Origin: Paramarasmius palmivorus
Lineage: Eukaryota > Basidiomycota > Agaricomycetes > Agaricales > Marasmiaceae
Length of the DNA: 64,000 nucleotides
Reading direction: 5' to 3'
Assembly: GCA_037176845.1 (NCBI GenBank)
Contig: JAYKXP010000099.1
Span: 113,701-177,700, forward strand
The position numbers were made by a program, and so were the translations under genes. Numbering within the stretch: position 1 is the stretch's first letter; each line of letters begins with the position of its first letter. Positions 1-64,000 of this stretch are shown here, piece by piece. The notes under the pieces are model-generated. The model was not told the DNA's origin, did no database searches, and saw nothing but the letters and a program-made list of their open reading frames with translations.

Positions 1-1102
1 GGTTGAATCCGAGCGAGAATACATCTCCCAAGCGAACGGTACTTGTTGAACGTTGCATGCTGGGATAATTCCAACCTGCATGAATGACGGTTAGGGAGGT
101 ATAGCTTCGTGGCGCATGACTTGTAGTGCTGAACCTTGTATATCATGCCAGCCAAGCTAAGTATAAGGTTTTGAGTGAGTGGAAACACCTGTGCCTTGCA
201 TGAAAACTAACCATCGCGCAGTATAAGCTCCTCGTGAAAAACCAAATATGCAGATCTTGTCTCCTTCGATATCTGTGGACATTATCCCATAAGTCATCGC
301 CGCTACCAAACACTGGCAGTCAAGTTGTTCCTACAATTCTGCATGAGAAACTCGTATCCACCTGCGAGCAAGCTCACTGGCTCAGAGTATGTCGTGTCGA
401 TAATAACGGTTGATCCTACCTAGGACATGAGAATGTAGGTTCCATGCAATAGCTTGATCCAGAAGCTGCAAGCGCCAGGTTCGAACTGATGAGACAAACA
501 GGGAAAGTATGTCTTAGGCCTCAATACATACCTTGGATGTTTCCCGGGATAAACGAGAAGTGAGATGGGCAGCAGTGTAAGTGCCAATTCCTGCCTGCTA
601 ATTGATCAATCGTGTGTTCGATTGGTCAAGGCTAATGCAGTGCTTACCTGGTAATAGACCATCTGCTTGTTGCGGTCACCTTTCTTTAGAAGACCAAAGA
701 ACTTGACAACGTTGGAGTTCTACAAATTCTTTTCAGTCACATTTGAACGCTTGAGTTCGGGGCCACCAACATCTTCGTCAAATCTAGTCGGGGTGATCAG
801 CACATCGTGTTCTTTTAAGATGCAGGTACTGCTTACTGGTCACCCGTTCCATCGAAACATAGGACTAGTGTTCGAGCTGTGTGACCATTCGATAGTACCC
901 TTTCATCTTTAACGGGGGGCGGTTTGCTGTCATTGCTGGTTGTTGGAGGGGTAGAGATGCCAGTACTCGAATCTAATAAGGTAGTCTTCTCCGTGGCTTT
1001 AGACCGAGAGCGAAGAGTGTTCAAGAATGGAAGGCACATGTTACTAGTGCTCTGAAGGAACAAGACGTCTTTTCGCCTGGAAAATTTATAGACGACAACC
1101 AC
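1..1102 (-). CDS. DUF2235 (Tle1-like alpha/beta hydrolase) protein, 3' end cut by window edge
   Basis: The first exon, read from about 1102 downwards, ends in LVLCFDGTGDQ, the start motif of DUF2235 proteins. Successive short exons give NSNVVKFFGLLKKGD (about 735-680), GIGTYTAAHL (about 600-540), a GYEFLMQN segment (about 370-335) and EGDKICIFGFSRGAYTAR (about 265-215). The last one holds the G-x-S-x-G nucleophile elbow (G-F-S-R-G). A final exon, VGIIPACNVQQVPFAW, runs out of the window. DUF2235 is the Tle1-like phospholipase catalytic fold; in fungi the substrate is unknown. The start is uncertain: M at 1102 gives a basic N-terminus, and M at about 1039 (MCLPFLNTLRS) is equally possible. The GY.FLM region has short introns I could not fix exactly, so minor exon errors are likely. 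Confidence 0.85.
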
Positions 1103-2089
1103 GCCAGTTCAGCGTGTAGAAGGACCGTAAACTTCCAATCTCGGGCGACTCACAGGGGCTGTCGATGTTAAAATTAGAAGAGAAAGAGGCGCTCAGAGAA
1201 GCTACGAGTTACATACCTGCTGGCATCCATGAGGGCTTGAGATCCAAGTGACCGTAATTAGTGCCCTTGGTTAAACGCCAGAGCACAAGACCTAGCCATT
1301 CCTTATAGCCCCAATGCCGATTATTTCCAAGGATAGTTGTTGAGAAACAACTATATCTCAATTCTGTAAGATGCCCCAAAAGTCTCCCACACCCGGACCA
1401 CGGACTACGGTGGAAACGCCACAAGATTGATCAGATTTGGGTTATGAACTCCCCAAAAACAATCCGCGAATCCATGAAACGCTGATAGCGCATGTTTTGT
1501 GACACTTCTTTGACAGGCAACGAATGAATCCTTGACGAGCTGGCCTCACATGTGAAGCTCCTGTGTAGATAGAGGTCCAAACATGCGGTTTCCGGCAAAT
1601 CAATGGACATATTTCCAGGTGGGTTAAATGATGTCGATATTAGAGACCAGAAATTCCAAACAAGCGATACTGAGCCCGGGCGAACGCTCAGAGAGTGTAT
1701 GGAGCAGAGGAGAAGATTACGCGGTGCACTGCCACAACTTTGGGAGTTTTTCGAGCTGTTCAAGTTGTCTCGAAATCCACGAGCTCCACATTGGCTCCAC
1801 ACAACACTCGCTCGCGATCGAAAGTCGAGTACGTATATACAGTAAGTAGAGAAACTCTTCGGTACTTACTTTGCCTATTTTCCACTGGTACGAGTTACTC
1901 ATGGTTGATAGCCCTCTTTTTTTTTTCTAGCTTTGACGGCGCAATCTTCTCACCTGAAAGCTTACCAACCGCTCCATGAAAGGAAACACCATCACCTCGT
2001 ATAACGGCGAAGAACTTTTCGATACCTCAGCGAAGCTCGGAAGGATAACAGGGAAGTGTCAAGTGGAAGGGATGAGGTTTCTTGCTGCG
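1103..2089. other. No convincing gene
   Basis: Only short overlapping open frames on both strands, none with a recognisable motif or consistent splice pattern. It may hold the promoter of the DUF2235 gene and the decayed 5' part of the F-box relic that follows. Confidence 0.5.
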
Positions 2090-2289
2090 ATTAGAACGCT
2101 GGTGAAGTCGGTTGAGGAGTACGTGCCATTGTTATCGTCAAATAATGGGGTACCGCTAGCGATCCTATCGAACAGATGGCGTGTGGACGTGGTGGTTTCG
2201 TCTCCCAAGCTCTGGTCTTCCTTTCCAATTGACATTCCTCATTACTGAGGAGATGAATATTTTTTTTCTTCGTCACCTCGCTGCTACAC

Positions 2290-3165
2290 ATCACCTCGCT
2301 AGCCTCTACAAGGAGCGCTCTTCCCCGCTCCTATTTTCCTCATCGCGGAGAGAAATCAGCCCGTCGAATAATTCTTTCTTCCATCACGTCTTTGGAAACT
2401 CTTTGCGCTCTTCCCGTCTCACTGTGGAAATGGAATGTTTTCGCATTCAGACCAATGGTGGTGCATATGCCGCTAGATATGCTCACACGCCAGCACTCTC
2501 AAGTACAGACTTCTCGTTCAAGTCTTTCAACGACCTGACGCTACCTTGGACACAGCTTCAGGTACTCGCCCTTCGAATTTCTGAATATTGGATTGGGATG
2601 TAATGTCGAAGTCGTGTCGAAGTAGATGAAGCACTGGTACTACGCAATATCTTTTCACCATCCATCTTGCTCAACGATCCGGACGACGGTTACCAGCACC
2701 TCCCCTCCCAGTATCCCTGCCGCCTTGTCTGTCATCGATGACATCGTCATGAAACGTAACCTAGTCGTCACCTACAACGTCTTATTGTTGACCACAGTTG
2801 TTTTTCGAGTCCGATCAACTTTCTTCCCTAGTTGCCGGACCTGAAGCTGATTGTGTACAAGGACGGGCTGGATATCGATGCTCTGTCCCATGCCATTATA
2901 CCGCAATGGCAGCCTGCGGCAAATATTGGTGTGAAGTGTCTACAGTCGGTGGAAATCATGGAAGGGGATACCAACGATCCGGGCTTAGAGTATTTGTGTC
3001 GGCTGGAGAGCTTGTATATTAGTGTATCTTGAAATCTTTGACTAACCAAGTTCTACTGGGCAGAAAGTAAACGAAACTCCATTCGATTCGCGAATTGTCA
3101 ATTGAAAGGGTCAGGTGATGCCATTCACGCAATCACTGACCCTAACCCGGACGTCTTTCCTCCTC
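2290..3165 (+). repeat. Tandem duplication unit 1 (F-box relic)
   Basis: Blocks here recur in the same order in 3180-4190: the 'gcgctcttccc' block at 2313, the CCTTGGACACAGCTTC block at 2544, the 'gctcaacgatccgga' block at 2669, the 'ccaacgatccgggctt' block at 2970 and the 'gggtcaggtgatgcc' block at 3108. Order and spacing are kept, while substitutions and small indels are frequent, so the duplication looks old. Confidence 0.65.
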
Positions 3166-3179
3166 CACGAATCAGAAGA

Positions 3180-4190
3180 CGACTCGCTTTAAAGCTTCAA
3201 AGCTTCATGGAGCACTCTTCCCCATTCCCATTGTCCCTCACCGTGGAGTGGAATCAGTCCGTTGAAAACTTACCTTCCCCTGTCCTTCCCTCCTTCCGTC
3301 ATCTCTTTGGAAATTTCGCGCTAGTCCAGCTTCGCTATGAAAATGGAACTGCTTTTTTTCGAGCATTCAGCAAGTAGAACACAGGGAGCAATGCAATGCT
3401 ATAGCAGCTTCGCACTCAGACCAATGATGATGTCCTGGTTCTATTCGCAATTGTGCCAGCACTCTCAGCTGCAGACTTCTCGTTGGAGTCTTTCAGCGAC
3501 TTGATACCACCTTGGACACAGCTTCGGGCACTCACCCCTCGAATTTCTGACTGCGAAAATGCTATTCCTATCTCGAAGTAACGCGGTGATCTTGAAGAGC
3601 CCAGATTCCGCTCAGATTATTGGCTGTCGGATGGGAGTATCGAAATAGATGAAACCCTGGTACTTAATTTCTATCTTGCTCAGCGATCCGGATGACGCTG
3701 ACGGGCTCTTTCTCTTCCAGTACTTGACTCTGCCTTGTCTGTCATCCCTCGAAATCAATGATCTACAAATTCTTACTGCAATCCCAAACTGTTCACTCGA
3801 AGCGAGATGATACACACGCAGAGTTTCCTCCATCGGTCACAATGCAATATAACGCCCAAGAAGCCTGGACGATGATCAGGCCATGGCATTCCTCCATGTT
3901 CTCCTGATGCTCAAATCCCTACATATTCTTGAGGATCGAAGATGGCTTATGAAACGTAATCACCCCACTCTTACTGTAACGTAGGGGAAGGGGTTACCAA
4001 CGATCCGGGCTTGGATGATTTGTATCGGCTGGGAAGCTTGAGAGCTACCGGCTTTAATATTAGTGCATCTTGACGTTTTTGACTACTCACTAAGTTCTGG
4101 GCAGAAAGTGAACGACCATTCAAATGATCTGGTCAGGTGATGCCTTTCACGCAATCACGACCTAACTTGACCCTAACCCTGACAGTTCCT
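3180..4190 (+). repeat. Tandem duplication unit 2 (F-box relic)
   Basis: Second copy of the unit at 2290-3165. The matching blocks are at about 3211, 3511, 3678, 3987 and 4131. It also contains a short frame (3102-3377) ending in stops and no readable protein. Confidence 0.65.
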
Positions 4191-4557
4191 CCTTCGCGCT
4201 ATCTAAAGCCTCAACCACGCCCAGCGCTCAGTCCTCAGTAGCGAGCTCGGTACTGGTTGGGACCACATGCTGCAGAAATCTATATAAGTCCTAGGAACAA
4301 ACGTCAAATCCTCTCATCTTAAGCCATCATACTGTTTGCTTGAAGAGCCAAGGCCTGCCAGTGCACCAGCAGTTCAGAAATTCTCGTTCGCAACTGCGGA
4401 GCCGCTCAACAATGTTTAGCGCTCACTCTTTTTGGTAAGTCAGTCTGCGTCTTACTACCACCAGATTTTACTGAATTCAGATAACGTAGAGATACCTTTT
4501 CAGCGGGGCGATGACGCATTACTATACTGCAATCAGGCCTGCGCTCGTGGGCCATCT

Positions 4558-4790
4558 CACTCCGTAAATGGAAAATATACCGCTCGGAAGAATGACGGAG
4601 AGAAACAAGATATTTCAACCAATAATTCGGTTTGCTGGTGATATTCTGTTTTTCAACTGAGAGAATTTCCTTATTAGGCAGTTTCACTTAGAAGATTCCT
4701 GGTATATCGCACCTCTTTTCAGCTATTGACTGATATACGCCATATCCGCACCCAATTCCTCCGAGCGGAATATTTTCCATTTACAGTGTG
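4558..4790. mobile_element. MITE-like element with about 30-bp imperfect terminal inverted repeats
   Basis: The stretch 4564-4593 (beginning GTAAATGGAAAATAT) is an inverted copy of 4755-4784, with 28 of 30 positions pairing. The similarity continues outward for about 6 more bases to 4558 and 4790. The roughly 160 bp between the arms has no coding potential. Size and arrangement fit a non-autonomous DNA transposon remnant. I see no convincing target-site duplication, so the superfamily is unknown. It lies just upstream of the start at 4862. Confidence 0.55.
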
Positions 4791-4861
4791 TCTTCTGCCG
4801 CACTATTAAAGGTCAGCTAAAAATAATCTCACGCGCACTCCTCTCCCTCGCATACCCAATC

Positions 4862-7000
4862 ATGGCTTTCTACGCTTCATCTAACTTCACGATTAACGGT
4901 GCACAGCTGGCGAACGTAGAGCGAGATCAGCATATTGTGACTGTCCACGGCAATCTAGTACAGTGTACTCACCAGAAAGTACCTGCTTCGACGATTTGGG
5001 ACGAGGTATGTCAACGTTCTTTTTTTAAACAACATCAGTCTAAAAGCGACCACAGTATATACGAGTTCCCACCGGCAGGGTTTTTATCAAGAAGACCATA
5101 GGCAGTACCAATGTCAAGAGACGAGATAAGCAACATCGAGTCTGGCAAGACGTCGATGCTCGTCGTACCATTAACATTGCCCGTATTCAAGGCGAAGATA
5201 AGGAGGCGGAATTTTTGTACCTGACCTACAGTGGGGGCGATGCCTTCAAGGTAAGGAAAGATACCCACATAGATGGACTTGCCATCTGACTTATCCTCAC
5301 ACAGGCCTTCAAATGTGACTTTGAAGAATTCTCACAGGCCAGGTAAGCTGTTTAGATATCATTTGCGTGACATAGGCAAACCGGCAATTAAGAATGTGAA
5401 TTCCGTCCAGCTCTTTGGCTATAGTGGCTGCGTCGGCGTTCCGGCCCTGATCTTCTACGACGGTGAGATTCAGCCTTGCAGTATTGATGAAGCGCCCTGA
5501 AACCATTCTCGCAGCCCTCGTGCCAGTAGCGCATATCTTCGAGAGAAACGATTTTTCACCTATCCTACATGTATACTTCAATCATCAAGTACGTTCAAAG
5601 CTATTAAAAACTGGTTCTTACTGATATCGCTACTTAGTCTGGGGCGGCAGGAATTCCTCAAGGTAGTGTGAGTTAACATACTGCTATTCTCCAATATGCC
5701 ATTCAAATCAAATCTACAGACCTTCGGTGAACTATGGGTGGAACCAATATCCGGAGTATTGCAAACAGGACCGTATGTTGAAGATTCCTCCAACCGACAT
5801 TTTGTCGCGTCTGGGTTCGGGGCAGACTCAGTGATTGGTGATGGAAGCATGCCCCTTTTGTCTCTCGAGAAATTCGGGAGTTCCATCACCGTCTTTGAGT
5901 ATCTCAGCCGGACACTTTCAGCCCAGGCGATCATCCGAGGTATTCGTAGATCGTACCGGTTCCACAGGGAGGTAGTAACCGAAGAAGAAGCTATAGATAT
6001 GTTAAGTTCCCTTCCGGGTACCGTCTATAATAGGACCTCTCGCAATATTGTTATGCGATATCCTCATAACCAAGGGGCATGGTGCTTTGGTTTATGGAAG
6101 GCGGGAGACGGGATGGATACAAGCCCAGAAATTATGGAAGACGGTTTAGTACGGTCTGTTTCGGTCTGTTCATGATCTGTACAACATGTGCTAAGTAAAT
6201 GGCTCAACAGGTTCACCGTCGTACTTTCGGAACTTCGACGCTTTCAACAACTTTACCTCTATTACCAACTTGTACCCGGAGATGATTGGGACGTCTTTGC
6301 GGACTCATGGATGTCACAAGCCCACTCGAGTCATTTAGGGATCCAAGATGGCGAATGGGAAGATTATTGTATGTGATACTACGGCCTCTTTTCAGTGAGC
6401 CTCCTGACTTCCCCTCATAGCCATTCTATTCAGTTTTTGGCTATGCTTTCGTGCCGAACAGACACATGGCAAGGCGAATACAAGTGTTCTGGATAATAAC
6501 ACTGACGGACCCTTATACCTTTTCCTCCGAACAATTCCTTGTCATTCAGATTTCAAAAAAATCTGCTGGAGCCCTTGGTTACGCGGTAAGAAGTACTTCT
6601 GGTCTCTTGACCCTTCTGGGCGAGAGGAGATGCTAGAAAGTACCCGGCTGTCGCTCCAACTCCCTTCGTTCACATTACGTATTGCCATGGATCATGCTTG
6701 GTGGAATTATAATGCTTATGATGTCGTACGACGAATACGATGCTCCACTGGCACTCTTACGAAGGACCTCCGAGTCGCTTGTTCACTTGGACTCCCTATA
6801 CTTGAGATGGCAGATGATAACACTCGTATTAAGGAGATAGACGGTACGTGGCATTCGTTATCGAGATCGTGTACTTAATATATCCTTCTAAAACAGAAAT
6901 TACTGGTAGCGAATTCGGTCAAGAGATGGATGTTGACGACAAACCCACGATACCGTACTCGGAAATTGGAATTCATTTGAATGATATGGACGTTGATTAA
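4862..7000 (+). CDS. Uncharacterised agaricomycete-specific protein family (VPTGxVxIKKT ... LPSFT)
   Basis: Function unknown. The protein starts MAFYASSNFTINGAQLANVE and is split by several short introns. Segments in order: VPTGRVFIKKTIGSTNV with ARRTINIARIQGEDKEAEFL (5060-5250), VQLFGYSGCVGVPALIFYD (5405-5460), PVAHIFERNDFSPILHVYF (5520-5590), FGELWVEPISGVLQTGP (5720-5775), a helical stretch to about 6380, LDPSGREEMLESTRL (6608-6650), LPSFTLRIAMDHAWWNYNAYD (6660-6725) and a last exon ending HLNDMDVD-stop. From memory, this layout occurs in many hypothetical proteins of mushroom-forming fungi. There is no signal peptide or membrane segment. It appears intact if the introns are as drawn, but exon borders around 5470-5720 and 6380-6600 are approximate. 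A decayed relative lies at about 18.15-18.77 kb. Confidence 0.65.
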
Positions 7001-7432
7001 CACCCGCATCCTCCAAGTTCCAAGGCTATTCCTCGGGCATTTTACTCATCGCCTTCACGGCGCCAGTGAGAGCGGCCAAGCTGCAACTAGACAGCCACAA
7101 GGCCGACGCTTTCCGGGAGAATGCAAAGGGACTTGCACTGGTAGCCGAAGACGACGCTCCACCGTACATAACTTGAGCATTGTGATGTCCTATTCAGTAG
7201 GTACATAATGCATAATATTCGACGCTTTCAGTGATCTCTCTGTTCGGATGCGATCCTTTGCAGAGTATGTAGTATGTTAATTCCCATCCGATTGGTCCCC
7301 AATTTTGCGTAACTAGGTAGTCGCTCACCCGAATTGCGTCGAAAAGTTACCTACAGACGCCTCTTCATCGTCTTAAAAACCGCAGGAATGTGTTCATCTC
7401 CTTACCAGTCTTCGCATCACCCACCACATACG

Positions 7433-7757
7433 ATGTTGCCCAAGTTCTTTGCCATCTTCACCCTCCTCGCTATATTACTGCCAACGCTCAGACCAACGAA
7501 CCATCAGGATGCGTTGAGCTGTGTGGCTACCGAGCCCTCATCCTCACTGATTGCAAAGACTTGTGAGTGCTGCCCCTCTTGTGTCTTGCTCAAGTTCTGA
7601 GTAATTTAGCAACGACACCAAATGCATCTGCAACTCCGATGCATTCAAAACTACTGTCACTAAATGCCTCAAGGCGAAGTGTACACCCGCGGAACAGATC
7701 GAAGGTGCTGAGTTATTTCAAGAGCAATGTCAAGGCCTGGGTACGTCGTCATTATAA
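7433..7757 (+). pseudogene. CFEM-like small cysteine-rich secreted protein, frame broken in the signal peptide
   Basis: ATG at 7433 opens a hydrophobic signal-like start (MLPKFFAIFTLLAI). The cysteine-rich body lies in another frame: GCVELCGYRALILTDCKD (about 7508-7560), an intron (gtgagt...ttag, about 7563-7611), then NDTKCICNSDAFKTTVTKC and KAKCTPAEQIEG. The C-x3-C, C-x-C and C-x4-C spacing is that of CFEM domains, found on fungal surface and secreted proteins that in some cases bind haem. The break falls at the ATAT after GCT (about 7471-7474); two bases fewer would put the signal peptide in frame with an A-N-A|Q cleavage site. No GT-AG intron explains the shift. It is either a recent pseudogene or a sequencing error. 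Confidence 0.6.
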
Positions 7758-8001
7758 GCCACATAAGGCTACAGGATTTCTGACGAGTAAAGTCCCCTCT
7801 TCAGAGTAAATGATGTCTAGTCACCTTTACCCAACAAATTGATACTACGCCAGTTTAGAGGCTGGAAGTGAAATATTGTCTTTAATAAGTACGCGTGTAC
7901 ACTTTTCTTTTTGAAACGTGAATACTTCATTCAAAGATGCGTATCGTACACATGGGGGTTCCACATCTTTTTAGTGACAAGCCGAAGCAAGTCGGAGTCA
8001 T

Positions 8002-9985
<1,984 letters not shown>

Positions 9986-11221
9986 TGTGAGGGTTAAGAC
10001 TGCGCTGGGAATGGCTTTTGTCCACAGGAAAACAGGCTTCCCCACTTTTTGGGGATCGTGCTTATGACTCAGACCGAAAAGAATATGCACTGGTTGGAAC
10101 CCGTGATGACGGCGTTGAAATTCAAAATGTGTACGAGGACTTTCAGGATTCAGCAAGCTGGTCTGGACCTTCTTGGATCCGCAAGGTGAAGTTCTTTGCT
10201 CCGATAGCAACCGAGACAGGTCGGAGAAGAAGTGGTAGAGAAGAGATAAAGGATTGCCAAAGTGCCACCTCCACTGTAGTATTCCTCGCAACTTGGCCAT
10301 AGACTGCGATACTTCAGGATTTACATCCTGTCAACACGAGAAGGTGAGCATCTTAGGCTCATCGACTGGAGATGCTCAGGTGAACCGGTATTGTTCACCT
10401 GTTCCTCGCCCTCGTTTCTTCCAATTCTTCGCTTCCGACAACGCCCTACTCTCGACGTCACTTGCCAATTCCTGGTATCACCTGAGCGACCTTCCGAGCC
10501 TTCCGAGCCGCGTGTTTTCTCTTGAATACTGAGGCATTGAACGACCGTCAACGACCCTCCAAATTTGAGTCATGTGTACACCAAAGCCCGACTAAACATG
10601 CTTCTGGATTAACGATCCATTTTATTTTCCGGTAGAAAGGAAGAAATGACGCCAGTTTTAGGACGGAAGCGAAGTGGAGGTTAAAACGAAGTTTAACGTT
10701 ACAGTATCAAGGGATCATAGACTCAAGATAAGATAAGAGCTCAAACCACATGACAAGGACGCTCCTACCTTAATCTTAATCCTTCGATGTGGATACTCCC
10801 CACGGCAGATACACCTTGGATTAGATTTTTGAGTGGGTCTTGGGCCTGGCTAAACCACAAGGCATGTGTTTCCTCTCAGCGAAGATATCCAACCAGATCT
10901 AGAGTCCTCCTCTAGCGTTCAACTTAACACAACGAAACTGGCATCGATATTGAACAATAAACATAAATTACACAGCTAACGACTGAGATTGAGAGTAAAA
11001 TTGAATGAATAAATGAGATTGCTGTTACCGAGTACCGTAAATTGTGTAGATAGAGAGGTGAAAAGAAACGTGAAAGGAATGCAGGACTAGAGTAACCAAA
11101 ACACAGAGAGGCTGGAGAAAAAAACATTTTTTGAGACTGACAGATTAAGAACGAAAACCAAACATAAAAGGATCAAATAAACCCCATAATCCACCCCCAT
11201 CGCCGAAGGAAAACATTTCTA
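9986..11221. other. Intergenic region
   Basis: Lies between the 5' end of the malic enzyme gene and the 3' end of the RNA-binding protein gene. It should hold the malic enzyme promoter and the 3' UTR of the neighbour. Short frames on both strands at 9.9-10.5 kb overlap each other and show no family signature. The minus-strand one is in phase with the malic enzyme start (see that entry). Confidence 0.5.
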
Positions 11222-11567
11222 TCATGATTCATCAGGCGACTCTATCACCGTACCCTTTTTCGACTGGCCAGGGTCTGAATCGTGCCTTCCCATAGGCATT
11301 GGTCTCTTCACGCCATCGGAGTTAGACATGGACTGTGTCCTCACCATCTCTCGCTCCTTCTCCTTTGGCAAAGTGAGACCTATCCCACTCGAAACAGTAG
11401 AATCCGATGCGGGAGTCGATCCAGCAACGGAGGCAGAAGAAGCCGCTTCGCGCGCTTTCTCCTCGCTACTCTTCATAATCTCGCCTTCCACACCACTGCC
11501 GCCACCCAACCAACCATCGAAATAGCCTTTCGGCTCTTGGGGGTAATGTTGTTGTTGTTGTTGTTGT

Positions 11568-11605
<38 letters not shown>

Positions 11606-14149
11606 AGGCGGATGCGCATAATGCAAAGGTGCTCCAACTGCAGGATTGATAAAGGGATTGAACGCCGGTCCAGGGGACATCGCCAATCCAGGAGTGAAAG
11701 GCGTCATCATATGTGTTGGCGGCTGATAGAACATATGCGGAGGCGGATGAGGTGGATGGTTGTTGTTCTGAGGTTGAGAAGTAGATGAGGCAGATGCACC
11801 AGCAAAGTAAGGATTGTCGTCATCTCGTTTGTTGCCTTTCTCTGGACTTTCTTGCAATGTTGTAGGTGGTACAGGCAGTGGAGCTGTAGGTGTGACAAGA
11901 CCCATCATAGGCATACCAGGTGCATAGCCTGGACTGTGAAGGGGTGCGTAACCAGGGCCACCAAATGGAGGGTAATAAGGCGAGGCCGCTGGACTTGCCG
12001 GCCCAGGCGCAAAGAACGAAAATGGCGGCATGGAAGGTGTGATGGGCGGTAGTCCATGAGGCGTCATCGGAGGTTGTGGTCCGTACATCGGACTCATAGG
12101 TGCTGGTCCATAATAAGGACTGACAGGATATGCACCATATTGCGGGTAATGACCTGACGCGAAAGATTGTGGTGGCGGCAAAGATATCGTCCCCGGATGA
12201 TGAGGATGATTTTGTGAATGGGTTTGTTGTAGATGTGGTCGTATTGGACGCGTCGGACTCGTTAGCTGAGGTGGCACAGGTGACCCCTTCTGTTTTTCCA
12301 ATTCAGGTGTGGTACGCACGCTACTTTGACTCTTCCCTGATCCAGTCCCGCTGCCGCTTCCTGAGCCACTCCCACTCCCAGAACTACGGCTTTCGCCAAT
12401 CAGTGAAGGCCTCATGCCACCTACTTCACTTCCCCGCCGGCTGCCATCTCGACTTCCTGACGTAGAAGCCGAAGTAGAAGAAACGGCACTGCTAGCAACG
12501 CTTGGTCGCCTTCGTGCGGCACCACCTACCTCACCACCACCCAAAATACCCGCGTTCGATGACGACGATGATGACGAAAAAGAGTGTGTTCTCGAATTTG
12601 TCGTTGATGGGTTCTGCGAAGATGTACGTGAAATAGAAGACGTCCTCGAGATTGGAGTGGATTTGGGAGGTGCGATTGCAAACATATCCATATCCCTTAA
12701 TAAGGATGGCCTTCTTGCTATTGGCCGTGCCGCCTCGGAGCTCTCGCTCATGCCCAGGCTTTTGGTGATTCGCTCAGCCAAGGTAGCGACAGTGATGGGC
12801 TGAGATTGAGTGTGCGTTAGGGGAGGTGGCTGTGATTGTTGCTGTTGTTGCTGGGAAGATTGTGGAGGGGGCCATCCTGTTTCGCCAAACGCAAATCCGC
12901 CAACGCCGACACCGGGTGTTCCAGGCAACGAAGAAGGTCCGAAATCGAGTGTATAGCCCGCTGGCATGACGATGTGGTTCGGCCGGTGTGGTGTAGGTGG
13001 GAGTGTATGAGAAGTACTCGAAGGAAAAGATGCGGGGAGAGGTGCATGAGGTGCACCAGTATGTGTGTGCGCGTGTGCAAGCGGTTGAGGTCGCTGTAAG
13101 GATGCGAGACGGGGCGAGAGACGTCCGTTGCTCGTCGGTGAAGACGAGAGATGTGATGGTACAGGAATAGGTTGGAATGGTACTGGGGCAGGTGACGCGG
13201 GTGAACTCAACGTAACGACTGGCTGAGTTGATTGTGAAAACTTGTCGTAGTGCACTTTGAGCGGCCTTCCGTTGTATTCATATCCATTGAACATCTTGAG
13301 AGCACGTTCTGCATCGTTTTCGGTTGCGAAAACTACCGTACCGAAGCCTCTAGATCGACCATCTTGACCGAGTGCGACATCTGCACGTATAATAGTGCCG
13401 GCTTGGCGGAAAAGGTCCTTGAGATCTTGCCATTGGCAATGAAATGGTAGCTATATGTTTGAGTGAGAAGAGGCGGGAAAGTGGGGAGGCGGTGACTCAC
13501 ATTACCGACAAACAGATTCCTACCACCTCCGCCTGCTGAACTCGCCGGTCTATCCAGCCCTAAGCCCAACAAATTCAGTGTGGCATAGTCCATGTCGGAT
13601 ATGATCGATGGTACACTAAGTGCGTTGTTGGAGTTGTTGGAGGCGTTGCTGGAATTCTCGATGTCTGGGGGTAACCTATCCGGTCTGACTTCGAGAATTC
13701 GCGTTTGCCATGAATAACCATTGAACATATCGATTGCTCTTCCGGCGTCTTCGGCTGAAGCTAACAACACGGTTCCGTATCCTCTCGAACGATTATCTGG
13801 GCCTAGGGAGACATCTGCTCGTAAGACCGTACCGGCTTTGCGGAACAAGTCTTTTAGGTCCTGCCATCGGACCCGGTACGGAAGCTGCAATCAACGTCAG
13901 TATCTGGATATCGTGTAGGACATGTACACGCACATTTCCGACAAATAACTGTGTCCTTGTATCCTTAATTGGTCCAGTACGGGTATCGGAAGACATGGCC
14001 AACTGAATGACAGCCTCAATATCATCGTTGGTCGGAACATTGACAGCGGAGGTAGAGACGACGGATGGTGAACGACTTGAAGATGGATCCTGGATGAACA
14101 TGAGAATCAGGAAGAGAGAAAATAAAAATAAAGAGCTTACAGAGTCCAT
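11222..14149 (-). CDS. Tandem-RRM RNA-binding protein, Gbp2/Hrb1-hnRNP-M type, with long disordered C-terminus
   Basis: Exon 1 is only MDS (14149-14141). Exon 2 carries TRTQLFVGN, the start of RRM1, which continues after an intron as LPYRVRWQDLKDLFRKAG and SRGYGTVLLASAEDAGRAI (RNP1-like). RRM2 starts NLFVGN and is completed after another intron by an almost identical 'F.CQWQDLKDLFRQAG' and SRGFGTVVFATENDAERAL. This layout matches Gbp2/Hrb1 and hnRNP-M proteins, which bind mRNA during export and processing. From about 13200 down to 11222 the protein is Pro/Ser/Gly-rich and disordered. It includes repeated P-M-x-P/Y-G-P motifs, a Gly-Ser run (about 12340-12390) and a run of about 20 glutamines (about 11548-11605). 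Target RNAs are unknown; the long tail suggests granule or complex assembly. Confidence 0.85.
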
Positions 14150-17018
14150 GCCCCAAGTGCGAAGTGACGGTTGAAGGCAAAGGGAGGCTTGGGGTGAAGA
14201 TGAACCAGTCGGCTCACTTATTGTGGAGCTACCAATCACCCTACAAATTATATAACAAAACATCGCTCCTTTCACCTCTCCTTTTTCTGTATTCTTTCCT
14301 TTCTTTCTCCCTCTATTTCTCTTGCCGGATTCATCGCCTTTTGGTTCAAGAGTCTGCTTGTCCTGGTAGACCTATTCTTACCTGCTTGTTACATGTAATT
14401 CATTCTTAGTGAACCCTTTTTCTTTCAGCGCCGCCCATTCCTGACGTCACTAACAGGTTGCCGCATATTTCCGACCGTGAACCAGCTCAGGCGAGAGAAT
14501 ATTCACCCGATGTCCATGTTCCAAATTTCGAGGTCTTCATTTCTCTGGCTCCAGTGTAATACGTGTTTGCCAAGATCCACCCGCCCTAATATCCCTTGTT
14601 TCAACAAATCCCACACCACAAACGGAGACATTCCCTAATATCTCTCCTCCGCCCTCGGAACGGAAATTCTTCGAGGAACACCGTTTCTATACGTGTACAC
14701 GTCTACACAGCTCGTTCCTGTAGATCTACGGACATTTGCGGCTTCACTATACTGCACTCTCACGACTAAACACCCATTCGATACTCGACAATCAACGCTT
14801 GTGATGCGGGGGTGGCAGCTTGCTCCACTTCTAGGCACCAGGAACATCCCAGCGCAAAACGTCTCTTTGGTCTTCCGAGGCCGTTGTTCATCTGATTGAC
14901 TCTGTGCATGTGCCTGAGAGCCCTTATGCCTAAACAACTAAAATGCTTGTGGTGTCTGGCCGTTTGCTATAAAGGAATTTCAATATGGCTGTCCGCGTGT
15001 GCAAGAAGCGATAACAGTGACACGTCGGGAACAGTGCACTTACGCGGTAAACCTCCAAGGACCTAGTCTCCGCCCCGGAACGTGTTGAGTTGGCACGTAT
15101 GCAATAGCACATTCCAGTCACAAGCGATTCAACCAACCCCACGCCAAACTCATGAAGTGAGAACGGTCTTCTTTGGGCATTGGAGACTGTGAAACGAGTG
15201 AGTTAAAGCAGATGACCTTCTCCTTCCCGTTCGTCGTGATCCCATTGATGACGACCTCGCGGCAAACAGACACCCACGCAAAACCGGAACAGAAGCGTAA
15301 GGGTTGGCATTGATAAGTCGGATTGAAAAGACCTCGGTCATGAACAGCTCGCGAACTTCTTGTCTTCTTGTACGCGTGGGTTTTCATACTTCTACTCGGT
15401 GGTGGAGGTACCTCGTCGCGTCTTGGGCAGCGTTAGTGCAGGCGATTGTCCATTTGCTAAGTATGAACCTTGATCGGTTTGCCGGAACGAAACGGTCGAT
15501 TTTGAACCTTTTTGAACTCAGTGAAGCTCGGCTCGTGTCGATGCCTGCCGTGTCGAGATGTTCCTATCACCAGGATGGTGCAATTTGGCATTTAGCTGTG
15601 CTCTGAGAATGAATGGCAGGATGGGTTTGACAGAATACATACCTGAAGCTAACGTTGATGCAGAGTCTAGACCGCAAGTTCGTCCTATGAACTCAATTGC
15701 CCCACTAACTTCGGGGAACTGACAAGGTCTCGGGGTCCGCTCCAGTTATCGATGGCTCATTGAATGTTGAGACGCGTATTGCACATGTCCGAGAACGCCG
15801 CTGCTGCTCGGCAGTCATGTGCTTGAAGCTTCCTGTAAGAATTTCCTGGATAGAATGATGTCCGTACGTCTCGGTGGGACGTATACTAACCAATGCACAA
15901 TGGCCGCACAGTCAGTAATTAGGTGCATAACCGAGCAAAGGCAGTGAAAACGCCAAATATGATCACATCCAATGGCTAGGCAATCTAACAAGGTCAATTT
16001 CGGCTTGATAGACGATCTATATCACTGTCAGAATGAATTTTTCATTGCAGAGTTGAATTGATAAGATCGCCCTGACCTTGAGAGCTTCGGAATTCTCCTG
16101 CGCCGCGGTCGACGGGTTCTCAAGACAGACAAAGTCTTTCGGCCTAATTCATTCCTGTGTTATCTTCAATCTCCTTATCGTAGCCCAATACGAAGTGCAA
16201 TTTGGAGTCCTCGAAAGGATATCTATTCGTAGAAAGAAACCTTCACAAGGACATGATTAAACGGCTCGAGGCTCGAGAAGAGAAAAAACGTGCCTAATCC
16301 TAATTCGCCAACGTCTGTTCCTTCATGGAGCTGCTCCGCCGACACATCTGTAGGCTATGGCCCTGCTACATGCGGAATGGCACCTTCAATATTGGAGTAG
16401 ATTAACTCGCTTGGGATGTCTTCGGTTCGGAGGTCTTCGGAGTGTAAGAATTTACTCATGCCAATGGATTTGAGTCTAGTGTCCAGCGTTTGGGAAGCAA
16501 CAGCCGTGTAGGCATGATGAGCATGAACTTCACTATAACTTCACCATAAGAATCAATGAAAGAAGGTGAGAAATAGGACAGACCAGGAAATGGAATGGAA
16601 TAGTCAGAGGAATGGCATACCAGACAACCCAATTGTGCCACTCCTAGCCTTCGGTCCCGTCAACCCCTAATAGTAAACCAACGATCGAGTCGGTTTACAA
16701 GCATCTTACCAATCATTTTCCAGCGCTTTGTCTTTGTTCCATCCCTGATAATTGAGGGTACGTCGACGTACAGCTGACACCTCTTCCCAGGACGAAGCCC
16801 CTCGTTCATGCTCGTGGGCGCGCGTTGGAGCTCAGCAATTGGAAATTGGAGCTCGATTTTCCTCTCTAAGACCAATGTAACGGCAGAGACGGGAGGATCA
16901 AAGAGAAATTCGAGGCAAGTCGCGATAGGTGGTGGAAGCGGAGAACAGGGAAGACATTAAGACTCCTCCGTTTTACAGACGTTTTCCCAAATCATAAATG
17001 AAATAAATGCTAGGGGCT
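14150..17018. other. Long stretch with no supportable gene
   Basis: Nearly 2.9 kb with only short frames. On the minus strand, 15118-15387 and 15705-15997 give fragments (for example VICFNSLVSQSPMPKEDRS and VSGAIEFIGRTCG) that look coding-like, but I could not join them or assign a family. They may be a decayed gene. The part next to 14150 should be the promoter of the RNA-binding protein gene. Confidence 0.4.
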
Positions 17019-17863
17019 TTACATGAAAATCGGTAAAACACCAAGAGCTTCATAATAAGAAGGGTAAAGGTAATCATATCCAAAGAGAGTCATCGGAGTA
17101 TGTGGTAGGATCACAGTGCGAATATTTGGTTGGAAGTTCGTAGAGTGGAAAGGGTTGATGAAATGTATAGGGGAAACGGCACATTCCTCATCGCTACATG
17201 CATCATCGCTTGGGTATAGTGTCTTGACGATCTCCTGCCAATCTTCGTCGGTGAACTTCGACGTGTTGATAACATACTCCTCTGCGAGTTGCTGAAGGTA
17301 CAACCCTGCGCACAAATTGGGATTATGGTCAGTGGTTTCTGCATGTTCTTCCATCTGGGAATTTGGCGTATTGGGAGTGTCCGGATCCTGAAACTCGGAG
17401 TCATGAAAGTAGGCCCGTGTCAGGTCATCCTCATCCTCCCCCTGCTGCCGGGAACTTGATTCTACACTAGGCGTGCGCGGGTCAAGGGTAGATTGTGCAG
17501 TAGTCTCTAGACGACACACTTCATTCTGACCCGGGGTGTGGTTCGAGTCCACCTGGAGCAAAGGCGTGTAAGTTATATCATTATGGCCTAGATGAAAGAC
17601 GCGTCTAATTGTACCTGATCTTCATGTTCATGGGCCTCCGAAGGTCTTGTCCCGATGTCAGATTTGTCACAAAGCATAGGCCGTGCCATGTTCATGAGAT
17701 TGTTCCCAGTAAAGGAATTGGCGAGCAAAGGGATGGGTCGCGTCGTTGGAAGGTCCGATGGTGTGCGTGAAGGGTATGTCGCAAAGTTGGCTTCCAGAGT
17801 CTCATTTTCCAAGTCTATCCGTTTTCGCTTTTCACCTCTCTGTTTCTGCTTCATTTCGTCCAT
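17019..17863 (-). CDS. Hypothetical protein, acidic, probable nuclear localisation signal
   Basis: Two exons join cleanly. MDEMKQKQRGEKRKRIDLEN... to HEHEDQ (17863 to about 17609) is followed by a 62-bp GT-AG intron, then VDSNHTPGQNEVCRLE... to the TAA at 17019. The product is 260 residues. The N-terminus has a basic cluster (RGEKRKR) that could be a nuclear localisation signal. The middle is acidic and Ser/Thr/Pro-rich (QGEDEDDLTRAYF). The C-terminus is rich in Tyr, Phe and Pro (LFGYDYLYPSYYEALG). No known domain is recognisable. A regulatory or transcription-associated role is possible but unproven. Confidence 0.55.
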
Positions 17864-18153
17864 AGATGTTGAAGGAGTAAGGGTGCAAGGTAGAAAACGT
17901 GAAAGATGGTGGGTCTTGAGCCACCATTAGTGGGAGAGGAAGAGGAACCAAGTAATGGAGACGTTCTTCGTTCTTGTACCGTACATCTTCTTTATGTACC
18001 GGGTCCTTTGTAGGATATTATTGTCCCTTTGGAATGCTGAGGGCCACTGATCCAACCCTTACTCGCTGGTAGACAAAGATTAGCATATTCACTATGGATA
18101 CCGTTGGACCACGCACTAAAGCTTCAAGACCATTCGCGGATGGTCCACCTCGT

Positions 18154-18767
18154 TCAGTCGATTTCCATCGCATCTTTCGTACTGATTCCCAAACTGCATG
18201 ACGAAGCGACAATTTGACCGCCCACATCCATCGCATCCTGCATGACGGCAGCGGTGATGAGGTCGACAGTGTGCGTACCATTCATTATCATTCCATCCTT
18301 GTTGAGAGAATCTGCTACAGTATGCGTAGATAAGTTAACAAGGAAAAGAAGCTGTAGTGGGACATGTAACTTGCCATCTGTCATGATTCCTTCGAAGCGT
18401 CCGGACTCGCCATCCTTTACTGTGAATAATTGCTCCGAAGAATCGAACTCCGTCATGCTGGGGTTGAATCCATTGAGGACATGGAACCGCCGCATGTCAT
18501 CGTAGGCATCGTAGTCCCACTTATGATGCAAAATCTGTATGCCGCATGTAAGCGAAGGAAGACCTAATGCTCTTGTCGTTTTCACCGTAGATGCTTGTTG
18601 TACTGATGCTGTGACGAGCATTGATCTTTTGCCAAAACTGATCCCTTCTTCGGGCAACTTGCACGACACCAACAATCTCGGTGAGTTCTACGGTCTTTTT
18701 GATGTTCACTTCCCCGGTTGGCACCGGCGTATACTGCATGCTCAGTTTTTATCCCAATGCCACTCAA
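18154..18767 (-). pseudogene. Decayed member of the VPTGxVxIKKT agaric family
   Basis: Minus-strand frames contain PVPTGEVNIKKTVELTEIV with RRRDQFWQKINARHSIS (about 18735-18590), then LGLPSLTCGIQILHHKWDYD with AYDDMRRFHVLNG (about 18555-18470). Both blocks match the gene at 4862-7000 (VPTGRVFIKKT..., LPSFTLRI...AWWNYNAYD). The central part of the family (LFGY, PALIFYD, ELW blocks) is missing, so the copy is internally deleted. Remaining reading frames are in different phases, and the C-terminal 80 residues do not resemble the family. Confidence 0.6.
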
Positions 18768-19559
18768 GGAAGATAATCAGCGCACCTCATCCCAGATCGT
18801 CAATCCTTTATCTCTTTCTTCCTGACGCATGCACTGTACAAAATTGATCCTGCCCAACAGTCGACAATCATTGCAATACTGAAATTGGATGAACCCAGCA
18901 GGAAAGACATGGTAGGGGACATGGAAAAGGAGATCCGTGGGCTGCGATATCGCTGAGCCTTAAGCTTCGAGTTTGAATGTAAAGATGAACCATGTTGAAC
19001 TCGTAAACCACGGTGACAGCCATACTTGACAAGCAAATGATATTCAGCATACGCATTGTAGAACTATATGGAATCGTGACTGCACCTTAATGAGCTGTGT
19101 TCGAGCTCAATAACCGGACTTCAACGCTTCACAGCCCCCATTTTCTATGCTGGAGTAGATCCTTAACGTGATTTTCGGCATGATAGAATGTGTCGAAAGG
19201 ACAACAAATTTCGATGACGTTCTCGTGCTGGAACACATGGGCACATACCCTCTGCTCTGCACCTTCACCTCTACTTTGCGGCCCCGGCCCATATCCTACA
19301 TGGTTCACCATTAATTCTGAGTTGTGGACAGTAAATGTGCGGCGAGGGAATGTTTGGGGGATGTCATGATGGATGTTGCACTCAAGACGTCGAAGAGTCA
19401 GACGCGGGTTTTCACGCAGATGCCTACGAGTTACGAGCGCTGATGTCTACCTTAGCCTAGTGGAGACTACCTCCGAGTCCAAAGTTTCTTTGTTAGGTCG
19501 AACATTACAGCGAAGTACTACTACATGGCCAAACACCTTCTCTGTATCTCTACTATGAT

Positions 19560-20865
19560 GCGACAGCTTCATCGACGGGGAGCCTTATGTCGCCGTGTAG
19601 TGCTCAAATAGCTCTGGTCATCAGTCCAAGTCTTCAGCTTGGAGCTCCTTGTTCTCAAAGTCAGCCATGGGCCCTTAGAGACAGTCTGGGACTCACATCG
19701 ATCGTCTTCATCCCTCGTTGGTATGCGAATTTCCTCGACAACAGGTCGTCATCAATATCCATCACGACAGGTATGCCCTCGGTCGGATGGGGACAGTCCG
19801 GACATCCTGAGCACGGCCGATCAATGAAGACAATATTGGTTGGATTGATGTCTCCGTGTAGAAAGTTTGCATTGTACATTCCTTCCAGACCTACATAGGT
19901 GACATGAACCGTCTTCTAACAGCTCGATAACAGAAAGCAGCCCGACCTCGAATTGCGCCAGCAAGGCCGGTTAGAATAGTCCGCATGGTCATCTTCTCGA
20001 GCTCCAAAATGGAGTGTCTGGCACCTCCAATTACGATCCGTTGATGAACGGCAGGGTGGTCGTCGCTGGATGAGAGAGTTTGGACGAGCTGTCGGCCTAT
20101 TACATTGCGTATAGTGACAAAAGACACGACCATATCTTTCCAATGCTACTTTTTTCTGAAGCTATCAGAAGCTTCCATAGTGATAGCAGTGAGGTACGCA
20201 CTTGGTACAGACCCAATACTTCCGATGACACTACAATGTTGCCACTACGAGACAAAAAACGTACTGATGTTCCTCTGCGAGACATAGCAAATGACACAGC
20301 GGGGCCAGTGCATGGAATGATATGAAGAGGGTTTCCTGATCCAAAACTCTGTTGCCTCGATCAGCACTTTTGCAGCTGGTCAACCAGAATCGAGGCTTAC
20401 CGACGTCCCTCCGTCAATGCTTTCCCGAGGCTCTAAGGCAAACCCACAATTGTCCTTCCTACTCACGAAAGAAGGGTCAGGCTCGAAAATCGTGAACGTA
20501 GCGTCGGTGTCATCCTGTAGGCAGCAAGTTGAGATTTTGATTCCTTCAAATTTTCCACCTATAAGTTCGTCGTATCTTTGCATGACACGTTCAAAGAGTG
20601 CCTCTACATCTGTATCCTTTCCTGTATCAAACGATCCTTGCTGGAGAATGAGACGGCTTTCCTCCGCGGTAGTGTTCGAACTATCGAAAATAGCGAGAAT
20701 GTCTTGCACTTTGTAAGAGATTGGGTAAGACCATTCGCGAGGAATTTCGCGTCTTGCTTCTTTTGAAGGCATCGGAGGCGTATTGAGTCCAAAGCTATCT
20801 GTTATAAAGAAACATGGCACGAGCACCAGCGCAATAGAAACAAGAGAGCAACAAAGGAACTTCAA
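19560..20865 (-). pseudogene. FunK1-like fungal protein kinase, degenerate or highly diverged
   Basis: Pieces on the minus strand follow FunK1 order. An N-terminal segment runs 20865-20380 and includes FTIFEPDPSFVSRKD. It is followed by VLIEATEFWIRKP and SFAMSRRGTSVRFLSRSGN (about 20300-20235). The catalytic part is RHSILELEKMTMRTILTGLA with, after a 56-bp intron, GMYNANFLHGDINPTNIVFID (about 19880-19818) and VVMDIDDDLL. The usual H-R-D is H-G-D and the DFD/DFG-like position reads MDID, so catalysis is doubtful. I could not find the C-lobe ('W..P.....K') or join all exons without stops, so a pseudogene is more likely than a live gene. FunK1 kinases are a large, often decaying family in Agaricomycetes. 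Confidence 0.55.
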
Positions 20866-21319
20866 TAAGCGCTGAACGTTGAACGACCAACTTGAGGGCA
20901 GGCTCCATGCTTTCAGCCGAGCGGCGACAGGTAGTCTCCTTCACCTTCATCATCCGGCGAGTTCCCGTGTCCATTAGGCTCGGGGTTATTGTGACCTTGT
21001 TTGCCATGAAATCTAAACAATGTTTGGGTTTCATTACCCTCTGCATGCAGCTTCCTAAGGGCTATGATTGAATCTCTGGAGTCACATGTATGGCAAGACC
21101 TCATCCTACTAGCTTCTAGTACTCCTTAGCGGTTTTGGGTCGACATTGCGGATCGGGCATCCGGAAAAACGTGGAACTACTATGTTTCTTAGCCTAAAAT
21201 TGAAGCTCACATAAGTTAAAGTAAGTTTGACATTCTTATCTTCCACTATCTCAGACAACCTACCCCGCTTTGCGTTCAAACTTCACCCTCAAGCCACAGC
21301 AGGTTCATTCGCATCAGAC

Positions 21320-22625
21320 ATGGCTTCTGCACGAATGTTCAGGGTCTTTATGCTCGGCTCTACGGGCTTCCTAGGATCTCAACTTCTTGTTGAACTTTCG
21401 CGCTCCGAAATCTATGCCAAGACGTTCCATATCAATGCCCTTCTTCGATCTGTCTCACAGGAGAGGGAATCTACCCTGAAAGGAGTCTATTCCGACCTGG
21501 AGATCGTTGAGGGCAGTCTTGACGATGAAGACATCATCGAAGAGCAGGCTTCCCAAGCAGATATTGTGATCAATTGCGCTAGTTCCGATAACGTGCACGC
21601 CGTTAGAGGTGAGGGTTGACAAGCTTGAACCATCAACCGAAGGCCTGATGACGTTCTAGCGACACTATCTGGACTCCGAACACGCTCTGCTCGACAGCCA
21701 GAAAATCCTCCGCTGTATATCCATGTCTCTGGTCTCGGCATTATCAGTGACAACTGTCGAGGCGAGGCTGTCGATGCCATCGAGTACAGTGACACAGACC
21801 TGGACCTTATGAGTTTACCTCCAAATAATCAGCACCTTCTATGCGATGTTCCTATTGTCCAGGCGGGTTCGAGACAGGAGAATCCCATACGCACAGCTAT
21901 CATCTTTCCGGGATGGATCTATGGCGCTGGAGAAGGTTTGTGTTCTCTACCCCGTAGCTTACTGAAATTATTAAGTAACATTTGATGTAGGCGTACAAAA
22001 AGTCACAGCCCCAATAAGGATCCTATTGACTCTCGCCCAGAGTGCGGGCTACCTCGGAACGTGGGGAAACGGCCACAATAGAATAAGCACTATCCATGTG
22101 AAGGATGCCGCGAACGCAATCATAACTCTTATGGACGCTGCCTTTTCAGGAAAAGCACTACAAGTAGGGAATGGAGCCGAGGAGTTGTGTAGGTTTTCCT
22201 GTTGAACCCGCAGACGCGTCGAGTGATATTATTCATAGATTTTTCGGTTAGCCAAGGGGAAGCGGTACGTCTTTCTGAGCTAACGGCTGAAATGGGCAAT
22301 GTAAGCTTTTCCTCACTCCTGTTTAGAGATGGTTCATTTCTTTCCAGATTTTGTATCGTAAAGGCGTGGTCACACTGCCAGGGTCGAGGCCATATCCCGA
22401 CGAGGTTCTGGCACCATCTGGGCACGGTACGATGTTTCCACTCCCTAGTCGCTCATGCAGACAAATAATTTTTGCTTAGCTGGTTGGTCCTTATTCGGAG
22501 GAAACCTTCTAGCGCGCCCTGAGAGGTTACTCAGGCTTGGTTGGCAGCCCACGGAAACAGCCAAGACGTCTCTAATGGGATCTCTGCCCGTGGAATTGGA
22601 GTATGCCATGCAGGCAAAGAAATAA
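21320..22625 (+). CDS. NAD(P)-binding Rossmann (SDR-like) protein, copy 1 of 3
   Basis: MASARMFRVFMLGSTGFLGSQ opens with a G-x-x-G-x-x-G nucleotide-binding motif. Then come DIVINCASSDN (end of exon 1), PPLYIHVSGLGIISDNCRGE, IRTAIIFPGWIYGAGEG, GYLGTWGNGHNRISTIHVKDA and LQVGNGAEELC. Three short exons close the gene: DFSVSQGEAVRLSELTAEMG, ILYRKGVVTLPGSRPYPDE, and AGWSLFGGNLLARPERLLRLG through to AMQAKK-stop at 22625. All exon joins keep the frame, so it looks functional. It is the same family and exon layout as the genes at 28033 and 30588, but the most diverged of the three. The family resembles atypical SDR/NmrA-like epimerases. I see no classical Y-x-x-x-K pair, so substrate and reaction are open. 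An upstream ATG at 21227 would add 31 residues; the paralogs support the later start. Confidence 0.8.
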
Positions 22626-22765
22626 TATTAATTGTCATACGTTGGGTGCCATTCATACAACTGCTGCACAGACGCAATATTATGTCGGTATCATATTTCG
22701 CTATGCTACTAAAGGATTAATACCCTATTCAGCACCTCTCGGAATCACGTACTTTCATCTTCAGC

Positions 22766-23284
22766 TCAGTTTACAAGCTCATAGGCTCTGAATTCGGCCG
22801 CCACCACCTTGCCCTGATCCACAACTATTCTTCCCTGTCCGACCAACACAGCAAAATTCATCCAGCCAAAGTCTTTGCTGGACGTATTGCAAGTAAACGT
22901 CTGAAAGATGTAGGCCTCCCCAAATTCAGAGGAGGTAGCGTTAGGATCACCAGAGAGGATTTCTCTGATCTTGTCATTAACATGTACGAATCCCCTGGCT
23001 TGGAACCTGAAAAGCTCCTGCGTATCGCCAACTGTTCGCTGAGCGAGTATGTTGATATCCACTGCGATGGCACCATACTCTGTGAAGGCAGTGGTGTAGT
23101 CTCCCCCTCCAGGCAACACCTTCAGGTGGAGTTGAGGGTGAGTCGACGGAGAAGCAGATTTAATGAACCCGCCAGTGGCTCCGAACCAGTCGACCTGTCC
23201 GAGGGGTGTGTCGCCCCCTGGAATAGCTGGTGCAAGGTCTATGTGGAAAGTCGCGACGTGATGAAGGTGAGGATGCTCAGGCAT
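22766..23284 (-). CDS. DUF3237 family protein, copy 1
   Basis: Single-exon frame of 172 residues starting MPEHPHLHHVATFHIDLAP and ending FRAYELVN-stop. It shares long blocks with the gene at 23960-24487: PQLHLKVL.GGGDY, FQ..GF.HVNDK..EI..GDP and SSEFGEA. It closes with a domain-end pattern of a GQGRI-type turn and a final strand, as in DUF3237 (UPF0311) beta-barrel proteins. No function is established for the domain. A start at 23389 would add a basic stretch, but the paralog starts at the equivalent of M23284. It is convergent with SDR copy 1 (141 bp between stops) and lies within the candidate peptide cluster region. Confidence 0.75.
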   Translation of the reverse strand: MPEHPHLHHVATFHIDLAPAIPGGDTPLGQVDWFGATGGFIKSASPSTHPQLHLKVLPGGGDYTTAFTEYGAIAVDINILAQRTVGDTQELFRFQARGFVHVNDKIREILSGDPNATSSEFGEAYIFQTFTCNTSSKDFGWMNFAVLVGQGRIVVDQGKVVAAEFRAYELVN

Positions 23285-23959
23285 GATGAGTGAAGTAGAG
23301 TACTGACGACACAGTGCCGGTAAATTGGTCGAGTCAACAGTTTTCTTGTGTCTTTTATACACTGACCTTGCACTGACCCAGGGACCCACGCAGGTGGTAT
23401 GCAGTGCTATCGGGAACGCTAATGTTGAGAAGAAGTTTAGTGACCGTTTTTCGGGAGCTACAAAAATCAGTAGACTAGAGCGTCCCGGGCTAAGCTGAAC
23501 GTATGTGGCGCAAATCCAATTGATTCGATTGCCACCCGTCCTCTTTCAAGTTCGTTGGAGCTGTCATGCATGTCGTAGCAGCCCAATCCATAGCCACAAG
23601 AATGAAGAGAGTGAACCACTTGAAGGTGACTTTCAAAGTCTTTTGTTATCGTGCTGAAGGGTTCAACTCCATTCTAGCGGGCAACCCGCGCTGACCGATA
23701 GCAAGCCCGACGCCACCCGGACTGCGGGTAAACGGGTGCTATTGGCAAGTAGCGCCACATCTAGGAACAAAATCACCCGACTCGGACTTCGCTGTTCATG
23801 ACGCTGTCCGATCGTTTCAGGATTTGTTAGCGTTTCCTATTCCGACTTATGACTACTAGATTACAGCGCTACAAACGTACAAATATAGTCTCGAATGTCA
23901 TGCTGTTGTTAAATCAGGCATCTATCTACATATATTCTAAGTTCTAGCTTCGGCGGGTC
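23285..23959. other. Spacer between the two DUF3237 genes
   Basis: No gene seen. It should contain the promoter of DUF3237 copy 1 and the 3' region of copy 2. A 'tttatac' element lies at about 23355-23361, upstream of copy 1 on the minus strand. Confidence 0.45.
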
Positions 23960-24487
23960 CTACTTTGCAACCATCTCATAAACCCTGATCTCGACCGCCA
24001 CCAACTTGCCCTGCCTCACAATCTGTCTACCTTGTCCAATCAAGATTGCGAAATTCATCCAAGCAAAGTCATCACTGGAGGTGTTGCATGTGATGTTGAT
24101 GTTGATGCCCGCCTCCCCAAATTCGGTGGAAGTGGCGTCAGGATCTCCGGCGAAGATTTTCGCGACTTTGTCATTGACATGCCCGAATCCATTGCCCTGG
24201 AATTTGAATAATTCCTGTTTGCCGTCGACTTCTCGCTGAGCAAACGTGCGGATATCCAGCGATACGACGTTATGCTCTGCGAAAGATGTGATGTAGTCTC
24301 CCCCTCCGGACAACACCTTCAGGTGGAGTTGGGGTTGAGCTGATGGGGAAGCAGAAGTGATGCTACCGCCAATGCCCTCGACCCAGCTTGCCTGTCCCCG
24401 AGGTGTATTGCCACCTGGAACAACAGGCGCAATGTCTATGTGGATATTTGCGACGTGATTGAGACGAGGATGAGGATGTGTGGCCAT
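23960..24487 (-). CDS. DUF3237 family protein, copy 2
   Basis: Single-exon frame of 175 residues starting MATHPHPRLNHVANIHIDIAP and ending IRVYEMVAK-stop. It is colinear with copy 1 along its whole length, with no large gaps, so the pair is a tandem duplication in the same orientation. The last third (CNTSSDDFAWMNFAILIGQG) is the best conserved part. It has no signal peptide or membrane segment, so it is probably cytosolic. It lies directly downstream of the repeat-peptide precursor, on the same strand, about 560 bp away. A role in modifying or binding that peptide is only a guess from position. Confidence 0.75.
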   Translation of the reverse strand: MATHPHPRLNHVANIHIDIAPVVPGGNTPRGQASWVEGIGGSITSASPSAQPQLHLKVLSGGGDYITSFAEHNVVSLDIRTFAQREVDGKQELFKFQGNGFGHVNDKVAKIFAGDPDATSTEFGEAGININITCNTSSDDFAWMNFAILIGQGRQIVRQGKLVAVEIRVYEMVAK

Positions 24488-25050
24488 TATCAGTTGAGGA
24501 TTAGGCTTGGAAGGTTGGAGTAATGGAGAAATATCTGAAAGGGTAGGCGCAACGCTGCTGTGTCGAAGTGATACACTGTCTTAGGTTTTATACGAAGAGT
24601 TATGCCTAGTCGGATGGACTCGGATGGCGTGAATAGGAGAAAGTCGCAAAGACGCGTTGTCGAAGGCTTTCAAAGCTTCGGCAAGTGCGCCAAATCCCCA
24701 ACTTGTGCTCTTTCATTGGGTGCCGCAAGACCAACGTCAGGGTACCAGGTATCTGACCAAGCTCTTTTGACAAACGGATGCTCCGAGTCTTTCCATCTCT
24801 AACTCGACGCGATATCCTTAAGGTTGATTGCCATCTATCGGTAAGTCCTGACCTCCGTGTCGCACAAAAGTACTTTCCTGACGCGTCGGAGCGCGAGCTG
24901 TCATCGGATGTAGCACAAAATGCAATAGAAGTCCTGGGGACCTGACACAGGCGTTCAGGAAATAGCACAATCCATCACGTTGAGATATACCCTAGGCCCT
25001 GGTGACACCTTGAAGTACACAACAGTCGTTTTCAAGAGGTCCATCTGGCC
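24488..25050. other. Intergenic region between DUF3237 copy 2 and the peptide precursor
   Basis: Contains the DUF3237 promoter and the 3' region of the precursor. A minus-strand frame at 24606-24968 has no recognisable features. No further copy of the 16-residue repeat is seen here. Confidence 0.45.
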
Positions 25051-25698
25051 TCACGGCACGCATCGGGTACCTTTCTGACCTGATCGAAGTCCATGCTCGC
25101 ACTGCCTTCTATACACCTCACGCTTCCACCAATCTTGATTCAAGTTCGCAACATCCACATCTACCTGGTGATTTGGCGCATTAGCATAATACTATCTAGT
25201 CCGCAGACGCTGCCGCCTCACCTCGCGTTTCAACCAATCCTCTTTTCTGTCCGCGGCATCCACATCGACCTGGTTATTCAACACATTAGCGTCATGCATC
25301 ACATGCAGTGTCACCGCCTCACCTCGCGCCTCAACCAGTCAAGATTTCTATTTGCAGCGTCCACATCGACCTTGAATTAGAATCGTCAATGCAACACGTC
25401 TCGCTCGTGCCTACTTTTCCCTCACCTCGCGTTTCCACCAATCTTGATTCATGTTCGCAGCGTCTACATCGACCTACACCCAATGCTATCAGCGTCATGC
25501 TATCTTGACAAATGATTTCCTTACCTTGCGTTTCCACCAATCTTGATTCGTGTTTGCGATGTCCACGTCAACCTATAGTTGATGGTGTTATGACATTGCA
25601 CCGTCCAAATCGTGATCGATCCCTACCTCTTTGGTCGGAGCTGCAGCGGAAGCCGCGACGAAGGCAAACAGAGAGAGCAACTTGAAGGTAGTGCGCAT
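25051..25698 (-). CDS. Secreted Kex2-processed repeat peptide precursor (candidate RiPP precursor), one repeat per exon
   Basis: Exon 1 (25698-25627, 24 codons) encodes a signal peptide, MRTTFKLLSLFAFVAASAAA followed by PTKE. Five exons of exactly 48 bp follow, all phase 0, each one 16-residue repeat: VDVDIANTNQDWWKRK (25572-25525), VDVDAANMNQDWWKRE (25473-25426), VDVDAANRNLDWLRRE (25370-25323), VDVDAADRKEDWLKRE (25269-25222) and VDVDVANLNQDWWKRE (25164-25117). Introns are 54, 51, 55, 53 and 57 bp with GT-AG ends. The tail is uncertain: read-through gives 21 more residues to the TGA at 25051, but a last intron is possible. Each repeat ends in KR or RR, a Kex2 site, as in KEP proteins and dikaritin RiPP precursors. 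Secretion-pathway cleavage should release 16-mers ending in the dibasic pair. A TATA-like run lies about 37-46 bp upstream of the ATG. It is divergent from a UstYa-type gene. Confidence 0.85.
25117..25572 (-). repeat. Five tandem exon-plus-intron units, period about 100 bp
   Basis: Repeat exons start at 25572, 25473, 25370, 25269 and 25164, giving spacings of 99, 103, 101 and 105 bp. Not only the 48-bp exons but also parts of the introns recur (donor gtgaggcgg in introns 4 and 5; 'atgacgct.at' before several acceptors). The duplicated unit was therefore exon plus intron. Confidence 0.85.
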
Positions 25699-26052
25699 CT
25701 TTGGCTATATTGTTGAGAGGCTTGACTCGATCCAGTATATATATAGGTTGCAAGGGCATAGGGGCTGGCAAGCGAGATGCCACCTCATTCCTTGGTATTA
25801 GAGGACCGACGCCACCACAGAAGATAGCCGTCTTAGACGCTATCAGCTGCTACCACTTCAAGAGAGAAATTCTCCCACTCACCAAGGAAGCCCGATATCA
25901 CTGTTCATTGAGCATGTACGCTGTCACTTTCAGAGATTAGCGCGTATCTTGGCATCAACTCTTTGGTCACTCCTACGGCCTCATTCGGTATGTGTGGTGA
26001 AGCTTGGGCATGCCTAAAAGCTTCTGTATTCGATGGCCTTGCCTTGTTCGCT
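25699..26052. promoter_or_regulatory. Shared divergent promoter of the peptide precursor and the UstYa-type gene
   Basis: 354 bp separate the two start codons. A TATATATATA run at 25735-25744 sits 37-46 bp upstream of the precursor ATG on its strand. No comparable TATA is obvious for the right-hand gene. A shared region would allow co-regulation of precursor and modifying enzyme. Confidence 0.5.
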
Positions 26053-27049
26053 ATGGCTCGAGAAGACGACTATGCCCCGTTGCTTCAAGACGAGCATGAC
26101 ATCGAAGAGGCGAGGGAGTCTGGCAAACACATCCACTCCTGGGGCAACCTCAGCAACGCGATTATTCTTCTCCAGTCGATCGTGATTGTGGTACTCCTTA
26201 TAGCAACATCGCAAACGAGTTCCTCGTCAAAGAGTAAAGCCTTGGTCTACTGTAAGTTGAGGTCGAGTACTGGGATACTTGAAGTGAAGCGCTGATGTAA
26301 TCGAAGCCCCGGCGAACCATCTTATACTCGAAGAAAAGATCGTCAAGTTCCACAGCGGTATTGGGAACAACACATCGATATACATGGGAGAACCGTCGCC
26401 CGAATTGGATAGAGTATGGGAGGACCTTTACGGATGTAAGTAAAAGTGAGGTTAGCTCTCGATATTGAAAACTCACCAGGTATAGTTGGGATTAGCAAAG
26501 TATCGAAAAACGAGGCAGATCAGCTTCCAATGAAGACTGTCCGAGTCCCGAGTGACCCAAGTCACTACATCGTCCAACTCGACGTGTTCCATTCGTTGCA
26601 TTGTCTGGTAGGTCCCAATCAGCTCGGAGCTGTTAACGAGTGCCTTATTGGATCGACATACCGCTAGAATATGATCCGTAAAGCTCTTCATCCGAACTAC
26701 TACCAGCAACCTCACAGTAGCAATCATCATGGACAAGTCGACGCAGGCGATGAAAATGAGCACCTGGCTCACTGCCTGGAGCATCTCCGCCAGAGCGTCA
26801 TTTGTTCTTCAGGTATGACAGTATGGCAGAATTGCCGTATCATGCTGATACTGATTCTCTGTTCCCAAAGATGTGAGCACGATAGTCTGGCAGTGGATTC
26901 CAGAGAGGAACCAGACCATGGGTCGGCTGGATGTGCCGCATACTTGCAGAGATTTTGAGAAAATTAGCGAATGGGCTAGACAACCAGAGAATCGGCTCCA
27001 TTACGAGACTTTCGACTTGCACGTAAGGCCCTCAAGTGACGTGGAGTAG
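26053..27049 (+). CDS. UstYa/DUF3328-type oxidase (RiPP cyclase-like), membrane anchored
   Basis: Five exons (26053-26251, 26307-26435, 26480-26607, 26668-26812, 26871-27049) total 780 bp, or 259 residues, and keep frame at every join. The N-terminus is cytosolic (MAREDDYAPLLQDEHD), followed by one membrane helix, NAIILLQSIVIVVLLIA. The family pattern follows: YSPA start, IYMGEPSPELDRVWEDLY, then the first H-x-x-H-C motif in DVFHSLHCLNMIRKALHPNYY and the second in HLAHCLEHLRQSVICSSDVS, then VWQWIPERNQ and HTCRDFEKISEWA. UstYa-family proteins oxidise the core peptide side chains of dikaritins (ustiloxin, asperipin) and form the ether or C-C cross-links. Both metal-binding-type motifs are intact. 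Its divergent neighbour is the repeat-peptide precursor, its likely substrate. An upstream in-frame extension to about 25963 exists but does not improve the family match. Confidence 0.85.
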
Positions 27050-28032
27050 TATCGGAAGTATGGCATGACCAAAGTTGGTTTGGAGGAATCGATGTGCTGG
27101 CGTGGAACCCAGAGTGCTTCATGACCACGAGGACTTGATGATCAATTGGGTACAATAAAAAATGAGGCAACCTCACGTTTTACGTCGCTATCCCTATCGC
27201 ACACACCCGGACGACCGAGGAGCCAGCGATACTGCAAAGCTTCATACATCATCTAGAATCGGCGGTCGCGTCGTTGCTGGGAAGGACCTGCTAGTAGGAC
27301 GAAGATCACAACAAGAACCATCTAGGACATTTTTTGTGCTCACCAAGGTTCTGCTGACGGCTCAAGCGGTCCAAGCAGGAGATTGAGTGATACCGATAAT
27401 CCCCTTTTGTGAGATGAAGCAATTGTGGGAGGCGCGGTGAAGGGCACCAGTCTCCATTTCGTCCTTCGGCCAGGGAACCAAGGAACTACTCGAAATTCGG
27501 TGATGTAGCTGAGGAGACGAGAAAGCGGAATCCGTTCATATTAGGGGAAAAAATCGGCAGCCGTCGAGGACCATCTGAAAGAGTAGGACGCTCTAAGAGA
27601 GGAGCTTTCAGTGATGGAGTTTAGAGAAGGGACGGGAGGAGAAATATCGTAGCGAAGGAAAGCGGGATATCGGTGGGCCGGGTTTGGGACGCCTCTGGCA
27701 CAGTGAGATAAACTATATCGGGTTAGGTCACGTGTAATGATAAACCTTGTATGGTATATCAAACTTTTTTTCTACGGTGCTGTTTCGTGGCGCCTCTTTT
27801 AATTTAGCGACTCATTCAACCGCAGTGATATGCATCACCTCGCAGTCCACATGTTTCACACCAGGGTCATCACTCATTCCATCGACTGCTTCTGGTTTAC
27901 TTATCTCATCTGAATTCAGCCTCACTACCAGATAATTTGTATGTGTTGCCCTTTAAATTTTGGTTCATCCCACGCCAACACCTTTTCATCTACCCTATCA
28001 ACCCTAGACTCGGTTCTCATCCGTGCTACGCA
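27050..28032. other. Intergenic region
   Basis: No gene supported. Short frames at 27162-27386 (+) and 27541-27762 (-) lack motifs and splice logic. It contains the UstYa-type 3' region and the promoter of SDR copy 2. Confidence 0.45.
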
Positions 28033-29355
28033 ATGGATCTCCGGCTTTTCCTCCTTGGTGCTACGGGATACATAGGATCACAGTTCTTATTCGACCTGGC
28101 CCGTTCTGGCACCGCCAAAAAGTTTCATATACGAGCCCTGGTGCGAGCTTCGCCGGAGAAGGAAGCTCGATTGAAGGAGATCTGTTCGTCTCTCCAAGTC
28201 GTTCATGGCGACCTGCAGGACGAAAATCTCATTCAGGAGGAAGCCTCTAAGGCAGACATCGTAATCAACTGTGCTACTAGCAGCGACTGGCCTTCCATTC
28301 GAAGTGAGTATTGACCATCTAAGCCGAGACCGCACGACAAACTTACAACACACCTTGGTATCAGGTATACTCACTGGGCTCGAGAAGCGATCCAGCGAAA
28401 ACGCAGGGAATCCTCCTCTATACATTCACACTTCCGGCATAGCTATTATCAGTGATAACTGTAGAGGCGAAGCCGTCGAGTTCAAGGAGTACACCGACAT
28501 TGGCTTCAAACTCGAAGACCTCCCCGAAACAAACGTGCATCTTGATTGTGACCTCGCTATCGTACAGGCAGGTACCCGGAAGGAGAATCCTGTGCGAACT
28601 ATCATGCTCTTCCCAGGATGGGTATACGGGGTTGGAGAAGGTCTGCATGGTCCTCATAGTATCCGTAATCTGTATTGAACTTGACTTCTAGGGATACAAA
28701 AGATCACTTTCCCTTACCGAACGCTTCTGGGACTCGCGAGCAACGTCGGATTCGCGGGTACATGGGGAAAGGGATTCAACGGGACGAGCAACGTTCACGT
28801 CAAAGACGTATCCAGTGCAATATTGGTTTTGCTGGACAGTGCTCTAGACGGGAAAGTAGGCACAGTTGGCGCCGGCGCTGATGATCTGTGTGAGTATCCC
28901 GCTTCAAGACCCTGTGCTATTCAGTTGACCCGAAAGCATAGATTTTGTTACAAGCACCGAGAAGGTGATCCTGTATCATGAATTAATGACGAAATTTGGC
29001 GATGTAAGATCCTACTTTCTGAGTGTTCTAATGAATCTAATCCACCCTTGGCGTTGACGTTAGATACTGCATCGTGAGGGTGTGGTAAAGTCACCTGGAT
29101 CAAGACCTTACCCAGATGAAGTGCTAGCGCCTCTTGGAGAAGGTATGAGAGGTCTTGTTAGCGTCATATCATAAGCTTAAATGCTATTGCTATCATTAGC
29201 TGGCTGGTCCGCGCTAGGCGGCAACGAGCGCGCTAGCTCAGACAGATTGGCTAATTTAGGATGGGAGCCCGTTGAAACACGAAGGAAGCCGCTGTTGGAA
29301 TCTTTACCCGAAGAGATCGAGGTTATCTTGCAGGAGATGAAGGCCAAGGCCTGAA
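28033..29355 (+). CDS. NAD(P)-binding Rossmann (SDR-like) protein, copy 2 of 3
   Basis: Starts MDLRLFLLGATGYIGSQFLF with the glycine-rich nucleotide-binding motif. Later blocks are KADIVINCATSSDWPSIR, GNPPLYIHTSGIAIISDNCR, VRTIMLFPGWVYGVGEG, VGFAGTWGKGFNGTSNVHVK, DFVTSTEKVILYHELM, REGVVKSPGSRPYPDEVLAP, and AGWSALGGNERASSDRLANLG ending MKAKA-stop. Six introns sit at the same places as in the other two copies. Frames are intact throughout. DNA and protein similarity to the gene at 30588 is very high, so these two arose by recent tandem duplication. It is a probable cytosolic oxidoreductase or epimerase with unknown substrate. Its location next to the peptide pair makes a tailoring role possible. 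Confidence 0.85.
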
Positions 29356-30587
29356 ACGGTCCATATTGCTTTATCCGCACATGTATACGTATGTATCGTT
29401 GTACAATCGCTACACCCCCATTTCCCAATGTTATGTCGAGCTTTTTCAAGGCACTGACCGATCTTCTGGCGGTGGTGCGGGAGACGCACAGTAAAAGAGT
29501 CTGGGCCCTGGGCCGGGCATACAAGGTTCACTTAGATGTTTTGTATGTGTACCGATACTCGACGGACTTGAGCACGAAAGACAGACAATTGAGTAGTGCC
29601 TACACTACCTTATAGAAAACAAGAGGGATCCGGAAGTTCAAGTGCGTTTGGACCGAGTTAGTACCTGCCAGCGCTTGAGGGAAGCGCTCAAAAAACCTCT
29701 TCCTCGCACTCATCACTCTGAGCTCAGGAATCCCTCCTTCAAGCCTCCTCCTCTGGCCGGGACGCAATTCCTCGACTTTTAATTCTCTTACGTCTGAACC
29801 AAGCTCCAGTTATCGACGTTTGTCTTGTGCGTGCGCGAGATCGGTCTGTTGGACTCAGTCATCCTTCAAGCTCAAGCTTCAAGTGCCGGATTTGGATGAG
29901 TTCGGGATGCATTGAATAACCGTGGAGTGGTAAAGAGACGTCGGAAAGGATACGGGATGGAGAAGCTATGCTGCATCCAGCGTCAACAGTGTCGAACTGG
30001 TGTTTGCGGGTTGAACGGAGATACTATGTCGTTCTGATAGTATTGGGGACAGCTCTCATTTACACGATAGGGATCCGGATCTCGAGGTTCCATGATTCTT
30101 GGTGAGTACCTACGTTTATTGAAATTCAGAACCTTTTTGTAGCTGATAGCAATAACATCTTCATAGCATTCCCTGGATGCCATGGCCAGACATACCAGCC
30201 GAAATGCTACTGGGTCACATATCCACACAACTTGTTTTGTATCGCGACCACTAAAACATTCCATATGCAAGCGCTGGAGTGGGGATAAAATGGAGCTATC
30301 GCTCCAAGTTGCGTTAAACACCAGGAAACGGACAAGGTTGTTACCATTGAATAGACTGTTCCAAGCATCCAAAATCGTGCCGGGCCCAAGTCGGTTCTTG
30401 AAAGCGCTATTGACAGCCACTACTAGAACACCTCGACTCTAACAACACGCTACATCGCACTGCGACAACAACTGCAATATTCCCCGATCTCACCGGTGTA
30501 CCCATGTGTCCTTTTGATTTGTCCCACGCAACACGCCTTGTCGTCTACACTATCATCGCCAGAATCGTTACCGATACGTTCTTCATA
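29356..30587. other. Spacer between SDR copies 2 and 3
   Basis: A minus-strand frame of 145 residues at 29983-30420 (starting MAVNSAFKNRLGPG) has no recognisable domain. Plus-strand frames here are short. The frame could be a small gene divergent from SDR copy 3 (168 bp between starts), but I cannot support it beyond length. Confidence 0.4.
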
Positions 30588-31923
30588 ATGGATCTTCGCG
30601 TCTTCATCCTTGGTGCTACGGGATACATAGGATCCCAGTTCTTATTTGACCTGTCTCGTTCCGGGACCGCCAAAAGGCTTCATATACGAGCCCTGGTACG
30701 AGCCTTGACGCCAGAAAAGGAAGCTCAATTGAAGGAGATCTGCTCATCTCTCCAACCCGTCGAGGGCTCGCTGAAGGACGAAGACCTTATACAGGAGGAA
30801 GCCTCTCAGGCAGATCTTGTAGTCAACTGTGCCAATAACAGTGACTGGCCTTCCATTCGAAGTGAGTAATGATCATACGGCGAGGCAAGAGTGCACAAGA
30901 GACTCATACATCATGCCTCTAGGCATACTCGCCGGGCTCGAAAAACGATCCAGTCAACAACCAGGGAATCCTCCTCTATACATTCACATCTCAGGCATAG
31001 GTATCATCAGCGACAATTGTAGAGGCGAAGCCGTCGAATTCAAGGAGTATACCGACGTTGATCTCAGACTCGAAGACCTCCCCAAAACAAACGTGCATAT
31101 GGACTGTGACATCGCTGTCGTGCAAGCGGGTACCAGGAAGGAGAATCCCGTGAGAACTATCATGATATTCCCGGGGTGGGTATACGGGGTTGGAGAAGGT
31201 GCGTTTCGGCTCCTGGGTATCCACAGTTTGTATTGAAAATATATATCTAGGTATACAAAAGATTACTGTTGCATACCGAACATTTCTGGAACTTGCGAAC
31301 AAGGCTGGATTTGTAGGTACATGGGGAAAGGGACTCAATGGGATTAGCAACATTCACGTCAAAGACGTGTCCAGCGCAATGCTGGTGTTACTGGACGCTG
31401 CTCTGGATAGGAAAGTAGGCGCGGTAGGCGCCGGCGCTGATAATCTGTGTAAGCAGTTCACTTCTTCAGACGCCGTGCCAACCAGCTGACCTGAAAATAT
31501 AGATTTCGTTACCAGCTCCGAGAAAGTGATTTTGTACCATGAGCTAATGGCGAAACTCGGGGATGTAGGAACCTGCCTTCTGAGCCATTTCGTCCTTGAC
31601 ATTAACGATAACGTCAGATAATGTATCATGAGGGTGCGGTAAAGTCACCTGGATCAAGACCTTTCCCGGACGAAGTGGTGGCGCCTTTTGGAGAAGGTAT
31701 GATAGATCTTGCTAGCATCACTTCATTGACTGAAATTTAATTAGTTGGCTGGTCTATGCTAGGCGGCAACGAGCGCGCTCGCTCGGACAGATTGGCTAAT
31801 TTAGGATGGGAGCCTGTTGAAACGCGAAAGAAGCCTGTGTTGGAATCTCTCCCAGAAGAAGTCGTGGTTATTCTAAAAGAGATGAGAAGCAAGGACCATA
31901 TCGTGGAAGAGACCCCAAAATAG
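30588..31923 (+). CDS. NAD(P)-binding Rossmann (SDR-like) protein, copy 3 of 3
   Basis: Starts MDLRVFILGATGYIGSQFLF. The same ordered blocks follow: ADLVVNCANNSDWPSIR, GNPPLYIHISGIGIISDNCR, VRTIMIFPGWVYGVGEG, AGFVGTWGKGLNGISNIHVK, KVGAVGAGADNLC, DFVTSSEKVILYHELMAKLG, HEGAVKSPGSRPFPDEVV, and VGWSMLGGNERARSDRLANLG. The C-terminus is longer than in copy 2, ending HIVEETPK-stop at 31923. Intron positions match copies 1 and 2 and the frame is intact. As in its paralogs, the Y-x-x-x-K pair of classical SDRs is not seen after the PPLYIH strand, which points to an atypical SDR or a reductase using other residues. Confidence 0.85.
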
Positions 31924-32437
31924 CGTCCTGCTCTGCGTTGGAGTGGCCATCGCCTGCGGCTAGACTATTGTAATTCGGATAGCTGAGAACACTCATATGT
32001 ACATCGTGAAGCGAAAACACAGTAAGACAGCAGAGCAAAGCTTCAAAAAGTAGCGTAGCAAATCGAAAGCGGAAACAGGAAAAGGCGTCGCAAAATGAAG
32101 GGCGTGAAAGGAAGGGCATCGCTGAATGGAATGCAGACATTGGAAGTTGCAGATACGTACAAGAGTCGATGATTAACCAGATGCAAGGGAAGAGACATGC
32201 AATAGCAAGGTGAATATGGTAGTAGAGGGATAATAGGTATCAGAGTAGGCGAGAATAGGTGTCGCGACGAAAACAGGCAAGAAGATATTCGATAGCGATA
32301 ATAAGCAATGAGAGCAACAAAACAAGCTGATATGGTATCACTAAGGTGATGTATGGAGCGATTTAAGGGGCAATGAAATGGGAACAAAAAGAAAATAAAA
32401 ACGTTTGATCAAAGGTGTTGGATCGGAGATCTCGGAA
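31924..32437. other. Convergent 3' intergenic region
   Basis: 514 bp between the stop of SDR copy 3 and the stop of the HMG-box gene. The plus strand is rich in A/G. No gene or repeat seen. Confidence 0.5.
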
Positions 32438-33349
32438 TCACTCTTCGAACCGGTAGAAGTGCCCTGTGTCGAAGGCGTTGTCCCAGGCAACGTCGCCTTC
32501 CACACCAGAAAAGATCTTTGGGTAGGCGAACATATCCGCAAGCTCTTCATCGTCCGGGTAAAGCTGCCCACACATCCCATGAGAGCGTAAGAGTGGCTCA
32601 ATATACTTTTCACTGAAGTAAGCAATTTCCAGCTGAATTTCATCTGAAAGCAGAGCGGGGTTGAACCTGGAAAGGTCCATTGCTTTTCTGTCAGTGGGAT
32701 GAAGAAACTTCATCGGATCAATGTCGTGTTCCAGGTAGGCGTTCCAGGTGATTGGGCCCCTTGTATCTGGGTCGACGTTGAGTTCAAGAAGACGTTGGTG
32801 AATATCCGCAGCTTCGTCGATCTGGTTATAACTAAGGTTAGCAGTCGGGTTCGTAAGAATAATTAGAAGCGAAAATACCTTGGGGGTACATTCTCTAGTT
32901 GAGTCGTGGAAGGAGAACACGGAAGATAAAGGAGGTAGGAGCGGAGACTCCGTGTTATGGCAAGTGGGTGCGGAGGAGGCGGAAGAAGAGGAAGCTGAGG
33001 AAGAAGAAGCACGACCTGTCCATTGAGGTCGCGCATTGGCGTAAGGATGGGCTGCTCTCGCAGAGCGCCTTGCCAACCTATCGGCCGCAGCCTGTTCCTT
33101 CGCGAGAGCTATCTGTTCCTTCGTTCTAGGACGGAACTTCCATTCTGGATTTTGCTCTCTGTGTTGCTTTTGAATATCCTTGGCTCTTTCTTTGTAAATC
33201 TCCTTCACTTTCTCATCGAAGTTCTTCCACTCTTCCGTAGCGATTGCACCAAGGTTCCCTGAAACCCCTTCTTCTTGTAATTCTTTCATCCTTTTGGACC
33301 TATAGATGATGAAGCAATTAGGTGGCCGAGGGATGTGTTCTTCGGACAT
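32438..33349 (-). CDS. HMG-box (MATA_HMG-type) DNA-binding protein
   Basis: Starts MSEEHIPRPPNCFIIYRSKR and runs through an HMG box of about 70 residues (WKNFDEKVKEIYKERAKDIQ, ending NPEWKFRPRTKEQ). This is the fungal MATA_HMG/Sox-like pattern of sequence-specific DNA binders. A basic/Ser-rich linker follows, then an acidic C-terminus (YPDDEELADMFAYPKIF) that could be an activation region. The frame is open over the whole length, but the stretch from about 32877 to 32821 has perfect intron features: GTATTT donor, CTAAC branch point and CAG acceptor. It is 57 bp, so splicing or retention both keep frame. Spliced, TPK joins IDEAADIHQRL. Nothing suggests a mating-type locus here, because no homeodomain or pheromone genes are nearby. 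Confidence 0.8.
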   Translation of the reverse strand: MSEEHIPRPPNCFIIYRSKRMKELQEEGVSGNLGAIATEEWKNFDEKVKEIYKERAKDIQKQHREQNPEWKFRPRTKEQIALAKEQAAADRLARRSARAAHPYANARPQWTGRASSSSASSSSASSAPTCHNTESPLLPPLSSVFSFHDSTRECTPKVFSLLIILTNPTANLSYNQIDEAADIHQRLLELNVDPDTRGPITWNAYLEHDIDPMKFLHPTDRKAMDLSRFNPALLSDEIQLEIAYFSEKYIEPLLRSHGMCGQLYPDDEELADMFAYPKIFSGVEGDVAWDNAFDTGHFYRFEE

Positions 33350-35155
33350 TCTGCTAGGAGCACAATGGTAGAGGATGAGCGAAACGGAGAAAGAGGACGA
33401 AGAGATGAAGACAGAGCTCCTGCCTCTTTATTCGCGCCCGCCCATGGTCATGTGCATCTGTGACCTATCGTGGCTTTTGTCACGCTGGCGAATTCAACAA
33501 AGGGATTCCTAACGTGGTAGTTCCAAGCACAATGGTTTCCTAGCAACCACCACATAACCTATTTGGGAGGACAATGCCAATGCCGGCGGCGCCGTTGGCT
33601 CTCTCCGGAGGTGGGTTCGGTATGAGTGGACCATCCTGTCACAAGCAGAGCGGAGATTCCGGATTCGAGAGTAGACATTTAATGGCGAGTTTGCGTCGAT
33701 ATTGGTGGATAATGAGTGGTGGTACTATCCCTAAATCCGCCATGGAACGACTACTCGCGTTTCCAATTCGGAATTTGTTAGAGTACGATTTTCGAGACTG
33801 GGTTCCCATCATCGCACTAACCGTTACTGTAGGCATTGTCAACTTGAGAGACGGTAAAGTCACTCAACAAGAGTCTAACCATACCTGCAGCATTGTGGAG
33901 ACTCCGTTGTTTCGAATTACGAGGTCTGTAGGCGAGGGAAGCTCGATCAAAACAGCAGGACATCACTGCGACGTCCTCCCCAGGTGAGTCCAGTCTCGGG
34001 GTCTGCGATCCTTGAAAATGCTCGGCCATAGACTTCACGGAAAAGAGTCCCGGGTCACAACGCCAGGCCATCGACTTTTTAGCCACGCGAACTAACACGA
34101 GCGCAACATTCCGCGACCTCAAACTATCGGATAACTCGACGATCCAGAGATGTAGCGCTATCACTAATGCCCACCCGATCTCGCCATCTTCGTGGTGTAA
34201 GACCAGACAGCCTCAAAGATGAGGCAGCGAGAACACCCGTACCGGTTCCAACACGCCGATCTGACAAGAAACTCGATTTTCAATTCTTGACCCCCCATAC
34301 GAGCCAGCGCTAAATCGAGTAGGATGTGGTTCCTTGGGCAGTCCATGTCAAACCGTCGAGTTGCGGACAACATGTATCCGAACGCCGAAGAACACCGACC
34401 CTAAGAGCTGGAAACCTTCGGAGGTGGCAGCAGCTGCATGCTGCATCGTCTGCCCATAATTTGCGAGGACAGCGAGCGCTAATGATGACCCGCTATCGAC
34501 TAGACATCCTAGCTAGTCCATGACAAGTATAACCTCGGGTTTGCTATTCGAGGGGTATGGTGCAGACTTGCTTGTTCTACGGCTTGGGCTCGTTGACCGG
34601 ATCTGACATGTAGGCATTTGCTTCGTGGCTTGAAGTCAGGTAATAGTTGACAATAGCATGCAGAATTCACATACCGCACCGTGACACCCTAGCGACTATG
34701 CATAGCTTTTGTTCGGCCTTTGTAACATTTTTTATATGTTCAACTCCTCCTGGATCTTCATGAAAATCTTCTGAAGCTCGTTAATCATTAATATGTAGTT
34801 CTATGAAAGGGGCTCAGCACGCAGAAATCATTGCAAAAAAAATTCAAGGTAAAATAACACACTGGTAGTTGACATCCTATATCCCTTTCTCGAGCTTCTC
34901 AAGGCTTCCCAGAGATTCTTTCTCCTATGATATAAACAGCGGTAGCATTGGGAACAGTGAGAACCTAGCGGGAACATCGGAGAGGGAAAAGGCAAAAAGA
35001 AGTCGACTTTTGACGCGCCTTCAAGTTCTCTGCCAATCACCTTCACCCTAGTCGATCGGCGATGACATGCTTGAACTACCCAGCCTTCAAATACTCCGCT
35101 AAACCGAACACTAGAATGACATTTCATTTTTCTTCCTTCATCCACCACCACGACG
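33350..35155. other. Intergenic region, no supportable gene
   Basis: 1.8 kb. A plus-strand frame at 33574-33987 (137 residues) and several minus-strand frames overlap it, and none shows a domain, signal peptide or conserved splice pattern. It contains the promoters of the HMG-box gene (left) and of the GT90 gene (right). Confidence 0.45.
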
Positions 35156-37469
35156 ATGCCAATTGTCATCTCTCGACGTCGTTCCGTTCGGCTTCGACGA
35201 CGACGAATCATCCTTCTCCTCGTCGCCTTCCTCTGCGGCACAATACTCTTTTGGATGTTAAGCGACTTTCTGTCGAGATATTTCATCAGAGAAACTCAGA
35301 AATCCACCCTCGAAAAGGAGGCTGATGATGTTTTGAACTCGCCATTGCTCAATACATCGCAATCGCAAACTCACGCGAAACACGCTCTTTACACCTCGAC
35401 AACATGGTCTTCACATTCTCGATCTATCTCCCTCTTTTCTCATACGTACCACTCTTCAGGACTTCTCGAAATCAATCCAAGCACAAGTTCTTCGAAGAAA
35501 CACCCAATCCGTACTCTTATCGCCCAAGCAAACCAGACCTGGACCCAGAAACTCGAACGACAGTCAAAGTCCCTCTTGGAAGCCGTGAACGAGTACAAAC
35601 GGCGATATCATGACAGGGATCCCCCGCTTGGCTTTGACCAATGGTGGGCATATGTCAGGAAGCATAATGTCCAGCTGGTTGATGAATACGACCAGATCTG
35701 GCGGGATGTAGAAGTCTTCTGGGGGTTCTCTGTAGATGCGTTGGAGAGGGCACTGGACGCATTTCTGGATAATAAGGATGGGGATGTGTATCTTATTGAG
35801 AAGGTGAATTGGGGAGAGGCGTTAGAGGTGTCCGGAATGGAGAACGAGACGACGAGGATACTTGGAGGAAGGCTACTTGTGGATATGCTCGTTGAAGCGG
35901 GTGTGGACAAGTACATACCTCCCTTGGCAATTGCTGTCAACCCCGATGATCGAGCAATCATTCAGAGGGACTGGGTTCTCTGGGATAGGGCTGTCCAGAG
36001 CGCAAGAGCTGGTAAAGGTACATGCTTCTTATCCTCTTCCGTACCTGCTGAGTCTTAACGAACACTATCCCAGTCCTTCGACCTTCTGAGAGCCCGCAAA
36101 ACCCCCCGACTCCGGGCTGGCTGTCGTCGTGCGATCCTTCTTCTCCCAAAGCCAACATCGACTATACACCACACTTCAAACCGCCCAGTCGTAACCAAAC
36201 AAAGACGTTAATTCACAACCACCTTCAATCCATGGATGCGTGTACGAATCCGCATTTGTTCAGAACACACGGCCAATTCCTTAGCTACGACCATGGCAGA
36301 GGACCGAATCTGGAGCGAGATAACCAGGGTTGGGCTGGTGTTGTATGCCACATGTACTTCTTTTTGTCCTACGTTACAACGCTGACTATTCATTCGTGCT
36401 TGCAGATTAGCTTCTCACCGACACGTTTACACGCCGATATTACGGCTGCTATACCTCTTGAGTGGTCCGTGCCTCCCGCACATGATAATGAAGAGGTTCG
36501 CTGGAAGCTCAAGACCGATATGCGCCTCCATTGGCGTGGTACGAATACGGGTATGTGGGCTGGAGATGATATGGAATGGGAACTGGGTCAGCGGATGAGG
36601 ATGATGGACATGTTGCAGGTCAACGAAATAACAGGTAGGCCGTTTTTCTGTCACGTTGTGTATTTTGTTTGACGCGATGTTCATGTCCCCAGGCAGCCAG
36701 TTCCCGGAACCATTTGTGTACCCCGAAGAACTTGATATTCTGGTAGAAGGCGAGGGTGTGAGGGCGGTCAGTTTTGCTCGGGCTACTTACGCGCTATTCG
36801 TGATGAATACTCATTGGATATCCTCATTATATAGGTTTCCCGTGAACAGTATACAAATGCCATGATGGATGTCGCGTTTGCTGGTATGTTGTCATGATGC
36901 ATGGCCTCTCCGTACCTGACCTCGGTACCGAAACGCAGGTCAACCTACGTCCTGCTCTCGCAGTCAAGGAATCTGTACGGAGATCTTTGAACGATACGAA
37001 TGGCGTAGGGGCGTAGAGAGGGCAGGTGTTGGTCGAAAGAGAAAGTTCCTTCTCGATGTTAGTCACCTTCAAGTTTCCTATTCACAAATCCTGAAATTCA
37101 CGTACCTCACAGGTCGACGGCAATGCGTGGTCATCTCGCTTCCACCGCCTCATTTCCACAGGCTCTGTCGTCTTCAAATCAACCGTTTACCCCGAATGGT
37201 GGTCTGATAGGGTACAGGAATGGGTCCATTATGTTCCCGTTCAAGTGGACCTGATGGACCTGTGGGACGCCTACACATTTTTCCGAGACGAAAAGAATGA
37301 TGGGGTTGCGAGACAGATTGGTGCTAATGCCTTTGAATGGAGTAGGAAGTATTGGCGGAAAGAGGATATGGTCGCATATAACTTTAGGTTGTTCTTGGAG
37401 TATGCAAGAGCGATGAGTAAAGATCGGGATGAGATGGCCTATGTCTATGATGAAAGGGATGAGGTATAG
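35156..37469 (+). CDS. GT90-family glycosyltransferase, CAP10/DUF821-like, type II membrane protein
   Basis: The N-terminus is basic (MPIVISRRRSVRLRRRR), followed by a membrane anchor, IILLLVAFLCGTILFWML, as in Golgi enzymes. The lumenal part includes LGFDQWWAYVRKHNVQLVDE, SYDHGRGPNLERDN, DMRLHWRGTNTG, MDVAFAG (about 36868-36890), the hallmark DVDGNAWSSRFHRLISTGSV (about 37115-37165), FKSTVYPEWWSDRVQEWVHY and a C-terminal helix ending YVYDERDEV-stop. These are the CAP10 / CAZy GT90 motifs. In Cryptococcus, CAP10-type proteins act in capsule and glycan synthesis with beta-xylosyltransferase activity; here the acceptor is unknown. Introns lie at about 36015, 36635, 36830, 36890 and 37060. A stretch around 36330-36405 can be read through or spliced out. 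It is followed after about 130 bp by a convergent F-box gene. Confidence 0.85.
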
Positions 37470-37599
37470 ATTATCGGTGTTTGTGTCATTCCTTTTCGTG
37501 TCATGTTCTTGCTTTCGCTCCCGCTCCCGTCGTTGTATTTAGAACTATGTACCATTAGTATGAAGGCAAAATCGTATAGAAATACAGCGTATTCTTGTC

Positions 37600-39327
37600 T
37601 TATATCTCTACTAAGGAGAATCGAAGTCCTGTGGCCCTGAAAGGTTTCAACGCCTCCAGATGTGGTAACCAGGAATCTCTCGAACCCCCGTCATGGTATA
37701 TTGTAACGCTGACGGACAGTAAGCTTTCCACATGACTCTTAAGAACCGGTTTCCATCTTGATACAACAGCGTTAAAGAGCGCATTGACGTCCAAGTTACT
37801 ATCGAACACAACCAATGACAGGTTCGAAAGCCGGGGCAGCAGTGGCGAACTTGACAAGGATCCGATTTCGAGAACCAGACGGCTCAAAAAATGCGTGGTG
37901 ACAATGCGGTTCCCCCCTTCTCCATCTATCCCACCGTGTTCTTCGAGTGCGAGTGTTTCTAGTGCTGGCAAGAGCGTAATCAGAGCTAGCACCTGATGGT
38001 CGTCTAACAGCAGATTTTCCAATTGTAGGGATGTAATCGTGCATTGCGATCGCACGAGAAACTTTTCGATGTATGATATCATCCTAGTTTCTTCCCAATT
38101 GTGCTTTAACTCTCCATCCTCAAAGTGACTGATTGTGAGGGAAGTCAGAAGAGGGAGCGTGGCGAAGCGAAACGTGAACCCGGGGACCTCTGACGCCTCC
38201 GTGAGATGGATGTTCAGGGAATGGATATGAGGAAGGGTGATGAGCTCGCTACTGGTGACCGTGTCGAAGTCCCAACCGATGGTCGATAAAGTCACTTCCT
38301 CAAGAAGAGGGCACTTCATCAGCATAGCAAGGGCATCGCCTGTACGTGAATCGCGCAACGTCAGGGACCTGATTTGTGCCCAAGGCAAGACAACGTCACG
38401 ATGAGCATCGGGTAAACATTCGACGGAACCGAGCGCTGGGCAATTCGAGAACATGTTTTGTTTTGGGAGAACGACGTCACTGAGCAAAACAAGGCGTTTG
38501 AGCATTGGGAGGTTAACTGTGATGTTTCCGGTCACAAGGACTTCCAAGAAAGCACGACTGAAAGTAACGTCCAACCACCGGTCGGTGCTTTTGATAAGGT
38601 GACTGATGATTTCCGTAGGACAATTCAAACAGTCAGATAAATCTAATGTTATCGGCATGTTCCTTGAACGCTCCATGAAAAGCTTGGTGATTTCTGCTAA
38701 CGACCTTTCCGATGCGCGCGTTTGACGGTCGCCAGTCATGATTCCGAGTCCCAATCTTGACCATAAAGATGGTGTCGAGAGGATGATGTCTCGCCAACGA
38801 CCGCAAACCATGGAGAGCTGAATGACTTTGGGTTTCTTCGAAAACCCTGAGAGCCAATTATGCGCGCAACAGAAACCGAAGATATCGCTGAGGATCTCCC
38901 TAGGAAGCCTATGAACCGGGGATAGCAAAGAACGATAGAGTTCCATCGATTTTTCCAGCCCTTTCCTCCTGTGTTCCAACGTTTTCATCGCCGCAAAAAG
39001 CCTGCTCGCCTCGACCTCACACCTCCTCATATCGCCTTCAACATCGATCAGGTATTGGGAAATGACTTGTCTATCATGCTCGGATAGGATGCCGCGACTT
39101 TGAGAGATTCGATGTAGACTGGAATTCCGAGCGGTGTTGGATGACGATTTGAAGGTGAAAAATAGGTCTGACATTTCTCCGTGTGTTTTTGCCGCTATCC
39201 TAGGATTTGTTGGGTTGAGTGAGTTGAAGGAAGCTTGAACGAAATATGATAGCATACCGGACAGAGATGAGAGTGGAGAGCAAGGTACAAGCCTGGGCCC
39301 GACGCGATCCTCGTTCTTATTTAACAT
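37600..39327 (-). CDS. F-box / leucine-rich-repeat protein
   Basis: One uninterrupted frame of 575 residues. A coiled region (EASRLFAAMKTLEHRRKGLE) precedes the F-box, HRLPREILSDIFGFCCAHNW with VCGRWRDIILSTPSLWSRLG. LRR-like strands follow (LPWAQIRSLTLRDSRTG, CPLLEEVTLSTIGWD, FATLPLLTSLTISHFEDG, TSLQLENLLLDDHQV), and the end is LSVSVTIYHDGG. F-box proteins bring targets to SCF ubiquitin ligases through Skp1, and the LRR part picks the target. Fungal expansions of this family evolve fast. Internal methionines (MLSYFVQ, MSDLFF) offer later starts. The relics at 2.1-4.2 kb belong to the same broad family. Confidence 0.85.
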   Translation of the reverse strand: MLNKNEDRVGPRLVPCSPLSSLSGMLSYFVQASFNSLNPTNPRIAAKTHGEMSDLFFTFKSSSNTARNSSLHRISQSRGILSEHDRQVISQYLIDVEGDMRRCEVEASRLFAAMKTLEHRRKGLEKSMELYRSLLSPVHRLPREILSDIFGFCCAHNWLSGFSKKPKVIQLSMVCGRWRDIILSTPSLWSRLGLGIMTGDRQTRASERSLAEITKLFMERSRNMPITLDLSDCLNCPTEIISHLIKSTDRWLDVTFSRAFLEVLVTGNITVNLPMLKRLVLLSDVVLPKQNMFSNCPALGSVECLPDAHRDVVLPWAQIRSLTLRDSRTGDALAMLMKCPLLEEVTLSTIGWDFDTVTSSELITLPHIHSLNIHLTEASEVPGFTFRFATLPLLTSLTISHFEDGELKHNWEETRMISYIEKFLVRSQCTITSLQLENLLLDDHQVLALITLLPALETLALEEHGGIDGEGGNRIVTTHFLSRLVLEIGSLSSSPLLPRLSNLSLVVFDSNLDVNALFNAVVSRWKPVLKSHVESLLSVSVTIYHDGGSRDSWLPHLEALKPFRATGLRFSLVEI

Positions 39328-39572
39328 TCACATTCTGTTTCAGTACACAAGGCAACGACAGAAGCAAGGAACACAAATATTATTTAAATTGTTTATCGTA
39401 TAGGTGATACTGTCTTATAGGACGTCGGCCTAACAGAGAAAACGCTAGACGTAATCAATACTTAAAAAGAAATGATAGCGCCAAATCGGACGTCGTTCTC
39501 AATTTCACCTAGGACAAATAGACACCTTTGACCATAGGACATGATATCACCCAAAAAACGAACTACTTCAAC

Positions 39573-40621
39573 CTAGGAAGCACTGTTCTGAACGATCGAA
39601 GCAACACTGCACGTATTCCCAGACGCAGTGTTGCCAGTAACGGTGTATGGCTATCATGGACATCAAAACACGTTCTCGCAAACATTAGGGATGACTCACG
39701 TAGCTGCCCAAGTGCAAAATCCTTCCACACCACTGAGATGCCGGTGTCGTAGCGGTGATCTTGACATTCCGCTATAAATATCCCGTTAGCTAGTAGAAGG
39801 GGAAGGATGGAGGGAGCGCACGTAGGTGATAGGACCAAAGTTGAATGGGATTCCGGTGAGCTGCATGTCGAGTGTCAGGAGTGAAGGTATAGGCTTTAGA
39901 TAGAAAGTCTTGCCTCGGCAGCGAATATTGCGCTACAGGGTTCGAGGGTGAGTACGAGCTCACAAGAAGAAACTAGGTACGCACCGATTCATCGTGCTTC
40001 CAGGGATGTTCAACGTTGTACTCGCCGACTTGCCGTTGCTAGACAAGGTAGCGGTCCAAGTAGTGCCGGACTGAGCACTACTGTCAATATGTATGACCTA
40101 GAAACAAACTTGGTTCCTTACGGACGTGAATGAGAAGTGTACAGTATCTCCGGGATTCACGTTGAAGCCATTGCCCCAGGGAAGAGAAGGTGTACCGTAG
40201 AAGCCATCACCTGGGTCATCAAGTTGAGCTCGGATGATCATCGAATAGAACACAAGGTCACTGACCGATCCACCAAACGCCGCTTCGACCATCACATACG
40301 GCCTGGAGAACACCGTTGTCGCTCTGGAGCGCGGGCCAGACGTACGGAGTACCTAGTGTGTACCGGAATGAGCCCAGAAATGGCCGAGAGAGAAAGGGAA
40401 GACACACCTCCTGAGTTAGGTAACTTTGGAATAACCATGTCTCCTGAAAGAGCTGTGAATTGCCTTGTAATAACGTTGAGTTATGTCAATGTATAGTAAA
40501 CGATGAAGACGAATGTTACTCACGGAGCATCCCATTCTACAGTGTACCAGTCGGCTGCAGTAACGCCCAGGGCGAGCAAGAAGAGAGTCGAAAGGGTGCT
40601 GGCGAGAAACTTGAGGGACAT
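39573..40621 (-). CDS. Secreted concanavalin-A-like beta-sandwich protein
   Basis: It begins with a signal peptide, MSLKFLASTLSTLFLLALGV ending TAA|DW, then WYTVEWDAP. Short exons read VTRQFTALSGDMVIPKLP, VWPALQSDNGVLQAVCDG with RSGVWWIGDGFYG, PSLPWGNGFNVNPGDTVHFS, SAQSGTTWTATLSSNGKSAS, AIFAAE, LTGIPFNFGPITY, NVKITATTPASQWC, and the end YTVTGNTASGNTCSVASIVQ before NSAS-stop at 39573. From memory this matches a secreted family common in Agaricomycetes and usually labelled concanavalin-A-like lectin/glucanase; no enzyme activity is established. Two splice sites are unusual: a GC-AG intron after AIFAAE (about 39930-39878) and a weak donor (gtccgt) near 40128. The exon series fits the family well, so the gene is probably functional. 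Confidence 0.7.
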
Positions 40622-40894
40622 GTTTGATATTCCTTGCTCTTCATGTGCGGTGTTACCATGTTTTTATATCCGGATATTGCAGAATTTGGCCGTTCCATGT
40701 GGTATTTGGTTGAGAAGATAAGAAGACAGCTGAGGACGGCCTAGCGGGTATATCACGATGGGTTGCAGCTGTGGTTCCGATGTTTATGCTTCATGGATGC
40801 ACCTCACCGCTTGCTTGTCGAGAGCCGCTGAACCAAGGAATGATATGTCTGACCCTTCCCAAGTTGAAGCATGAATACCTGTCAAGAACACTGA
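40622..40894. other. Short intergenic region
   Basis: Promoter side of the concanavalin-A-like gene. A 'tttttatatcc' stretch at about 40661-40671 may be its TATA element on the minus strand (gatataaaa). No gene seen. Confidence 0.4.
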
Positions 40895-41269
40895 CTACTC
40901 GTCAGCCTTGAGGGCAGCGAAAATTGGACAACATACGCACGTTATTTCACCGATAACTCTACGATAAGTTGGAAACAAGAAGCCGACTGGAATGCATATG
41001 AAGAGCCATATGGGCTGCTTCATGATAGCTTCCGGAATAGACCAACTGGCTCCGAAAGCGAGCTCCATCACGAATGCGCGTAAAAGGTTTTTACGCTTCA
41101 TATGTAAGTACTAGGCCATGACCTGAACAGGGATTGAGTAGAGTTACAAAAGAAGAATGGGCAGATTCTGTACCTCAGTAGCTTTTTCTAGGTCATGGCT
41201 GTGCTTTAAAGCTTGAATGATGGAAGTTTGGAGCAAGAGGAGACTATTAGTATCAGCCAACCGCATCAT
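40895..41269 (-). CDS. Possible small hydrophobic protein (weak)
   Basis: A two-exon reading is possible: MMRLADTNSLLLLQTSIIQA...KATE (41269 to about 41173), a GT-AG intron, then YLHMKRKNLLRAFVMELAFG with a hydrophobic segment QPIWLFICIPVGFLF, to the TAG at 40895. No family recognised. The length is only about 100 residues, so it could be chance. No conserved motif supports it. Confidence 0.25.
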
Positions 41270-41539
41270 CTTGGGCTCTCTTTCCTCTGAATTCCCACCT
41301 ACTTAAATAACGCACTGAATCCTTTGTGTTGTCCCCCGCTCATTAATTCTCGAACGCAACTTCAATTTTACAATTTTAGCAAGGCAAGAATAGTCGCAGT
41401 GTATTCAGATCATGATTGCAGGCAAACATTGAAGGTGAGCAACATAGACCGCCTCAGCCAGGCTCGTTACTCACAATGTACCTTCTGGGTAGACACGTAA
41501 TTATAACTATTGACAATGACAGACATGTAGCTGCAACGG

Positions 41540-41683
41540 AATACAATAAATTATGAAGTTGCAGCCAGCGCAGCGCAGCAGTTTTGTATTGTCACAGCGA
41601 CGCATTGTTAGACATTTGCCGCATTTCGAGTGGGTTGCAAGTCCTTGCAGAATCTATTCAGGCCCAGTAAAACGGCGTACCAT
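41540..41683 (-). pseudogene. Truncated copy of the neighbouring MYND-finger gene
   Basis: ATG at 41683 reads MVRRFTGPE then a stop, but the frame continues with ATHSKCGKCLTMRRCDNTKL and LRCAGCNFIIYC. This is almost the same as the start and first half of the MYND finger in the gene at 42125-43097 (MVRRLTPEQ...; HSKCGKCLAMRRSHQFKLLR). The second half of the finger and the rest of the gene are absent. It lies in the same orientation, 0.44 kb beyond the parent's 3' end. Confidence 0.65.
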
Positions 41684-42124
41684 CGTATCTGTGGTGTGTA
41701 GAGACCAGAGGCACGAGAAAAGACAAATTGAGACTATCAGTTCTCACGCCAAGGTCCCACCTTGACCGAGTTCCCGACCCGCAGACTTACATTTGAACTT
41801 CTCTATGGGTGTCCTTATTGGACACTGAAACTGGTCGGAGGAACCGTCCTGTGGCGTTGGCAATCTCTCAGATAACCCATTCGGAGGTGAAGTGACCCTT
41901 ACAAGGGAATGCACAAAACAGTTTACGAACAGCGTTTTGGTATCCCACGCCACAGACGCGATCTCAACGCGTCTCCTACCGGAAATCCGGTATCTGTCGT
42001 TAGAGGGGTGTCACAAAGGTAACATTTGCTGTAGACGAAATCCTAGGAGTACAAACTAACTTAGAGAAGCGGAAACCATAATGAAAGTCGGTATACGTCA
42101 TAAAGTTGGTATCTGAGGATAGAA

Positions 42125-43097
42125 TCATTGGTTCATCAAATCGCGCGCTTCCACAAAAGCTTTCTGCAAATTAAGAAACACATCAGTCGCCAGTTCAATC
42201 ACAAACAGCCATCTTTGAGGCTCACCAGCTTGTTCTTATCGTGCGTCCATCCACCACAGCAACAAGCATCCGATGAAGATCCACCCAATTTACCACAACA
42301 AAACTTGACCTTCACGCCGCCTTCTACATAATCACAGAACAGATCCTCCCAGTCCCTCTGGAGCACATTAGCTCGCGCTGTCTCCTTATCGATCGCAAAT
42401 GATTTCGGCCAAAAGTACTTCTCCCCCTTGAAGTGAGCCGCGACCACAAACGTCTGTATTCCATAGAAGCTCTTTCCGAGCTCTACCCTTCCCATACGCT
42501 CAGCAGTATCACGAGCTTGGGCAGAGATGATATGGCCTGGCGGCAGTTGATTGAAAGGGAAGCGGCAAATGGAGTCGACATGGAATTTGTGTTGAACGGG
42601 TAGGTCAGATTGACCATGGTGACGAAGGATAATGAAAAGTGTAGTACGTTGTTCTTCATGCGGGTTCTCTTTGAGGAAGCACGAGGCGATGGCGCAATTC
42701 TTCAGTGGGGCATCGTAGAAGTCGACCCAAGCCCATAAGTCCTCTAACGCATTCGGGATACCAGAGCGGGTAGAGATTTCTTCGCGTTCTTGTTTGAGAC
42801 GCTTGCAAAGCGTTTTGTGAGTGGGCCAATCGGACTTTTGACATTCTTTGCTCTGCTCATGGTCAGCTTACATGCGTTGACGGCGAGATGATATCCACTC
42901 ACACAGTAAGTCGCGAAGTTGCAGCCAGCACAACGAAGTAGTTTGAACTGATGCGAGCGACGCATCGCGAGACACTTGCCGCATTTCGAATGGGTATGTG
43001 CCACAGGGCCGTCATGAAACATGGGCAATTCGGAAGATGCGACTCCATCGCGCTGAATTTTCCGCAGTCTCTGTTCTGGAGTGAGGCGACGAACCAT
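42125..43097 (-). CDS. MYND-type zinc-finger protein
   Basis: The N-terminus, MVRRLTPEQRLRKIQRDGVA, leads to a MYND finger split by one intron. The first half has C-x2-C ... C-x2-C (HSKCGKCLAMRR, LLRCAGCNFATYC, about 42990-42905). After a 47-bp intron (about 42904-42858) comes SKECQKSDWPTHKTLC with the remaining Cys/His ligands. The body continues LEDLWAWVDFYDAPLKNC, STRSGIPNALED and DWEDLFCDYVEGGVKVKFCC to DKNKL. There a second intron (62 bp) probably leads to KAFVEARDLMNQ-stop at 42125; without splicing the frame would stop at 42199. MYND fingers bind proline-rich partner proteins. The role of this fungal family is unknown. Confidence 0.75.
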
Positions 43098-44833
43098 GGT
43101 GGTTAACGTGAAAAAGAAAGGCTGTTAGAGACAGGATGGTGAGAGGAAGAGAAAGAAGACCGGAAGCGAAGACACAGAACTTAGTTCCCACGCCATTGTG
43201 ACCATTGTGACCAAGGCGCAACCTGGACGCAACTTGAACGCATGAAAGAACACGTTTGCATATTCGAGATACAGTGTACGTATTTCTACAGAGAAAACAA
43301 ACAAAATGAGCACTCGGCGTGTAGTTGGGAACAATACAACCTGGACAGCGAACTGACAGGCATTGTGTTGTGCCTCGCTGAGTTCAGGCGTATAGATGTT
43401 CGACAGTAGTCAGACTCTCAGTGTTCCGACCCTGAGCCCAATCTCCTTTGTAAAAACTTTCAATCAAATGTATTTGGATCACCGTGGATGCCCTACTGCC
43501 TAAACGAGGTCCCGAGGTCCGACGTATTTCATGGCAACGCCTGCGAGCAATATTTTAGGTGAGCGTCCGGATTCAATCGTCGTTACATCAAAAACCTACC
43601 TGAGTGACATTGCAGCCCATGCACACCAAGATCCTTCAAGACAGTGTTGACGTTGGTAAACGCAATGGGGATAAGTGAAGATGCTGCCTTTGACAAGCCT
43701 AGAACGATGCCCTTTAGTTTGAAGGCGCGACTTATAGTAGAGATGTAAGGATGCACCCTTCAAAGACTTGCCACACCTAAAATTTCTTCAACGACAGTCC
43801 TAGCTACGGATCATGCTATGCCCTAAGGGACACGAGAGGCCTCGTGAGCACGACAAAAGCAAGAGTAATAAAACTCATTCGAATCGTGGCCTGACTGGGT
43901 ATAAGCAAGGAACATATAGGCTACTTAGTACTGTTTCACTTACAGGTAGGTTGAACTGGGTATGACCGCCGAGACCGAGAAGGTCCTCAACAACTATGAA
44001 GATGGATCTTTCTGCAGAATTCTGAGCCGACTCTGGCCCAGCGTTCTGGGTGTGTTTGCTTCCATCAAGACAGGAAAGGTGGTCCAATATGGGGCCTGAG
44101 TTGATTCTAGTTCATTGACACTTGCAGGTTTTGGTCAATATAGGGTGGTAAATGGATTAGGATGGCAAAGTTTCGAGTCTTGTGTTGCAGAACTGATGAA
44201 AGATGAGCGCTGCAATATAATAGGTTGTCTGATGCATTTAGGGTTGGCTTTTTTCCAGGCTAGAATAATTTTCGAAGTAGTTAAAGAAAATGCCCAGCAA
44301 GATTTCAGGCTTAGGACTCACCTGCACCCGATGCTGACGAAATACACAATCGATATCTCTCCATCGTTTTCGGTTTTACAGGGTACCATATCGAGGATCC
44401 TGGGCGTATGAGAGCGTGGAAGACGTATTGACTCGAAGTCTGGCCAAAAAATTTCACGGTCAACATTGAACGTCTAATGTCGTAGAAGCGAGACCCATAC
44501 CTACCGCTGTTGATGGAATTGCATATCGTGTCCACTGCCTAGAGCTTAGTCGGGATGAAGAGACGGCGAGTGTTGGTGAGGGTGAGGGTAAGAGGCAAGG
44601 CCAAGAACGCTTTCGTAACACTGAAATTGAATTTCTGGGCTTCAGCTGCAATTGAAAACAAATCATACTCTGCTCAAAGCTTTCGGGAAAAGGGACAATG
44701 TCGTCCGATTTGTGGTGTAGAATAGTCTGTATACATAGTGTGTACATGTCCAACATACAGTCCATCGCTGTCGCCCAATCCAAACAACCGACTTCGACGC
44801 CTGCATCGAAACCATGAGCACCTTATCATCCAC
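43098..44833. other. Long region without a supportable gene
   Basis: 1.7 kb with frames such as 44115-44411 (+) and 43875-44087 (-), none with domain motifs. It includes the promoter of the MYND gene on the left. I see no repeat arrays. Confidence 0.4.
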
Positions 44834-45733
44834 CTACCACCCCTCGCACAGCGCTGGATGAGTCGGCACCGGCATCCCCAACAGATTCCTAGCCTTCTTT
44901 GCTACCGCACAACGATCAATCTTAGTTTCGTCCACTTCGAGCTCGATATCTTTCTTGAGGGCTGCCATATGGTGACGCTGAGGCGCATCCAGCTCGTCCT
45001 CCGGTACAGGAACTTCTCGGGTGATCATGACACCAAAACCAAGCTCGGGCGTTTCGCAAAAGGGTCCTCCGATAGTGAAACTGGTGCACTCATTCTCGAG
45101 ATCGCAAGTCTGGTTTGGGTAAGGTGCCGGAGGACTGAAGGTGAAGGTGAAGCGAGCAGATTCCATGGCACGAGATGAGAGGTCGCCGAAAGCTGAGGCT
45201 ACTCTCACTGGATGGAGGGCAGAGAAAGTGCGCTTGAGGCGATCCTTTCGAGAAACAGTAGACGAAGTGTCATCTTGAAACTTGATGGATCTAGACTTTA
45301 CGGTCTCCGCGGAGCAACCTGGCCAATCCGACAAGACGTCGAGAGGAGAAACTGAGTATGAGATGTAAGGTAACGTTCTTGAGCGTTTCAAGCGAGAGGA
45401 TTTGTATGCGAAGGGGTTCGTGAACTCGACAGGGCTAGGCGAATGTGATTCTGGGAGCGGGTGAGGCAGGTCTGTGAGAACATCTGTCAAGAAATCATAA
45501 GTACATGTGAAAAGCGCGGATGAAGTGAGCATACAGGGAGGCGGCGGCTCCTGGACTGCTTGAATTTTCTTTTTGAGCGTGACCCGAACCACCTTGGGCT
45601 CATCTAGATAGACCGTCTTGGTGTGCTTTGGAGTGTGTTTCTTGTCGTGCCCCTTGGAGATGTGGCGACGAGCATGGTGCGAAACGGAGCTACAAGGAAC
45701 AGAGACCTGCGTCTCCGGTAACGTTTCTGGCAT
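44834..45733 (-). CDS. Hypothetical protein, 299 residues
   Basis: Single open frame starting MPETLPETQVSVPCSSVSHH. The first third is basic and His/Lys-rich (HARRHISKGHDKKHTPKH), then KVVRVTLKKKIQAVQEPPPP. Ser/Pro-rich parts follow (PLPESHSPSPVEFTNPF; SRLKRSRTLPYISYSVSPLD), and the C-terminus is better ordered (FTIGGPFCETPELGFGVMIT, HMAALKKDIELEVDETKID). No known domain. Long frame and amino-acid composition favour a real gene, but nothing identifies its function. An intron near 45487-45530 is possible but not needed. Confidence 0.5.
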   Translation of the reverse strand: MPETLPETQVSVPCSSVSHHARRHISKGHDKKHTPKHTKTVYLDEPKVVRVTLKKKIQAVQEPPPPCMLTSSALFTCTYDFLTDVLTDLPHPLPESHSPSPVEFTNPFAYKSSRLKRSRTLPYISYSVSPLDVLSDWPGCSAETVKSRSIKFQDDTSSTVSRKDRLKRTFSALHPVRVASAFGDLSSRAMESARFTFTFSPPAPYPNQTCDLENECTSFTIGGPFCETPELGFGVMITREVPVPEDELDAPQRHHMAALKKDIELEVDETKIDRCAVAKKARNLLGMPVPTHPALCEGW

Positions 45734-46413
45734 TTCTGCGTGAATTGAAGGGAAAAGGCGCGTGATTGATAGTGACAGAAGACTCTGTTACAATAGAATT
45801 GTGAGTGATACGAAGTGTCAGAAAAAGACAGACGGACTTACTGCTAACGTCGCACCAATAACAAACAGCAGACAGTAAACGCGAGTTCCGAATGGAGGAG
45901 TGACTAGTATGATGGACATGATGATGGATAGAAGTTGACATACACCGACGCGAATTCACGAGGAAAATGGGATTTCGGCCTTTGCCGGAACATCGCGTGG
46001 TAGACCCCACCAACGTTCGCTTTATGTCCGCTAGCGCTACTCTTTTCAGCGGGTCTCTGCTCGACAGGTCTCTTTATCCTCTTCATGTTCCATCAAGATG
46101 CCTGGTTCTCCTTCTCTCTGGCTGCTCTTGGCTCTAGCGACACTCGCCATTTCGTCAAACCCAGAATTCTTCCTGTCGTCAACTGACACTCTGAGAAAAC
46201 TAGCACAAGGTCGCGGAATTAAATCTCAACGTGCCCACGAAGCTCATGGCAACATGATCTCGAGGGAAACCACACGATTCTGTCGTTCCTACAAGCCGAA
46301 GATGGATGACGTCGGATCTCTACCAAGAACATGCTTCGGCAACTTCCCTATATATATCCCATCGCAATTCGAAGCAAACTCAAAGCAGGAACCTCACTTT
46401 AGTTCCTACAAAC
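45734..46413. other. Divergent promoter region
   Basis: Lies between the start of the 299-residue hypothetical gene and the start of the sphingomyelinase-like gene. A plus-strand frame at 46098-46427 (MPGSPSLWLLLALATLAIS...) overlaps the latter's start in another phase and is probably chance or an upstream ORF. A 'tatatatatccc' stretch at about 46348-46359 lies about 60 bp upstream of ATG 46414. Confidence 0.4.
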
Positions 46414-49200
46414 ATGGTGTGGCTTAATTCTCTGTTGCTCCTCGTTCCTTTACTTCAAAACCTTCCTCAAGCCCGCGCATCTCTTGTCGACGACATCATC
46501 AATGCATTGGAAGGTGCCGTCACTTGCGCAGGTTGCCACACCCTCCTTCTACCACTCAAAGGACTCGCTCTTCTTGGTGATTCGGCATTCGCAGACACTA
46601 TCAACGTAGTTTGCACGACTCTAAAGGCGAGAAACATTCTCTCAAGTTTGCAGTATCTCGCCTAACGCGGTTATCGTGCAGCTGCAAGACGACGACGTGT
46701 GCAAGGGCGCGATCGAAGGCCCGGGTGTCATTCTCGCAAAAGATCTCCGAAATATCGACCCGTTCGGCCAAACCTCGACCAAACTCTGCAATGGGCTTCT
46801 CGGACTCTGCCCTTCTCCCAAAGTCAACACGTACAACGTTCCTTTTCCCAAACCTGCCCCAACAAACACCCAGACCTTCACATCTAAAGGAAATTCACCT
46901 TTCCAAGTCGTTCATTTCAGTGACGTACATATTGACAGGGAATACACGGTGAGTAACGCAAATTCCCAGTCCTAACCTACGTTCATGAATGATTCTACCC
47001 GTCTAGGTCGGAGCAGAGGCAAACTGCACGAAGCCAATCTGCTGCCGAAATTATGCTGACCATACCGGGCCAGTGGAGATCCCTGCTGAACCAAACGGAA
47101 ATAGGAAATGCGACACACCTACCTCACTTGCCCAATCTCTTCTCGAAGCAACCAAGGCCAACAACAAATTCTCCATCTTCACCGGCGATGTCGTCGAAGG
47201 CGAGTTCACGTCTTGCCGAAAGAGTTTAGTATCACATTGCTAACGTTGAGCCACACAGCCGCCGTATGGCTCGTTACCAAGGAGTACGTCTCTCGAGTTT
47301 CATCTCAATCTTTGTCAGAGTTGAACATTCCTTTTGGCAGCTCGGTAACGAAAGACATCAACGCGTTCAATGATCAAATGGCCAGCACTCTACAGGCACC
47401 CGTCTACCCGGCGGTCGGAAACCAGTATGTCTATTATCGGCCTTTCTTCCGAACGGTACCCCAAACTATCGTTATAGTGAAGCGGCACCAGTGAACAGCT
47501 TCTCGAGGAATACTACCTCAGATCGCTCCCAGGATCAGCAGTATGTCTTTGACGCTACGAGCGCAGGCTGGGAGGCAAGTTCAAGCACATCATCTCTCTG
47601 CAGACTTATCTAAAGGGCGTGCGCTGGCAGGGATGGATTGGTTCTGGCGCAGCAGATCAAGTGAAACACATTTCTGGCAGTTATTCGACGGTCGTTGAGG
47701 GTACCAAGCTGAGGTGAGTAGATCAGGAACGTTTCTGGTTAAATTGGATGGTAGCATGAATGATGTTCTCTTGGCAGGATCATCTCGCTCAATACAGTCT
47801 ATTGGTATAAGCTCAAGTAAGTTCTTGGGGGGGTCTTCCTTCGCTCCAGTGCTGAGTTGTGTTCATTCTTTCAGTTTCTGGCTGTATGATTCGAACCAGC
47901 AGCAGTACGTCGTTCCTGCGTCATCACTGTCCATTCAGTTTCTTAACTGAGATACCCTTCATAGACCTGATCCGAACGGAATCTTATCATTCCTGGTATC
48001 TGAGCTTCAGGCCGCTGAAGATGGAGGTCAGCGTGCCTGGATTATTGGGCATATGCCTCCTGGCGTTGCAGACACGTTTGATGACCAGGTGCCCATCCTT
48101 CTGAATCTTTTGCTGTTTCTTCGATTTAATTTCCCTGTTCCTAGTCGAATTATTACGACCAGGTGGTACAGCGATATAAAAACACCATCGCCGGTCAGTT
48201 CTTTGGACATACCCATGCGGTAAGTATTTACTAATGACATCCATGAGAGGCTTCTGCTGATATGGATCGGGACTTTTTTTTTGTTCAGGACGAGTTCCAG
48301 ATCGCCTATTCTGATTACTCGAAACGGTCAAAAGACACGGCCACCGGCTTTGTATGGGTTGCCCCTGCTTTGACACCACGCAGTATGTGGCCGTGATCAA
48401 ATTTGAAATGACAGCTTTGACAGATGGATGATGTTTTGCAGGTGGAAACCCCGCATTCAAGGTCTATGATGTTGACCCTGATACGTATGAGGTTATGGAT
48501 GCGAAGGTTTACTCAGGTACGCATTTTGGATGTCGTTCTAGTTCTCTGCTTATGTCCTGCTCGTAGCCGACCTGAATGATCCCAACTACCAGAATTCTCG
48601 TGAGTAGTGCAAACCGTTCTCGATGCCTTTCCATCTCTGATGTTTTGAATAGCGAACTGGTCTCTCTTGTACAGCGCTCGATCTGGCTATGGTCCTCTAC
48701 TTTCGACACCTCTGGCATCTACGGACTCGTTAAACCCCTCATTCTGGCATCAGGTCACCGAAGGCTTTGAAAGGGACGATGCGGCGTTCCGCGAATACGA
48801 CAAGCGCAAGAAACGCGTCGGGCAAGGTGAATGTACCGATGGGAGTGGAGGCGATAGCAAAGCCTACGCATCATGCAAGAATTCGACGATTTGTGCACTT
48901 CGGGCTGCGAGAAGTCAAGATAACTGCGTCGTTCCCAAGCCTGGTCTGAACATCAGTAGGAGAGACGAGTCAGAAGCGCATGAAGGTCATGTCGTGACGG
49001 GAGAGTGTGAGAGTACCAGTGTTGGGCATTTGCTCCAGCAGTTGAGTGTTATAGCGTCTCAGGGAAAGGTGAGTAGTGGTGGTAGGTATGGCAAGATCGG
49101 GATATTGATGCTATTGTTTCCCTAGTTGGACGATGAGACGAAGGCGCTGTTGAAAGAGAAGATCTCAGCGGTCCTTCCGGCTGAGGCCTCGCAGGATTAA
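46414..49200 (+). CDS. Acid sphingomyelinase-like phosphodiesterase (saposin-B plus metallophosphatase), secreted
   Basis: Signal peptide MVWLNSLLLLVPLLQNLPQ/ARA, then a saposin-B-like cysteine region (AVTCAGCHTLLLPLKG, VVCTTLK, DDDVCKGAIEGPGVI, KLCNGLLGLC). The metallophosphatase core follows in order: VVHFSDVHIDREY (D-x-H), FSIFTGDVVE (G-D), YPAVGNHEAAPVNSF (G-N-H-E), WIIGHMPPG and FFGHTHADEFQIAYSD (G-H-x-H). The C-terminal part has NWSLLYSARSGYGPL, LNPSFWHQVTEGF and TSVGHLLQQLSV, ending AEASQD-stop. ASM-type enzymes hydrolyse sphingomyelin or related phosphodiesters with a di-metal centre; the natural substrate in mushrooms is unknown. There are many introns, and two appear to have GC donors (near 47201 and 47576). 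All metal ligands are present. Confidence 0.85.
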
Positions 49201-49424
49201 ATCGCCTGTCTACTTATACCTTGACTTAACTTTACTTATTCGACTTTGTTGCTGATTGAGCACTTGCACTTTAAAATAATGGAAATGTCGTTGACATGCA
49301 TTGGAATTCAATTGTGGGACATCTAAGTCGATATCCGACATCGATGTCTTGTGGAAAGGTTCTTCGTTTGCAAGCTATAATATACACATATTCCGATGGT
49401 GACTATCTAGAGTTAGGTGGAAGA

Positions 49425-51134
49425 CTATGTGGCGCTGCCGAAAATCTGGTAGCGTCTGCATATACTGGGGCCGATTTCGTCGTATTGTGCCTTTGTATGG
49501 CAGGAAGTGTAAAATTCGGGCTATTAGGGATTGAACATAGTCAATACGCATGACTTGAAGCACGACAACCCAGCAGCTTACAAGAGATGCCAAAAGGGAA
49601 CCTCCAAACCACACAGCATAGCTAAATTGTAGATCAGAAAGCGTAAATCATTTGACCGTATCGAGGAACGTACCGCTGGCGTTTGTGGGAGATAACGTCG
49701 ACTTCGACACCCGACGACTGTGTATACGTCAATTATAAGATCTAGAGTTCTGTAGCGATCCCACCTTTTGCGTGCTTCCACTTGCAAGAACGCTCGCATC
49801 CAGTCTACGATCGACGAGCTGCTTCAAATCCCGCTTCAGACGATTACCGAAATGTTGGAACATGGTGGATCCGCCGGATAACACAATGTTCTTCCAGTTC
49901 TGTTAGCTTGGTCGACTTGCTGATGTATGAACGAACGTACTTTGTACAGCCCACGACGAACATCGATTGGTGACTGCTGAATGACATCGTCAACAATCTC
50001 AGGAAGAGGAGTAAGGAAATCAGAGGAATAGATTTCCGGGTTGAAGAATATCTCTGGCGCAAGGAAGCGTTCATATCCAACGTCGATAGCATATTTCTGG
50101 GAAATACTTTGAGCAAGTGCAGAAACAGGACAAAATTCCAATTTACCCTCCCCGTCACACTATGTTCTCCTTCAAACCTCTCAAAGTATTTGTATGGCTC
50201 CGCGTCGTACTTTCTGAACTCCTTTACGATATCTTGACATACATAGCTGTAATTCTCTTTCACTTTACCCGCAATTCGAAGCTGGTCTTCTGGAGGAATA
50301 GCGGCCGTCTCTCCACGCTCACGCATGAGATTTAGGACGAACTGGGTGATATCACGTCCTGCGATAGGGATGTGTTTGATGGCACTACCAATAACGTAGC
50401 CCTCAGCGCATGGAATGACATGGGTGACACCGTCGCCGGAATCTATAACGGTGCCAGTGAGAGTACGATCGGTGACACGGTTGGACGACCAAGAAGCAGC
50501 GAGAGCGAGGACGGCCTGAACGGCGATGTAGAGGCCTTTGATGTTGAATGATTCAAAGAATATTTCAGCTGTCTGTTCCCTGTTCTCTGGTGGGTTCAGA
50601 GGGGGTTCAGTCTGTGTGTGTTATCAGCTATCTGGGACTGTGTACAGTGATCACTGCTGCGCACCAAAAGAAAATAGTGATCCTCCGGCTCTGCCCTCAG
50701 ATACTTGAAGATAACCTGCTCCCAATAACGTTCCATATGATCCCAATTATCAATCATTCCATGTCGAATAGGATAGTGAACACCATATCCTGGAGTTTTG
50801 GCGTTTGCCAGTGCCTCATCTCCGATGAAAAAGTCAAGATCCTCGACTCCACGTTTCGACGCGAGGTGTCCGGGCTTCGATGGTACTGCAGGTGCACGAG
50901 AAGATTGTGTTGCGGATCCTCGAGTGGCTATAGCAGTGGGGAAAACGCTGGAGGATATCGGTAAATCGAGAGGTGAGAGTGACGATGCTAGACGTACAAG
51001 GATGGGTCGGAATTTCCGGCAAAGCTGTTTACGAAAGTGAGAATGGATGAGGATTGAGAAATTGGCGGGTACGTTTACCCAATCTTTGAATAGCCAGTTC
51101 CATTATCACAGATGATGGGGGCGAGGAGAGACAT
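49425..51134 (-). CDS. ARP3: Actin-related protein 3 (Arp2/3 complex subunit)
   Basis: [19 protein letters not shown] is followed by exons giving [37 protein letters not shown] with [100 protein letters not shown], and later [53 protein letters not shown], and the C-terminal [20 protein letters not shown] ending in FGSAT-stop. The [19 protein letters not shown] and PIRHG motifs and the Arp3-type inserts separate it from actin and Arp2. Arp3 nucleates branched actin filaments at endocytic patches and hyphal tips. About seven short introns keep the frame. Confidence 0.9.
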
Positions 51135-52728
51135 GATGGCGCAGAGTCAAGCAGAGTCTAGGAGATCTCATGAATGGCACGTGATGGCTGTCTCTTTCCA
51201 GAATCCAGACATGCCATTTTTACGACAGTCTGCGACTTGCGTTGGTGTGGATGTTCAAGGATATGGCCTAAGTAATCTGACCCTCAACGACGCAAAACCC
51301 AAAGACCAGAGATACACCACCATCTGCAGATTCAGCACGCTGGGCCGCCAGTGAATCGTTTGCGCAACATTGCCGGACCGCGAGCGGCATTCCCCGATAA
51401 GCCCATATTTTGTTATTCAGATTCTCTTTCCTTGTTACATATCCCCCATCATCGCGCTCTCTCTAAGCACAGCGGTGTGCGTTCCCGGGTCATCAATCTC
51501 ATATTACTCGCAGTCTGGCCTTTTAATTGTATTCCGAATCGCCTCCAGCGCATCTCAAGTAATCGGAATGACGCACGACATGTAGCAGGCATTTCAAGCT
51601 TCGATCCATCAAGCTTCACAAGCTTCCGGTCTCTGAAATTCAGGTTTGCAGGGAAATGCTCTCGATCTTCAAGAGTCAACCCTGCACGGATCTGGAACTG
51701 TAGAGATTGGATTCAATGCTGTTGGGAGGAACTTAGCACGATTTGGAGTAAGGGACCCAAGGAATAGGCGAGGAGCTGCAGTCAAGCTTCAGTTGAGTTA
51801 ATACTCACGAGCATGCGAACCAGAACTCTGAACCTTGTCATACGACATCACGAAATAGGGCCGATGATCATACCTGGTCATTGGGATATCAACCGTCATG
51901 TTTATGCTTTGGCAGGTCAAATGTCATTGTAGCTGTATATTCATGTTGTGCTCATCGTCTTCAGGAATATCATCGTTATCGCCCGGCAGACATGGGGGAA
52001 ACTGGGCAGTTAGCAGAGACAAGTTCCCTCGACTGTGAGTAATGACTTGAAGCATATGGAGTCACAAGGCAATATCATGCCATGCCGAAGATGTCACTCA
52101 CCTATCGTGTTCTATTTCAGCTAGGGAAACATGGTGAACTTATATCGTATGGATAGAGGTGGTTACGGAAGAAGTTCCTTCCCGGAAGCGTAGGTAAACA
52201 ACATCATTCGACCAACTTTCAGTCTATTTGAACCTAGATAAGAGCGTGACGCTCATTAAGTCCGTGAATGGTCAACTTAGACCAAGAACTTTAACCAAGG
52301 CCCGTGGATTTTCATAACAGGTCACCGGTGCGAGACAATAACTCACTCAAACAACCCATAGGCCCGAATAAGGCGGAGTTACTCCCAAAGTCACGATCCA
52401 GATATCTTCTCCTCTGGTCGCAGTTGGCCAGGTGCAGGCCAAGTGTCGAAAATTGACTTCTGATGTAGGTACTATGGATTGGGTGACTAACGAGTCATGA
52501 TGCTCAAATTTGCCTCAGATCGTCCAGATTCCAAGTCCTCAGCGAAGATCAACATTCCTCACGTCATATACGTTGGCCCTGCCAGGTCATAGATTTAAAC
52601 TTCAAGAACGGCAACGTGGGGTACTTACGTTGTTTGAGCGTGAAGCGAATCAACCTCGTTGTATACACACCTCCTGGAAGCTCACGCTGGCGCTTGTGTA
52701 TTTCGCCCACGAATTATTTCCTCCATAA
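51135..52728. other. Intergenic region, no supportable gene
   Basis: 1.6 kb, containing the Arp3 promoter. Frames at 51351-51767 (+) and 51449-51679 (-) overlap each other and show no features. Confidence 0.45.
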
Positions 52729-53916
52729 ATGGTCCCCATGTTCCACTATGTCTCGTCTCTCTATGACCGCATCTGTAGAGGAATGAACACCGCCCTTCAA
52801 TTAACACCACCCAAGGGTACATTCATTGCATGTGCCCTCCTCAACGACGTCTCACTCAATGACTCTATCCGTCACTCCACCGCCGACTTCCTTCGCAGAG
52901 AAATCTGTGCTGTTGATCACAAATGCCCTTTGAAATCGATGACACTTCTAAAGTGCGCAAAAGGGAAACAGCACGAACTGGTCGCAGTATCCGTTATCGT
53001 ACCATCCGGGAATTCGAAATGGCCTGATATGGAGATGACGATGTTTTTTGAGAGAAGGATATGCAAAGGGAAGGATGTCGAGGAAGAGAGGCGTAGACAT
53101 CGAAGAGGTAGTTCCGAAACTCAAGCGAGCGTTTGCGTTACCGCCGTAGCGCCCCAAGAAACACTTGTTAGCTTCGGTTCTAGCGGTGAATTGCCAACAA
53201 ACACTGCTAGTGACATTGTCATCATACCATGGAATGGACAGGATGGGTGGAAAAGAGCGGTCGAGGTGGCTTTTGGCTACCAGGGCTCCGAGGTTCGTGA
53301 TGTTTATACAATCACGTTTCCCAAAGATTCGCCTCCCAGCCTCCTCGACCTTGCCGTGATTCTGGATCAAGCTTCGGAGAAGTACCGGGATTATCATCTC
53401 TTCAAATATCAGTGCTACTTCTATGCAGCACTTGTGTGCAAAACTATGCAAACAATCTTTGGCGGACAAAAGAAACCAGGTCCTGGCCAGGATCAACCGA
53501 TTACGCACACGTCTGCAAATCCCGAGTCCGCGGACGTAGACTCAACAGAAAACGGAAGGTCATCTCAAGTTGCAGGAACATATAAGACTGTCCGACTCGT
53601 GGATGATGAGTCGATGGCGGAGAAAGTCGAGAAACTCCGCGAAGCCTTTTTTGAGGCGCGACAGGCAAAGTTGGATGGTTTAAAAGAGCGTGAATCGGAC
53701 GAACTCCGGGAGATTCGGCAGCAGATGGAGATGGAGCGTGAATTGAGGTTGGCAGCGGAACGTCGTTTAAAGGACGCGGAACGTCATGCAGAGGACACGG
53801 AACGTCATGTAAACGATCTGCAACGACATCTCGAAGAAGCTCAACGCCAGCGCGCGACCCAGACAAGCTCTGGGTCGCATTTTTCGCCTGATGCGACTCT
53901 TTATCCAGCCCCGTGA
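52729..53916 (+). CDS. Uncharacterised basidiomycete protein with C-terminal coiled coil
   Basis: Single-exon frame of 395 residues, MVPMFHYVSSLYDRICRG... to LYPAP-stop. The N-terminal and central part (LKSMTLLKCAKGKQHELVAV, PSLLDLAVILDQASEKYRDY, HLFKYQCYFYAALVCKTMQT) looks globular and resembles, from memory, unnamed mushroom proteins. The C-terminus from about residue 298 is a long charged coiled coil with a short internal repeat: RLKDAERHAEDTERHVNDLQ followed by RHLEEAQRQRA. No catalytic motif, signal peptide or membrane helix is seen. The function is unknown; the coil suggests self-association or a scaffold. Confidence 0.65.
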   Translation: MVPMFHYVSSLYDRICRGMNTALQLTPPKGTFIACALLNDVSLNDSIRHSTADFLRREICAVDHKCPLKSMTLLKCAKGKQHELVAVSVIVPSGNSKWPDMEMTMFFERRICKGKDVEEERRRHRRGSSETQASVCVTAVAPQETLVSFGSSGELPTNTASDIVIIPWNGQDGWKRAVEVAFGYQGSEVRDVYTITFPKDSPPSLLDLAVILDQASEKYRDYHLFKYQCYFYAALVCKTMQTIFGGQKKPGPGQDQPITHTSANPESADVDSTENGRSSQVAGTYKTVRLVDDESMAEKVEKLREAFFEARQAKLDGLKERESDELREIRQQMEMERELRLAAERRLKDAERHAEDTERHVNDLQRHLEEAQRQRATQTSSGSHFSPDATLYPAP

Positions 53917-54074
53917 TGTCTTTGGTTTTCGTACCTATCCAGCGGTATGCTTATAGCTATTTCCCTCGTCTCCGTAATTGTCATAGTAATGTCTGCTATG
54001 CAATGTGTATGGATACAATATAGTGTATCACCTAGTCTACAGGCAATGCATTCGATACAAAGGTGACGCCCGCC

Positions 54075-56825
54075 TCAACACTGATCCAAAAATTTGTTCT
54101 TGGGGAATGGCTGCTTGAAATCGTCAACCCATGTCGTCAAATTAGCATCGGTATAGGCACTGTAATTGTGAGAAATGAGTCATTAGACGGGCGACGGAAC
54201 AAGGTGCCAACGTACCGGATGTGTCTGTACAGGTTGAGAAATGTCAGTGGTCCAACACATACACTGAACAAACACCACTTACTTGTCTATGTATTTCTGA
54301 GTTGGGAAGTCTTCAGGATCACACCCAATGTTCTTTTTTCCCTTCTCCTGATATACACGTATCCAGTCGACTCTCATGACGGCAGGGAAGATGAGATGCT
54401 CAAAATCGACATCTCCAAAGTTGGTTGACATGCCGAGGTTCACGATGAGGTACTATAGATCTGTGAGCAACAAATGCCATTGCATCGGACATTTTCGCGC
54501 ACCATGGGCTCTTGGGGAATGGGGCGAGCCGAAATGCTGACTTTGTCGTTCTTGCCTACAGCATCTGCAAACATGGTCCACGTTTTCTTGTTGTCAGAGA
54601 TCCATGTTATGTACTGGCAATTCAGTTAGAATCATCGCAATTCGTAGACGATCAAAACTTGCCGCATCGTTATATCCTGAAATATGAATCAGTGGCTGGT
54701 TGCGGAAATTGAGAGCCATAGCACTGCGTACCTGGTTTATACTCGAAACCGTAGACCGAGAAGCAGCCCGTTCCAAGTTGATAACAGTCGGGATCTGAAC
54801 CTCTTTCGTCAATAACAAGGAAACACAGACTGAAAGCGAACCAACTAGTCCGGGTGACGCAAGAGGCGGCCTCTTGAAATACTCCTCCGAGATACGAATT
54901 CTGTTCTGTAATCTTGTCGTCGTAAATCTCAAAGGAATCGGAGGTGTTCTTCCATCGATATTCAAAGTCGAAAGGCCCGAACTGTCCTGATTGGGATACA
55001 GCGCCGATACCATCTTGTACCTGGAAACGTTGTGAGGCATTGTAAACGAGGAATAATGAGGAATAATGAGGTTGGGCGAACCTGTGCCTCTATCGAATCT
55101 ATCTCCGGCGCCGAGCGGCCAACGAATGTGCCATCGTCGTGCATTGGTCCTGGATGATCTTCCCCGGGGCAGGTGCATCGCGAAAGACGCTGTCCAGGGA
55201 GGAAGGAAAGCGCCTCTGTCTGGTCGGGGCTGTTGAAGCGTGCAGCTGCCGGTTGGCCTGCCTTGGTTTGATTCTTCACTGTTCCAACATCACAATCATC
55301 GTAGGTGTATGGCCACTGAAAGCATTTTTCTATTAGCCGTTCCTTCTTTGATTCGAGTAGCGAGCCTTACCATTCCTTCTAGACTAGCACCATAACCGGC
55401 ACGGCCTAAGTTTGATTTGAGCATTTGCACATCCATGAATCCAAAAACACTCACCCAAGTTTCCCATGGCCCACACGGCAGGCCACAGCCCGGCTACATT
55501 GCTGATTCCTGGAAGAGACACGGAAGCAAGGAACGTGCCACCCGTGAAGCAGAATTTGTTCCATGTCGACATCATGCCTTTTGAGAGGAAACGGCGTGAG
55601 CCAGGTAGGTGTAGAGAATGTAAAATGCCTCTTGCCTCCTTGGTAGTTTAGGTCATGCGTTCTCTTCCTCGAAAGTGTAATTTCCAGTGCACCGTCCCTC
55701 GTAGTTATAGAGGCAGGGTCGTACCTTTTTGAAAAATGAGCCAAGGCATTTCTGAGGGATGTAAAATGAACTTGCCATTCGAGGTTGTTGGTCATTAGGG
55801 TTTAACAGAAATAAGCTGAAGGAATCGATTCCGACGAAATGAACACCAACCTGCCAATAGTGCAAACTGTTTTCCATCGTTCAGTCAACGGAGAGATTCA
55901 GATAAACGTAAGCACGCACTCGACAGCTTCCCAATACGGATCATCTCCAGGATAGAACGACCGCCCTTCTCTGTTAAATTCATCACTAAAGACCAATTCC
56001 ATGTCGGCGCCAGACTGGAATGCCTTGAGTGTTCGTGCCTCCATCGGTGTGTCGACGTCGATCAACCCCGCGTTTGCCAGTAAAACGGGAACCTGGAGAG
56101 AAGAATTTCATTCAATATATCTTCGCCCACAAGGCGACACACGCACCTGCCCACTAGCATTCACACCCCGAATGTTGGAGAGATCGTGATTCTTGATGTA
56201 CATATAAATAGGATAAATAGCACTACGAAGCACTTGAGTAGACATTCCCATAAAGTGTAGAACGACTCACAAGAGAGACAGGAAACCCAAAATCAAGATA
56301 ATCAAACACCCCAAGTTGGCGAATCCACGCCGGGTGAATAATGAATACACTCTGTCATTTTGTTTGTCGCGAACAGGATCGGGATTATGAAGTTTATCAT
56401 CTGCTTCTTTGAAGGAAGGTGTAAGAGCAGTTCCCCATTCCTTTGGGTCCGCAGATAAGGAGTACTGGGAGAGAAGGTCAGTGTCTTTTCAGATTCAGAG
56501 CGCACTGTGACACACCTTCTCTGCTATTGAGGGATCTATGGGGGGAGGACGACCAGGAGCAGCGCTCACATTATACGGCGAATCATGCTGGATAGATTTC
56601 AGTGCATTATCTAGATAATATGCAAAGCAAGCGCACCGAGCCAGTACTCGAAAAACTTCGAATTGAGGAAGGACGGCTGGCAAAGTGACCTGCACGAATA
56701 CCATTTCCTTGATTTCTCCTACTATCCCAACTGCCTGCAGACGAATTTGAAGGCGAATGAGAGAGATAAGCCCCGCTTTCGATGTCCCTTTGTGGATATG
56801 CCATCCTAGGCTGCTGAAACGACAT
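54075..56825 (-). CDS. Kre6/Skn1-type GH16 protein (beta-1,6-glucan synthesis associated), type II membrane
   Basis: The cytosolic N-terminus, MSFQQPRMAYPQRDIESGAY, is Ser-rich. After ALTPSFKEADDKLHNPDPVR a membrane segment follows: FTRRGFANLGCLIILILGFL (about 56325-56270). The lumenal domain includes MELVFSDEFNREGRSFYPGD with PYWEAVNLHYWQ, LEITLSRKRTHDLNYQGGMM, NKFCFTGGTFLASVSLPG, GLWPAVWAMGNLGRAGYGAS, the GH16 catalytic motif E-I-D-x-I-E in RSAPEIDSIEAQVQ, YVNLG-type strands and IFPAVMRVDWIRVYQEKG, ending KNKFLDQC-stop. Kre6/Skn1 proteins are needed for cell-wall beta-1,6-glucan in yeast. About a dozen short introns are present. Catalytic Glu and Asp are conserved and no break is seen, so it is likely functional. 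Confidence 0.88.
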
Positions 56826-57370
56826 CGTGAAAGAAAGAAAAGAGTGTCAATGACCCGATCAAGGGCCGAATAGGACAGAAGCGATAGGTGGTGAAGAGAA
56901 AGGCAGAAATCATGATTCCGTCAATTGTTGTGGACGTCTCGGGACAGTTGCCATGTACTGAATAAGGACAACATGTGGGTGCACCAAAAATAGCATCGTA
57001 CCCCGACTGTAACGTCGACCTCGGAGGGGCGATTGTTGCTCATAGTGACAATGCTGTTGGTTGGTTTCTTCAAGAGCACTCTCCAAATTTAGTGTAGTTC
57101 ATGGCAGGAGAAAAAGCTCATATTGCAATCGTATCTGCCAACGAGAAATGATGTGAGAATCAATGGAATGAAGCCGATAGATATATCACAGTATACGCAC
57201 CGATCACCACATGAGAAGCATCTGCAGCACCGCTATGTGCCTGTACGAATCATGATGAGGGCGGACAGGGGCGGACAGCACCAGGACAGCACGAAAGATT
57301 GCAACGAGTCGCGACGACGGTGAATTAGAAAAGTTCTCACGGCAGCGCTTCCTCTCCCATCATGCATCAT
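56826..57370. other. Intergenic region left of the retrotransposon
   Basis: Promoter side of the Kre6/Skn1-like gene up to the start of the LTR. Short frames only. A near-perfect short direct repeat of 'gggcggacag' occurs at about 57259-57279. Confidence 0.4.
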
Positions 57371-57644
57371 TGTAGGAGTTCTGTGACCGTTACTTTTCCG
57401 TGACTTGTGATCTTTCCCTTTCCGTTACCTCTCTCGAGGTTTCTCCGTCCTTTCCTTTGTCTTCGTAGTTTTATTCCTAGTTACTATATTTAGGTACAGG
57501 ACTCTCTGGTAGTATATAAACCCTGTAGATACCTCTGTAGTAGATAGGAACTTTTATTCAGACTTTGACCCACTCATAGTTCTGCGTGAAAGTCTTACCT
57601 CTCGTGTTCGCGCTTTGTGTCACCTCCGTCACAGAAGCGTTACA
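57371..57644 (+). repeat. Candidate 5' LTR
   Basis: Begins TGTAGGAGTTCTG and ends GCGTTACA, so TG...CA termini over 274 bp. It contains a promoter-like TATATAAACC at about 57514-57523. The gag-pol start lies 98 bp downstream of its end. The second copy that would prove it is not in the window. Confidence 0.6.
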
Positions 57645-57742
57645 TATTTTTGAGTGTCTAACTCTCTTCTAAATCTCTCCTCGACGTCGACAAGGACCGA
57701 CCAGGTCTGATCAACCTTGGGAACACCGCCGACCTCGAACCT

Positions 57743-60700
57743 TTGCTTTTCAACAAACATCTATTCACTATGGCTACTGACCGTTACAATTTGCGAAACC
57801 GGGCTTCTACTACCAACGTCAACGGCATCAACAACAACGGTGAGCAAACCTCTATTTCCAACGCTCCCCCCACTGCTCCCGCCGCTACTGACCAGCCGTC
57901 CCCGACCGTAAATGGTCGTGAGTCCCCGGATGGTGCTAACAACACCATCCGTGCGCCCCCGGTCTACGGCGACCGTGTGTCTCAGCTGCCCCAGCAGCGA
58001 TCCATGCGCCCGAATCCCGCGGCCATGAGAAGCAGCCTTGGTATTAGAACCAATGGTGTTGATGTACCTATTATGGATAGGCTTAGTTCTCCAGAATCAG
58101 ATGATGTACCACAGCGTCAACTTACCTGGGCTGAAGAGCTTCAAGCTCTTCATGACACGACCCAACCTACTCAGCAAACGCAGCCTCCGAGCTATGAGGC
58201 AAGCGCTGCCTTGACTCCGCCAACACCTGCGCAAAGGCCCCGAGCCCGAACTGCTTATGTTGAATCGGTTTCCGACAGTGAAGATGGTGGACCTTGGACT
58301 ACTGTACAACGTCGCCGCCGTAGCAGCTATAGCCGATCTGTATCCCCGAGACTCAATACAAATGTTAATGGAATTGAACGAGAACTTACCAGTGATCAAG
58401 AACGAACCATTGATCGTGCAGTCCGCGAAATGACTGATGAACAACTTGCGGCCTTGAATCGTCGTGATAGTATCCGAGTTAGGCCTGGTGACGACCAGAC
58501 CAGTGACGACGAAGAACCTGAACAACCTGCCAATAAAGGCAAGGGCCCAGATCCCCGCAACTGGGGAGTGAAATTGACCGCCGCTGAAAAGAATCTAGAT
58601 ACTCAGCGTGCATTATTGAACAGCATGAAGGAAAGTTTACCTAGCCGTAATCGGTTTGCCGTTTTGGAAAATGAATCTGACGGCGAGTCCGAAATCGATA
58701 AAGATAGTGACGAAAGCGTCGCACCCAATGTGCAGAACATTGCCGAAGGTCAAGCCGGACCCTCTAGGGTAAAGAAATCCAAGAAACCAAAGCAATCTGC
58801 TAAGAAGGATAAGAAGAATCCTGTTGAGGCGCAAAGGGCAGCCTCTGAACCCATGAATGATCTAATGCATGAGCAAATCAATAACCTATTGGGCAACAAG
58901 AATAAGAAACATACCTCAAAGAAGGCAGGCAAGAAGACTGCCGTATCTGGCTTTAGAAAGCCGGCTGATTACATTGCACCTGGAAGTCACCTTGCGCGTA
59001 CTCTGGAAGGCCTTGGTAAAGGTGGAGGACCACCTTCTGACTCAAGCTCTTCAAGCTCTTCAAGTTCCTCAGACAGTGAGGACAGTTCTTCATCTTCAAG
59101 CTCCTCGGATGATGGAAATAATGGTGGACATGGTGGTGGAGATGATTCTCCGAGCTCTAGTAGCTCTGAATCCGATAACCACCGCCGTGGCAGAAGCATT
59201 CGCCGAAGACGTCCTCGAAATCGTTCTCGACGTCGTCATAGTTCTAGCCGAAGAACTCGTCGGCGTAAACTGAACTTGAAACCTGATCCGCCAACCACAT
59301 ATGATGGTACAGCAGATGTTCCTACATTGATGAAATGGATTACTGAGACATCAGAATACATGAAGGACGGGAACGTACCTGAAAGCCGTTGGGTATTCAA
59401 GTCCTCGAAATATCTGTCAGGCACTGCCTATCAGTGCTACCTCACTACCGTTGCTAATGACCCATTCAGCTGGGCATTCCAAGACTTTTGTACGGAGCTG
59501 TACAATTTTTGTTTCCCGCTCACATATCGTCTTGACCAGCGTAATCGTCTCCGCGATTGCCGTCAAGGTGGTCGGCCAGTGCGAGTATACCTTGCTGAAA
59601 TCAAACAGCTATTCAATACAGTTGGCATGATGGATGAGCGAGAAAGGATTCACAAAGTATGGACTGGATTTGATGACCGAATCCAGAAAGGTCTCTGGAA
59701 CAAGGAGCTCCATCCCGAAATTTCAAGCTTTGCAGAAATTGAACAGCAGGCTGAAATCATTGAAATTATCAACAATGTGAAGAAAGGATCAAAAAAAGAT
59801 AACTCACAGTATACGAGCCATGCAATGCATGTTTCGCGTGATAATCATAGTCGACGTCGTCATGATTCTCGGCCTCGACAACCTGAGAATCGTCCGTCAC
59901 ATCTGAATCACCGTAATGGTCGTTTCAGTGGACGTGGGCGTGGATCTTTCCGAAAACATGGGCCAAGTCGTCGGCATGATTCTCAACCTAGAAATCACAA
60001 TCAGCACACCAATTCTCAAGGTAGCTCAAGCAATAAACCACTTACTGAGGAAGAACAAGCTCAGCTTCGCGCTGAGAATCGTTGCTTCTACTGTAAAGAA
60101 GTAGGTCATATGGCCCGTCAATGCCCTAAACGAAACAACGTGAAGTCAGACAAAAAAGGAAAACCCCCTGGATTGACTACTCACAACATGGAATGGGAAC
60201 TTGCGGATATTGAGACACTACGAGAAATGGCAGAGGAGACGACAGACATTCATAGTCTGTCTCTCAACGTCATGACTCTATCTCCGTGTCTATCCGAACT
60301 TGATGATCTTGAATTCGCCGAATATTCGTCGGATTGCGAGAGCGTTGACTGGTCAGATTATGCAGACTCTGGGGTCTCCGGTTTGGAGGAAGATTCATAT
60401 CCTAGATCATTGTTGCTCTCAGGACATGACTCTCAACAATCGGGACTTTCAGACTCACATTTCGGACAAGAACCAATGACTGACTCGGATGATGACTCAA
60501 TGCCGCCGTTAATTCCTATTGTAAATGAATCTGAAGATGAACAATCAGAAGATTGTTCTTGTAGTTGCAGTTTTTGCATACCTGATGAAGACATTGCCTG
60601 GGATGATGATGTTGTGATCCCGTGCGACTCCGACAAACTATTCGAACTCTGCCCTCTTGATGCTGGATGGCTTGAAACAGAGCTGAAAGGCTTGAAGACA

Positions 60701-63349
60701 GCAGAACTTGCACCAGTATTGTTTCTACCTGAAGAAAAGATAAGAAAGTCAGCTAAACGTGGAGTGTGGAAGTTCAACTTCTTGAATACTCACTCGTACG
60801 GTTGGTCCTCAGACAAGCCGCCTCGTGTTATTGGTGATCTTCTCGCTAACACAGCCGAGTACTTGCTAGATGTTGGTGCGCCATACCCTGGTGAAGATCC
60901 GACTAGCCGCATACTTGGCCGCTTTTGCGTGTATCGGATTTCCGAGACTGAATACGCCATCTGTGATTCATATTATTACATTGAAGGTGACTATGAAGAT
61001 TTAATCTTACCTACACATGTCCTTGAAGAACCCCACTTCAAGATCTCAGAATGGTACGCCACTGTGCGAGGAGTGTTCAATGGATTTCCACCACACACTT
61101 GGCTCCGAAACTCACCTTGGATTGGATCTAGTCCAATGGGATTTGTTTTCGAGGAAGGAATTGCCGAATTACTCCAACGGAACGAACCGTACCCTGGAGA
61201 TCATCTTGCCGGAACCCTGAGACTTGCTGGAAGGTTTCGCGTTGATCGACATCCTTCAACTGATGAAATCTTTGTTATTGATGACCTATTACGAGGAATT
61301 ACGGTGAACTTACCCTTGAGTTTGGTCACCTGGCCTCATTTCGATCTTGCCCGCTGGTACTCTAAACGAGTTGTTCTGGCAAATCGGTCAGTATACCAAT
61401 TCAATCATGCTGAAGATAATGAAGGTACCTTTTTCGGGAATCTCTTTGATCTTCCAGAAGACGAGTACCCTCGGCGTGATCCGGAGGGCGACATCATCCA
61501 TCAGCTTCAAGCATTTGGTGTCCAAGTACCTAGAAATCAATACGCGGCACTTCAGCGAAATGCCTCACGAGTCAAAGATATAGGAAGAAAGGTACCTAAA
61601 CCTTTGGTGATTGTTGTACGCATCAACGGACACCCTGCGAGAGCTTTGATTGACACTGGATCTCTTGGAGATTTTGTGTCATCAACTCTTGCTGATCAAC
61701 TGAAGTTGAACCGAATTGAACTTGCGAATCCGCTCCCGTTGCAGCTTGCGGTCCAAGGTTCACGTTCGAAAATCAATTTCGGTGTCAGACCTAACTTTGA
61801 ATATCAGAAAATCAATGAACGAAGGTATTTTGATATTGCAAATCTTACCAACTATGATGTGATTCTCGGTACGCCATTCTTATTTCAGCACCGAATCACA
61901 ACTTCTTTCAATGATGCTAAAGTCGTCGTAGGTAGTAATGAATCTTTACCTATGGAAGGTGCGTCAGTTTCTCAACTTGCATCTCGAGCCATGAGTGTTT
62001 ACGAAGATCACTTACAGGTCGCTCGTAATGAATTGTTGGCTTACGCGAAGCCGTTATGTCGAACTATGGCAGAAACAGAGTTACCACCTTTACGTGCAAT
62101 CAATCATCGTATTCCTTTGATAGATGAGAATAAAATCATACCTTGGAGACCATCCCGTTGTCCTGAAAAGTTTCGTGCTGCATGGGCCGAAAAGCGTGAT
62201 ATGTACTTGAAGAGTGGCCGCTGGAAGTTAACCAGTGCCGGCAATACTGTTCCCTTACTATTGATACCCAAAGTTAGTGACAAGAATCAACTTCGAGTAG
62301 TTGCCGACTTACGTGCACGCAATGCCAACACTCGAAAGTTGACGTCTCCGCTACCCGACATCGATGGAATCTTGCGCCGAGTTGCTCGTTGTCCATATCG
62401 ATCGACTCTTGATGGAAAAGATGCCTATGAACAGATCCGTATTGAGCCCGCGGATGTTCACAGGTCCACCGTGACCACACCTGATGGTAATATGGTTAGT
62501 CTTGTAGTACAGCAAGGGGATTGCAATGCCCCAGCCACTTACCAAGCTCTGATGAATCATATCTTCTCCGCACACATTGGCCGTTTCATGGATGTCTACC
62601 TTGATGACATCATAATTTACTCCATGACACTAAAGGAACATATACAACATGTTAAAATCATCATTGATATCTTACGGAAAGAGAAACTATACCTTTCTGA
62701 GTCAAAACTCAACTTTCTTGCTAAGGAGTTGAGAGTTCTTGGACGCGTAGTTGATGACCAAGGTATACGCATGGACCCTAACAAGGTAGATGCCGTCACT
62801 AAATGGAAAACACCAACTAATCGGGACTTACTTAGAGGGTTCCTTGGTGCTGTCGGCTACCTCGCCGATGACATCGCCAAAGTGCGAATACCCATGGGCC
62901 AGCTTCACGCTATCACAGGTGATACTGTGCCATTTCGTTGGGGCTATACAGAAGAAAGAGCTTTTCAAGAAATCAAAAATCTTGTTGGTAAATCAAAGTT
63001 TCATCACCGTGTACCTTTGGACTACTCTGACGGCGCTGATCCTGTGTGGATGGTGACCGACGGCTGTGGAACAGGTGTCGCAGGTGTTATTGTCCAAGGG
63101 AAGACTTGGAAAGAAGGTAAAGTTGCGGCCTTCTATTCCGCCAAGTTGAATTCCGCGCAGCAGAACTACCCGGTGCATGAAATCGAGATGCTTGCAGGTG
63201 TCGAAACAATGCTTCGGCATCGAGATATCCTTCAAGGATTAAAGTTTAGATGGGTTACCGACCATAAAGGATTGATTTACTTACTTGGGCAGAAGGGGCT
63301 GTCGGGACGTCAAGCTCGCGATTGGTTTGAAAAGATATCTCGAGTTTGA
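57743..63349 (+). CDS. Gag-pol polyprotein of Ty3/gypsy retrotransposon, truncated in RNase H tail
   Basis: 1868 residues in one frame; M at 57743 or M at 57770 (MATDRYNLRNR) may start it. Residues 1-500 are disordered, with Ser/Asp-rich runs near 59035-59110 and an Arg-rich block. A gag capsid-like domain lies at about 520-680, an RNA-binding Arg/His/Gly-rich part follows, and a zinc knuckle C-x2-C-x4-H-x4-C sits at about 781-794. An unusual segment (about 960-1260) holds two related copies of 'PYPG...GRF.V.R'. The protease has D-T-G at about 1304. Reverse transcriptase has YLDDIIIYS at about 1619, and RNase H has a D-G-C-G-T-G motif near 1773. The frame then stops at 63349 by a frameshift just before the usual end of RNase H. 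Confidence 0.88.
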   Translation: MLFNKHLFTMATDRYNLRNRASTTNVNGINNNGEQTSISNAPPTAPAATDQPSPTVNGRESPDGANNTIRAPPVYGDRVSQLPQQRSMRPNPAAMRSSLGIRTNGVDVPIMDRLSSPESDDVPQRQLTWAEELQALHDTTQPTQQTQPPSYEASAALTPPTPAQRPRARTAYVESVSDSEDGGPWTTVQRRRRSSYSRSVSPRLNTNVNGIERELTSDQERTIDRAVREMTDEQLAALNRRDSIRVRPGDDQTSDDEEPEQPANKGKGPDPRNWGVKLTAAEKNLDTQRALLNSMKESLPSRNRFAVLENESDGESEIDKDSDESVAPNVQNIAEGQAGPSRVKKSKKPKQSAKKDKKNPVEAQRAASEPMNDLMHEQINNLLGNKNKKHTSKKAGKKTAVSGFRKPADYIAPGSHLARTLEGLGKGGGPPSDSSSSSSSSSSDSEDSSSSSSSSDDGNNGGHGGGDDSPSSSSSESDNHRRGRSIRRRRPRNRSRRRHSSSRRTRRRKLNLKPDPPTTYDGTADVPTLMKWITETSEYMKDGNVPESRWVFKSSKYLSGTAYQCYLTTVANDPFSWAFQDFCTELYNFCFPLTYRLDQRNRLRDCRQGGRPVRVYLAEIKQLFNTVGMMDERERIHKVWTGFDDRIQKGLWNKELHPEISSFAEIEQQAEIIEIINNVKKGSKKDNSQYTSHAMHVSRDNHSRRRHDSRPRQPENRPSHLNHRNGRFSGRGRGSFRKHGPSRRHDSQPRNHNQHTNSQGSSSNKPLTEEEQAQLRAENRCFYCKEVGHMARQCPKRNNVKSDKKGKPPGLTTHNMEWELADIETLREMAEETTDIHSLSLNVMTLSPCLSELDDLEFAEYSSDCESVDWSDYADSGVSGLEEDSYPRSLLLSGHDSQQSGLSDSHFGQEPMTDSDDDSMPPLIPIVNESEDEQSEDCSCSCSFCIPDEDIAWDDDVVIPCDSDKLFELCPLDAGWLETELKGLKTAELAPVLFLPEEKIRKSAKRGVWKFNFLNTHSYGWSSDKPPRVIGDLLANTAEYLLDVGAPYPGEDPTSRILGRFCVYRISETEYAICDSYYYIEGDYEDLILPTHVLEEPHFKISEWYATVRGVFNGFPPHTWLRNSPWIGSSPMGFVFEEGIAELLQRNEPYPGDHLAGTLRLAGRFRVDRHPSTDEIFVIDDLLRGITVNLPLSLVTWPHFDLARWYSKRVVLANRSVYQFNHAEDNEGTFFGNLFDLPEDEYPRRDPEGDIIHQLQAFGVQVPRNQYAALQRNASRVKDIGRKVPKPLVIVVRINGHPARALIDTGSLGDFVSSTLADQLKLNRIELANPLPLQLAVQGSRSKINFGVRPNFEYQKINERRYFDIANLTNYDVILGTPFLFQHRITTSFNDAKVVVGSNESLPMEGASVSQLASRAMSVYEDHLQVARNELLAYAKPLCRTMAETELPPLRAINHRIPLIDENKIIPWRPSRCPEKFRAAWAEKRDMYLKSGRWKLTSAGNTVPLLLIPKVSDKNQLRVVADLRARNANTRKLTSPLPDIDGILRRVARCPYRSTLDGKDAYEQIRIEPADVHRSTVTTPDGNMVSLVVQQGDCNAPATYQALMNHIFSAHIGRFMDVYLDDIIIYSMTLKEHIQHVKIIIDILRKEKLYLSESKLNFLAKELRVLGRVVDDQGIRMDPNKVDAVTKWKTPTNRDLLRGFLGAVGYLADDIAKVRIPMGQLHAITGDTVPFRWGYTEERAFQEIKNLVGKSKFHHRVPLDYSDGADPVWMVTDGCGTGVAGVIVQGKTWKEGKVAAFYSAKLNSAQQNYPVHEIEMLAGVETMLRHRDILQGLKFRWVTDHKGLIYLLGQKGLSGRQARDWFEKISRV

Positions 63350-63730
63350 TTTCAGTGTTGCAATTGTTGCCGGGCTGAGAATGTATTAGCGGACGCGTTG
63401 TCGAGAATATACTCGAACGACGCCCTGGTACAGTGCGTTCTCGCAGCGAATACTCGTCATCATGACGTGCTATGACAAATGTATACCATCGAAAAAGTTG
63501 CAGCTTCAGGAATTACGGTCCCACTTCTTGTTGATCTTGAGGCTTCAGCAGCTTTGTTTTTCCGGCTCCTATGGAGTTTGCGTCCCCGCTCCAGAACAGT
63601 TCCGGCACCTGTAAAATCCTAAGAGAATCAAAAAGGTGAACGAAAGCGTGATTTTGCGAAAAGGATTAAGAAAATCATTTCTCAAAAGGCCGCTAGGGAT
63701 TCTGGAATGGTGGCGAGGTAGTACCCAAAA
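63350..63730 (+). pseudogene. Frameshifted pol remnant downstream of the stop
   Basis: The expected continuation of the RNase H tail (an ADALSR block, at about 63391-63408) is present but in other frames, with at least two small indels around 63345 and 63380. A further basic stretch (DFAKRIKKIISQKAARD, about 63651-63700) resembles the linker after RNase H in such elements. Confidence 0.6.
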
Positions 63731-64000
63731 ATGGGCTATTCCTCAATTCAGATCTCCAAAACTCTGAAAGAATGTGTCAGTTAAGCTATGCACAGTTGCT
63801 CCAAAGCTTCGGAAAACTCACCTAAGACTCAGAAATCCCAACCAACTTCTAGGCCCATATTCCTGAGCTGTCAGAGAACACACTAGATAGAACAAGGAGT
63901 TTGAAAGGAATGAAATTGAACAGTTCTCCGCCGAGCAGCGAGGAATGGCCAAAGCGTTCCTCGCGCGCCGACGCCCGACGCAGCGCATCGTCCAAGCCAC
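63731..64000. other. Right edge, nothing assignable
   Basis: A minus-strand frame (63818-64000) enters from the right edge without recognisable motif. No LTR end or target-site duplication identified. Confidence 0.4.

What the first reader, a model, noticed from the sequence alone, without database searches (positions are those of the whole stretch)
25051..25698. Secreted precursor with five Kex2-bounded 16-residue repeats, one per 48-bp exon
The sequence shows a clean signal peptide and five successive phase-0 exons of identical length, each encoding VDVDxANxNQDWWKR(E/K) or a close variant, separated by five 51-57 bp introns. Dibasic KR/RR ends are the signature of Kex2-processed repeat proteins and of dikaritin RiPP precursors. 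Ordinary gene prediction would easily miss or mangle such micro-exons, so the gene may be unannotated. I am not aware of a described basidiomycete precursor with this core.
Basis: partly seen in the sequence, partly recalled or inferred. Interest (0 to 1): 0.92.

Follow-up and report, generated by a model that had tools for sequence, protein, structure and literature searches.

The report
Mushroom peptide gene, one repeat per exon
A mushroom carries a small family of genes for secreted repeat peptides in which each repeat, or pair of repeats, has its own short exon, next to a gene for a peptide-modifying enzyme, an arrangement that ordinary gene prediction seems to have missed.

Summary
On the minus strand (25698-25051) a signal-peptide exon is followed by five phase-0 repeats VDVDxANxNQDWWKR(E/K) or close variants: four 48-nt exons, the fifth opening the terminal exon, with GT-AG introns of 51-57 nt, each with an in-frame stop. 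None of 30 shuffles had two such units within 500 bp. A UstYa (DUF3328) gene, the dikaritin class-defining enzyme, lies 354 nt away, divergent. The genome (inferred Paramarasmius palmivorus) has five more UstYa-linked repeat precursors. In four, one or two repeats per phase-0 exon are clear; C31 is less certain. All six are head to head with a UstYa gene, though four were found by looking beside UstYa. 48 modelled introns in five genes are phase 0. Repeats are under purifying selection (pN/pS 0.06-0.25). Trp is in every core counted, Tyr in one of 66, unlike characterised Tyr-based dikaritins. Best reading: Kex2-processed, UstYa-modified peptides with an exon-per-core architecture that my searches did not find described. 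Splicing, cyclisation and function are unproven.

The parts
25627..25698 (-). Precursor exon 1: signal peptide MRTTFKLLSLFAFVAASAAAPTKE
   Evidence: best 10-residue stretch has mean 2.58 on the Kyte-Doolittle scale, against 2.68-3.14 in six other precursors; no dedicated predictor run
25573..25626 (-). Intron 1, 54 nt, phase 0
   Evidence: GT-AG, in-frame stop on read-through
25525..25572 (-). Repeat exon 1, VDVDIANTNQDWWKRK
25474..25524 (-). Intron 2, 51 nt, phase 0
25426..25473 (-). Repeat exon 2, VDVDAANMNQDWWKRE
25371..25425 (-). Intron 3, 55 nt, phase 0
25323..25370 (-). Repeat exon 3, VDVDAANRNLDWLRRE
25270..25322 (-). Intron 4, 53 nt, phase 0; similar to intron 5 (z 3.8)
25222..25269 (-). 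Repeat exon 4, VDVDAADRKEDWLKRE
25165..25221 (-). Intron 5, 57 nt, phase 0
25051..25164 (-). Terminal exon: fifth repeat VDVDVANLNQDWWKRE plus a tail to TGA (end uncertain)
   Evidence: alternative terminal introns
25699..26052 (.). 354-nt shared intergenic region between divergent ATGs, possible bidirectional promoter
   Evidence: promoter role inferred
26053..27049 (+). UstYa (DUF3328, PF11807) oxidase gene, 5 exons, 257 aa, HSLHC at residue 145 and HLAHC at residue 182
   Evidence: E 5.7e-48, first model, 259 aa; corrected model

Best explanation
The locus encodes the precursor of a secreted, ribosomally made peptide family of the dikaritin type. The transcript is spliced so that a signal-peptide exon is joined to five phase-0 units, each carrying one core (shown as a sequence model, not as RNA). 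The protein enters the secretory pathway. Kexin (Kex2) cuts after KR/RR and carboxypeptidase Kex1 trims the basic residues, releasing about 14-residue peptides such as EVDVDVANLNQDWW (inferred). The divergently transcribed UstYa homologue then oxidatively modifies the cores, most plausibly at the conserved Trp or between Trp and an Asn/Asp/Val side chain, since no Tyr is available in the repeats (inferred). Because every internal repeat is a phase-0 exon between short introns, units can be duplicated, lost or skipped without breaking the frame (inferred). A similar design recurs in sister loci of the genome. Biological role: probably a secreted defence, competition or host-interaction peptide (weakest step, no evidence here).
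For: Exon model with phase-0 GT-AG introns that cannot be read through. Signal-like exon 1 in the window gene and six others. Dibasic end on 5 of 5 repeats. Adjacent UstYa with two HxxHC motifs, which PMC12048977 (passages seen) describes as the suspected active site of the class-defining enzyme. Umemura 2020 (PMC7329392, passages) reports that DUF3328 genes peak at the position next to the precursor gene. Five sister precursors, four with a clear one-or-two-repeats-per-exon layout; 6 of 6 head to head with UstYa, ATG-ATG 354-1778 nt. C21 was found by sequence alone and then proved to be UstYa-linked; C1, C84, C26 and C31 were found in stretches chosen around UstYa, so for them linkage is ascertained but orientation is not. 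48 of 48 introns phase 0 in five genes, after dropping the doubtful terminal introns of C99 (phase 2) and C84 (phase 0). pN/pS 0.20 here and 0.06-0.25 in four sisters. Window introns 4-5 (z 3.8) and C21 introns 5-7 (z 3.9-6.6) are similar, as expected if exon+intron is the duplication unit.
Against: No RNA, peptide or product evidence. No Tyr in the window repeats, and 1 of 66 core stretches across the six genes. No tyrosinase, P450, methyltransferase or peptidase of such clusters among the open frames scanned (10 frames; 91 of the 148 listed; genes split by introns could be missed). The NmrA-like and DUF3237 neighbours do not recur in the sister stretches, so only precursor plus UstYa is shared. 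The window UstYa has HSLHC where all 14 aligned homologues have HQLHC. Sister C26 has a single KR. No homologue of the precursor in other species was found. Intron similarity is patchy: 7-38% of pairs exceed z 2 depending on the gene, and some of the best pairs are not neighbours (C1 3-8 z 4.1, C84 8-13 z 3.2, C21 1-4 z 3.3).
Confidence: 0.77

Rival explanations
1. A plain Kex2-processed repeat protein (KEP): the peptides are released linear and unmodified, as signals or surface-active peptides, and UstYa acts on another substrate.
For: KEPs without DUF3328 nearby dominate in Basidiomycota: 103 of 1680 had one in Umemura 2020 (PMC7329392, passages). PMC9769878 (passages) describes minimally modified KEP peptides and basidiomycete KEP cores with a C-terminal Trp.
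Against: Head-to-head UstYa at 6 of 6 multi-repeat precursors, with the ascertainment noted above.
Confidence: 0.15
2. A secreted structural or cell-wall repeat protein that is not cut into peptides; the repeats work as a polymer.
For: C26 has sixteen repeats with one dibasic site, and C84 mixes RR, KR and repeats without either.
Against: Dibasic ends in the window (5 of 5), C21 (8 of 8) and 13 of 14 C1 units; very short chains; UstYa linkage.
Confidence: 0.05
3. A decayed or non-expressed relic whose regular exons are historical.
For: No protein match; the related locus C99:6544/C199 (L026, L027) looks partly degenerate.
Against: All window splice sites and frames intact up to the uncertain terminal exon; pN/pS 0.20 with high synonymous change (pS 0.70).
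Confidence: 0.03

Closest known systems
Dikaritins (ustiloxin, phomopsin, asperipin-2a, victorin)
   Same: Signal peptide, tandem cores, dibasic Kex2 sites, adjacent UstYa/DUF3328 gene with two HxxHC motifs
   Different: Cores with Trp and almost no Tyr; one or two cores per phase-0 exon; basidiomycete host; no shared tailoring genes beyond UstYa found. That the ascomycete precursors are not split per repeat is recalled, not tested
Kex2-processed repeat proteins (KEPs) of Le Marquer 2019 and Umemura 2020
   Same: Secreted repeat precursors with dibasic spacers
   Different: Le Marquer 2019 started from predicted protein catalogues (passage); the words intron and exon do not occur in the main text of either paper; 103 of 1680 basidiomycete KEPs had DUF3328 nearby (Umemura 2020)
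Epichloecyclins (GigA)
   Same: Signal peptide plus KR-containing repeats (PMC6514808, passages)
   Different: Host phylum, and repeat sequence as far as recalled; exon layout not compared
Schistosome microexon genes
   Same: Secreted products built from short symmetric exons (search listing only; details recalled)
   Different: Unrelated genes, and (recalled) no repeat per exon and no paired oxidase; a fungal paper puts microexons at 30-36 nt or less

Membership tests
Dikaritin-type RiPP precursor | N-terminal signal peptide | tested here: met
   Hydrophobic exon 1 ending ASAAAP, similar in 7 precursors by hydrophobicity; no dedicated predictor run
Dikaritin-type RiPP precursor | Multiple near-identical core repeats | tested here: met
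   5 repeats, pN/pS 0.20
Dikaritin-type RiPP precursor | Dibasic Kex2 sites between repeats | tested here: met
   KR or RR at the end of 5 of 5 window repeats; sister C26 has one KR only
Dikaritin-type RiPP precursor | DUF3328/UstYa gene in the cluster, two HxxHC motifs | tested here: met
   26053-27049, E 5.7e-48, HSLHC and HLAHC; the first motif has S where 14 of 14 homologues have Q
Dikaritin-type RiPP precursor | Tyr in the core as cross-link site (property of characterised members) | tested here: not met
   No Tyr in 5 window repeats; 1 of 66 core stretches over six genes. PMC12048977 passages treat DUF3328 as class-defining, so this does not exclude membership
Dikaritin-type RiPP precursor | Cyclic or oxidised product | not testable with these tools
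   Needs mass spectrometry
KEP (Kex2-processed repeat protein) | Signal peptide, repeats, Kex2 sites between repeats | tested here: met
KEP (Kex2-processed repeat protein) | Actual cleavage to peptides | not testable with these tools
   Needs peptidomics

The most novel reading that the evidence does not exclude
This mushroom, and perhaps the Marasmiaceae more widely, uses a distinct class of UstYa-modified peptides whose cores are built around a conserved Trp, in three of the six genes in a V-D-x-(D/A/N)-N-x-x-W setting. Their precursors are written as strings of phase-0 mini-exons, one core or core pair per exon, paired head to head with their oxidase. This layout would let core repertoires grow, shrink or be alternatively spliced in frame. 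It would also explain part of the reported scarcity of DUF3328-linked precursors in Basidiomycota, as an annotation artefact.
Probability: 0.42. Interest if true: 0.85.

Novelty: new variant of a known kind. Interest (0 to 1): 0.73.

Why it matters
If true, it adds a Trp-based branch to fungal oxidatively modified RiPPs and shows a gene architecture (core = exon) that I did not see in the listings and passages of my literature searches. It also gives a testable reason why few UstYa-linked precursors are reported from mushrooms: Umemura 2020 suggested that the cyclisation factor may differ or that cyclisation 'might hardly occur in Basidiomycota' (PMC7329392, passage). The practical recipe is simple: look on the opposite strand upstream of each UstYa gene for short phase-0 exons with repeated W-containing peptides.

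Tried and rejected
Protein database searches with the precursor (none of 4501 candidates at E <= 0.001) and with an alignment of four precursors (none of the 8000 candidates scored at E <= 10; candidate cap, length limits and a poor repeat alignment weaken this) gave no homologue in another species. The first micro-exon scan required dibasic ends and saw three loci; the self-similarity scan added three more. The automatic splice models mis-place some parts: C99 exon 4 and terminal exon, C99 terminal exon, C21, the first exon of C1, C84 exon 6 and last exon, and C31 in both. A cluster with extra tailoring enzymes was considered and rejected because NmrA-like and DUF3237 genes occur only at the window locus among the stretches compared. 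UstYa loci without a recognised multi-repeat precursor in the stretches read: L028 (C56; only a signal-like open frame without repeats), the near-identical pair L026/L027 (a short, partly degenerate one) and the lower-scoring UstYa-like loci L029-L035. Some C5 matches lie at the edge of the stretch read. Weak genome matches at C5, C60 and C74 were not pursued beyond a look at L016. No solved structure matches the C21 UstYa (P0001) by sequence; structure prediction never ran.

Full report
What is in the window. The minus strand at 25698-25051 carries a 72-nt first exon (MRTTFKLLSLFAFVAASAAAPTKE), then four exons of exactly 48 nt, then a terminal exon whose first 48 nt are a fifth repeat. The repeats are VDVDIANTNQDWWKRK, VDVDAANMNQDWWKRE, VDVDAANRNLDWLRRE, VDVDAADRKEDWLKRE and VDVDVANLNQDWWKRE. 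The five introns are 54, 51, 55, 53 and 57 nt, all GT-AG and phase 0, and each contains an in-frame stop if read through. The terminal exon reaches a stop at 25051; automatic models offered other terminal introns, so that end is open.

Is it more than chance. The 18-nt core pattern occurs five times in 64 kb, only here, against 0.08 expected. A rule for the whole unit (AG, 48 open nt ending KR or RR plus one residue, GT) is met five times, all here; 30 dinucleotide shuffles gave a mean of 1.13 and never two within 500 bp. A peptide self-similarity scan of the 64 kb flagged only this region and its antisense echo. Differences between repeats fall mainly on third codon positions (20/28/68) and pN/pS is 0.20, so the repeats have been kept as protein.

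The neighbour. At 26053-27049 on the plus strand, 354 nt from the precursor's ATG and pointing away from it, is a five-exon gene for a 257-residue protein with both HxxHC motifs. An earlier 259-residue model that differs at one acceptor matched Pfam UstYa (PF11807) at E 5.7e-48. Against 14 database homologues it keeps the invariant residues I checked by eye, except Ser for Gln inside the first motif. Homologues are named from Paramarasmius, Moniliophthora, Marasmius, Flagelloscypha and, more distantly, Rhynchosporium, Apodospora and Leucogyrophana. The genome is most likely Paramarasmius palmivorus (Marasmiaceae), by inference: two hits named as that species lie on contigs whose lengths, 749645 and 73294, equal C21 and C199 of this assembly, and P0001 aligns from its first to its last residue to the C21 locus (66% identity when introns are translated through). 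Other neighbours are two DUF3237 genes and three NmrA-like genes; none of these recurs in the sister stretches read.

It is not alone. A protein search of the own genome found a second precursor at C21 with eight repeats like ADVDTDAFDNKNIWIKRE. I then read 16 stretches of about 8-10 kb around UstYa matches. They are 14 distinct loci, because C31/C85 give the same repeats and C99:6544/C199 are 96% identical; the window is a fifteenth. A repeat scan without assumptions about dibasic sites found multi-repeat precursors at C21, C1, C84, C26 and C31/C85, which with the window makes six genes among 15 loci. C1 has 14 units like KRAFPVDDANIGWKDEPV, one per exon of about 54 nt. C84 has 18 cores of the DANNDHWTI kind, one or two per exon. 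C26 has 16 cores GVDLDNKQWGLK or close variants, two in each of seven exons and one in each of two. C31 has five (I/L)FAxxAWE-type units whose exon phases and ends stay uncertain. In the five other genes 48 of 48 introns (46-62 nt) are phase 0, leaving out the doubtful terminal introns of C99 (phase 2) and C84 (phase 0); the splice models did not require that phase. pN/pS is 0.06 (C21, 5 of its 8 repeats used), 0.09 (C1), 0.07 (C26 cores) and 0.25 (C84 cores); C31 was not tested. All six lie head to head with a UstYa gene; the distances between start codons are 354 (window), 551 (C21), 546 (C1), 1180 (C84), 427 (C26) and 1778 nt (C31, from the uncertain model). Four of the six (C1, C84, C26, C31) were found because I looked beside UstYa, so their linkage is not independent evidence; the shared orientation is. 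L026/L027 shows a seventh, short and partly degenerate divergent gene. L028 and the lower-scoring UstYa-like loci L029-L035 showed none. Genome searches with the C1, C26 and C84 precursors found no second strong copy; C84 and C26 match each other (E 1.3e-6), so they are probably related, and weak matches at C60 and C74 were not followed.

How it probably arose and works. Some introns within a gene are still similar: window introns 4-5 (z 3.8), C21 introns 5-7 (z 3.9-6.6) and C26 introns 2-3 (z 3.3) are neighbours, while C1 3-8 (z 4.1), C84 8-13 (z 3.2) and C21 1-4 (z 3.3) are not; 7-38% of pairs exceed z 2, by gene. That fits duplication of exon plus intron as one unit, with introns decaying and cores kept, but does not prove it. 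Phase-0 units allow gain, loss or skipping in frame (inference). The signal exon, the KR/RR ends and the UstYa partner point to Kex2 release and oxidative modification of the peptides (inference from the dikaritin literature: PMC12048977, PMC7329392, PMC9769878 and PMC6514808, passages seen). All 66 core stretches counted contain Trp and one contains Tyr. For C21, C26 and C84 the counting pattern itself required the Trp, and for C26 and C84 it covered only 12 and 9 residues of each unit (one C84 unit has a Tyr just before its core), so these counts are partly built in. If UstYa modifies these cores, Trp rather than Tyr is the likely site (inference).

Against this reading. There is no transcript and no peptide. 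Tyr, the site in characterised dikaritins, is absent from the window repeats. C26 has one dibasic site, so Kex2 cannot be the whole story there. No tailoring enzyme beyond UstYa was seen to be shared. No homologous precursor was found outside this genome, though the searches were limited in length range, word sharing and candidates scored, and no related fungal genome DNA was available.

Known or new. Literature searches (open-licence PMC papers only, listings plus the passages named) found no description of UstYa-linked precursors with one repeat per exon. The two KEP surveys do not use the words intron or exon in their main texts. PMC8893723 (passages) notes 16 UstYa-like genes in Pleurotus, probably for dikaritins. 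PMC9233826 (passage) remarks, for amatoxin clusters, that intron density makes basidiomycete RiPP genes hard to find. PMC9632046 (passages) found nine dikaritin clusters in the ascomycete Venturia inaequalis by the same UstYa-plus-repeat logic. [quoted passage not shown] at 48 nt these exons are slightly longer than its limits of 30-36 nt. I therefore file this as a new variant of a known kind: a dikaritin-like, Trp-centred precursor family with an exon-per-core architecture.

Noticed in passing
22766-23389 and 23960-24487 (-): Two tandem DUF3237 genes (62% identical) just downstream of the precursor; not found in the sister stretches.
   Followed up: partly
21338-22187, 28033-28888 and 30588-31447 (+): Three related NmrA-like/epimerase genes flank the UstYa pair; the asperipin-2a cluster also has an isoflavone-reductase gene (PMC6514808 passage), but these do not recur in the sister stretches.
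   Followed up: partly
57743-63349 (+): Long open frame with gag, zinc knuckle, aspartyl protease, reverse transcriptase and RNase H domains: an LTR-retrotransposon-like element.
   Followed up: no
L025 6980-8600 (C26): Sister precursor with 16 GVDLDNKQWGLK-type cores but one KR site, mostly two cores per exon; its processing must differ from simple Kex2 cutting.
   Followed up: partly
L026 2900-4200 and L027 (C99:6544 region and C199): A 96%-identical pair of loci with a divergent UstYa and a short, partly degenerate mini-exon precursor starting MRLTIFAPILALALAYQCLAAPLKPVE.
   Followed up: partly
26053-27049 (+), residue 146: The window UstYa reads HSLHC where all 14 aligned homologues read HQLHC.
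   Followed up: no
L023, L024 and L025: Three of the sister loci carry a second UstYa match in tandem.
   Followed up: no
26053-27049 (+): The window's own UstYa did not appear as an identical protein in the database (best hit 63%), so it too may be missing or mis-modelled in the public annotation.
   Followed up: no
32438-33349 (-), 37600-39327 (-), 49847-50620 (-): HMG-box, F-box-like and actin-family open frames elsewhere in the window.
   Followed up: no
11547-11605: TGT / TGTTGC simple tandem repeat array.
   Followed up: no
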